Positions 1 to 38,255 of a stretch of 38,255 nucleotides of DNA are shown piece after piece. The stretch covers positions 1 through 38,255 of the forward strand of contig DVGK01000075.1 in the NCBI GenBank assembly GCA_018712785.1. Reading direction: 5' to 3'. Position numbers and translations under genes: made by a program. A model generated the notes under the pieces. That model did no database searches. It had not been told where the DNA came from and saw only the letters and a list, made by a program, of their open reading frames with translations. Origin of the DNA: Candidatus Choladousia intestinavium. GTDB taxonomy: Bacteria; Bacillota; Clostridia; Lachnospirales; Lachnospiraceae. Position 1 is the first letter of the stretch. Every line of letters begins with the position of its first letter.

Positions 1-962
1 TCCAGAAGCTGCTCCATCGTCTCCAGTTCTCCGTCTATGGTGCTGTTGTAAATGATGTAATCCGCGTCCTTTGCCCCGGCGTAGAAATCCTCCATCTGCA
101 TATTCATGGTAGAAAGAGCATTTTCCGAATCACCCAGATCTGAAAAAACGTACTCACCCCCCGCCAGCTGAATCATTTTCGACACATAATCATTCGCCTT
201 CCGTACATTTACGTATCCATTGGAACTGATGTAAAAGAAGGCCACCGTTTTTCCTGTATTTTCCTCCGCCCCGATTTCTTCCACCATTTCCTGCTGCTCT
301 TTAAAGATAGCTTCTGCCTCGGCTTCTTTGTCAAGAATCACAGCGTACAGCTTCATCCATTCCACTCTTCCCAGAGGATGAGTCTCATAGCTGGAGCGCT
401 CTACCAGCACGGGAATCCCAAAATTCTCCAGCATCTCCTTTACCTCAGGGTTGTGAAGAATCATGGTAGACTCCACGGCAAGGCCGCAGTTCTCCGCCAC
501 GATTCTCTCATAGTCCGGGGCGCTGTACTTGCCCGCATAGAGAATATCCCCGTTCTCCATGGCTTCCCTGGCCTCCTCAATATACCATCCATCCGCCTCT
601 GTTCCGGAAAGCCGGATGTTTTCAATGCCGCCAATCGCCCTGAAAAGATCCATGGCTGAAGTAGCCACCAGATAAATATTTTCCACCGGCTGCCGCAGAA
701 CCGTAATATCCTCATCCAGCCCCTCCGGCGCTTCCTTTTCCTCCGGAACCACCAGAAAGCGGCTGCCGTCCTGAATGGAAATCAGAGCATAATCCTCATC
801 GTAGTAATCTACAGAAAACTGTTCCGCATAAGAAAGGGCAAGACTCCCTGTGTATTTCAGGCCGGTCAGAGAATTTTCCTCTTCCGCGAAAACCCCGGCC
901 CCCGGAAGCAAAAGCCACAGCAGTAGAAAGACTGCCCCCTTAAAGATCCGTCTCTTTTTCAT
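1..962 (-). CDS. ABC transporter substrate-binding protein, iron/cobalamin type (3' end beyond window)
   Basis: The frame is open from ATG at 962 to the window edge, giving about 320 residues without a stop. The N-terminus has two lysines and arginines, a hydrophobic core (roughly residues 8-20) and a likely signal peptidase site at VFA-EEE, so it is exported. The body has features of the FecB/BtuF-like class: a segment reading SSYETHPLGRVEWMK followed by a long helix, then a second lobe with GKTVAFFYISSNGY. The ribosome binding site GAGGGAAG lies just before the ATG, and only 12 bases separate it from the upstream gene's stop, so it belongs to the cbiK operon and to the cobalamin riboswitch regulon. 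The ligand (corrinoid, haem or other metal chelate) cannot be read from the sequence. Permease and ATPase genes would be expected beyond the left edge. Confidence 0.85.
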   Translation of the reverse strand, partial: MKKRRIFKGAVFLLLWLLLPGAGVFAEEENSLTGLKYTGSLALSYAEQFSVDYYDEDYALISIQDGSRFLVVPEEKEAPEGLDEDITVLRQPVENIYLVATSAMDLFRAIGGIENIRLSGTEADGWYIEEAREAMENGDILYAGKYSAPDYERIVAENCGLAVESTMILHNPEVKEMLENFGIPVLVERSSYETHPLGRVEWMKLYAVILDKEAEAEAIFKEQQEMVEEIGAEENTGKTVAFFYISSNGYVNVRKANDYVSKMIQLAGGEYVFSDLGDSENALSTMNMQMEDFYAGAKDADYIIYNSTIDGELETMEQLL

Positions 963-974
963 ACCGCTTCCCTC

Positions 975-1880
975 TTATTCTGCCGCCGGCTGTATGGTAG
1001 AAGAATCGTAGCAGAGGGTATAGGAAATCTCATGAGGTTCGCTCATGGCGATGGTATCCGCTATCACAGCCTGCTCTCTGTCAAAGACAGTCACCGGGAT
1101 TTCAAAGGTAGAATTTCCCTCTGTATTGACCGGTTCATACTTTACATCCTCCACGATCATATAGTCATAGTAAGGACTGCCAAAAATGATTCTGGCTGTG
1201 CAGACGCCGTCTTTGACGGTCAGGGCTGCCGGAGACTCCACAGCCGTTCTTCCGGAACCTCCGGAGAGCTCTACCTCAATCTGATATTCTCCCTCCTCCA
1301 GTCCCAGATCCTCCAGCGTGGTGTAGCTTCCCTCCTTAAACGCCTCGGCTGGAAGGGAGGATGCCTTGAAAACCAGAGTTCTGTCATACCATTTTTCTTT
1401 TCTCCTGCTGAAGGCCGCACAGGATATTCCCATATCCAAAGCCTCTACCGGAACCTGATACGTCTGCTGCCCCTCTTCATTTTCCCCATATGGAATATAT
1501 TCATCCTGGGAAGATGCGGCTGCCTCTTCTCCCGTCCCCATAAAGAGTCTGAGATATCCGTCGCTGCTCATGGTCAGAACAGCAGTCATCTCCCCCGCTT
1601 CTACCGTGAGCCGGCAGTCTACGATTTTAAACATGGAAGAGCTGGAAGCTACCTCCACAGCGTATGTGCCGTCATTCAGCTGGTCACCGTAAACGGGAAC
1701 CATTCCTTCCTCCACCACTTCTTCTGCCGGGGCCATCTCATCCGCGGAAGCCACCTGACCTGCCGCTTCCACCTGGGTTTCTTCCTGAGCGGCTGCAGAG
1801 ATCACTGCCCCAGCCTCACCTGCTGTCAGACAGGCGGCCAGCAGCATTGCCGTCCATTTCCATCCTGTTCTTTTTTTCAT
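975..1880 (-). CDS. Exported two-module NEAT-like protein
   Basis: A 301-residue protein starting at ATG 1880, chosen because GGTGGAGG precedes it; an upstream start would add six residues but lacks a ribosome binding site. A signal peptide occupies about residues 1-35 and an acidic Ala/Glu linker follows. Two beta-rich modules are visible: about 60-165 (LNDGTYAVEVASSSSMFKIV) and about 195-300 (EEGEYQIEVELSGGSGRTAV, then SPYYDYMIVEDVKYEPVN and NTEGNSTFEIPVTVFD). The repeated opening 'L.dG.Y.veV...g' and the tyrosine-rich strand resemble NEAT-type haem or iron-associated beta-sandwich domains of Firmicutes. It sits between an exported cobaltochelatase and an ABC binding protein under a B12 riboswitch, so a metallo-tetrapyrrole binding role is likely. 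That role is inference; no haem-ligating residue is assigned. No sortase or membrane anchor is seen at the C-terminus. Confidence 0.75.
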   Translation of the reverse strand: MKKRTGWKWTAMLLAACLTAGEAGAVISAAAQEETQVEAAGQVASADEMAPAEEVVEEGMVPVYGDQLNDGTYAVEVASSSSMFKIVDCRLTVEAGEMTAVLTMSSDGYLRLFMGTGEEAAASSQDEYIPYGENEEGQQTYQVPVEALDMGISCAAFSRRKEKWYDRTLVFKASSLPAEAFKEGSYTTLEDLGLEEGEYQIEVELSGGSGRTAVESPAALTVKDGVCTARIIFGSPYYDYMIVEDVKYEPVNTEGNSTFEIPVTVFDREQAVIADTIAMSEPHEISYTLCYDSSTIQPAAE

Positions 1881-1900
1881 AGTCCTCCACCTTCGCAAAA

Positions 1901-1939
1901 GCAGCCCGTCCTTTAAAATCCTCTCAGGCGACGGGCTGC
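1901..1939 (-). terminator. Intercistronic hairpin between cbiK and the NEAT-like gene
   Basis: A perfect 10-bp inverted repeat, GCAGCCCGTC (1901-1910) with GACGGGCTGC (1930-1939), is followed on the minus strand by only TTTTGCG. The short T run suggests a weak or partial terminator, or a processing/stability hairpin that lowers expression of the two downstream genes relative to cbiK. Confidence 0.45.
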
Positions 1940-2012
1940 CTTCTTTCTCAAAATATGTTTTTCCGCATCAGCCTAAGACGGACGCGGCGCCCAATGGGTC
2001 TGCGTTTCTCTC

Positions 2013-2951
2013 TTACTGGGCCAGACTGTCCACAGCCGCCTGAGTGTGCGCCACATAGATATCCTGAATGGCTTTCAGCTGTCCAAGGCCCTGGATCAGG
2101 CACTGAACCTCATAGCCAGCCCCTTCAAATTCTGTCTTCCAGGAGCCCTCTTCATCTCCAGCCATATCGTTATTGGCGTGGTCTCCCGCTACTACCATCA
2201 AAGGAGCCAGAACCGCCTTCGTATAATCTCCCTGGCCCACAGCCGCCAATACATCCTCAAGCGTGGGCTCTGCCTCTACGGTTCCCACGTAGTAATTCTC
2301 ATAGCCCTGCTCTGCAAGCTTATCCTGCAGAGTGGCATATACCTGATTCGATTCAGCTTCTGTTCCGTGGCCCATGAAGCAGATGGCTGTCTCTCCGTCA
2401 TCATACTCGCTGGTGGCCTCCGTAATGGCAGCGATCACAGCGTCGTAGTCCTCATCGCTGGTAAGCAGAGGCTCTCCCATTACTACCTTCTCAAAGGAGT
2501 CCGCGTACGCAGCCACTTCGTTTACCACATCGCTGTACTCCAGTCCGTCCATCAGATGAGTAGGCTGAACCACCAATGTGGTAATGCCATCCTCCACGGC
2601 CCGGTCAAGAGCCTCTGTGACGTTGTCAATCTCAAGTCCCGCTTCCTCTGCCAGCTTGTCAATGATAATCTGGCTTGTAAAAGCGCGCCTTACCTGATAG
2701 TCAGGAAAGGCAGAAGAGATAGCCTCCTCGATGGCGCCAATGGTAATATCCCGACTGTCGTCGTAGCTGGTGCCAAAGCTTACCACAAGAATTGCCTGTT
2801 CATCTGAAGCGGTATCTTCCGAAACCTCCTCCGACGCTTCCGTCACAGCCTCTGCCGCTTCTGTCTCTTCCGCGAAACAGGTAAATCCTCCTGTCATAAA
2901 TACGGCCGCGGCAGCCCCTGCTGCCAGCACCTTTCTGATTCTTTTGTTCAT
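2013..2951 (-). CDS. cbiK: Exported sirohydrochlorin cobaltochelatase, CbiK family
   Basis: A 312-residue protein starting at ATG 2951, preceded by AAGGAGG at good spacing. CbiK-type chelatases insert Co2+ (or Fe2+) into sirohydrochlorin in the anaerobic cobalamin route. The opening LVVSFGTSYDDSR is typical of the family. Candidate metal ligands are His195 (MGHGTE), a glutamate in GTVEAEP (226 or 228) and His258 (AGDHANNDM), matching the His/Glu/His set known for CbiK. Unlike cytoplasmic CbiK it begins with a signal peptide (about 1-28, ending CFA-EE) and an acidic spacer (about 29-52). The Cys25 context does not fit a lipobox. Exported CbiK proteins are known (for example the periplasmic CbiK of Desulfovibrio). 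The neighbours are an exported NEAT-like protein and an ABC binding protein, not cob/cbi biosynthesis genes, which argues for a surface uptake or metal-handling role. Confidence 0.92.
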   Translation of the reverse strand: MNKRIRKVLAAGAAAAVFMTGGFTCFAEETEAAEAVTEASEEVSEDTASDEQAILVVSFGTSYDDSRDITIGAIEEAISSAFPDYQVRRAFTSQIIIDKLAEEAGLEIDNVTEALDRAVEDGITTLVVQPTHLMDGLEYSDVVNEVAAYADSFEKVVMGEPLLTSDEDYDAVIAAITEATSEYDDGETAICFMGHGTEAESNQVYATLQDKLAEQGYENYYVGTVEAEPTLEDVLAAVGQGDYTKAVLAPLMVVAGDHANNDMAGDEEGSWKTEFEGAGYEVQCLIQGLGQLKAIQDIYVAHTQAAVDSLAQ

Positions 2952-3116
2952 GCTGTGTTCCTCCTTTTTGATCACTGATATGAATTCCCGTAAGCTTCCT
3001 GGAACATCAGGCCGCATGCAAGCTCTGGCTCCATGGATTTCCGGGAACGCTTCAGCAGATAAGTCCCGGTACAGAATTCAGGAGTTCCAAAAGGAGCGCA
3101 CATTTTTCCATATAAT

Positions 3117-3145
3117 AAAAAATCCTTTTACCGTATGGTAAAAGG
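3117..3145 (-). terminator. Intrinsic terminator in the cbiK leader
   Basis: On the minus strand CCTTTTACC, a 4-base loop ATAC and GGTAAAAGG form a perfect 9-bp hairpin (3145-3124), followed directly by ATTTTTTATT. It lies about 85 bases after the riboswitch core and about 165 bases before the cbiK start, where a cobalamin-responsive attenuator would be expected. Confidence 0.8.
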
Positions 3146-3228
3146 TTGTGCTGGAAATAAGGCAGATCCATCTGCCTCAACCGGTACAGCCAATTCCTCG
3201 TGGCCTGAAAATCAATTTCCGTACCCAC

Positions 3229-3430
3229 AACAGGCAGGTCTCCTGACTTACGGATCTTCATGGTTAAACCGCCTTCCCAGTTTCCCAGTGACTGCCGCCC
3301 GCTCCGCCTTTTTCTCTGAGCTCAGTAAAGTAAAAGGCATCTGCCGGCAGCGTGATTTGCCATTCCCCGCTTACAGTGACGAGATCGTACAGGACTTGCA
3401 CCTGTTTCCCTTTTCACCGGAACCTGCTTA
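3229..3430 (-). ncRNA. Cobalamin riboswitch
   Basis: Read on the minus strand, the stretch starts AGCAGGTTCCGGTGAAAAGG, continues with GGGAAACAGGTGCAAGTCCTG, has the CACTGTAAGCGGGGA core and ends with GTCAGGAGACCTGCC (the conserved B12 box, about 3233-3248). The 5' AGCAGGT can pair with the 3' ACCTGC to close the element. This is the classic class I cobalamin aptamer layout. It lies in the 5' leader of the exported cbiK operon, upstream of an intrinsic terminator at 3117-3145, so the simplest reading is transcription termination when adenosylcobalamin is abundant. Confidence 0.95.
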
Positions 3431-3486
3431 AAATTTAAGAGTTTCCGACACCTGCTGCGAACTGTTCAATTTTATCTGCTGGAAAA

Positions 3487-3515
3487 AATATAACATATCC
3501 TCATACGAAAAGCAA
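3487..3515 (-). promoter_or_regulatory. Promoter of the cbiK operon
   Basis: On the minus strand TTGCTT (3515-3510) and TATATT (3492-3487) are separated by exactly 17 bases. Transcription would begin near 3480, about 50 bases before the cobalamin riboswitch, giving a leader of about 530 bases before the cbiK start. Confidence 0.65.
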
Positions 3516-3629
3516 CGGTTTCTCCAAAGAATCTCTCCGCATCTGCCTATACCCTCTTTGTATCCCGCTTTTATTTTTTTGCACAAATTACTTTTTATGG
3601 TTTTATATTTCATTTTTAAAATTAAATTT

Positions 3630-3668
3630 CATTTTCATATTGACATTTATTGAAAATGGGTTTATAGT
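3630..3668 (+). promoter_or_regulatory. Promoter and candidate operator of the mmsA-like gene
   Basis: TTGACA (3640-3645) and TATAGT (3663-3668) are separated by 17 bases, a near-consensus sigma-A promoter. An inverted repeat, CATTTTCA (3630-3637) with TGAAAATG (3651-3658), brackets the -35 box, and a further ATGAAAATTCA lies just downstream of the -10. These are good candidate sites for the IclR-family regulator encoded downstream. Operator assignment is inference. Confidence 0.65.
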
Positions 3669-3705
3669 TTGCTCATGAAAATTCACTTGGAAAGGAGTCC
3701 TTCAT

Positions 3706-5223
3706 ATGTCAGTAATCCGAAAAAAATATTGTGTAAATGGTGAGTGGCTGGAGTCCAAAACCGACACCTATAAAGCTGTAACAGATTCCAGCACCGGAGA
3801 GGTGATCGCAGAGGTTCCCTGCTGTACCCAGGATGAGGTGGAGTCCGCCATCGCCGCGGCTCATGCCGCTTATCCTGAGTGGTCGCGGCTTTCCTTAAGC
3901 AAGCGCACCCAGATGCTCTTCAACTGGAGAAATATTCTTCTGGACCATCTGGAAGAGCTTACGCTCCTGTGCTCCAAGGAGCTTGGGAAAAATCTGGATG
4001 AAGCCAGAGGCGACGTCTTAAAAGCCATTGAACCCACAGAACTGGCATGCGCCCTTCCTTCTATTATCCAGGGGGATGCAGCCATGCAGGTAACTACAGG
4101 CTTTGACACGTCCACCTATCGAATGCCCCTGGGTGTCTGTGCCGGCATCGTCCCCTTTAATTTCCCGGCCATGATCCCCTGGGGATGGATGGTTCCCCTG
4201 GCCATTGCCACAGGAAATACATACGTGCTCAAGGCGGCTACCCAGACTCCCCTTACCTCTATGAGAATCCTGGAGCTTTTCTACGAAGAAGGAAAATTCC
4301 CGAAGGGAATCGTAAACCTTGTAACGTGCGGGCGCAAAGAAGCTGAGGTACTCCTTACAGATCCCAGAGTGAAGGCGGTCACCTTCGTAGGCACCACCCA
4401 GGTGGGAAAACATATTTATTCCATCGCCTCTGAACACGGAAAACGGGTGCAGGCTCAGTGCGAAGCGAAGAATCACGCTCTGGTCCTGGAGGACTGCGAC
4501 CTGGAAAGCACCACCAACGCTATTATCAACTCTACCTACGGCTGCGCCGGCATGCGCTGTATGGCCCTGCCTGTGGTGGTTGTCCAGGAGAGCATTGCCG
4601 ATGAGTTTGTAAAGATGCTGAAGGAGAAGGCTCAAAAGCTGACCGTAGGCTGCGCTTACGACCCTGCCACCAAGCTTGGCCCGGTAGTATCTGCCGCCCA
4701 TCAGAAGAGAGTATGCGACTGGATCCAGAAAGGTGTGGACGAAGGAGCCCAGCTTGTGCTGGACGGCCGCGGCATAAAAGTTCCTGGCTATGAAAACGGC
4801 TTTTTCGTAGGGCCCACGATTTTTGACCGCGTAAAGCCTGGCATGTCTGTGGGCGACTGCGAGATCTTCGGGCCGGTTACATTGGTAAAGAGAGTGAAAG
4901 ATTTTGACGAGGGCCTGGCTCTGATGAATGCCAATCCCTTTGCCAACGGATCCGTAATTTTCACCCAGAGCGGTTACTATGCCCGCAAGTTCTCCTTCCT
5001 AACAGATGGCGGCATGGTAGGCATCAACGTAGGAATTCCCGTTCCCTCCGCATACTTCCCCTTCTCCGGAAATAAGGACTCCTTCTTCGGCGACCTTCAT
5101 GTTCTGGGAAAAGACGGAGTGCGCTTTTACACACGGGCCAAGACTGTGACCACCCACTGGTATGACGAATCCTCCAGGCATGTAAAGGTAGGAACCTGGG
5201 AGGGTTCCGTGGAACGTGAATAA
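3706..5223 (+). CDS. mmsA: Methylmalonate-semialdehyde dehydrogenase (CoA-acylating), MmsA/IolA family
   Basis: A 505-residue aldehyde dehydrogenase starting at ATG 3706, preceded by AAAGGAG. MMSDH enzymes oxidise methylmalonate or malonate semialdehyde with NAD+ and CoA to propionyl-CoA or acetyl-CoA, in valine, thymine and myo-inositol breakdown. The opening VNGEWLESKTDTY, the PFNFPAMIPWGWMVPLAIATGN block, the catalytic cysteine block GCAGMRCMALPV and the late SAYFPFSGNKDSFFGDLHVLGKDG are all typical of this subfamily. The usual ALDH glutamate is replaced in the AQCEAKNHALV region, as expected for CoA-acylating members. No myo-inositol (iol) or valine genes are next to it, only an IclR regulator, so the pathway it serves here is not shown. 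Its cytosolic substrate could also be another short-chain semialdehyde. Confidence 0.93.
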   Translation: MSVIRKKYCVNGEWLESKTDTYKAVTDSSTGEVIAEVPCCTQDEVESAIAAAHAAYPEWSRLSLSKRTQMLFNWRNILLDHLEELTLLCSKELGKNLDEARGDVLKAIEPTELACALPSIIQGDAAMQVTTGFDTSTYRMPLGVCAGIVPFNFPAMIPWGWMVPLAIATGNTYVLKAATQTPLTSMRILELFYEEGKFPKGIVNLVTCGRKEAEVLLTDPRVKAVTFVGTTQVGKHIYSIASEHGKRVQAQCEAKNHALVLEDCDLESTTNAIINSTYGCAGMRCMALPVVVVQESIADEFVKMLKEKAQKLTVGCAYDPATKLGPVVSAAHQKRVCDWIQKGVDEGAQLVLDGRGIKVPGYENGFFVGPTIFDRVKPGMSVGDCEIFGPVTLVKRVKDFDEGLALMNANPFANGSVIFTQSGYYARKFSFLTDGGMVGINVGIPVPSAYFPFSGNKDSFFGDLHVLGKDGVRFYTRAKTVTTHWYDESSRHVKVGTWEGSVERE

Positions 5224-5276
5224 CTGGCTCAGACAAAGGAAACTGCGGCCGGGGATCCGGAAAAGAACTTTTCTGC

Positions 5277-5305
5277 TTGCAAAAAACCGGGAATTCTCTT
5301 ATGAT
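5277..5305 (+). promoter_or_regulatory. Promoter of the IclR-family gene
   Basis: TTGCAA (5277-5282) and TATGAT (5300-5305) are separated by 17 bases and lie about 70 bases before the gene start. This gives the regulator its own promoter in addition to possible read-through from the mmsA-like gene. Confidence 0.6.
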
Positions 5306-5373
5306 ACATATTATGACGCCGGTTCAGGATTTTCCAAACCGACAGAATAAGAATGGATCGGAAGGGAAAAATT

Positions 5374-6180
5374 ATGAAAAAGACTGATGAAACAAAAACA
5401 GCCCCCGGCGCTTCCGCCAACCATGCCATCGGGAAAGTTCTGCAGCTCATATCCTTTATGGCCGGGAACAAATCCCCTATGCGTCTTCTGGATCTGTCCA
5501 CCGGCACCGGGATTCCCCAAGCTACGGTTCTGCGCTACCTGAATCTTCTTTCAGAAGAAGGATACGTCTACCAGGATCTTATCTCCGGCCGATATGCCCT
5601 GACCTGGAAGCTAGCCAATCTGGGTGCCATGATCCGAAGCCATTTAAGTCTCCGCTCGATTTCCGGAGATATTGTCACTCTGCTCTATGAAACTCTCTCA
5701 CTTGGAATCTGTCTGGTAATCGAGCATGATCTGGAATGCATGTATCTGGACTGCCTTTACGTTCCCGATGAGATGGGGATTTCTGTGGCAAGGATCGGCC
5801 GCCAAACGCCCCTTCACGCCACCAGCTCCGGTAAAATGCTGCTGACACAGTTCTCAGAGGATGAGATTGACCATTTAATCCGTCAGAAGGGGCTGGCAGA
5901 TCTGACCCCAAAGACAATTACAGACAAGGAAACTCTGATGAAAGAGCTGGATAAGGTCCGCCGTCAGGGTTATTCTATGGACGACGAGGAATGCGAGGAA
6001 GGGCTTCGCTGTGTGGCTGTTCCCATTTACGGACAGGACGGGAAGATTGCCGCTGCCTTAAGCGCCTTCGGCTCTCTCTCCCGGGTTACTTATGATTCCA
6101 TCGAAAAAACCGTACTTCCCAAGCTGCGTGAATCTGCCCGTCAGATTTCCTTCCGCATCGGCGGCCGGAAGCCGGACTAA
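5374..6180 (+). CDS. IclR-family transcriptional regulator
   Basis: A 268-residue protein. The start at ATG 5374 is preferred because GGAAGGG precedes it; an in-frame ATG at 5353 would add seven residues with no clear ribosome binding site. Residues about 15-80 form the winged HTH (AIGKVLQLISFMA, then GIPQATVLRYLNLLSEEGYV with the wing SGRYALTWKL). Residues about 90-260 form the IclR effector domain, with ARIGRQTPLHATSSGKMLL and the late DDEECEEGLRCVAVPIYGQDGKIAAALS, both typical family blocks. It follows the semialdehyde dehydrogenase on the same strand and probably controls it, through the inverted repeat at the 3640 promoter. The effector is unknown, likely a small organic acid from the same pathway. 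Confidence 0.92.
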   Translation: MKKTDETKTAPGASANHAIGKVLQLISFMAGNKSPMRLLDLSTGTGIPQATVLRYLNLLSEEGYVYQDLISGRYALTWKLANLGAMIRSHLSLRSISGDIVTLLYETLSLGICLVIEHDLECMYLDCLYVPDEMGISVARIGRQTPLHATSSGKMLLTQFSEDEIDHLIRQKGLADLTPKTITDKETLMKELDKVRRQGYSMDDEECEEGLRCVAVPIYGQDGKIAAALSAFGSLSRVTYDSIEKTVLPKLRESARQISFRIGGRKPD

Positions 6181-6193
6181 AAAATTCTATTAT

Positions 6194-6257
6194 AAAAGCG
6201 TATACGCCGAGACAGAAGCTTTCACCGCTTTTTGCCTCAGGCGTATACGCTTTTTTT
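6194..6257 (+). terminator. Strong intrinsic terminator after the IclR gene
   Basis: AAAAGCGTATACGCC (6194-6208) pairs with GGCGTATACGCTTTT (6240-6254) and the stem runs into a 7-T tract and an AT-rich stretch. On the minus strand the same hairpin is followed by TTTTATAATAG, so it may also stop transcripts from the convergent ADP-ribosylglycohydrolase operon. Confidence 0.9.
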
Positions 6258-6340
6258 ATTATTTATGACAATAGGACGTTCGCGAAGCGTGCTTTCTACG
6301 ATTCGCGGCAGCCGAAGATTCACAGAGTCTCTTTAATGGT

Positions 6341-7399
6341 TCAGGACTCCCTGCTTCCCTGATACAGTTCATCCGCCATTTTAAGAACTACCTCCCGCAT
6401 TTCCAGGTTTTCCATGGAAAAAGAAGAAGAGATTTTTTCATACCCCAGGTAAGCCCCCAGAATATTTCCCGCCACAGCCCCTGTGGAATCACTGTCACCA
6501 TCGTGATTGACAGCAGCTGTCATGGCTTTGTGAAAATCCTCTCGAAATCGCAGGGCACAGTATACAGCTACCGCCAGGGCCTCATCCCCTGTCCAGCCCT
6601 CCCCCAGCTCTTTCAGGGCCTTCTCCGGATTCTCCTCTGTCTTTGAAAGAACCATGGCTTTCTCCATAAGTCCCTTAAATTTCGGCACCTGCACATTCTC
6701 CGGAAAAAGCTCCACCGCGAAATCCGCGGTCTCGTCCACTGCCTCCCGAATAATCTTTTCAAGGCCCTTTTCCGGCTCATACACCGCCCCGTTTACAATC
6801 AGGGCCAGCACGGCAGCCGGCAGGAAGCCAAGGACATGTCCATGGGTCTGAGCCGCGCAGAGAACTCCCGCTTTCAGAATCTCTGCTCTTGTATAACGCT
6901 CCGGAGAGTAAAACAGCCCCACCGGCGCTACCCGCATCACGCCTCCGCAGCCTTTGCTGTTGTTTACAGGCTCCTCAAGGGTTCCCGGCCCGTCTTCTCC
7001 GGAAAGGGCCGACAGACAGGTAAGGCCCGGCGCCCTTCTGGCATGAAGGGCCTTCACCTTCCAAAGCCAGGAGTATCTCTTCTTCACCTTTCTGCTGAAG
7101 ACCTGGGTATCATACCATTCCTTCATCAGCTCCCAAAGGGCAGCCTGCCACTGGGGGCTGTTTAGCTCTGCCCCCCGGCGTTTCCCCTCCAAGAGCCCTG
7201 CACCTGTAAAAAGAGTCATCTGGGTGTCATCCGAGATCACAGCCCTTCCTGTCTGGCTTTCCAGCTCCCGGATTCCTTCCGGACCGTATTTTTTCTGAAT
7301 CTCTTTAAGCTTCATAAACTCCACAGTATAACCCAGGGCATCTCCGGCGGCGCCTCCCACAAGGCAGCCCCGGAAAGCATCCTGCATCCCTCTTTCCAT
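6341..7399 (-). CDS. ADP-ribosylglycohydrolase (DraG/ARH family)
   Basis: A 352-residue protein starting at ATG 7399 behind AAGGAGGAGAAGG. Enzymes of this family remove ADP-ribose from modified proteins or other acceptors, using two Mg2+ ions. The metal-binding blocks are all visible: GGAAGDALGYTVEF near the N-terminus, VISDDTQMTLFTG at about 52-64, the NSKGCGGVMRVAPVGL block in the middle and NHDGDSDSTGAVAGNILGAY near the C-terminus. It is the last gene of a three-gene minus-strand set after a vWA protein and a macro domain protein. Both this gene and the macro gene act on ADP-ribose, so the operon probably reverses or scavenges ADP-ribosylation. The acceptor cannot be told from sequence. 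No ADP-ribosyltransferase is present in the window. Confidence 0.93.
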   Translation of the reverse strand: MERGMQDAFRGCLVGGAAGDALGYTVEFMKLKEIQKKYGPEGIRELESQTGRAVISDDTQMTLFTGAGLLEGKRRGAELNSPQWQAALWELMKEWYDTQVFSRKVKKRYSWLWKVKALHARRAPGLTCLSALSGEDGPGTLEEPVNNSKGCGGVMRVAPVGLFYSPERYTRAEILKAGVLCAAQTHGHVLGFLPAAVLALIVNGAVYEPEKGLEKIIREAVDETADFAVELFPENVQVPKFKGLMEKAMVLSKTEENPEKALKELGEGWTGDEALAVAVYCALRFREDFHKAMTAAVNHDGDSDSTGAVAGNILGAYLGYEKISSSFSMENLEMREVVLKMADELYQGSRES

Positions 7400-7431
7400 C
7401 CTTCTCCTCCTTACCCGCTCTCTGCCTCTCC

Positions 7432-8433
7432 CTAAAGCGTAGCCTGTCCAAAAGCAAAGAGCGTCTCATTAATCAAAAAGATATCATATTCGCCCGTTTC
7501 CAGAAAATATTTCAGAATCACATCCATTTTATTTGCCATAGACAGCGCGTAGCCTGCCCGTCCCAGAAGGTCCAAAGCCTCGTCCAGGGAGAGGCGGAGA
7601 GCCACAGCCAAAGACAGCACGTTCTGTTTTCTGGGAATATAATCCCGGTTGCTGCGGATCTTGGAAAACAGCTTCCGGTCCATATTGGCCCTTTTATAGA
7701 CCTCCACATCTGTATAGCCCTTCTCATCTATGAGCCGCAGAAGCATTTCCGAAAAGGTCTCTTCCTTCCTGGCAAGAAGCTCCTCCAGCGTTCTTTTTCC
7801 CGCCCCGGGCGCGGCTGAAGGCGTGTACGCTGGGGAGGATGCAGGCGCGCTCTCATAGGTCTGCCAGAATTCTCTCTGCGCTGCCCTGCTTCTTCTTTCT
7901 TCCTCCCGGGCATAGGCGTCGATATAGTGCTGTACATTCCGATACAGCTTTTCGCTGATCTCCACTGCTTTCCGGTCGAACACCACCAGGTAAAGCTCCA
8001 TCTCATGATCCTTCAGAAAGCTTCTGAAGCTTGAAATTGCCGTCTCCAGCGCCTCTTTTCTTGGATACCCGTAGATTCCCGCGGAAATCAGTGGAAAAGC
8101 CGCGGACCGGCATCCTGCCTTCCAGGCCAAAGCCAGGGCATTTCTGTAGGTCTTTGCCAGAAGCTCCCGCTCCCCATAGCCGCCTCCCCTCCAGATTGGT
8201 CCCACCGCATGGATGATATATCTGACCGGAAGCTTAAAGCCTTCCGTCAAAACAGCATGCCCTACGGGACAGGGAGCCAGGGCATCGCAGGCTTTCTGCA
8301 GCTTTTCCGCTCCCGCCCCGGCAAAGATGGCGCCGCAGACGCCGCCTCCCTCCTTCAGCATGGAATTCGCCGCATTGACCACTGCGTCTGTCTTCATGTT
8401 TATGATATTGTTATGTACAATCTGAAACGGCAC
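7432..8433 (-). CDS. Macro domain protein with C-terminal HTH-like domain
   Basis: A 333-residue protein with a GTG start at 8433, supported by GGGGAGG seven bases upstream. Residues 1 to about 160 are a macro domain: IINMKTDAVVNAANSML, GGGVCGAIF, then IIHAVGPIW and PLISAGIYGYP, the blocks that bind ADP-ribose and, in MacroD-like enzymes, remove it from proteins or deacetylate O-acetyl-ADP-ribose. A charged, then Ala/Pro-rich linker (about 170-215) leads to a helical domain (about 220-333). That domain contains YTDVEVYKRANMDRKLFSKI followed by SLAVALRLSLDEALDLLGRAGY, which looks like an XRE-type helix-turn-helix fold. So the protein may couple ADP-ribose sensing to nucleic-acid or protein binding. 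The DNA-binding role is inference. It lies 20 bases after the vWA gene and 32 before the ADP-ribosylglycohydrolase gene. Confidence 0.9.
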   Translation of the reverse strand: MPFQIVHNNIINMKTDAVVNAANSMLKEGGGVCGAIFAGAGAEKLQKACDALAPCPVGHAVLTEGFKLPVRYIIHAVGPIWRGGGYGERELLAKTYRNALALAWKAGCRSAAFPLISAGIYGYPRKEALETAISSFRSFLKDHEMELYLVVFDRKAVEISEKLYRNVQHYIDAYAREEERRSRAAQREFWQTYESAPASSPAYTPSAAPGAGKRTLEELLARKEETFSEMLLRLIDEKGYTDVEVYKRANMDRKLFSKIRSNRDYIPRKQNVLSLAVALRLSLDEALDLLGRAGYALSMANKMDVILKYFLETGEYDIFLINETLFAFGQATL

Positions 8434-8453
8434 CGCACACCTCCCCGGCGGGG

Positions 8454-9110
8454 TTATTTTCTTCTTTTTCTTTCCTCATTCCGCTTCTCAATAGGGGCCT
8501 TCCAGGCGCTTCCCACAGGCGCCGCTCCCATTCGCATGGAGCTTACCGTCTTTGAAACCACCTCATAATTCAGCTGTACGCCTTCCCTGTCGTTCACATA
8601 GGAAGCCGCCCGGTCCGCCCCGATTCCCAGATGGCTCGCTTCCTTGACCGCATCCATATTAGCTCCAAGGAAAAGAAACTCCCAGCCGTATTTTTCTTTC
8701 TGATATTCTATCATCTCTTTTACCCGGCTACAAGAATATTCTCGGCTGGCGTTCTCCAGTCCGTCTGTGGTGATGACGAAAATCACCTGATCCGCCTTCT
8801 GGGAAGGTCCGGCGTTTTTCTGAATACGGATCAGCTTCTGGATGGTCATTCCCACCGCGTCCAGAAGCGCTGTACAGCCTCTGACGTAATACTGCTTTTC
8901 GTTCATGGGCTCCACCTCCTGAATCATCCAATGATCGTGAAGCAGCTCCCACCGATTATCAAAGAGAACGGTGGTGACGTAAGCTCTTCCCGGCTCTCTT
9001 TTCTGCTTCTCCAGCATACTGTTAAAGCCTCCTATGGTATCGCTCTCAAGCCCTGCCATGGAGCCGCTCCGATCCAGAATAAAAACCAATTCTGTTAAAT
9101 TCTTCTTCAT
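8454..9110 (-). CDS. Cytoplasmic von Willebrand factor A (TerY-like) protein
   Basis: A 218-residue protein starting at ATG 9110 behind GAGGAGGAGAG. It is a single vWA domain with a complete MIDAS: DRSGSM (Asp13, Ser15, Ser17), the conserved threonine in GCTALLDAVG and the aspartate in VITTDGLEN. There is no signal peptide or membrane segment, and a basic tail (NEERKRRK) ends the protein. Such small soluble vWA proteins resemble TerY-type proteins, which act as metal-dependent protein interaction modules in stress systems. It leads the operon with the macro and ADP-ribosylglycohydrolase genes, an association that suggests a shared ADP-ribose-linked response. The partner and trigger are unknown. 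Upstream, TACAAT with a poorly spaced TTGCAA leaves the promoter uncertain. Confidence 0.88.
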   Translation of the reverse strand: MKKNLTELVFILDRSGSMAGLESDTIGGFNSMLEKQKREPGRAYVTTVLFDNRWELLHDHWMIQEVEPMNEKQYYVRGCTALLDAVGMTIQKLIRIQKNAGPSQKADQVIFVITTDGLENASREYSCSRVKEMIEYQKEKYGWEFLFLGANMDAVKEASHLGIGADRAASYVNDREGVQLNYEVVSKTVSSMRMGAAPVGSAWKAPIEKRNEERKRRK

Positions 9111-9346
9111 TTCTCTCTCCTCCTCTTTTCCTGCTGCTGTATACATTGTAACCAAAAACGGTTTCAGCTTTTGCAACTTTCTTCCGTGTGTGTTTACTGT
9201 ACTCCTTTTCTGCAGGAAAAGGGTCGCATGGAAAGCGACACCGTCTTCTTTTTCAAATCTACTTGACTTTTTACGCAGGATAAATTACGCTTATAAATAC
9301 ACAGGTGTAATGGCTCCTGACTGACAGGAACCGGAAAGGAGAAAGG

Positions 9347-9748
9347 ATGTACGCAGTATTTGATGAAAGCTTAGTGACAGGAAATGAAATGATTGACAGC
9401 CAGCATAAGGAGCTGATCTCCAAGATCAACGACCTGGTGAAGAGCTGTGAGGCTTCTACCGGTATGGTAACGGCTGTGAATACCTTGGACTATTTGTCTG
9501 AATATACGGATTTTCATTTTTCAGCTGAAGAGAAGCTCCAGGAGGAGATCGGATATCCGAAGCTGGAGGAACATAAAAAGCAGCATGAACATCTGCGGCA
9601 GGTAGTAAAGGATCTCCATGAAATGCTGGTGGACGAGGAAGGTCCCTCCCCCGCCTTCGTGGAGCAGGTGCAGAAAAATGTCATTGAGTGGCTTTACACT
9701 CATATCAAAGGGTTTGACCGCGCTGTAGCGGAATACGCGAAGCAGTAA
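9347..9748 (+). CDS. Bacteriohemerythrin
   Basis: A 133-residue four-helix protein starting at ATG 9347 behind GGAAAGGAG. All seven residues of the di-iron site are present: His20, His57, Glu61, His76, His80, His119 and Asp124. Single-domain bacterial hemerythrins bind O2 or NO reversibly and are thought to sense, store or remove oxygen in anaerobes and microaerophiles. It has no signal peptide, so it is cytosolic. It stands alone on the plus strand, next to the rubrerythrin gene on the other strand, so this is a small oxygen-handling island. TTGACT (9263) and TATAAA (9292) lie upstream but are spaced 23 bases apart, so the promoter is not settled. Confidence 0.95.
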   Translation: MYAVFDESLVTGNEMIDSQHKELISKINDLVKSCEASTGMVTAVNTLDYLSEYTDFHFSAEEKLQEEIGYPKLEEHKKQHEHLRQVVKDLHEMLVDEEGPSPAFVEQVQKNVIEWLYTHIKGFDRAVAEYAKQ

Positions 9749-9753
9749 GGTTT

Positions 9754-9802
9754 AGAGCAGAGAACCGGCGAAGCCTCCAGGGGCCCGCCGGTTCTCTGCT
9801 CT
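9754..9802. terminator. Bidirectional hairpin between hemerythrin and rubrerythrin genes
   Basis: AGAGCAGAGAACCGGCG (9754-9770) and CGCCGGTTCTCTGCTCT (9786-9802) form a perfect 17-bp stem between two convergent genes. T runs are short on both sides, so it is probably a shared terminator acting mainly through stem strength. Confidence 0.65.
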
Positions 9803-9832
9803 TATTCTCTGTATTTCCGTTCCGCTCTGTCT

Positions 9833-10375
9833 TTAATAGTTCTCTGCCTTCAGCTGGAAGTAGCTCTGGGGATGAGCGCATACCGGACACACTTCCGGAG
9901 CCTTCTTCCCGATTACAATATGTCCGCAGTTGGCGCACTGCCAGATCATATCTCCGTCTCTTGAAAATACAAGCCCCTCCTGGATGTTGGCCAGAAGCTT
10001 GCGGTATCTTGCCTCGTGCTCCTTCTCGATGGCAGCCACTCCCTCAAAAAGGAAAGCGATCTCGTCAAAGCCTTCTTCTTTTGCCTCCTTGGCAAACTTC
10101 GCGTACATATCCGTCCACTCGTAATTCTCGCCGTTGGCTGCTTCCACCAGATTCTCCGCTGTGGAACCCACTGCGCCTCCGTTCAGCAGCTTGTACCAGA
10201 TTTTCGCGTGCTCTCTCTCGTTGGCCGCCGTCTCCTCAAAAATGGAAGCAATCTGAACGTATCCGTCCTTCTTAGCCTTGCTGGCAAAATATGTATATTT
10301 ATTGGTTGCCTCGGACTCTCCGGCGAATGCGGTTTTCAGGTTCTGTTCTGTCTTTGTGCCTTTTAATTCTTTCAT
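9833..10375 (-). CDS. rbr: Rubrerythrin
   Basis: A 180-residue protein starting at ATG 10375 behind AAAGGAGG. Rubrerythrin reduces hydrogen peroxide in the cytosol of anaerobes with electrons from rubredoxin or NAD(P)H donors. The N-terminal di-iron four-helix domain shows Glu20 ([12 protein letters not shown]), the EREH pair Glu53/His56 and the second EKEH block in [12 protein letters not shown]. The C-terminal rubredoxin-like domain carries two Cys pairs, WQCANCGH and EVCPVCAH, for a Fe(SCys)4 centre. Length and domain order are standard. Its promoter overlaps a palindromic operator (10402-10426), which fits peroxide or metal-responsive repression. Confidence 0.97.
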
Positions 10376-10401
10376 TTTGTTTCCTCCTTTATGTTAGTTT
10401 T

Positions 10402-10451
10402 AATAATAGTAACCGTTACTGTTATTATACACGTTTTCTCGGAAAAAGCAA
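10402..10451 (-). promoter_or_regulatory. Rubrerythrin promoter with overlapping palindromic operator
   Basis: On the minus strand TTGCTT (10451-10446) and a consensus TATAAT (10429-10424) are separated by 16 bases. An inverted repeat, AATAATAGTAAC (10402-10413) and GTTACTGTTATT (10415-10426) around one central base, matches in 11 of 12 positions and overlaps the -10 box and start point. The AT-rich palindrome is reminiscent of Fur/PerR-family boxes, but it is not an exact PerR box. Confidence 0.7.
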
Positions 10452-10457
10452 GCCTTT

Positions 10458-10928
10458 TTAAAATTCTTTTTTCTGCAATTTTTTCCTCATAATCTCATAA
10501 ACCAGCATATAACCCTCCCCCACAGGCGTAGACCGGTGGCAGAAGGTCTTGTAGCCCCTTTTTTCATAAAAGCCGGCCCCTGGAAGAGAAGCTTCTATCA
10601 GAACCGAGGTTCCTGCCTGCGCGCATTTCTCCTCCAGAAAATCCATAAGGAAACCGCCGTAACCCTTCTTCTGGCAGTCCGTCCGCACAAAGATCCGTGA
10701 GAGATGGTTCCGGCTCCAGGTTCCCGTACCGACCCACTCTCCTCCATCCCGCAGCAGATACACCTTTCCCTGCCGGATATCCTCCAGTATCTGCTCCCTG
10801 CCATGCAGGTTCAGAAAAAAATCCACTACAGGACCTGGATAATAAAAAGGAAATACCTCCCGGATCACCCGAGCCGTAAGCTGATACACCTGATCTGTTT
10901 GATTTTCACGCGCTTGATAAACTTCCAT
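10458..10928 (-). CDS. GNAT-family N-acetyltransferase
   Basis: A 156-residue protein starting at ATG 10928 behind GGGAGGCGG. The acetyl-CoA binding block is clear: LSRIFVRTDCQKKGYGGFLM gives the beta4 strand and the Q/R-x-x-G-x-G/A type pyrophosphate loop, followed by the usual LIEASLPGAGFYEKRGYKTF segment. The substrate (amine of a small molecule, antibiotic or protein) cannot be inferred. Its stop lies about 30 bases upstream of the rubrerythrin promoter, and about 150 bases with a hairpin separate its start from the HPr-like gene, so it may be its own unit or a tail of the whiA operon. Confidence 0.88.
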   Translation of the reverse strand: MEVYQARENQTDQVYQLTARVIREVFPFYYPGPVVDFFLNLHGREQILEDIRQGKVYLLRDGGEWVGTGTWSRNHLSRIFVRTDCQKKGYGGFLMDFLEEKCAQAGTSVLIEASLPGAGFYEKRGYKTFCHRSTPVGEGYMLVYEIMRKKLQKKEF

Positions 10929-11004
10929 ATCCGCCTCCCTATCTCAAAAACCCGCTGCAGGCCGGAGAGCATCCAGCAACTGAATCTCCCGCAAAACCAC
11001 GAAA

Positions 11005-11040
11005 GGACATTTCAGCATAATTCCCCATGCCAAAATGTCC
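11005..11040 (-). terminator. Hairpin after the HPr-like gene
   Basis: GGACATTT (11005-11012) pairs with AAATGTCC (11033-11040), and inside it GCAT (11015-11018) pairs with ATGC (11027-11030), separated by a CA/CA internal loop. On the minus strand it is followed by TTTCGTGG, a short T run. Probable end of the murB-rapZ-whiA-HPr transcript, possibly leaky. Confidence 0.5.
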
Positions 11041-11075
11041 CTCCTTATCTCCTGTCAAACGACACGCCTGTATGT

Positions 11076-11333
11076 TCAGCCTGCTGCGCTCAGATACTTT
11101 TCAATCTTCTGGAGTGCTTCCTCTTCGTCCTCTCCATTGGCAGTCACTACAACCGTCTCCCCCGCTGACAGGCCTAAAGTCATCATCCCCATGATGCTCT
11201 TGGCATTTACCGTCTTGTCTCCAGTCTCAATACGGATTTCACTTGAAAACTGGCTGGCCACCTGTACAAGCAATGCTACAGGACGCGCCTCTAAACCACT
11301 GGGAAGCTGAATAGTGATCTGTTTTTTAGTCAT
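11076..11333 (-). CDS. Crh-like HPr paralogue with Glu at position 15
   Basis: An 85-residue HPr-fold protein starting at ATG 11333, overlapping the end of whiA by 8 bases. The active-site loop reads GLEARPV: Glu15 replaces the histidine that HPr phosphorylates in sugar transport, while Arg17 is kept. The regulatory serine is kept in NAKSIMGMM (Ser46), the site of HPr kinase. This is the same pattern as Crh of Bacillus subtilis, which has Gln15 and Ser46 and also sits beside whiA (yvcL). So it should not carry phosphate in the PTS and more likely acts as a regulator, for example as a CcpA cofactor in its Ser-P form or through binding a metabolic enzyme. The glutamate could also mimic a permanently phosphorylated residue. 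A true ptsH should exist elsewhere in the genome. Confidence 0.9.
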   Translation of the reverse strand: MTKKQITIQLPSGLEARPVALLVQVASQFSSEIRIETGDKTVNAKSIMGMMTLGLSAGETVVVTANGEDEEEALQKIEKYLSAAG

Positions 11334-12297
11334 AATAATTCTCCTCCTTGTTTTGCCTTAGCTCTTCCGCCAACTGGCCTAGCTTTCTCAGCCTGTGATT
11401 CACACCGGATTTTCCCACCGGAGGATCCAACATCTCCCCAAGCTCTTTCAGCGTCGCATCCGGATTCTCCAGACGAAGCCGCGCGACGGAGGCAAGTCCG
11501 GCCGGAAGCTTTTCCAGGCCTTTCACGGTTTCCAGATACCGTATATCCTCCATCTGCCGCACTGCCGCATTCACAGTCTTATTGATATTGGCCGCCTCAC
11601 AGTTTACTTTTCGGTTTACCGCATTGCGCATCTCCCGCACAATACGGATATTTTCCAGGTTCATCAGTGATATATGCGCTTCCATGATGTTGAGCATGTC
11701 AACAATCTGTGCTCCTTCTTTAATATACACAATAAAGGATTTCTTACGCTGTACAATTTTGGCATCAGGCCCAAAAGATCGGATGAAAAACTGAAGCTGC
11801 TCTGCCCTTGCCATGGAGGTACAGACAATCTCAAAATGGTAAGATTTCAGCGGATTGCTGATGGAACCCGCCGACAGAAACGCTCCTCTGACAAACGCCC
11901 GCCGACAGCAGGATTTCTGAACCAGAAGAGAATTTGCCGGAGCCACGTGCTCCGCCACCTCTCCTTCCTCATTCAGCAGTTTCAGACCCTGCAGAACTCT
12001 TACCGTTTCGTGATGATCTCTCACCCAGACTGTATAGATCCGGGTAGATCTCTCGTCATTTTTATGTAAGCAAACGCACACATCACTACTTATATTAAAT
12101 GTTTTTTGCAATAATGTAAAGCACTTTCTTGCAACTGGAAGATTTTCTGTACGGATTCTGAGAGAAAACCTGTTTTCGGCCGATATGCACACATCCGCGC
12201 ACATCCCCGCGATCGCTGCCAGCTCCGCCAGCTGGCAATGTCTGGCTCCCGGCATCCTGTGAGAAAGTTCTTCTTTTACCTCCGCGGAAAATGTCAT
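11326..12297 (-). CDS. whiA: WhiA, conserved DNA-binding regulator
   Basis: A 323-residue protein starting at ATG 12297 behind GAGGAG. WhiA joins an N-terminal domain related to LAGLIDADG endonucleases (here about 1-220, e.g. RRAFVRGAFLSAGSISNPLK) to a C-terminal HTH (about 240-315, with SVARLRLENPDATLKELGEM and SGVNHRLRKLGQLAEEL). In Firmicutes it is found in nearly all genomes and affects cell division and chromosome segregation; in Streptomyces it controls sporulation. It directly follows rapZ with about 14 bases between. The usual intervening gene yvcK (gluconeogenesis/uridine-sugar regulator) is missing here. Confidence 0.96.
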   Translation of the reverse strand: MTFSAEVKEELSHRMPGARHCQLAELAAIAGMCADVCISAENRFSLRIRTENLPVARKCFTLLQKTFNISSDVCVCLHKNDERSTRIYTVWVRDHHETVRVLQGLKLLNEEGEVAEHVAPANSLLVQKSCCRRAFVRGAFLSAGSISNPLKSYHFEIVCTSMARAEQLQFFIRSFGPDAKIVQRKKSFIVYIKEGAQIVDMLNIMEAHISLMNLENIRIVREMRNAVNRKVNCEAANINKTVNAAVRQMEDIRYLETVKGLEKLPAGLASVARLRLENPDATLKELGEMLDPPVGKSGVNHRLRKLGQLAEELRQNKEENYYD

Positions 12298-12311
12298 ATC
12301 TGTCTCCTCTT

Positions 12312-13169
12312 TCACTTCCGGATATCCCGGTGCTCAAGCTTCACTCCATATTCCGCGTGGCTGCCCAAATACTGGAACAATTTCTCCGCCAGCGTCACGG
12401 AACGGTGCTTGCCGCCAGTACACCCGATGCTGATCACCAGCTGATTTTTCCCCTCTGATACATAGTTGGGGAGAAGAAATTCTATCATATCCTCCAGCTT
12501 TTCAAGAAAGCGGTGGGAAAGCTCAAACCCCATCACGTAATCCTGCACTTCCTGATCCTCCCCTGTCTTGTGCTTTAACTCCGGCACATAGTAAGGATTG
12601 GGGAGGAACCGGACGTCAAATACAAGATCCGAGTCTCCGGGAATTCCATACTTAAATCCAAAGGACAGGACGGTAATAAAAATATTCTTGTATTCCTGGA
12701 GATTCACAAAAATCTTGGCCATAGCTTCCCGCAACTCACGGGTCAGAAGATTGGAAGTATCCAGGATATAATCTGCTTGTTTTTTCAGAAACGCCAAAGC
12801 TTCCCGCTCTGCCCGGATTCCCTCCTCCAGCCGGCCGCTTCTGGCCAAAGGATGACTCCTCCTTGTCTCCTTATATCTCTTTACCAGAACCCCATCCCTG
12901 GCGTCCAGATACAGAATCTCGTACTTCAGACCTTTGCGGGTAAGCTGTTCCAGAACCGACTGAAGCCCTGTAATCTCCCGTCCGCTCCGTATGTCCACTC
13001 CCAGTGCCACCTTGTTGTACTCCCGCTCCGGCGTAAAGGCAAGATCCGCGAATTTTTCCACCAGCGGAATGGGGAGATTATCCGCGCAGAAATATCCTTC
13101 ATCCTCCAGAATTTTCAAAGCCGTACTCTTCCCGGCACCGGACATACCGGTCACAATCACAAACCTCAT
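12312..13169 (-). CDS. rapZ: RapZ/YvcJ-type nucleotide-binding protein
   Basis: A 285-residue protein. The ATG at 13169 is taken as start with GGAGAG ten bases upstream; an in-frame TTG at 13175 would add two residues. The N-terminal kinase-like half has Walker A GMSGAGKSTALK and the GVDIRSG block; the C-terminal half has FGFKYGIPGDSDLVFDVRF and the conserved IGCTGGKHRSVTLAE. In E. coli RapZ is an RNA-binding adaptor for GlmZ decay and senses glucosamine-6-phosphate; in Bacillus YvcJ is a nucleotidase linked to competence. Placement between murB and whiA ties it to cell-wall precursor control. Its start overlaps or abuts the murB stop. Confidence 0.96.
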   Translation of the reverse strand: MRFVIVTGMSGAGKSTALKILEDEGYFCADNLPIPLVEKFADLAFTPEREYNKVALGVDIRSGREITGLQSVLEQLTRKGLKYEILYLDARDGVLVKRYKETRRSHPLARSGRLEEGIRAEREALAFLKKQADYILDTSNLLTRELREAMAKIFVNLQEYKNIFITVLSFGFKYGIPGDSDLVFDVRFLPNPYYVPELKHKTGEDQEVQDYVMGFELSHRFLEKLEDMIEFLLPNYVSEGKNQLVISIGCTGGKHRSVTLAEKLFQYLGSHAEYGVKLEHRDIRK

Positions 13170-13171
13170 TT

Positions 13172-14080
13172 TCAAAACTCTCCAAGCATCTTCACTTCCG
13201 GCTCCAATGTTACACCGGAATTTTCTCTCACCCGGCGCACCACCTCCTGCATTAAGGTTTTCACCTCCGAAGCTGTCGCGTTTCCTTTGTTTATAACAAA
13301 TCCGCAGTGCTTTTCCGACACCTGGGCGTCTCCCACGGAAAAGCCCCGCAGACCTGCTTCCATAATAAGCTTTCCGGCGAAGTAACCCTCCGGCCGTTTA
13401 AAGGTGCTCCCCGCGCTGGGGTACTCCAGGGGCTGCTTGCTGACTCTCTGCGCCCTCAGCTCCTCCATGCGCCTTCGAATCTCTTCCGGTTCTCCTTCCC
13501 GCAGCCGCAGCCTCGCTCCCAGGGCAATCCACCCTTTGGCTGCCACAGCGCTTCTTCTGTACCCGAATTCCATATCCTCCGCCGGAATCCAGCGTATCTG
13601 TCCATCGTGGTCCAGAATCAGGGCTTCCTCTAAGACGTCCTTCAGTTCTCCCCCGTAAGCCCCCGCGTTCATCACCATGGCCCCTCCCAGGGTGCCCGGA
13701 ATTCCTGCCGCGAACTCAAAGCCGGAAAGCCTCGCGTCTCTGGCTTTCGCCGCCACAGCGGAAAGCATAGCTCCCGCCTGGGCTTCGATTCTGTTTCCTT
13801 CTGTCTCAATCCGGCTGAAATTCCGGAAGAGCTGAATCACAACTCCCCTGTAGCCCCGGTCTGAAACCAGAAGATTGCTTCCATTTCCTATAATGTAAAA
13901 GGGTGTCTTGCTCTCCCGGCAGATCTGTACTACTTTTGCTGCCGCCCCGGCTGTCTTTGGCGCTACAAACACATCCGCCGGTCCGCCTATGCGAAAAGTA
14001 GTATGCCTCTTCATCTCTTCCTGTACAAAGACACACTCACTGCCTGCCGCAGCAGACATCGCTTTTATTAAATTTTCCAT
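13172..14080 (-). CDS. murB: UDP-N-acetylenolpyruvoylglucosamine reductase
   Basis: A 302-residue flavoenzyme starting at ATG 14080 behind GGAG at eight bases. MurB reduces UDP-GlcNAc-enolpyruvate to UDP-MurNAc with NADPH in peptidoglycan precursor synthesis. The FAD domain shows TTFRIGGPADVFV, IIGNGSNLLVSDRGYRG and the GIPGTLGGAMVMNAGAYGGE block. The C-terminal part holds the catalytic serine in YPSAGSTFKRPEG and the acidic end LEPEVKMLGEF. Length fits the shorter type II MurB of Firmicutes. It is the first gene of the murB-rapZ-whiA-HPr-like operon, with its own consensus-like promoter. Confidence 0.97.
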   Translation of the reverse strand: MENLIKAMSAAAGSECVFVQEEMKRHTTFRIGGPADVFVAPKTAGAAAKVVQICRESKTPFYIIGNGSNLLVSDRGYRGVVIQLFRNFSRIETEGNRIEAQAGAMLSAVAAKARDARLSGFEFAAGIPGTLGGAMVMNAGAYGGELKDVLEEALILDHDGQIRWIPAEDMEFGYRRSAVAAKGWIALGARLRLREGEPEEIRRRMEELRAQRVSKQPLEYPSAGSTFKRPEGYFAGKLIMEAGLRGFSVGDAQVSEKHCGFVINKGNATASEVKTLMQEVVRRVRENSGVTLEPEVKMLGEF

Positions 14081-14134
14081 CCGGAAATCTCCGTTCCTGC
14101 AGCCGTCCCTTTTGGTCCGGCTGCTGTTTTTCTT

Positions 14135-14163
14135 ATCATACAATAGTTCCCTGGTAAATGCAA
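14135..14163 (-). promoter_or_regulatory. Promoter of the murB operon
   Basis: On the minus strand TTGCAT (14163-14158) and TATGAT (14140-14135) are separated by 17 bases. Between it and the murB start a GCAGCCG/CGGCTGC hairpin (14099-14124) lies in the leader just before the ribosome binding site, and could affect translation. Confidence 0.7.
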
Positions 14164-14175
14164 GGGAACAAATTC

Positions 14176-15360
14176 TCATCGCTCCCGGGGGATTGCAAGA
14201 ATTCCGCTTCTCCGAATACTCTCCACTGCCTCCTTAAGCTGTTCCGGTGGCAATACCAAAGCCATCCGCACATATCCCTCTCCCAGACTTCCGAAGCTGC
14301 TTCCCGGAACACAGATCACGCCGGCCCGTTCCATCAGCTTCAAAGTAAATTCTACAGAATTCTGAAAGCCTTTGGGAATCGGTGCCCACACAAACATGGT
14401 TCCCTCACTGTCCGGCACCTCCCAGCCAATGCTTCGAAGTCCTCCGCATAATGCTCGGTTTCTCTCCTCATATTCCCTGCACTGGGAGAGTACGCTGTCA
14501 AAGGGGCCGTTCAGAGCCGCAATGGCTCCGTACTGAACGGGAAGGAATGTGCCGTAATCGAACTGGGTGCGCAGGGCTCTGAATTTCTGAATCAGCTCCC
14601 GTCTTCCCAAAGCAAAGGACATTCTGGCTCCCGTATAACTAAAGGTCTTTGACAGGGAATAAAATTCCACGCCCACTTCCTTAGCTCCCTCAAAGGCCAG
14701 AAAGGAAGTGCCTGTCTTCTCTCCGAACACCAAATCCGCATAGGCATTGTCATGAAGAATAATGATTTCATACTTCCTGGCAAACGCGATCAACTCCCGG
14801 TAAAAGGAATCCGGCGCTGTTTTGCAGACCGGATTGCCCGGGAAGTTTACAATCATCAATTTAGCCTCTCTTGCAATCTCGGCAGGGATATCTTCCAGCC
14901 TGGGCAAAAATCCGTTTTCCGGAAGAAGGGGATATTCCCAGACTCTGGCGTCGCAAAGCTTTGGACCTACAGAGAAAATCGGATACCCGGGATTGGGAAC
15001 CAGCACCAGATCTCCAGGGTCGCACAGCATCCAGCCGATATGGGCCATTCCCTCCTGGGAGCCGTAAAGGCTCATGATCTCATCCCTCTCAAGCTTTACA
15101 CCGAATCTTCTCTGATAAAAGTCTCTGACCGCCTCCAAAAGCGCAGGCAGATCCTCCAGAGCGTATTTATAATTTTCCGGATCCATGGCCGCCCGGCTTA
15201 CCGCCTCCATCACGTGTCTGGCTGGCTGAAAGTCCGGCGTCCCCACAGAAAGATTGTAGATCTTTTTTCCCTGAGCCTGAAGCTCATTCTTCTTCTCATT
15301 TAAAAGGGCGAAGATCCCCTCCTGAATTCTGTCTGCTTTCTCTGAAAACTGAATGTTCAT
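14176..15360 (-). CDS. PLP-dependent class I/II aminotransferase (LL-DAP/aspartate aminotransferase-like)
   Basis: A 394-residue protein starting at ATG 15360 behind AAGGAG. It is a fold-type I aminotransferase: KKIYNLSVGTPDFQPARHV near the N-terminus, the NPGYPIFSVG block, VNFPGNPVCKTAP, the HDNAYADLVFGE cofactor strand and the PLP lysine in FYSLSKTFSYTGARMSFALG. The C-terminus has EGYVRMALVLP with the substrate arginine. The closest match by eye is the group that includes LL-diaminopimelate and aspartate/alanine-type aminotransferases, but the true substrate is open. Its start lies 65 bases inside the end of the GtrA-YfhO gene, an unusually long overlap for this window, which suggests coupled translation. 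Confidence 0.9.
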   Translation of the reverse strand: MNIQFSEKADRIQEGIFALLNEKKNELQAQGKKIYNLSVGTPDFQPARHVMEAVSRAAMDPENYKYALEDLPALLEAVRDFYQRRFGVKLERDEIMSLYGSQEGMAHIGWMLCDPGDLVLVPNPGYPIFSVGPKLCDARVWEYPLLPENGFLPRLEDIPAEIAREAKLMIVNFPGNPVCKTAPDSFYRELIAFARKYEIIILHDNAYADLVFGEKTGTSFLAFEGAKEVGVEFYSLSKTFSYTGARMSFALGRRELIQKFRALRTQFDYGTFLPVQYGAIAALNGPFDSVLSQCREYEERNRALCGGLRSIGWEVPDSEGTMFVWAPIPKGFQNSVEFTLKLMERAGVICVPGSSFGSLGEGYVRMALVLPPEQLKEAVESIRRSGILAIPRER

Positions 15361-18300
15361 TCTCCCTGTCTCCTTCGTATTTCCACTGATTTTCTTTCCT
15401 GCCGTCTTTCTCTTCCCCGGCCATTGTTTCCGGAAGCTTGGATCCTGCTGACTCTTCCGGAAGATTCTCCTGGTTCTCTTTGCCGGCTTCCTCTTCAGAG
15501 AGGCGTTTTCCCGCAAACCAGGCCGGATGGCGCTTTTCCCAGATACCGGTAAGGAAAAACAGCAGCACGCACACAAGGCTTACGGCGCTTCCTTCCCAGA
15601 GTCCGCCCGGAGTATAAGTCATACGGATTTCATGCTCTCCTTCCTCCAGATGAAGGCCGATAAAAGTATCTCCCACTGTATAGAACTCGGCCGGAGCACC
15701 GTCCACCGTTATCTGCCACCCTTCATCATAGGGAATGGTCAGAAGAAGGGTTCCTGCTTCTTTTACATCCACCCGGCCGCTGATTTTATTTCCATCCACG
15801 GAAACGTCCGTCATCTGGCTCTCGGAAAGCTTGTCAATTACTTCCTGATACGCCTCGTTGGAGCAGGTGTAAACCTGGGCCTGCACGGTAGTCTGATTGT
15901 CATTCAGTTCTACTGTAAAGTCGGCCATATTGCTCTCTTCTGTACCGTTGATCACATAGAGATTGTCCGTGTAAGTGGTGTAGGTCCGGCTGTACTCCGG
16001 CGTGTTCAGATCGATGCTGGCCACCCTCGTATCAATGCACAGGTAAACCTGTTTATTCTCCGGAATCTTGATCCCGTAATTCTGCCCATCCTCCATGTCA
16101 ATATACCGGTCCAGGACAAAAATAGGCTCCAGTCCCGTAGCCAGCTCCACAAAGCTGTTCTGCACCTGCAGCGGCTCGGCAGCCTGAATATCCCAGTCCC
16201 GGATAGAATCCTGCACCATAAAGCCTATGGACAGAGCATTGTCATTTTTGTAAAGAGTCAGTTCCCCGTCCTGATCCACCTTCTCAAACTGGTACATGGT
16301 CTCCGCCTGGTTTACCGGAGAGGCTAAATATTTAATGCCGAACACATCGTTAAAGAGCTTGGTCACTCCCAGATACCCGTTTTTATTGGTACGTGCTTCA
16401 ATCCCCAGGCTCTGGCACAGGCGGATCACCGATTCCTGCATGGTGGAATTAAACATGACGATGGAATTGCCGCCGCAGAACATGGTTACGTTTCTCATCC
16501 TCTGCCGGTCCACCTCGCTCCGGTAAAAATCCGTATCTCCCTGAACCGCCATAAGATTCTGGTAGGATTCCTGATCCCCCAGATAAATGCTCCTGGTGAC
16601 GCCGCCGTTGGAGATAATCCCGTGGATGCCGTTGGCCGCCGTCTCACCGATCAGCACCAGGGACAGCACGCCGCACCAGAGGCGCCAGCCCCGGTCATGA
16701 AGATACTTGCCCGCCATCAGAAGGCCCAGATAGAGAATCAGCAGTCCCAGGGTGATCAGATAAATATACTCTTCCAACTCGCCGAACTGCTCCACAAAAC
16801 ACCAGCCCACAAAAGCTGCCGGAATGGCCCAGGCTGCCAGAAGAAATGGCAGCGGAATACTCTGCAGATGGCCCAGCACATCATAAGCCATAACCAGAAG
16901 CAGGGCAATATACAGAAATGCAAACCGGTTTGGAAGGCCGTTCTGCACGTGAAAACCATGCCAGATATAATTCAGAATATTAAAGGAAAAGCTCAGCAGA
17001 AGAAGGGCACACAGGGCGTAATGACCCAGTCTTTCCCGGAGCCGGATTTTCCGGTCAAAAAGATACAGCACCGCCAGCAGCACCGCCGCCACCGTACAGT
17101 ACACATTCAGTCCCACCTGGCTGTTGGAAATGTTCACCGGGTCGGTAAAGGCGAAATTACTCAGCATCATCTCCGCAAAGCTGGTATAGAACCGTATCAA
17201 GGTAGGAAAGGTATTGCCCTGCATGGACTCGGAGCTGGAAAGGCCCAAAAAGGCCGGCAGCAGCACCAAGGCCGCCATGCCGCCCGCCAGGAGGGAATAC
17301 CATCCGAAGGTCAGACAGCTTTTTCCCACCGCCTTAAGCCGGATTCTCTCCGCGCTGATCCACCGGACCAGAAAATACAGGCAGGAAAAAATGCAGAGCA
17401 TAAAACCGATATAATAATTGCACCAAAGGCCGTAAAATAAAGCGAGCCCGTAAAGCTTCCCGCTCTCCTGGCGTACAATCCTCTCGATCCCTTTCATCAC
17501 CAGAGGCAGAACCGCGATGCTGTCCAGCCACATCAGATTAAAGTAATACCCCAGAATAAAATTGGAAAGGGCAAACATCACCCCGAAGGCCGCAGGAAGA
17601 TACTTTCTCTCCGGATCCCGGTCGTGAAGATACCAGGAAAAGAACCCGCCGCACAGAGCGATCTTCAGAAGAATCATAACATCCATAAAATCGCAGACAT
17701 TTTCTGTGGGCACAAAAACCATAAGAAAATTCAGGGGACTGGCCATATAGTAGGCATAGGTGGACCAGAAATTATACCCAAACCCTCCGGAGATAGAGTA
17801 CAGCAGGGACTCGCTGCCTGCCAGCTTCTCATGAAAATCTGTATAGAAGGGCAGATACTGGTGGAGGGAATCTATAATCAGAAGGGTCTTATCCCCGAAG
17901 GGCCAGACTCCGATCACCGCGAAGCCGATGCCCGCCGCCAGGGCGGAAAGCAGGAATCCTGCCAGAAAGAAAAGCCTTCCCCGCCTTTTTTTCTCCAGGC
18001 TTTCGGCATCTGCCGGCGCGTCCTCCTTCTTAAATACCACGTATTTGCTGATGAGAAAATTCAGAACCAGAATCACTACCTGGATCAGTATTTTGGCAAT
18101 CATATCATTCATGCCCCAGATGATGCTTAAAAGCAGAACCCCCAGGATCTCCACCAGCATGGTCCCCAGACGCATGCCGATGAAGCCTCCCGCTTCTTTC
18201 AGAAGCTCCCTGAAGGATTCCGTCCTATGCTCAAAGACAAAATTTTTGTTTACCACATAGGCAAACAGAATCGCTGTGAAAATCGCCGCCGTATTGGCGG

Positions 18301-18418
18301 CTGTAATATCCATGCCCACAATCTGGCGAAGAATATAATACATCCCCAGATTCACCAGGGTGGAACATCCTCCGAAAAAGATATAACGCACTGCCTGGTT
18401 TTGATATAATTTTTTCAT
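15296..18418 (-). CDS. GtrA-YfhO fusion membrane protein
   Basis: A 1040-residue protein starting at ATG 18418 behind GGAGGAG. Residues 1 to about 130 form a four-helix GtrA-like domain (AVRYIFFGGCSTLVNLGMYY), the type that moves polyprenyl-linked sugars across the membrane. After a basic linker, residues about 145-620 hold many transmembrane helices of the YfhO/GT-C type, with the IDSLHQYLPFYTDFHEKLAG block typical of YfhO. Residues about 620-960 are mostly extracytoplasmic beta-rich sequence (including GYLGVTKLFNDVFGIKYLAS), then a final helix and a charged tail. YfhO in Bacillus glycosylates lipoteichoic acid using lipid-linked sugar. Here flippase-like and transferase parts are in one chain, so it may take up a lipid-linked sugar and use it on the outer surface. 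The polymer target is unknown. Confidence 0.88.
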   Translation of the reverse strand: MKKLYQNQAVRYIFFGGCSTLVNLGMYYILRQIVGMDITAANTAAIFTAILFAYVVNKNFVFEHRTESFRELLKEAGGFIGMRLGTMLVEILGVLLLSIIWGMNDMIAKILIQVVILVLNFLISKYVVFKKEDAPADAESLEKKRRGRLFFLAGFLLSALAAGIGFAVIGVWPFGDKTLLIIDSLHQYLPFYTDFHEKLAGSESLLYSISGGFGYNFWSTYAYYMASPLNFLMVFVPTENVCDFMDVMILLKIALCGGFFSWYLHDRDPERKYLPAAFGVMFALSNFILGYYFNLMWLDSIAVLPLVMKGIERIVRQESGKLYGLALFYGLWCNYYIGFMLCIFSCLYFLVRWISAERIRLKAVGKSCLTFGWYSLLAGGMAALVLLPAFLGLSSSESMQGNTFPTLIRFYTSFAEMMLSNFAFTDPVNISNSQVGLNVYCTVAAVLLAVLYLFDRKIRLRERLGHYALCALLLLSFSFNILNYIWHGFHVQNGLPNRFAFLYIALLLVMAYDVLGHLQSIPLPFLLAAWAIPAAFVGWCFVEQFGELEEYIYLITLGLLILYLGLLMAGKYLHDRGWRLWCGVLSLVLIGETAANGIHGIISNGGVTRSIYLGDQESYQNLMAVQGDTDFYRSEVDRQRMRNVTMFCGGNSIVMFNSTMQESVIRLCQSLGIEARTNKNGYLGVTKLFNDVFGIKYLASPVNQAETMYQFEKVDQDGELTLYKNDNALSIGFMVQDSIRDWDIQAAEPLQVQNSFVELATGLEPIFVLDRYIDMEDGQNYGIKIPENKQVYLCIDTRVASIDLNTPEYSRTYTTYTDNLYVINGTEESNMADFTVELNDNQTTVQAQVYTCSNEAYQEVIDKLSESQMTDVSVDGNKISGRVDVKEAGTLLLTIPYDEGWQITVDGAPAEFYTVGDTFIGLHLEEGEHEIRMTYTPGGLWEGSAVSLVCVLLFFLTGIWEKRHPAWFAGKRLSEEEAGKENQENLPEESAGSKLPETMAGEEKDGRKENQWKYEGDRENEHSVFRESRQNSGGDLRPFK

Positions 18419-18438
18419 AATTCCAGGATCTCCTCCAC

Positions 18439-21400
18439 TTACAGTATAATCTCTTTTCCAAGACAGAAGGAATAGATCACCTTCTCTTCCACCCTGCGTC
18501 CCGTAAGGCGTTCCAGGGCCGTCCCGTAGTAATCCAGCTGAACCTTATACTTCCGCACCAGCTCTTCTTCCCGGCTTACCCGGTCCGTCTTATAGTCCGC
18601 CACGGCAATACTTCCATCCTCCAGATAAAAGAAAGCGTCTATAATCCCCTGTACCAGAACCGTCTCCTGAGGATTCCATCCGGGCCGTATGGTATCGGCC
18701 GGAACGCCCAGCACAAAGGGCTGTTCCCGGAACAGTTCCCCTCTGGCCGCCGCCCGGGCCATCCTGCGGCCTGTACCGCATTCCAGAAAGCGGCGTATCT
18801 CCTCAAGCCTGACAGCCTGGCTTTCCTCCCGAGACATTTTACCACAAGTCACCAGTTCTTCCAACTGTAATTCAAGTTGATCTTTCTTAGAAAAATCTAA
18901 ATTTTCCATAAAACGGTGGTAGAGCGTTCCTCTGGCCGCCCCGGCAATCTCTGTTTTTTCCCCCCTGAATCTGGGAATCAGGGGGATCACTGTCTCTTCC
19001 TGATACAGCCGTACCTCCTCTTCCTCCTCCGGGATATAGGACAGCTTTTTCAGCTCAGATACCGTAAGCTTCCCGATAATGTCACGGTCTTTCTCCCAGG
19101 GGTAGCGTGCGGCGAACACCTGCTCCAGGTACTGCCTGGCCTCCTCGTCCTGACATTCCTCCCCGGAAAGTTCCAACAGTCTCTGAAGGCCCAAAGTATC
19201 TGCTTCCTTTCTATCCTCAGCCGCAAGTGCAAGCTCCGCCTCCTCTATAAGCCTGATTCTGAATCCTGCTTCTGTGTCCTCCCGCTTTTCTTCTTCCAGA
19301 CCGGCTATGGCCAGAAGCCCAGCCGCGGCCGGATGACGCAGCAGCGCCGGCATAAGGAAATCCAGATAAGAGGAAGCTTTTAAAAGAGCTCCGCAGGAAA
19401 TCTTTCCCCCACGCTTCTCTCCGGCCAGGTACCATCTGGCTATGCGATCCTCCAGCTTGGCAACTGTTCCGGTGAGAATCAGCTTTTCCTTAGCTCTTGT
19501 CATAGCCACATAGAGAATCCGCAGCTCTTCCCCCAGGTTCTCCTCATCCATTTTTCCCTGTATCACTTTTTTCAGAAGGGTAGGGGACTTTAACCGCCGC
19601 GCCGGATCCACACAGTCGCAGCCCATCCCCAGCTCCTGGTGCATTACCAGCCGGCTGCGCCGGTCCGTCTGATTGAAGGATTTGGAAAGTCCGCACACAA
19701 AGACGATGGGAAACTCCAGTCCCTTGCTCTTGTGGATACTGAGGATCCGCAGGGAGTCCTCCCCCTCCCCTTCCAGGTTGGCTTCCCCGTAATCCACCTC
19801 ATATTTTTTCAGGCTCTCGATGTACCGGACAAAGTGATACAGACCCCGGTAGCTGGTAGCCTCATAGGCCACGGCCTTTTCCACCAGCATATCCAGATTG
19901 GCCTTTCTCTGGGCACCTCCCGGAAGGGCGGCAGCGTATTCTCCATATCCCGTGGCGTCCAGAATTTCCCAGAGGATCTCATGCACCGGGGTATACTGGG
20001 TCTTTCTGCGAATTCTCTGCCATGTTTCAAAAAAGCCTTCCAGCTTTTCCTTTAAAGCCCTCTGACTTCCCTGCTCCATGTATTCCCGACAGCAGCCGTA
20101 GAAATGAGGAGCGGCGGTTTCACTGCGGATCACAGCCAGTTCTTCATCCGTAAAGCCTCCTATGGCGCTCCGCATGACCCCGGCCAGGGGCAGATCCTGA
20201 ATAGGGTTATCCAGAATCTGTAAATAGGACAGAACATTCTGCACTTCCACCGCGTCAAAATACCCTTTCTGGGAAGCTGTGTGGCAGGGAATTCCCATTT
20301 CCATCAGGACTTTTGAAAAAGTCTCCGCCCATCCGGTCACCGTCCGCAGAAGGATTACCATATCCCGGTACCGGGCGGGACGGTATTCCCCTGTCTCCTT
20401 ATCCCACACCAGCTCATTTCCGGCCAACTCAAGAATCCGCCTCCCGGCCAGTCTCGCCTCCTGCTCCATCCGTTCTCCCTCCTCCAGGCGCAGCAGAAGA
20501 AGCTCCGTATCGTACCCGGAGGGATCCGCGCCGTCCTCTCTGGAAGCAAAAACAGCCCCCGGATGCAGCGCCGCCTTCTCATCGTAATCAATTCCTCCCA
20601 GATCCCGGTTCATGATTTTCTCAAATACATAATTCACACTCCCAAGAACCTGTTCCCTGCTGCGAAAATTCTGGTGAAGATCAATTTTCAGGGCGTGCCT
20701 TCCGTCCGCCTCGTAAGTCCGGTATTTTTCCGTAAAAAGCTCCGGGCTTGCCAGCCGGAAGCGGTAGATGCTCTGCTTAATATCTCCTACCATGAACCGG
20801 TTATGGGGATGCCCGGGGCCTCCTGACACGCTGGAAAGCAGCAGCTCCTGCACCAGGTTGCTGTCCTGGTACTCGTCGATCATCACCTCCCGAAAAAGCT
20901 CCGCGTACTCCAGGGCCGCCTTGGAGGGCTGTACGGCGCCGTCCTCGTCCCTCCTGGTAAGAACCTTCAGGGCCTCATGCTCCAGATCAGAAAAATCCAG
21001 AATATTTTTTTCCTCCTTCGCCTGCCCAAGCCTTTCCATGAAGTCCAGGGTCAGATCCGCCAGCATCCGTACTGTGCTCCCGCTCTCATAAAGCTCCCGG
21101 AACACGGTTTCACAGTCTTCAAAAAAGTACTGCTCCTGAAGCTCTTCCACGGCATCTTTCACCTGCCTGCGTATCTCCTGTACCTGCTGCTTCTTCTGAG
21201 GAGAGACATTCTTACCCCGGACCGGCGCCAGCCTGGAAAATGCTCCAAATCCCGCAAATCTCTCCGCCGCCGCCTCATAAACCTGCCGCGGGGATCGATC
21301 CTCCCATTCCTCTGTGCCGCCTGAGAGCTTCTCAAGCCGGTCCAGGTCTTCCTCCAAAGTCTTTAAGTAAGGGGCAGGTCCGTCCGGTTCCTCTGAAAGA

Positions 21401-22092
21401 GCGACGGCATACATAAGCTGACGCTTACAGTCCTCCAGAATCTTCTCCAGGCGGCAGCCAATCTCCCCAAGCCATGAATCCTCCGCCTTAGGACTGTAGG
21501 TCTGACAGCATTTCTTCAGCCATTCCTCTGGCCAGGGCTGTCCCTGGGAGAAATGGTAAATCCGAATCAGGGTCTCCTCCAGAATCTTGTCGTTCTTTCC
21601 AGGCGTAAACCGCTCCAGGAATTCTGAGAAAGCCGGATCTCTCTTTTCATAGGCGGCATCCACCGTCTCCCGGGCTGTATCCTGCTCCAGCAGACGGATT
21701 TCCCCTTCATCCGCAATCCGAAAGGCCGGGTCTACCCCTGCCTCCTGAAAGTGATTTCTCAGAACCTCCAGACAGAAGCTGTGGATGGTCATGATTCTGG
21801 CATTATGCACCAGAACCAGCTGCCTCTGCAGATGGACGTTCTCCGGTTCCGCAGCCGCCCTCTGCTCTAAAGCGTCCCGCAGACGCTCCCGCATCTCCGA
21901 GGCCGCGGCATTGGTAAAGGTAACCACCAAAAGCCGGTCTATATCCGCCGGATCCTTCTCCTGGGTCACCAGAGAAAGAATCCTCTCTACAAGAACCGCC
22001 GTCTTTCCGGACCCCGCGGCCGCGGAAACTAAAAGGCTGACATTTCTGGCGTCAATGACCTTCTGCTGATCCGCCGTCCATTTCACCGCCAT
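18439..22092 (-). CDS. addA: ATP-dependent helicase/nuclease subunit AddA
   Basis: A 1217-residue protein starting at ATG 22092 behind AAGGAGGAAGG. AddA with AddB makes the Firmicute counterpart of RecBCD: it unwinds and resects DNA double-strand ends until a Chi site. Motifs of a UvrD-like superfamily 1 helicase are in order: Walker A SAAAGSGKTAVLVERIL (about 22-38), FTNAAASEMRERL, MIDEYQDSNLVQE, VGDIKQSIYRFR and SIHKSKGLEFPIVFVCGL, then LYVAMTRAKEKLIL. The C-terminal RecB-type nuclease has the key ADYKTDRVSREEE stretch. Its start overlaps the addB end by 41 bases, so the subunits are probably translationally coupled. Length is normal for AddA. Confidence 0.97.
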   Translation of the reverse strand: MAVKWTADQQKVIDARNVSLLVSAAAGSGKTAVLVERILSLVTQEKDPADIDRLLVVTFTNAAASEMRERLRDALEQRAAAEPENVHLQRQLVLVHNARIMTIHSFCLEVLRNHFQEAGVDPAFRIADEGEIRLLEQDTARETVDAAYEKRDPAFSEFLERFTPGKNDKILEETLIRIYHFSQGQPWPEEWLKKCCQTYSPKAEDSWLGEIGCRLEKILEDCKRQLMYAVALSEEPDGPAPYLKTLEEDLDRLEKLSGGTEEWEDRSPRQVYEAAAERFAGFGAFSRLAPVRGKNVSPQKKQQVQEIRRQVKDAVEELQEQYFFEDCETVFRELYESGSTVRMLADLTLDFMERLGQAKEEKNILDFSDLEHEALKVLTRRDEDGAVQPSKAALEYAELFREVMIDEYQDSNLVQELLLSSVSGGPGHPHNRFMVGDIKQSIYRFRLASPELFTEKYRTYEADGRHALKIDLHQNFRSREQVLGSVNYVFEKIMNRDLGGIDYDEKAALHPGAVFASREDGADPSGYDTELLLLRLEEGERMEQEARLAGRRILELAGNELVWDKETGEYRPARYRDMVILLRTVTGWAETFSKVLMEMGIPCHTASQKGYFDAVEVQNVLSYLQILDNPIQDLPLAGVMRSAIGGFTDEELAVIRSETAAPHFYGCCREYMEQGSQRALKEKLEGFFETWQRIRRKTQYTPVHEILWEILDATGYGEYAAALPGGAQRKANLDMLVEKAVAYEATSYRGLYHFVRYIESLKKYEVDYGEANLEGEGEDSLRILSIHKSKGLEFPIVFVCGLSKSFNQTDRRSRLVMHQELGMGCDCVDPARRLKSPTLLKKVIQGKMDEENLGEELRILYVAMTRAKEKLILTGTVAKLEDRIARWYLAGEKRGGKISCGALLKASSYLDFLMPALLRHPAAAGLLAIAGLEEEKREDTEAGFRIRLIEEAELALAAEDRKEADTLGLQRLLELSGEECQDEEARQYLEQVFAARYPWEKDRDIIGKLTVSELKKLSYIPEEEEEVRLYQEETVIPLIPRFRGEKTEIAGAARGTLYHRFMENLDFSKKDQLELQLEELVTCGKMSREESQAVRLEEIRRFLECGTGRRMARAAARGELFREQPFVLGVPADTIRPGWNPQETVLVQGIIDAFFYLEDGSIAVADYKTDRVSREEELVRKYKVQLDYYGTALERLTGRRVEEKVIYSFCLGKEIIL

Positions 22093-25000
22093 CTGTCCTT
22101 CCTCCTTCCTTCGTTTCTGTTTTTCCGTATGCCAGCGGCCTCTCCTGCTTCTTTCCTGAACGCATTCCTTCTGCCGCTGTCTCCCTGGTCTGAGTTTCTT
22201 CTGTCTTCTTCTTGGCCGCTGCCTCCACGGTCTGAGTCTCTTCTGTCTTCTCCTTGGCCGCTGTCCGCTCCGGCTCCTCTTCCCCGGAGGTCTCCGCCGT
22301 CCGCCGGTTCCCCTCCGGCTCTGAGGTTTCCTCCCCGGTCATATACTCCCAGGCTTCTTCCTTTGTAACCGACACCTTCCGCGTCTTAAATATTTCCGGC
22401 AGCTTCCGGTCAAATCCGCACACAGATCTGTAGATACACAGGTCGCAGGCAGACTGCTTTCCATCCTCCATAGGATTCGGCGCGATCTCTCCCTCCAAAA
22501 TCCCTCTCCCCATTTCCATAAGCTTCCGGTTCACATACCGTCCCAGCTGCTCAAATTCCCCGGTGGAAGCCACGCCGGAGCCTGCTCTTGGAGTGCCGTC
22601 CTTTTTTAAAGATACCGGAATCACCTTTGAGTCTGTTCCCATATCCGCATCCAGGGCATGCAGGATTTCCGGATTTTTATTGACCAACCCCTGGGGCCTA
22701 AGCTCCTTCAGGAGCCTTTCCCGGTCATCCTTTTCCACAGCGGCTTTTCTATCCCTGTCAAGGATGGGATCCTGCATCTGATAGTAAAATACTCCCGCGG
22801 GAATCACCTTTTTTTCTTTCTGCTGCCCTCGCTCCAGCTCCAGGGCCGCGTTCAGATAGACCAGAAGCTGAAGCTGAAGGCCGTAATACACAGAAACCGG
22901 GTCAAAACGGGCATGACCGGATTTATAATCCACGATTTTTATATAAACCTCTTCCTCTGTCTCCACCTCATCGATCCGGTCAATCCTTCCCTGCAGCTGC
23001 ATCCGCGCCTGAGGCTTAAGCTCCATACGGACTGCATCCAGATCTCCCGCATCCTCAAAGGAAATCTCAAATCCCTTGGGCCGGAAGCGTCCCGCCTTAA
23101 TCTGTTCATGCATGGCCCAAAAAGAACGGCAGAGAATCCTTTTAATTCTGCAGATAGTATATTCCGCCCTGGCTGAGCTGTGCAGAAGCCTGGAGCCGTA
23201 TTCTTCCGCTACCTGCTCCACACACTGCTCCATAATCGGTTCTGCTGCCTCCCTGGAAATCTCTCCCCAGTCCCAGCCCTTTGCCTGAAGCTGTCTGGAG
23301 AAAAGCTCCATGGACCTGTGAAAGACGATTCCCAGATCCACAGGCCGCACTTCAAAGAGCTCCCGCTCCCGAAGTCTCAGGCCATAGGCCGCAAAATGGG
23401 CAAAAGCACAGGCGGCAAACTGCTCCAGACGGGTGACACTGTTTTTCAGAACCTCCCCGTAAAGGACTTTTGAGGTCTGATAGGAAAGACGTCCCCCCTC
23501 TTCCAGAGAAAAAGCGGCTTCGGCAAGCTTTCTCACCCTCTGCCTGTATGCTTCGTCGGAATCGTACATCCGGTAAAGCTCTCTCCACCAGGATTTCTCC
23601 CTTCCCATTCTCGCCTCCTGAAATCCTCCGGTCAGACAGTCCAAGCCATTTTCCCTGGATGTAACCAGGAAGAGGGGCTCTCTTGCTGTCTCATCCGAAA
23701 TGGAAAGCTCTGGAAAGAGACGGCGGATCCTTTGAACCAGATAGGAGGGCCGCATGGCTTTCCCGTCGCTGCTTCCCCGGCACCAGGACAGAATCAGTCC
23801 CTGCCGGGGCTTCGTAAGATTCTGATACAGGTAGAAGCGCTGAATATAACTGTTCTCCCGGATACCGGGGGCCAGCTCTACGCCGCTCCCCTCCAGAATT
23901 TCCCTCTCCATGTCAGAGACCAGACCCCCCTGATTTCCTCTGGCCGGCACCCAGCCGTCATTCAGACCCAGAAAAAACAGCACTTTCACATGAGCCAGGC
24001 GGCTTCTCTCTATATCGCCCACCTGCACCTGGTCGATACCCGGCGGAATGATTCCCACCCTGGCCTCCTCAAATCCGGCATCCAGGATTTCCGAAAATTC
24101 TCTGAGAGTCACCTGCTCCTCTCCCAGAAGCTCCACCATCTCATCCAGAAGCTCCACCAAAACAGGATAGACCTGGCTGTACTCTCTGGCTTCCTCCAGC
24201 TTTCCCTCCTCCCGGAAGGAAAGCTCCAGATCCTTCAGCTTCTGCTGAATCCCACAGTCCTCCACCAGAGTCAGAAGAGCCTCGGCGAAATCCCTGACTC
24301 TGCCCTTTCCCTTCCGGACCCGCTCTCCAAAAGGCCGGTACCGCTCCATCACCTGCTGCCTGCAGGCCTCGCAGAAGGCGGTCTCCTCCTGTACACATTC
24401 CGAACCCCTTCCTTTGCCGCCGCCCGGGTCAGAGGCTTCCTCCCAGGAAGCGTTCCACCTTTTCCAGCCCTGAATCCCTCTGGACAGCACATAATTTTCC
24501 ATCCGGTCCGCCGCGTCCTGTGACACACCGGTCATTCCGGTGCGAATATACCGAAACATCGCTTCATAGGTCAGATTCTTCCTTGCCGCCTCCAGCGCCC
24601 CCCGGATAAACTCCAGGCAGGGATTCAGAAGCAGATGTCTGGTCTCATCCAGAAAAGCCGGAATCTCATACTTTGGAAAAATCTTCTTAACATAATGGCC
24701 ATAAGCCGAAAGATCTCCTGTGATGATGGCAATCTCCCGGTACCGGAACCCTTTCTCCGTCACCAGTTCCCGAATTTTCCGGGCCGCGAAGGCGACTTCC
24801 GCGGCCGGGCTGTGGGACTCATGAAGGGAAATCTCCGGTTCCCTTTTTTCCCCTTCCGTTTCTCCTTTTGCCTTAAAAAAGGCTCCCTTTCCCCGGAACA
24901 GCTGGCTTTCCAAAAATTCCAGCTCCCCTCCCTTCTGAAATCTGGGGAGCCCGTCCCTTCCGAGAATGACCGGCGTGTCCGCTTCCATCCTGCCGTGAAC

Positions 25001-25780
25001 GGTCCGAAGAAGAGACTGTATCATTTTTTTGCTCATGGCAAAAAGCTCATGCTCCTGTATCTTCCCTGTGAAGTTCTCCCTCCAGTCTATGGTAACCGTC
25101 ACATAAATCTGCCTCACCAAGCCGGACAGCTCCCGAAGGGTCTTCAGCTGAGAAGGCGTAAAGCCCGTAAAGCCGTCAAAGGCCAGAACCGATCTTTTTA
25201 GAAGCTTAGAGTCTGACGCCGCCTCACAGAAAAGATCCAGAAGCTCCTCCGGCTTCACGAACTTTTCCCTCTGATACTGAAGATACTCCCGGTAAAGCAG
25301 CCGAATCTCCTGAAGCTTACGCTTCAGAAGAGGCCGATCCTCCACATACCGGATCATAGTTTCCAGATCCTGATCCCCTACTTCGTACTGCATCAGCTCG
25401 GACATAATGGATTTCACCTCTGAGACGTACCCGGTCCGGTTCATCCGGCTCCCAAGCACGGTCAGCCGGTCTCCCAGCCGAATGGCAATTCTACGAAGCA
25501 TAAGATTCTTTCCGGTTTCTGTAAGGACTCTCCTGGAGTCCTCCCCTACCTCCTCAAAAATCCGGTGGGCCATCCTGGGAAAGCTCAGCACATCCACATT
25601 CATAATCCCCCCGGCCGGATGCATGTCCACCAGATCCTTCTGTGTCTGCATGGTAAACTGTTCCGGAACGATAACCATATAATTCTGCTCCGGATGAGCT
25701 ATAGACTCTTCGATCACTTTTTTATACAAGAAATGAGATTTTCCGCTTCCGGAATTTCCCAGAATCAGCTGCAGCGGCAT
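22052..25780 (-). CDS. addB: ATP-dependent nuclease subunit AddB, with extended C-terminal tail
   Basis: A 1242-residue protein; the ATG at 25780 has GGGAGG eight bases upstream, while an in-frame TTG two codons earlier does not. The N-terminus has GNSGSGKSHFLYKKV (Walker A); the C-terminal nuclease has KIVDYKSGHARFDP, and cysteines for the Fe-S cluster are seen in QFAACAFAHFA and SACDLCIYRSVCGFDRK. AddB supplies the second nuclease and the Chi-recognising site of the AddAB complex. After the Fe-S region about 94 extra residues follow, rich in Glu, Thr, Lys and Gly, containing a 14-residue tandem repeat (AAKEKTEETQTVEA and AAKKKTEETQTRET). That tail is absent from standard AddB proteins as I know them and is likely disordered. 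Confidence 0.96.
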   Translation of the reverse strand: MPLQLILGNSGSGKSHFLYKKVIEESIAHPEQNYMVIVPEQFTMQTQKDLVDMHPAGGIMNVDVLSFPRMAHRIFEEVGEDSRRVLTETGKNLMLRRIAIRLGDRLTVLGSRMNRTGYVSEVKSIMSELMQYEVGDQDLETMIRYVEDRPLLKRKLQEIRLLYREYLQYQREKFVKPEELLDLFCEAASDSKLLKRSVLAFDGFTGFTPSQLKTLRELSGLVRQIYVTVTIDWRENFTGKIQEHELFAMSKKMIQSLLRTVHGRMEADTPVILGRDGLPRFQKGGELEFLESQLFRGKGAFFKAKGETEGEKREPEISLHESHSPAAEVAFAARKIRELVTEKGFRYREIAIITGDLSAYGHYVKKIFPKYEIPAFLDETRHLLLNPCLEFIRGALEAARKNLTYEAMFRYIRTGMTGVSQDAADRMENYVLSRGIQGWKRWNASWEEASDPGGGKGRGSECVQEETAFCEACRQQVMERYRPFGERVRKGKGRVRDFAEALLTLVEDCGIQQKLKDLELSFREEGKLEEAREYSQVYPVLVELLDEMVELLGEEQVTLREFSEILDAGFEEARVGIIPPGIDQVQVGDIERSRLAHVKVLFFLGLNDGWVPARGNQGGLVSDMEREILEGSGVELAPGIRENSYIQRFYLYQNLTKPRQGLILSWCRGSSDGKAMRPSYLVQRIRRLFPELSISDETAREPLFLVTSRENGLDCLTGGFQEARMGREKSWWRELYRMYDSDEAYRQRVRKLAEAAFSLEEGGRLSYQTSKVLYGEVLKNSVTRLEQFAACAFAHFAAYGLRLRERELFEVRPVDLGIVFHRSMELFSRQLQAKGWDWGEISREAAEPIMEQCVEQVAEEYGSRLLHSSARAEYTICRIKRILCRSFWAMHEQIKAGRFRPKGFEISFEDAGDLDAVRMELKPQARMQLQGRIDRIDEVETEEEVYIKIVDYKSGHARFDPVSVYYGLQLQLLVYLNAALELERGQQKEKKVIPAGVFYYQMQDPILDRDRKAAVEKDDRERLLKELRPQGLVNKNPEILHALDADMGTDSKVIPVSLKKDGTPRAGSGVASTGEFEQLGRYVNRKLMEMGRGILEGEIAPNPMEDGKQSACDLCIYRSVCGFDRKLPEIFKTRKVSVTKEEAWEYMTGEETSEPEGNRRTAETSGEEEPERTAAKEKTEETQTVEAAAKKKTEETQTRETAAEGMRSGKKQERPLAYGKTETKEGGRTDGGEMDGGSAEGH
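22173..22256 (-). repeat. 42-bp tandem repeat in the 3' end of addB
   Basis: Two adjacent 42-base units (22173-22214 and 22215-22256) agree in 37 of 42 positions, and a third GCCGCTGTCC start follows at 22257. Because 42 is divisible by three, copy changes keep the addB frame and add or remove 14 residues of the acidic/basic tail. Confidence 0.85.
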
Positions 25781-25854
25781 AGGCAAAACCTCCCGGTTCC
25801 ATTCAATCTTTTCACTTCATTAAAGCTTAACACAATCCCGCTAAAAAGCAAAGA

Positions 25855-25943
25855 GCGCAGACAGCCAAAAATCCATCCGGCTGTCCGCGCCTTCCTTTTT
25901 TATGCTTATGGCAAGCGGCGCAATGCTCCGGCCGTTTGCCATA
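25855..25943. terminator. Two tandem hairpins between the AAA-ATPase gene and addB
   Basis: First hairpin, read on the minus strand: TATGGCAAACGGC (25943-25931) with GCCGCTTGCCATA (25919-25907), 12 Watson-Crick pairs and one mismatch. Second: GCGCGGACAGCC (25890-25879) with GGCTGTCTGCGC (25866-25855), followed by TCTTTGCTTTTTAGC. The second has the form of an intrinsic terminator for the upstream ATPase gene. No convincing promoter for addB was found in the remaining 70 bases. Confidence 0.7.
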
Positions 25944-25951
25944 AATACTTT

Positions 25952-27634
25952 TTAACATGTTTCAAGCTTTCTTTTTACCTTGCACCTCTTTTTAAAAAAC
26001 GCAATTCCATAGCAGAAAACCCAGTCATAGTCCTCTTCGAACTCCCGGGCATACATCCGCTCATCCATCTGGAGCAGAGCTTCGTCGCAGGAAGCCTCCA
26101 GCCCTTCCAGTGTCCGGGCGTATTTGGCCTCAAAAACCGCTACCCTGGCATTTACCGGGTCGTAAACCACCAGATCGCTTCGCCCCTCTCCGTGTTCACG
26201 GTTTGATTCCACTGTATATCCGGCTCCCGCAAAAATTCCAGCCAAAAACGCATGATAAAAATCTTCCCGATAATCATGATAGCTGATCGTCCGCCGGAGA
26301 AGCTTTGTCATTTCTTGAGAGACAGCTTCACTGTCCCCCTTCCATACCGCCTTAAACAGCTCCTTACGACTCCAGGTCTTTGACACATCAGCAAACCATT
26401 TCATAATCGTAGATTCAAAAATCTCACGGATCTCCGCATTTGGGATTTTCAGCGCGGACTCACCTCTCTTCAGATGCTGAGGGCCGCTTTTCTCCCGTTC
26501 CTTCGTAAGGTAACCGGTAAGATACAGAATGCTCCACAGATTATCTTCGGAGGAATGAAGATAATCGTAAGTAAGATCCTCCTCCACCTTCTGAACGATG
26601 GTTTCTCCTCTCATAAGAGCCTCCAGCTTCAGTGAAATACTGGAGCCGGCATAGTCAATAAAGGAGCGTATGACAGCGTTGTCGCTTGTGTTTTTCCAAT
26701 AGCTTCCCGGCTCGGCTCCGAGATCCGACTGCAGCTCCCGGACATAATTCATCACATCCCAGGGGCAGTATACATCCAGATCCCCAAAACAGTAACCATC
26801 ATACCACTCCCGAATCCGCTCTGCATACCCTTCAAGCCCTGTATCCTGCAGAATTTTTTCTATTTCCTTCCGGGTAAATCCGAAATATTCATTCAGTCTT
26901 GTAGACGAGATCGTATTTATGACAAAATTATTCGCGCCGCTGAAAATACTCTCTTTAGCAATACGCAGGCAGCCGGTGATAATGGCAAATCGCAGAGAGC
27001 TGTTGTCCTTCAGGGCTGTACTCATCATAGGGGCAATCACCCCCATCATTTCTTCGTAATATCCCTGGCTGCTGGCCTTGGCAACCGGCACGTCATACTC
27101 ATCCAACAGCAGGATCACCGGCTTGCCATAGTATGTCTCCATTAAGCGAAGCAGAATGCTGAGTCCCCGGCTTACCTGAGCCTGGCTCGCCCTGCCTTCC
27201 TTCAGCTGCAGAAAAATTTTTTTATCGTCCGGATCAATGGCCTCACACTCCAGAAGATACGCATGTGCTTTGCAGAAATCGGAAAACTGTATGCACAGCT
27301 GAGCATAGGCCTCCGCAAAGTCCTGCCCGGCCACATCCTTCAGAGTAAGAAACAGCGTCGGCCATTGATTCATCCACTTTCTGCAAATCTCACTGCATTC
27401 CAGAATCTCCAGACCCTCGAATAGATTTCTGCTGTCTTTCCTTATATCAAAGAAATTTGCCAGCATACTCATTCCTAAAGTCTTTCCAAATCGTCTCGGC
27501 CGGGTAATAAGAGTTACTTCCGCCGGCTGCGTATTCAGAAGTTCTGAAATCAGCCCCGTTTTATCCACATAGAAATACCCGTCTCTGCGGATTTTTTCAA
27601 AATCAGAAACCCCCACAGGAATGTTCAGCTTCAT
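25952..27634 (-). CDS. AAA-ATPase-like protein with C-terminal PD-(D/E)XK nuclease domain
   Basis: A 560-residue protein; ATG 27634 is chosen because GGTGGAG precedes it, and the reading frame upstream of it overlaps the neighbouring gene. The N-terminal part has LNIPVGVSDFEKIRRDGYFY and YVDKT, typical of the AAA-ATPase_like (DUF1703-linked) family, with Walker A RPRRFGKTLGMSML and Walker B ILLLDEYDVPVA. The C-terminal part carries a PD-(D/E)XK nuclease-like core: GRSDLVVYDPVNARVAVFEAKYA (Asp and E-x-K). These proteins are numerous in gut Firmicutes and Bacteroidetes, often in many copies per genome, and their function is not known; a mobile or defence-like role has been proposed. There is no sign of an insertion sequence around it here. 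Confidence 0.92.
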   Translation of the reverse strand: MKLNIPVGVSDFEKIRRDGYFYVDKTGLISELLNTQPAEVTLITRPRRFGKTLGMSMLANFFDIRKDSRNLFEGLEILECSEICRKWMNQWPTLFLTLKDVAGQDFAEAYAQLCIQFSDFCKAHAYLLECEAIDPDDKKIFLQLKEGRASQAQVSRGLSILLRLMETYYGKPVILLLDEYDVPVAKASSQGYYEEMMGVIAPMMSTALKDNSSLRFAIITGCLRIAKESIFSGANNFVINTISSTRLNEYFGFTRKEIEKILQDTGLEGYAERIREWYDGYCFGDLDVYCPWDVMNYVRELQSDLGAEPGSYWKNTSDNAVIRSFIDYAGSSISLKLEALMRGETIVQKVEEDLTYDYLHSSEDNLWSILYLTGYLTKEREKSGPQHLKRGESALKIPNAEIREIFESTIMKWFADVSKTWSRKELFKAVWKGDSEAVSQEMTKLLRRTISYHDYREDFYHAFLAGIFAGAGYTVESNREHGEGRSDLVVYDPVNARVAVFEAKYARTLEGLEASCDEALLQMDERMYAREFEEDYDWVFCYGIAFFKKRCKVKRKLETC

Positions 27635-27680
27635 CCAGTCCACTCCACCCTTTCTGCTCTGCCGCGTCTGACATTTTCCT

Positions 27681-28646
27681 TTATCTCTCGGTTCTCTCCG
27701 CCTGCCGCAGATCCCCGAACAGATCCGCCTGATAAACCCCTTCACGGATCAGCTTCCGGAAGCTCTCCACCACTGCCCCGTGATCCTCTTTGTAAGTAAC
27801 GCCAAACCACTTGTCCCTGGTTTCCAGCACCTTTACGGAAACCTTCCGCTCCCGCAGGAGACTGCCGATAAAAATCGGAAGAAGGTACTCGGCCTTCAGG
27901 GGATTTTCTTTTACAGCCGTCTCAAAAAATTCCACAAAGCCTTCTTCCAGAGTTTCCATAAACTCCGGCGTCAGCCCCCACATATTCATAGAAACGTAAG
28001 AATCCGGATCCAGAGGGCGTTCCCCGGCAAAGGCTGTCACCCTTCCGTCAGCCGGGTCTGTCCCCTTCACAATCTCCGGCGTCTCCCTTACGTCTGTAAG
28101 AAAGCCGTTCTCGTCCACCTGACAGATGCCCCGGGTCACGCCCCCGTGCTCACTGAGCGTATTCTTTAAAATAAAGCCGGCCATACAGAAATCCTTCGCT
28201 TTGTCAGGGGTATATTCCTGCAGAAAAGCATGAAGCTTTCCAAAGGCTTCCTTTCCATAATAGTCATCTGCGTTAATCACTGCGAAGGGCTCCTGGATCA
28301 GCTCCTTCGCCGCCAGCACAGCCTGTCCGGTTCCCCAGGGTTTCTTTCTCTCAAGCGGCAGCACCGCTCCCTCCGGAATGTCTTGTAGAGACTGAAAGGC
28401 ATAAGCCGTCTCCACATGAAGCTTCCGGCAGACCGCTTCGATCCTGTCGCCGATGGCCTCCCGGAAATCCGCCTCTATATCCCTGCGTATAACAAATACA
28501 ATCTTATTAAATCCTGCCTCTATGGCGTCATGAATGGAATAATCCATGATGATATGTCCGTAATCGTCCACTGCCGCCAGCTGTTTGATCCCGCCACCGT
28601 AGCGGCTTCCGATACCGGCCGCCATAATAATGAGCGTCGTATTCAT
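27681..28646 (-). CDS. NDP-sugar nucleotidyltransferase (pyrophosphorylase-like)
   Basis: A 321-residue protein starting at ATG 28646 behind AAAGGAG. The N-terminus is the nucleotide-sugar pyrophosphorylase signature: IIMAAGIGSRYGG with the following lysine in GGIKQLAAVD; AVINADDYYG gives the metal-binding aspartate. The family makes UDP- or other NDP-sugars from sugar-1-phosphate and NTP. The sugar is not identifiable. It has its own promoter and is the first gene before the AAA-ATPase gene, but the ATPase is probably not functionally related. Confidence 0.88.
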   Translation of the reverse strand: MNTTLIIMAAGIGSRYGGGIKQLAAVDDYGHIIMDYSIHDAIEAGFNKIVFVIRRDIEADFREAIGDRIEAVCRKLHVETAYAFQSLQDIPEGAVLPLERKKPWGTGQAVLAAKELIQEPFAVINADDYYGKEAFGKLHAFLQEYTPDKAKDFCMAGFILKNTLSEHGGVTRGICQVDENGFLTDVRETPEIVKGTDPADGRVTAFAGERPLDPDSYVSMNMWGLTPEFMETLEEGFVEFFETAVKENPLKAEYLLPIFIGSLLRERKVSVKVLETRDKWFGVTYKEDHGAVVESFRKLIREGVYQADLFGDLRQAERTER

Positions 28647-28722
28647 GTTTTCTGTACTCCTTTGCCGTTTTTGAGTCGTGTTTTCTCCTGATACTTTCAG
28701 ACACAACTTTGAATTTGCAGCT

Positions 28723-28751
28723 ATTGTATCAAATTGTCCGAGTTTCTACAA
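28723..28751 (-). promoter_or_regulatory. Promoter of the nucleotidyltransferase gene
   Basis: On the minus strand TTGTAG (28751-28746) and TACAAT (28728-28723) are separated by 17 bases, about 75 bases before the gene start and just after the terminator-like hairpin at 28755-28791. Confidence 0.6.
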
Positions 28752-28754
28752 CAG

Positions 28755-28791
28755 AAAAAGCTCCTGGTCCACCAAAATAACAGCTTTTTTT
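28755..28791. terminator. Terminator-like hairpin after sdaAA
   Basis: AAAAAGCT (28755-28762) pairs with AGCTTTTT (28782-28789), so either strand shows an A-run/T-run stem with a 19-base loop. On the minus strand it would end the serine dehydratase transcript shortly before the next promoter. The stem has only two G-C pairs, so efficiency is uncertain. Confidence 0.45.
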
Positions 28792-28831
28792 GCGGCCCAA
28801 AAATCGGTCCAATTATTGGGGGAAGTTTGTC

Positions 28832-29707
28832 TCAGACGCTCTGCCGCAGCCTTGCCGCAAATTCTCTTCCGTCCTCTGTGGCTGCCAGACCGCCCCGGCC
28901 GGTCTCTCTCAGACTTTCATCCATCCTGTCTCCCACTTCCTTCATAGCGTCAATGACCTGATCCGGAGATATCCTGCTTCGGATTCCCGCCAGGGCCAGA
29001 TCCGCGGCGGACAGAGCGATCACGGCTCCTGCCGCGTTTCTTTTCACACAGGGAATTTCCACAAGACCTGCCACAGGATCACACACAAGCCCCAGGAGAT
29101 TCTTCAGGGCAATGGCCGCCCCGTGGATGATCTGCTCACTGTCTCCGCCCTGAAGCTGTACCAGGGCCCCGGCGGCCATAGCGCTGGCAGAGCCGATCTC
29201 CGCCTGGCATCCCCCGGCTGCTCCGGAAATGCTGGCCCGCAGGGCAATCACCTGCCCGATCCCCGCTGCCGTATAGAGAGCCTCCAGAATCCTCTGCTCC
29301 TGAATCCCTCTTTCCTGAAAATACGGCACCAGGACAGCCGGAAGGACGCCGCAGGAGCCTGCCGTAGGCGCGGCCACGATCCGCTTCATACAGGCATTAG
29401 ATTCTCCCATCTGAAGGGCCCCGGTCAGCACCTTCCCCACAAAAGGTCCGCAGAGCGTATCTCCTCTTTTCACATACTCTTCCATCTTCTGTCCGTCCCC
29501 GCCCACCAGTCCGCTGTTGGAGCGAAGCTTTCCGTCATATGCCGCAGCCGCCTCCAGCATGGCGTGCCACAGTCTCTCCATCTGTTTCAGGGATTCCTCT
29601 CTTTTGACATTTCTCTCATTCATATCATCCAGAAGCACTGCCTCCCAGAAGGGAACCTTTTTTTGCTCTGCTGTTTCCAAAATCACTTTCAAGCTTCCAA
29701 ACGCCAT
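28832..29707 (-). CDS. sdaAA: L-serine dehydratase, iron-sulphur-dependent, alpha subunit
   Basis: A 291-residue protein starting at ATG 29707 behind GGGGAGG, two bases after the sdaAB stop. The alpha subunit holds the oxygen-sensitive [4Fe-4S] cluster that removes water and ammonia from L-serine, giving pyruvate. Cysteines in the expected contexts are APTAGSCGVLPAV, AAGGCQAEIGSASAM and LVEIPCVKRNAAGA. The SNSGLVGGDGQKMEEY block near the N-terminus is also typical. It works in the cytosol of anaerobes as a serine catabolic enzyme together with the beta subunit next to it. Confidence 0.97.
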   Translation of the reverse strand: MAFGSLKVILETAEQKKVPFWEAVLLDDMNERNVKREESLKQMERLWHAMLEAAAAYDGKLRSNSGLVGGDGQKMEEYVKRGDTLCGPFVGKVLTGALQMGESNACMKRIVAAPTAGSCGVLPAVLVPYFQERGIQEQRILEALYTAAGIGQVIALRASISGAAGGCQAEIGSASAMAAGALVQLQGGDSEQIIHGAAIALKNLLGLVCDPVAGLVEIPCVKRNAAGAVIALSAADLALAGIRSRISPDQVIDAMKEVGDRMDESLRETGRGGLAATEDGREFAARLRQSV

Positions 29708-29709
29708 GC

Positions 29710-30378
29710 TCAGACCTCCCCTTCCACATTGATATACGTCACCTTCAGAACTCCCTCCAGATGCTCCAGCCACTTTATGGATTCCAGAGGAATCGGCTGA
29801 TCTGTCTCCACCACCATGACAGCACGGCCGCCCCTCTTGTCCCGGTAAAGAGACATGTTGGCAATATTTACGGATTTATGCGAAAGCATGGAGGTCACCT
29901 CCGCCACATGGCCGGGCTGGTCCATATTGTGGACAATCAGCGTGGGCATCTCGCAGGTGCAGTTTACATCAATATCATCCAGGCGGTTGATCATAATACG
30001 GCCGCCGCCCAGGGAGGAAGCCTGCACCGTCAGGTCTCTTCCCTTCTCGCCCACAACCTCAATCACCACGGAATTTGGATGGGCATCCCGAAGCTGAATG
30101 GTCTCAAAAGAAAAGGCAAGCCCCGCCTCCCTGGCGTATTCAAAGCTTTCGGGAATCCTCATATCCTCCGGCTGCATGCCAAGAAGCCCTGCCACCAGAG
30201 CACGGTCCGTTCCATGTCCCAGCCCCGTGGCGGCAAAGGAGCCGTGCATTCCAATGACGGCTTTCACCGGCCGTTCTGCCAGCAGCCTCCTGGTCATCAG
30301 GCCGATCCGCACGGCCCCTGCCGTGTGGGAGCTGGAGGGGCCTACCATCACAGGCCCAAGTATCTCAAAAATATTCAT
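29710..30378 (-). CDS. sdaAB: L-serine dehydratase, iron-sulphur-dependent, beta subunit
   Basis: A 222-residue protein starting at ATG 30378 behind GAGGAG. Residues 1 to about 140 form the SDH beta domain with the opening IFEILGPVMVGPSSSHTAGA and HGSFAATGLGHGTD. Residues about 148-222 form an ACT domain (PTLIVHNMDQPGHVAEVTSM), likely a site for serine or other amino-acid binding. It pairs with sdaAA two bases downstream to form the two-chain enzyme of Firmicutes. Confidence 0.97.
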   Translation of the reverse strand: MNIFEILGPVMVGPSSSHTAGAVRIGLMTRRLLAERPVKAVIGMHGSFAATGLGHGTDRALVAGLLGMQPEDMRIPESFEYAREAGLAFSFETIQLRDAHPNSVVIEVVGEKGRDLTVQASSLGGGRIMINRLDDIDVNCTCEMPTLIVHNMDQPGHVAEVTSMLSHKSVNIANMSLYRDKRGGRAVMVVETDQPIPLESIKWLEHLEGVLKVTYINVEGEV

Positions 30379-30402
30379 AATTTTTCACACTCCTCTATCA
30401 GC

Positions 30403-30431
30403 ATCTTACCACATTTCCGCTGACATGAAAA
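30403..30431 (-). promoter_or_regulatory. Candidate promoter of sdaAB-sdaAA
   Basis: On the minus strand TTTTCA (30431-30426) and TAAGAT (30408-30403) are separated by 17 bases, and a TG lies one base before the -10 (extended -10 form). It follows directly after the terminator of the upstream operon. Confidence 0.5.
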
Positions 30432-30433
30432 CA

Positions 30434-30478
30434 CCCCGGGGAAGACTCGCTTTATACTGTGGATTTTCTTCCTCGGGG
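30434..30478 (-). terminator. Terminator of the Dlt-like operon
   Basis: CCCCGGGGAAGA (30434-30445) and TCTTCCTCGGGG (30467-30478) pair in 11 of 12 positions. On the minus strand the hairpin lies 23 bases after the transporter stop and is followed by TGTTTTCATG. Confidence 0.7.
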
Positions 30479-30501
30479 ATATTCTTTTAAATTGACTTTA
30501 T

Positions 30502-31902
30502 CTAAAGCACGAACAGCGCATACCCGCAGGCCGTCATCAGCACCAGAACGATGGCTGAAAGCTTCAGCCCCTCCTTCATCATGTAGCTTGGCTGAAGGCC
30601 GTACCCTACGGGAATCGCCCGGATCGAAGTAGGAAGCGTATAGGACAGATTAATGCCTATGGTAGCCACGTATACGTAGGGCAGCGGATCGAGCCCGATT
30701 CCCTGCATAATGGAAATCACAATGGGGATGGATACGGCCGCCGTAGCCGTATTGGAGGTAACGTCTGACAGCGCCAGAGTCAGAAGCACGATTACAAATA
30801 CCGTGGCTATGCCTCCCTCCAGGCCCATGCCGGAAACCATCTGTCCGATGGCCTCTGCCGCCCCGGAGTCGTTGATCAGCGTTCCCGCCGCCAGTCCGCC
30901 GGCGAAAATGTAGATCAGTTCCCAGATGATCTTGGACTGAACGGATTTCCAGACCAGCAGGCGGTTTCCATCTTTGTCCACGATCAGGAAGGAAATCACG
31001 GCGCAGATAATGAATACGTAAGCCGGCTTCAGTCCCGGCAGCATATCCTGATAAAACTGTCTCGTAAAAGAGAGAAGGGTGGCTAATAAAAACAGAGCCA
31101 GCGACATGGCTTCTTCCACATTCATGGGCGGCATATTCTTTAATTCCCTAGCAAAATATTCCGCTGAGCCTCCCAGCTCTTCCTTTCTGCCGATATCCCG
31201 CACCAGGAAAAGAAGGTTGCTGACCACAAGGACAATCATAATGGGCAGGAATTTAATCACCCACTCAATGTACATGTATTCCTCCCCGGTAAGCTGCTGG
31301 ATATAGTCCACCACCACCAGGTTCATAGCGCCCCCCAGGGGGGTAGCCAGGCCGCCCACGCCCGCCGCGTAGGCAATGGTAAGCAGGATCTTCGACGCGG
31401 TCTTGCTGCTGGCCACATCTTTTTCTCCAATGTAATTCAGCATGGAAACAGCGATGGGCGTTACAGTGGCGCACACCACCGCGTTAGGCAGAACCGCGGA
31501 CAGAACGGCTGATACAAGGAACCAGAACACAATCTGTTTTCTTAAGCCGCTGCCGATCAGATTCAGGAAACGGAGGGCAATCCGTTTATCCAGCCCCGTC
31601 CGCTCCCAGGAGACAGTCAGAATGGATGCTCCCAGCAGCAGCAGAATCGTCTCGGAAGCGTAGTTGGCGATGACGGACTCCATATCCGCCATCTGAATCA
31701 CGGCGTTCACCGCAATCGGCAGAAAAGCAGTCACAGCATAGTCCACCGGAGCCGTCACCCACCAGAAGGCCATCCAGGCCACGGTCCCCACCGCGGCTCT
31801 GCCGGCGAGGCCGGCAAAAAGGCTCTCAGGCAGGAAAAAGATACATGCCAGAAGCAGAAGGGGGCCCAAAATCAAATTTAAAAGTCTACGATTTTTTTTC
31901 AT
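30502..31902 (-). CDS. DASS-family (SLC13-like) carboxylate transporter
   Basis: A 466-residue membrane protein starting at ATG 31902, overlapping the adenylating ligase gene by 17 bases. It has about 12 hydrophobic segments in two halves, as in sodium/dicarboxylate symporters and antiporters (DASS). The second half carries the signature SDVTSNTATAAVSIPIVISI with the SNT motif that binds sodium and carboxylate. The equivalent place in the first half reads AVLPNAVVCATVTPIAVSM, with PNA instead of SNT, so ion coupling may differ from the classical symporters. It is the last gene of the Dlt-like operon. It could bring in or export the acid that is activated by the ligase, but the substrate cannot be deduced. 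Confidence 0.9.
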   Translation of the reverse strand: MKKNRRLLNLILGPLLLLACIFFLPESLFAGLAGRAAVGTVAWMAFWWVTAPVDYAVTAFLPIAVNAVIQMADMESVIANYASETILLLLGASILTVSWERTGLDKRIALRFLNLIGSGLRKQIVFWFLVSAVLSAVLPNAVVCATVTPIAVSMLNYIGEKDVASSKTASKILLTIAYAAGVGGLATPLGGAMNLVVVDYIQQLTGEEYMYIEWVIKFLPIMIVLVVSNLLFLVRDIGRKEELGGSAEYFARELKNMPPMNVEEAMSLALFLLATLLSFTRQFYQDMLPGLKPAYVFIICAVISFLIVDKDGNRLLVWKSVQSKIIWELIYIFAGGLAAGTLINDSGAAEAIGQMVSGMGLEGGIATVFVIVLLTLALSDVTSNTATAAVSIPIVISIMQGIGLDPLPYVYVATIGINLSYTLPTSIRAIPVGYGLQPSYMMKEGLKLSAIVLVLMTACGYALFVL

Positions 31903-33382
31903 TTTCTCTCAATCTCTTTCGCTGTAGTTTTCCGTTTGCGCTTCTGGGGATTTTATCAATGATTTCCACCTCTGCGGGAACGCGTCCAGGTTCAAGATTT
32001 CTTCTCAGATAATCCAAGAAATCCTTTTTATCGAATTTTTCCGGAGCATCGGCAGAAAGAAACAGCTTTGGAACCTGACCGCATACCGGATCCGCCATAG
32101 GAACACAGCAGCAGTCTGCAACACCTGCATACTTGGCGGCAGTTTCCTCGATTTCCTCTGGAGCGATCTTGATCCCCTTATAATTAATCACATCGTCCTT
32201 TCTGCCTAAAACATAGACGCGGCCCTCCTGGTCAATGTACCCAAGATCGCTTGTATACAGTACGCCATTTACCAGCGTCTCACGAGTCAGCTCTTCGCTG
32301 CCGAAATACCCGTTCATCATCATGCTGCCCGACACCGCAATCAGTCCCGGATTCTTCTTGGAGCTCACCATTTCCTGCCGCCGCTCATCCACAATCAGAA
32401 AGGACGCGTTTTTCGAGGGATACCCGATACAGCCGGTATCGTCAAAGGCATTAAAATCCAGGACACAGCTTCTTCCCGCTTCTGTTGAACCGTAAAAATT
32501 GTACAGTCTGGCATTTGGAAGCAGAGCCTTCAGCTGCTGCTTCGTACTGTCCTCCAGAAAGGCGGTTCCGATCTCCATGTATTCAATCCCGCCGGCATGC
32601 TGCTCCAGTCCTTTTCTGGCAATCTTTAAAAGCAGCTGGGCAATGGTAGGCGAAAGATCCAGCGCATTGACGCCGTAGGTATCCATCAGCCTGAAAAACA
32701 GCCCCACATTCATGACCCCGTCTGCCAAAACCACTGTGGCCCCGGAAAAAAGGTTCGCGTAGCAGGTCCTTAAGCCATGGGAATGACTTAAAGGCAGCGG
32801 AACCAGCTCCACCGTATCCGGCGTCATCCTCACACCGGCGCTGATGTTCTCGGCAATGGCCACATTGGCCCGGTCTGAGATCACGATTCCTTTAGGCTGT
32901 CCTGTAGTGCCTGTGGTAAACAATATCTCCGCTGCCCTTCGTTCTCCTGGCGCCTGTCCCTCTGTGCCTTCACAGTACTCTGCCCCGTCATCCGCGAAGG
33001 CCAGGCTCTCCTCCAGAACAGCAGACAGATCATAGAACTTCCCGACCCGGGAATAATCCGTTCTGCCGATGATGCACCTTGCTCCTGTAGCCGCGTAAAC
33101 TCTGCTTACCCGTTCTTCCGTGGCCTTTTTCTCCAGCGGCACAAACACCGCCCCCGCAAACCCACAGGCCAGATCGAGCACCAGATAGTCCGCGTCCTGG
33201 GTGCATTCTGCCAGCACAGAATCCCCCGGCTCTACACCGGCGGTTTCCAACCAGCAGGCCATCCGGCAGGCGGCCCTCTTCAGCTCCTTATACGTATACT
33301 GCCTGTCCTTATCGGCAACAGCGATTTTCTCCGGAAATCTCCTGCTGTTCTCCAGTACGGCAGCTGTAATTGAACTATACAT
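31886..33382 (-). CDS. Adenylate-forming acyl/aminoacyl ligase (DltA role)
   Basis: A 498-residue protein starting at ATG 33382, overlapping the carrier protein gene by 8 bases. It is an ANL-superfamily enzyme: P-loop ILFTTGTTGQPKGIV (153-167), YNFYGSTEAG (294-303), YTSDLGYIDQEGRVYVLGRK with the hinge, and the catalytic lysine Lys485 in SANGKLQR. It should activate a carboxylic acid with ATP and load it on the phosphopantetheine of the adjacent carrier protein. The order ligase/ACP/MBOAT/SGNH mirrors dltA/C/B/D, but the P-loop neighbourhood does not look like a typical D-alanine ligase to me, so the cargo may be a different acid. No thioesterase or condensation domain is present. Confidence 0.88.
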   Translation of the reverse strand: MYSSITAAVLENSRRFPEKIAVADKDRQYTYKELKRAACRMACWLETAGVEPGDSVLAECTQDADYLVLDLACGFAGAVFVPLEKKATEERVSRVYAATGARCIIGRTDYSRVGKFYDLSAVLEESLAFADDGAEYCEGTEGQAPGERRAAEILFTTGTTGQPKGIVISDRANVAIAENISAGVRMTPDTVELVPLPLSHSHGLRTCYANLFSGATVVLADGVMNVGLFFRLMDTYGVNALDLSPTIAQLLLKIARKGLEQHAGGIEYMEIGTAFLEDSTKQQLKALLPNARLYNFYGSTEAGRSCVLDFNAFDDTGCIGYPSKNASFLIVDERRQEMVSSKKNPGLIAVSGSMMMNGYFGSEELTRETLVNGVLYTSDLGYIDQEGRVYVLGRKDDVINYKGIKIAPEEIEETAAKYAGVADCCCVPMADPVCGQVPKLFLSADAPEKFDKKDFLDYLRRNLEPGRVPAEVEIIDKIPRSANGKLQRKRLRENEKKS

Positions 33383-33596
33383 ACCTTTCCACCAGACTTG
33401 TGATCGCGTCTACAGAGTTAAAATTTTCCGGAGTAATCTCTTCATACGGAATGTCAATATTCAGTTCATCCATCAGCTCCGTGGCGATCTCCACCAGGGT
33501 TACAGAATCAATCAAACCCCCGTCAATCAGCTCCGTGGAAGTAAAATCGATGGAATCATCTACGCTCATACAAATTGCCAATACTTTTTCTCTCAT
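33375..33596 (-). CDS. Acyl carrier protein (DltC role)
   Basis: A 73-residue protein starting at ATG 33596; the best ribosome binding site is AAAGGAA, eleven bases upstream. Ser31 in GGLIDSVTLVEIATEL is the phosphopantetheine attachment site, and the helix pattern fits a stand-alone carrier of the ACP/DltC type. It overlaps the ligase gene, so these two are almost surely partners: the ligase loads the carrier, and the MBOAT takes the acyl group from it at the membrane. No fatty acid synthesis genes are nearby, which argues against a role as the housekeeping ACP. Confidence 0.92.
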   Translation of the reverse strand: MREKVLAICMSVDDSIDFTSTELIDGGLIDSVTLVEIATELMDELNIDIPYEEITPENFNSVDAITSLVERYV

Positions 33597-33714
33597 CTTT
33601 TACAGTTCCTTTCCTAATCTCGTCAGCCGGGAAAGCCGCCCTGCCGCGGTTCCACGAAAACCTCTCTGCGCGCAGATACAATGCCCGCCTTCTATCATGC
33701 GCTCTGTGTCTCCG

Positions 33715-35355
33715 TCAAAACGCCCCGTAGACAAAGCTTGCCGCGTCAAATCCCGGCCCGTAGATTCCCAGAATCAACAGTGAAAACAGCGCTCCGTAAT
33801 AAAAGGCCCACCGGATCAGAAGCTTCTGGCTCCCGATCCGATCACGGATCGCCACGCCCCGCTCATGCAGAAAATCCACAAACAGCATAAGGATGACGCC
33901 GGCAGCAGCTACATAAAAATCCTTCTGGTCAAGGCCGTATGTATATAAGCTTCCGTCAAACAAGGTCCACAGACGGCTTTCCGCAAACATCTGCCTCCAC
34001 AGAAGCCCGCAGCCGGCCAGGCCGCCCGCCACTGTAAAGGTCCGGCCTATGGCAAACAGCAGATACGTCCTGAGGGCCTGAAAGGTCCGGTAGGCCTTTC
34101 TGTCCGTATGGATCTTCAGAACCCGGAGCAGCCTGGCAAAAAGTGGCTTCGCCTCCTTGGCTCCTGTCATCAGAACACACCAGTACAGGCCCCAGACAAG
34201 GTAGTCAATCCCTGTACCGTGCCACAAGCCCGTAAACAGCCAGACTGCCATAAGAGGGGCAAGGGCCTTCAGAAAGGAGGAAAGCCAGCGCTTTCCGCTT
34301 TTTTTCATCCGGCTCATATGCCTGACAAATTTAGGATTCATAGCAATAGGAAGATAGATATACTCTTTTGACCAGGCCCCCAAGGTAATATGCCACCTGG
34401 CCCAAAACTCCTGGGCGTCTCTGGCAAACAGAGGCTGACGGAAATTCTCGGCCAGTTCGATTCCCATAGCCTGGGAAATTCCTCTTACAAGATCCATACA
34501 GCCGCTGAAATCCGCGTAAAGCTGCAGCACACACAGAAGCACCGCGAGAAGGACTTCCACCCCGGCAAAATTTCCCGGGTCGTCAAATACCGCCGATGTA
34601 TACAGAACCAGCCGGTCCGCGACGATCATTTTCTTCATATAGCCCCAGAGCATCAGCTGCAGTCCCCGGCAGACCCGTTCATACTGAAAGGCCGGCAGAT
34701 TCTTCAGCTGCTTCAGCAGCGTCTCGTACTTGCTGATAGGGCCCTGAACAATATGCGGGAAATAAGTCATCACCGTAAAAAGATCCAGGAAATTATGCTC
34801 AGCCTTTGTCTTTCTCCAGTATACATCCAGAATATACCCGATGGCTGACAGGCTGTAATAGGAAATTCCCAGGGGAACAAGGATCCCCTTCCGCTGGATC
34901 ACCTCCGCCAGCGTCTCCACCGGCATCAGACCCGCCAGCCTTCCGATTTTAACAAAAATCCAGATTCCAAGTATGAAAATTAAGGCCGCGAGAAGATACT
35001 TTTTCGCCTTCCTTTTGTACGCCTGCAGACGAACCGCCTGTTCCCTGGGAGACAGCTCCTGTTTCTCTTCCTCGAAGCCCCGGTAAACCTTTTCCATCCG
35101 TCCTGCTGCCCAGTAGGTCGCCGCCGCTGTAACCGCTACAATCCCCGCGGCAGCCCAGCCGGACCAGAGATAAAACACAAGGTTTCCTGCCAGAATCCAT
35201 CTTTTTTTGATTCTGGGACTTCTGAGCAGAAAATACACGCACAGGAAAACGAACAGAAAAATGAAAAATATGGCTGAATTATATTCCATATCCGCTTTTT
35301 TCAGAAGGGCCGCGATATATTCCGTCCAGGTGTAATGCCAGGTTTCTTTTACCAT
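33715..35355 (-). CDS. MBOAT-family O-acyltransferase with C-terminal acyl-shuttle motif (DltB/DltX role)
   Basis: A 546-residue polytopic protein starting at ATG 35355 behind GAGGAG. The MBOAT core shows QLYADFSGCMDLVRGISQAM (about 278-297), EFWARWHITLGAWSKEYIYL with His322, and WLFTGLWHGTGIDYLVWGL with His379, the pattern of the AlgI/DltB branch. These enzymes take an acyl group from a cytosolic thioester and pass it through the membrane. The last six residues are FVYGAF (541-546), matching the FxYxxF hexapeptide whose tyrosine carries the acyl group outside the membrane. In Dlt this motif is on the separate micropeptide DltX; in other systems it is fused to the MBOAT, as here. Tyr543 is the predicted shuttle residue. 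The neighbouring SGNH protein would be the acceptor of the acyl group. Confidence 0.93.
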   Translation of the reverse strand: MVKETWHYTWTEYIAALLKKADMEYNSAIFFIFLFVFLCVYFLLRSPRIKKRWILAGNLVFYLWSGWAAAGIVAVTAAATYWAAGRMEKVYRGFEEEKQELSPREQAVRLQAYKRKAKKYLLAALIFILGIWIFVKIGRLAGLMPVETLAEVIQRKGILVPLGISYYSLSAIGYILDVYWRKTKAEHNFLDLFTVMTYFPHIVQGPISKYETLLKQLKNLPAFQYERVCRGLQLMLWGYMKKMIVADRLVLYTSAVFDDPGNFAGVEVLLAVLLCVLQLYADFSGCMDLVRGISQAMGIELAENFRQPLFARDAQEFWARWHITLGAWSKEYIYLPIAMNPKFVRHMSRMKKSGKRWLSSFLKALAPLMAVWLFTGLWHGTGIDYLVWGLYWCVLMTGAKEAKPLFARLLRVLKIHTDRKAYRTFQALRTYLLFAIGRTFTVAGGLAGCGLLWRQMFAESRLWTLFDGSLYTYGLDQKDFYVAAAGVILMLFVDFLHERGVAIRDRIGSQKLLIRWAFYYGALFSLLILGIYGPGFDAASFVYGAF

Positions 35356-35370
35356 TTTTTACAGTCTCCT

Positions 35371-37569
35371 CTAATTTACGAATCCCGCGTGGGCATCATC
35401 GCCGAATGCGGCAAAATCAATGACTTCCCCGGTATTTTTATTATAGACTGCCAGATTGATTCCTCTGATTCTCAGGGAATATTCCGCGTCATCTATCTCA
35501 ATCGAAGAAACACCGCCGGAATTCGTCCCGCTGCTGCTGACCTTATAAGAAAGCCCTTCCTCCTGAATCACCGCTCCCTGGGAATCAATCCTCTCCGTTA
35601 CAACCTCCCCGCCGTCAATGACGCCGATATAGGATTCACCCGTCTGGATTCCGCCAAGCTCCTCCAGTCCAAGCTCCGCTATCTGCTCTCTGTTCTCCTC
35701 ATCAAAGAGAAACGCCGCGTCTCCCTGAGCAGCCAGCAGAATAATATAGTTTTCATCTGACATTAAAGCGCTCAGATACTGATTCAGACCTGAGCCGTCG
35801 TAAGTCTCCATCTGCTGGTCCAGGCTTTTGATCTTATAAGAATCCTCCGCCCTGCAGTTATACAGATACAGAGATCTTAACTGTCCCGTCAGGTTCATAG
35901 GATCGGTTCCCGCTTCCAGCGCTTCCTCCAGGGCCTCCTCCAGATCCTGAGGCGTTCTGGTGGAAGAGGCGCAGGTGTCAAAATAAGCTTCGTCTACCAC
36001 CCTGCTGTTTTGATTGTCATATACGACGATATTCAGCCCTCGGTGCTCCGGAGAGTATTCTGTTTCCCCAATCACGCAGGAAGAAGTGTCTCCCATGGTA
36101 GCCCCGCCGCTGACCAGAGTGTAAAAGGCTCCGTCCGGCAGCTGGCCGCTGTATTCCAGCGGTCCTTCTTCCTCCTGAGTTTTCTCACTCTCCAGAGCGT
36201 TTTCCAGCAGCTCTTCCTCCAGGGCAGACTCAACGATTTCCAGATCGTTATTCAAACCGGCTGTATCACTAGTCCCCGTCTGTGCATCCGGGTCATGAGC
36301 GCTGGCCTCATAGACCACCTGTCCATTTTCCACAACCGCCAGGTAGGAATCTCTGTACTGCAGCTCTGAAAGCTTTTCCAGCCCCAGCTGAGCAAAAGCG
36401 TCTCTCTGTTCCTCCGTCAGAGAATAGGTTCCGTCGTCCATCACAGAGATAAGAATCGTATAATCTTCAAGGCTGCTGACTGTCTGAATGTATTCACATG
36501 GATCCTCAATAGCATTCAGTTCAATGGAAAGGATCCTTCTGTGATAGTCAGCTAAATCTTCCTCCAGGAAAGAATATTCCTCCATTCCCCGGACGTCTGT
36601 GGCATCGCAGTTTTCCGTGAGATACTGGCCGAACCAGTCCGTCAGCTTCGCCGCGCCGTAATAATTCATATGAGCCTCATCCCGGCTGTCCGTGGCCTCA
36701 ACATAGCCGGACTCCTCCAGATAGGGACTGTAATTAAAGTCAATAAAAGCCAGTTCGTAGTCATCCGCGATTTCCTGCACCGCATTGTGGGCGATATCCG
36801 TCCAGTTGGCGCTTCCCGGGGTTTTCGTCAGAATCAGCTCCAGCCCCTGCTCCTGGCAGAACTCAATCATCTTTTTCAGATAGAGCAGCGCTTCCTTCTT
36901 GAGGAGCTGTTTCCCCGCCTCCTCATCAGGAAGATAATCCGGAATCCCTATCTCCTGATACGCAGTATAATCAATGACCTGTTCCGTAGCGAAATTATAG
37001 CCTCTTACGCTGGTGTCCACATCATAGTCCAGGATCTCAAAGTCCGTGGCGTTCAGCTCCTTCCACCTGGTATGATAGGAAACAATGGGAAAAAGATAGG
37101 CAAGAAAATCATCCAGGGTATCCGTACACGCCTTGATGGCCTCCAGTTTGTTTCCCGAAAAGCGCATTTCCATGAGAGCCTTTTGATAATAGGCCTCATC
37201 CGGAATGCTCCGCAGCATGGAGACATCCAGCACCACAGTCTTCAGCGTATCGGAATGGTACTGGTAAGCCTCAGCCAGCCAATAGTAGGAGGCCAGCATG
37301 GGCTGCTGCTCTGTGGCAAGATTCCAGGCACAGATCCCATAATCCTCATACAGCTCCATAGGCGTAAAGCCATTAATGGCGATACTGGCCCCCAAAAAAA
37401 CCGTCTCAATGGTATTCTCCGGCTGCTCATAAAAGCCGTGAATCGTATCGTAATTATTCCATTCCAGCCAAACCGGCTGAAACAAAAGGTTTACTCCCCC
37501 AAACAGAAGAACTGATATAAGAGAAAATATACATACCCTGCCGGCATGAATAGCCTTTAAAATCTTCAA
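35371..37569 (-). CDS. Membrane-anchored SGNH transferase (DltD role) with repeated ILEI-like modules
   Basis: A protein of 732 residues from a TTG start at 37569, chosen because CGAGGTG lies six bases upstream; ATG at 37590 would give 739 residues but has no ribosome binding site. Residue numbers here use the longer form. An N-terminal membrane anchor (about 18-40) precedes an extracytoplasmic SGNH-like domain (about 60-330): VFLGASIAINGF with candidate nucleophile Ser69, and DEAHMNYYGAAKLTDW with Asp304/His307 of the DxxH motif. The rest (about 350-739) has two copies of a paired unit: ILISVMDDGTYSL to SYLAVVENG (377-424) plus HRGLNIVVYDNQNSRVVDEA (516-535), and IILLAAQGDAAFLF to SYIGVIDGG (616-661) plus IRGINLAVYNKNTGEVIDFA (708-727). 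These resemble the two halves of ILEI/FAM3 domains in swapped order. It probably moves the acyl group from the MBOAT tyrosine to a surface polymer. Confidence 0.85.
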   Translation of the reverse strand: MKILKAIHAGRVCIFSLISVLLFGGVNLLFQPVWLEWNNYDTIHGFYEQPENTIETVFLGASIAINGFTPMELYEDYGICAWNLATEQQPMLASYYWLAEAYQYHSDTLKTVVLDVSMLRSIPDEAYYQKALMEMRFSGNKLEAIKACTDTLDDFLAYLFPIVSYHTRWKELNATDFEILDYDVDTSVRGYNFATEQVIDYTAYQEIGIPDYLPDEEAGKQLLKKEALLYLKKMIEFCQEQGLELILTKTPGSANWTDIAHNAVQEIADDYELAFIDFNYSPYLEESGYVEATDSRDEAHMNYYGAAKLTDWFGQYLTENCDATDVRGMEEYSFLEEDLADYHRRILSIELNAIEDPCEYIQTVSSLEDYTILISVMDDGTYSLTEEQRDAFAQLGLEKLSELQYRDSYLAVVENGQVVYEASAHDPDAQTGTSDTAGLNNDLEIVESALEEELLENALESEKTQEEEGPLEYSGQLPDGAFYTLVSGGATMGDTSSCVIGETEYSPEHRGLNIVVYDNQNSRVVDEAYFDTCASSTRTPQDLEEALEEALEAGTDPMNLTGQLRSLYLYNCRAEDSYKIKSLDQQMETYDGSGLNQYLSALMSDENYIILLAAQGDAAFLFDEENREQIAELGLEELGGIQTGESYIGVIDGGEVVTERIDSQGAVIQEEGLSYKVSSSGTNSGGVSSIEIDDAEYSLRIRGINLAVYNKNTGEVIDFAAFGDDAHAGFVN

Positions 37570-37652
37570 GTTAACACCTCGGCTTCTCATTGGATTGTGT
37601 ATTTTCAGAAAACAGGCCGAAGTCCTGCCTCTTTTTCGTTTCGGACTTTTCC

Positions 37653-37681
37653 AGTATAGCAGAAAAATCTGTAAGCATCAA
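37653..37681 (-). promoter_or_regulatory. Promoter of the Dlt-like operon
   Basis: On the minus strand TTGATG (37681-37676) and TATACT (37658-37653) are separated by 17 bases. Transcription would start near 37646, about 77 bases before the SGNH protein start, and no strong terminator is seen until 30434-30478, so all five genes can be one transcript. Confidence 0.65.
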
Positions 37682-37700
37682 AAGAAACCGCCAAATCTTT

Positions 37701-37896
37701 CCGTCATTTTGACGGTGGATAACTTTTTCTGTTTTTCCATGCCTTTCTGCTTAAACTCCATACATTTTCCTATAAAAAAATTAAAAATCAGAGTCTTCTT
37801 TCGAAAAAAATTCAAAAAAAAGGCCGCCGGTAGAAAAATCAGACAGTTATCCACCGTTTTTTCAAGAGGATAGTGGAAAACTTTCTCTGTTTTGAC
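37701..37896. repeat. Three related GTGGATAACT-type repeats with DnaA-box-like cores
   Basis: In the gene-free stretch upstream of the Dlt-like operon promoter, ACGGTGGATAACT occurs at 37712-37724 (plus) and again at 37857-37845 (minus), forming a perfect 13-bp inverted repeat. A degenerate direct copy, TAGTGGAAAACTTTCTCTG, lies at 37871-37889. The first two contain TTATCCACC, one base from the DnaA box TTATNCACA; the third gives TTTTCCACT. A small palindrome CCGTCATTTTGACGG (37701-37715) touches the first copy. The space between is very A/T rich. DnaA binding is inference. Confidence 0.55.
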
Positions 37897-37908
37897 GAAA
37901 TGAAATAG

Positions 37909-38062
37909 GGGAAGCCTGTGGCCAGCTTGACGCGCATGGCTCCTACAGACTTCCCACTTCTTTTGACATCCGCAGATATGATAGGGTGGAGGAATTTACC
38001 GATTTCCTCCCTGAGCCTTCCCGGGGCAGACTGGAAAAGCGATCCGCTGCAAGGGGCTTTCC
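37909..38062. other. Gene-free stretch with three hairpins downstream of the LacI-family gene
   Basis: Hairpins seen are GGGAAG/CTTCCC (37909-37955, with CTGT/ACAG and GCCA/TGGC inside), GGAGGAA/TTCCTCC (37988-38010) and CTGGAAAAGC/GCTTTCCAG (38031-38063). None is followed by a good T run on the minus strand, so the actual end of the LacI-family transcript is unclear. I see no credible open frame or tRNA between 37591 and 38065. Confidence 0.4.
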
Positions 38063-38065
38063 AGA

Positions 38066-38255
38066 CTATTTATAAATCTGGATATTTTTTATAGATTCTC
38101 TCGAGACAAGCTGAGTTTGTCTTACATAATAAAAATGTTTCATCTCTTCCGGTTGCTTCATTAACTTCAGTAAAAGCGAATATATATCATATGCCATTTC
38201 ATCATGGGAAATGTGAATCGCTGTAATGCCAAACAACTCGATCCAGTCGCTGTCG
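38066..38255 (-). CDS. LacI-family transcriptional regulator, C-terminal fragment (5' end beyond window)
   Basis: The minus frame is open from the right edge to a TAG at 38068-38066, giving the last 62 residues of a protein. It begins DSDWIELFGITAIHISHDEM, followed by AYDIYSLLLKLM and ends VRQTQLVSRESIKNIQIYK. The pattern 'sdw..l....T.i....e.a..a...L' and the closing 'v...lv.ReS' are typical of the C-terminal part of the sugar-binding domain of LacI/GalR regulators. The DNA-binding domain and ligand-binding residues lie outside the window, so neither effector nor target can be told. Confidence 0.75.
   Translation of the reverse strand, partial: DSDWIELFGITAIHISHDEMAYDIYSLLLKLMKQPEEMKHFYYVRQTQLVSRESIKNIQIYK

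Follow-up and report, generated by a model that had tools for sequence, protein, structure and literature searches.

A Dlt-like five-gene operon of Candidatus Choladousia intestinavium as a putative envelope acylation system with an exchangeable importer

To our knowledge, envelope acylation systems use acetyl-CoA or D-alanine that the cell itself supplies. The DltABCD(X) system comprises an ANL ligase, a carrier protein, an MBOAT, an SGNH protein and an acyl-Tyr shuttle. According to the accessible part of PMC12148441, the shuttle motif is FxYxxF and is borne by DltX in Dlt. PatA/PatB and other MBOAT-SGNH acyltransferases have this motif at the C-terminus of the MBOAT, together with a separate SGNH partner. 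In the same part of PMC12148441 they are described as acyl-CoA dependent and free of a carrier protein, and a dichotomy is stated: acyl-CoA is used where the shuttle motif is fused to the MBOAT, whereas carrier proteins are paired with DltX. In the ligase of B. cereus, DltA, Asp197 binds the D-alanyl amine (excerpt of PMC8972799).

Genes for the four activities of DltABCD were found in the window (the whole analyzed stretch of 38,255 nucleotides), where an SGNH protein, an MBOAT, a carrier protein, an ANL ligase and a DASS transporter are encoded on the minus strand (Table 1). This five-gene run, described in an earlier note on this DNA, was confirmed as real genes at 30502-37590, and the proposal that they form a unit is supported by the recurrence of gene set and order in relatives. 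The site read as a promoter matches the consensus, but not above chance. A PLSDB search for a plasmid origin of the stretch gave no match in this database, which may lack close entries from that genome.

Table 1. Positions of the operon genes and their features in the window
Feature	Position	Strand	Description
SGNH acyltransferase-like protein	35371..37590	-	739 aa; ORF list and fold
Two ILEI/FAM3-like modules of the SGNH protein	35374..36525	-	residues 356-548 and 586-739; PF15711
MBOAT acyltransferase	33715..35355	-	546 aa; PF03062; His322, His379
FVYGAF acyl-shuttle motif (FxYxxF), MBOAT C-terminus	33718..33735	-	motif count in relatives
Acyl/aminoacyl carrier protein	33375..33596	-	73 aa; PF00550; Ser31 as phosphopantetheine site
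ANL (AMP-forming) ligase	31886..33382	-	498 aa; PF00501, PF13193
Ligase pocket positions Ser201, His202, Arg205, Asp242	32657..32782	-	clade alignment
DASS-type anion transporter	30502..31902	-	466 aa; PF03600, PF00939
Promoter-like site upstream of the operon	37653..37681	-	consensus match, not above chance

An operon for ordinary D-alanylation (DltABCD) would provide the same four activities; the MBOAT is related to DltB, and the SGNH protein appears to be related to DltD. However, the ligase scored 134.4 bits with TIGR01734 (DltA; cut-off 559.85), the MBOAT 136.4 bits with TIGR04091 (DltB; cut-off 375) and the carrier 30.3 bits with NF003464 (DltC; cut-off 68). Ser201 of the window ligase, which is a serine in 89 of the 90 rows of its clade (the ligases similar to the window ligase), aligns with the Asp of DltA; the ligase has no D-alanine pocket. 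In a quick tree, which warns of long branches, the ligase was placed apart from the DltA rows with a support of 100. A tree with DltA was among the checks proposed in the earlier note, whose view that the ligase is unlike a typical D-alanine ligase is supported. Furthermore, the same genome has a separate Dlt-like operon. Ordinary DltABCD was rejected on the model scores, the ligase pocket and the ligase tree, and is extremely improbable.

The MBOAT matched PF03062 with 36 bits (cut-off 27). For the catalytic His of MBOATs, His379 was present in all 87 aligned relatives and His322 in 86 of them. FVYGAF forms the very end of the protein, and a loose form of the motif was fitted by 86 of 87 related MBOATs, compared to 32 of 1634 background ORFs. 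The shuttle motif is fused to the MBOAT here, whereas it lies on DltX in Dlt; the comparison for a separate DltX covered an ORF list of at least 60 aa. Ser31 of the carrier protein was kept in 93 of 93 aligned relatives. In contrast to the PatA/PatB type, the window encodes a carrier protein together with a ligase of its own, and the system was judged to be a carrier-dependent variant of MBOAT-SGNH acylation. If this is true, a carrier-dependent MBOAT with a fused shuttle motif would break the dichotomy as it is worded in the accessible part of PMC12148441. Literature searches for MBOAT and SGNH with acyl carrier protein and Dlt, and for MBOAT and importer with acyl carrier protein and surface, returned no paper, and among the literature matches listed (titles and abstract openings) no importer-linked acylation operon was found.

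The SGNH protein consists of an N-terminal helix (residues 8-36), an SGNH domain (approximately 44-331) and C-terminal ILEI modules, as judged from the fold. The catalytic residues Ser69, His307 and Asp304 are present in the window protein. They were counted by alignment columns, since a strict regular expression of the SGNH motif fitted just 13 of 80 sequences. Among 75 aligned relatives, Ser69 was kept in 73 and His307 in 74, the remainder being gaps, and the Asp304 column contains Asp in 41, Asn in 30, Glu in 3 and a gap in 1.

The ILEI modules, which distinguish the SGNH protein from that of the Dlt system, matched the ILEI/FAM3 model PF15711 with 74.9 bits (cut-off 27). Both halves of the FAM3/ILEI domain are recognizable in the window protein, but they are swapped in order, repeated and fused to a bacterial SGNH domain. 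Alignments with FAM3B and FAM3C give the order B-A-B-A, with a central A-B pair, in the window alone, as an alternative reading. Relatives such as L172 and L175 have single B-A units. By the main reading, the FAM3 order of the halves is found neither in the window nor in the single-module relatives. All 20 ORFs matched by the ILEI-module search (duplicates included) were labelled SGNH, which is circular, and the statement that these modules occur only in SGNH proteins was dropped because the SGNH query includes them. No paper on ILEI together with SGNH in bacteria was found in a literature search.

The transporter matched PF03600 with 165.5 bits (cut-off 31.9) and PF00939 with 137.3 bits (cut-off 27), and scored 164.9 bits with the dass model TIGR00785, below the cut-off of 198.6. 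DASS transporters have two SNT motifs. The second one is SNT here as in SLC13/VcINDY, whereas PNA is found where the aligned SLC13 sequences have the first SNT. The protein also belongs to an orthologue group of its own: orthologues of at least 63% identity were found in 9 genomes, in all 9 in this operon and nowhere else there. A search of 295 order-level genomes at E 1e-150 returned the window's own copy only.

From the gene set, the conserved residues, the shuttle motif, the recurrence, the importer exchange and the pocket unlike that of DltA, all of which are seen in the sequences, we infer the chemical steps, the direction of import, the cargo class and the polymer as follows. The DASS carrier would import a small organic acid from the surroundings, and the ANL ligase would adenylate it and load the carrier protein. 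The MBOAT would carry the acyl group through the membrane and onto the Tyr in its C-terminal FVYGAF. From there, the SGNH protein would transfer it via Ser69 to a surface polymer that the ILEI modules may hold. The probability of the whole model is estimated to be about 0.63. The Asn found for the triad Asp in 30 of the 75 SGNH relatives counts against it, as does the direction of transport, which is unreadable from sequence. If the model is true, part of the surface of gut bacteria would consist of molecules obtained from neighbouring microbes or the host, through unrelated importers that were swapped repeatedly.

After removal of duplicates, 51 clade loci, the window among them, had a complete core; as the threshold for SGNH and carrier was 25 bits, some of these cores may be overcalled. 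In 45 of the 51, an importer was identified at a distance of up to 8 kb: 25 ABC systems of the taurine/sulfonate type, 19 DASS transporters and one locus with both. For the ligases outside the clade, this was the case in 5 of 29. Against the model, no importer was assigned by the thresholds used in 23 of 90 clade rows, nor in 6 of the 51 complete cores; of these loci, L182 ends inside a binding-protein gene, but L172, L192, L195 and L231 are flanked by approximately 7.9 kb on either side. At least 12 switches between DASS and ABC were counted on the ligase tree (68 rows). The earlier note had proposed a parallel non-D-alanine acylation system with the DASS gene as a functional part, which the sequences support, with the extension that a TauT/SsuA-type ABC system can take the place of the DASS transporter. 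This suggests that the cargo is probably imported.

The ABC partner belongs to the families PF13379, PF00528 and PF00005. The best model for its binding proteins was SsuA_fam, and their PDB relatives include TauA, SsuA and nitrate-transport proteins; all of the relatives' ABC proteins remained below the family cut-offs, which sets them apart from TauABC/SsuABC. A TauT-like binding protein was found in 8 of 250 genomes; in seven of these, a clade ligase or an acylation operon was also present, and in the eighth an MBOAT match. Against the model, the ABC importer is separate from a DASS-type operon in G226 and G244, and in G153 from an operon whose ligase falls outside the clade.

By chance, a catabolic acyl-CoA ligase and its importer could also stand beside an unrelated acyltransferase. 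The ligase (PF00501, 203.9 bits; PF13193, 46.1 bits) scored highest with a generic acyl-CoA ligase model (269 bits, under the cut-off of 476), and L178, L180 and L185 have a ligase and an ABC importer with the core genes absent within reach. This reading is very improbable, as the carrier gene overlaps the ligase gene and core and importer were kept together through many gene orders.

Two further explanations concern the source of the acid. The acyl donor may derive from an ordinary cytosolic acid, with the transporter exporting a surplus or balancing the level. DASS transporters can in principle run either way, and the clade ligases with no importer in reach would fit. However, the DASS transporter is exchanged for an ABC system that depends on a binding protein, a type known to us only for uptake, and the repeated switches also argue against this explanation, which is considered unlikely. 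Alternatively, the importer may recycle acid hydrolysed off the surface polymer, the cargo being made inside. Recycling accounts equally well for the tight linkage and for LysR control (LysR lies near the ligase in 19 of 90 rows and is fused with it in 4, the family being checked for one of each), but the presence of two unrelated uptake systems at one position points to a primary supply, and recycling is likewise considered unlikely. Both explanations are further opposed by the gene content of 91 loci, in which no recurrent gene readable as small-acid synthesis was seen and, besides core, importer and LysR, no cluster was present in more than 10.

A small organic acid scavenged from outside is most likely the cargo, because of the importer exchange, the absence of such a synthesis gene and a ligase pocket common to both importer groups (Arg205 in 66 of 66, Asp242 in 62 of 66), whose shared residues partly reflect kinship. 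A dicarboxylic acid is one candidate within this wider class of organic acids. In the clade, Arg205 was present in 90 of 90 rows and Asp242 in 85 of 90. Arg205 is not specific, being also found in 27 of 29 ligases outside the clade, and was downgraded as proof of a dianion cargo. Against the model, the same DASS transporter accompanies a different ligase pocket (HANRC) in L041.

Since two sister DASS genes sit in sulfoquinovose clusters and the ABC systems are of the sulfonate type, a sulfo-carboxylate such as 3-sulfopropionate was considered. The envelope would then bear a sulfonated acyl group, either 3-sulfopropionyl or sulfoacetyl, scavenged from what neighbouring gut microbes release as sulfoquinovose or taurine waste. 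The surface polymer would thereby carry sulfonates and be permanently anionic. This reading is tentative and rather unlikely; if true, the surface would be opposite in charge to a D-alanylated one and coupled to community secretions. Sulfonate genes beside the acylation operons, DASS aside, were limited to one AdhE-like protein (L125) and to weak single matches (L049, L161 and L218). Sulfoglycolysis in the same genome was rejected on the evidence of one locus: the sole DUF4867 gene detected adjoins a putative sugar kinase and an isomerase (read by the N-terminus), and 10 of 11 sulfonate-cluster queries gave no match on the 15 kb stretch around it. The one literature match for teichoic and sulfoacet- was unrelated.

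Genes read as pantothenate genes adjoin the clade ligases at L181, L185, L227 and L234, and were considered as a possible clue to the cargo.

The window operon is predicted to be one member of a recurrent, importer-linked, carrier-dependent family of MBOAT-SGNH acylation systems, which was judged new relative only to the open-access literature searched. Such systems occur mainly in Clostridia, and many of the hosts come from guts or rumens. Contig C15 in a draft genome of 2.97 Mb and 160 contigs corresponds to the window; judged by the ligase, the closest named relatives are MAGs of Lachnospiraceae type, led by Candidatus Choladousia intestinigallinarum (72% identity). Overlaps of 8 and 17 bases occur inside the five-gene run. 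A promoter-like site was present where the earlier note had placed the operon promoter, its significance not exceeding chance. From position 28000 to the end of the DASS gene, the scan found no minus-strand terminator-like site. The serine dehydratase subunit genes following the operon are absent from the 32 commonest neighbour clusters of the relatives.

Coordinates of the operon and of further genes observed in the window and in compared loci (L)
Stretch	Feature	Position	Strand	Source or remark
Window	SGNH protein, MBOAT, carrier, ANL ligase, DASS transporter	37590 to 30502	-	ORF listing
Window	YfhO-type membrane protein with fused GtrA-like domain	15296-18418		1040 aa
Window	ADP-ribosylglycohydrolase gene with adjoining macrodomain gene	6341-8433		
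Window	AAA-ATPase-like/PDDEXK_9 gene	25952-27745		Same cluster also near relatives L170 and L188
L036	SGNH protein bearing a ricin-type lectin domain, from a DASS-type unit	2985-4970		PF14200, over cut-off; ILEI match below cut-off
L052 (contig C22, own genome)	Ligase of Dlt-like operon	6533-8044		277 bits (DltA cut-off 559.85)
L209	LysR-ANL ligase fusion	7038-9566		Also in L213, L219 and L225; one protein of 815-842 aa

The locus sample comprised ligase and MBOAT relatives from several searches, to which 80 loci were added, the best of 212 found with two peptide patterns and confirmed; neither pattern includes ligase position 205 or 242. Neighbour genes were scored by phmmer with thresholds set for this analysis. 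The ligase clade (at least 345 bits to the window ligase, window included) held 90 rows after removal of six duplicates or near-duplicates. Within 8 kb of these ligases, DASS was found in 26 rows, a TauT/SsuA-type ABC importer in 40, both in one and neither in 23. For the 51 complete SGNH-MBOAT-carrier sets, the numbers were 19, 25, 1 and 6. Outside the clade, an importer was found for 5 of 29 ligases, not deduplicated (three sodium:solute symporters, one DASS, one ABC). The exact gene order of the window, whose recurrence the earlier note had looked to, was found in five loci, window counted; DASS-core units also occurred in several further orders. Tracing the importer type (DASS or ABC) over the ligase tree requires at least 12 changes across 68 rows, two of them outside the clade.

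The reverse survey started from the importers. Of 144 relatives, six carried DASS at 63% identity or more, as did five of 250 family genomes. Together these are nine different genomes, and in all nine the gene lay inside this operon; the next matches reached 41-42%. The ABC binding protein was found in 8 of the 250 family genomes, with at most eight candidates scored per genome. It lay within the operon in three (G073, G182, G326) and adjoined a clade ligase in G276. In G226 and G244 it stood apart with a LysR gene, the operon of each using DASS; in G153 it was separate from an operon whose ligase (L122) falls outside the clade, and G340 had it on a short contig and an MBOAT match on a different one. 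The claim that the DASS transporter belongs to the unit was supported by importers near 45 of 51 complete cores and by the nine orthologues, and gene neighbourhood indicates that the importer is part of the acylation machine.

The clusters present in more than 10 of 91 loci were core genes (ligase 88, MBOAT 53, SGNH 42 and a second cluster 8, carrier 23 and a second 4), importer genes (ABC ATPase 42, partly generic; binding protein 40; permease 33; DASS 26) and a LysR regulator (19), followed by a response regulator (10). No recurrent cargo-synthesis gene was seen in the 32 clusters shown; a glycosyltransferase-like cluster, the most frequent enzyme-like one, reached five loci and several others four each, pantothenate-type genes among them, these readings being made by N-terminus rather than family search, so that diverse families may be split. 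In L181, L185, L227 and L234 the ligase unit is flanked by genes read as panB, panC and DUF2520-like. Within the clade, 19 rows have LysR close to the ligase, and in four the two are fused (Pfam checked for one of each). The LysR part of the fusion consists of HTH and substrate domain (checked in L209), and a direct coupling of acid sensing to activation is possible. A regulated uptake-and-attach system lacking recurrent synthesis genes would most simply be a scavenger.

An ordinary Dlt system was rejected on scores, pocket and tree. The window proteins stayed far below the NCBIfam equivalog cut-offs for DltA (134.4 against 559.85 bits), DltB (136.4 against 375) and DltC (30.3 against 68). DltA binds the D-alanyl amine by Asp197 and holds the methyl group in a small, Met-containing hydrophobic cavity (PMC8972799). 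When the ligases are aligned, the window has Ser201 at the Asp position and Arg205 in the Met column, taken to be that of the cavity. In a quick, midpoint-rooted tree of 130 rows, flagged for long branches meeting at the root, 10 reference rows (two above the DltA cut-off, the others lower-scoring DltA-model or PF00501 hits) separated from 120 operon-type rows with support 100. The ligase is unlike a typical D-alanine ligase, as had been proposed. A separate Dlt-like operon lies on contig C22 of the same genome (ligase, carrier, MBOAT and, by phmmer, an SGNH-like protein). Its ligase keeps the amine-binding Asp and has Lys at the DltA Met position; its cargo may be an amino acid other than D-alanine.

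The window MBOAT ends in FVYGAF. In PatA the acyl group is carried on the Tyr of a C-terminal FxYxxF motif, which in Dlt is located on DltX (PMC12148441, published 2025). That paper links the fused motif to acyl-CoA users without a carrier; the window operon combines it with carrier and ligase. Since the C22 MBOAT also has the motif, the combination extends beyond the window's family. A loose form ([hydrophobic]xYxx[hydrophobic], at most three residues from the C-terminus) was found in 86 of 87 MBOATs of the loci versus 32 of 1634 other ORFs above 200 aa. Among relatives, carrier Ser31 was conserved in 93/93, MBOAT His379 in 87/87 and His322 in 86/87, SGNH Ser69 in 73/75 (two gaps) and His307 in 74/75 (one gap). 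The Asp304 column held Asp in 41, Asn in 30 and Glu in 3 of 75. We assign a probability of about 0.63 to the reading that a scavenged external acid would be put on a surface polymer; confidence was lowered slightly by the variable Asp304 column and by the loose 25-bit thresholds that enter the underlying counts.

The cargo should be an acid because ANL enzymes require a carboxylate, and the ligase pocket indicates that it is not an alpha-amino acid. Arg205 was present in all 26 DASS-group and all 40 ABC-group rows, Asp242 in 25 and 37, respectively. The two residues resemble the Lys/Asp pair found in adenylation domains of the glutamate type, and dianions are the usual cargo of DASS proteins; this favours a second acidic group. 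However, Arg205 also occurs in 27 of 29 outside-clade ligases.

That this group is a sulfonate, making the cargo a sulfo-carboxylate, we consider rather unlikely. There are hints towards it: the two binding proteins tested best matched an aliphatic-sulfonate model, below its cut-off, and in the PDB nitrate-transport, TauA and SsuA proteins with 30-46 bits. Sister DASS genes (41-42%) were found at eight loci. In L287 and L290 they lie within sulfoquinovose transaldolase-type clusters, that of L287 also with DUF4867 and a GH31 that scores above the PRK10426 cut-off; these DASS-like transporters are possibly sulfonate carriers. Enterococcus gilvus excretes 3-sulfopropionate, similar genes being reported from gut Firmicutes (PMC11489063), and a different variant of the pathway is described with sulfoacetate as an excreted product (PMC11659671). 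In L286 and L292 the neighbours are succinate-CoA-ligase-type, acylating aldehyde dehydrogenase and Fe-alcohol dehydrogenase genes, in L286 additionally TauE; this cassette could serve succinate equally well. Neither cluster type occurred in the stretches taken for L285, L288, L289 and L291. As sister and operon DASS differ in the second substrate motif, a common substrate cannot be assumed. In L156-L158 a sodium:solute symporter (PF00474 in L158), which makes a third kind of importer, directly precedes related ligases that have a different pocket (HANRC/HASRC).
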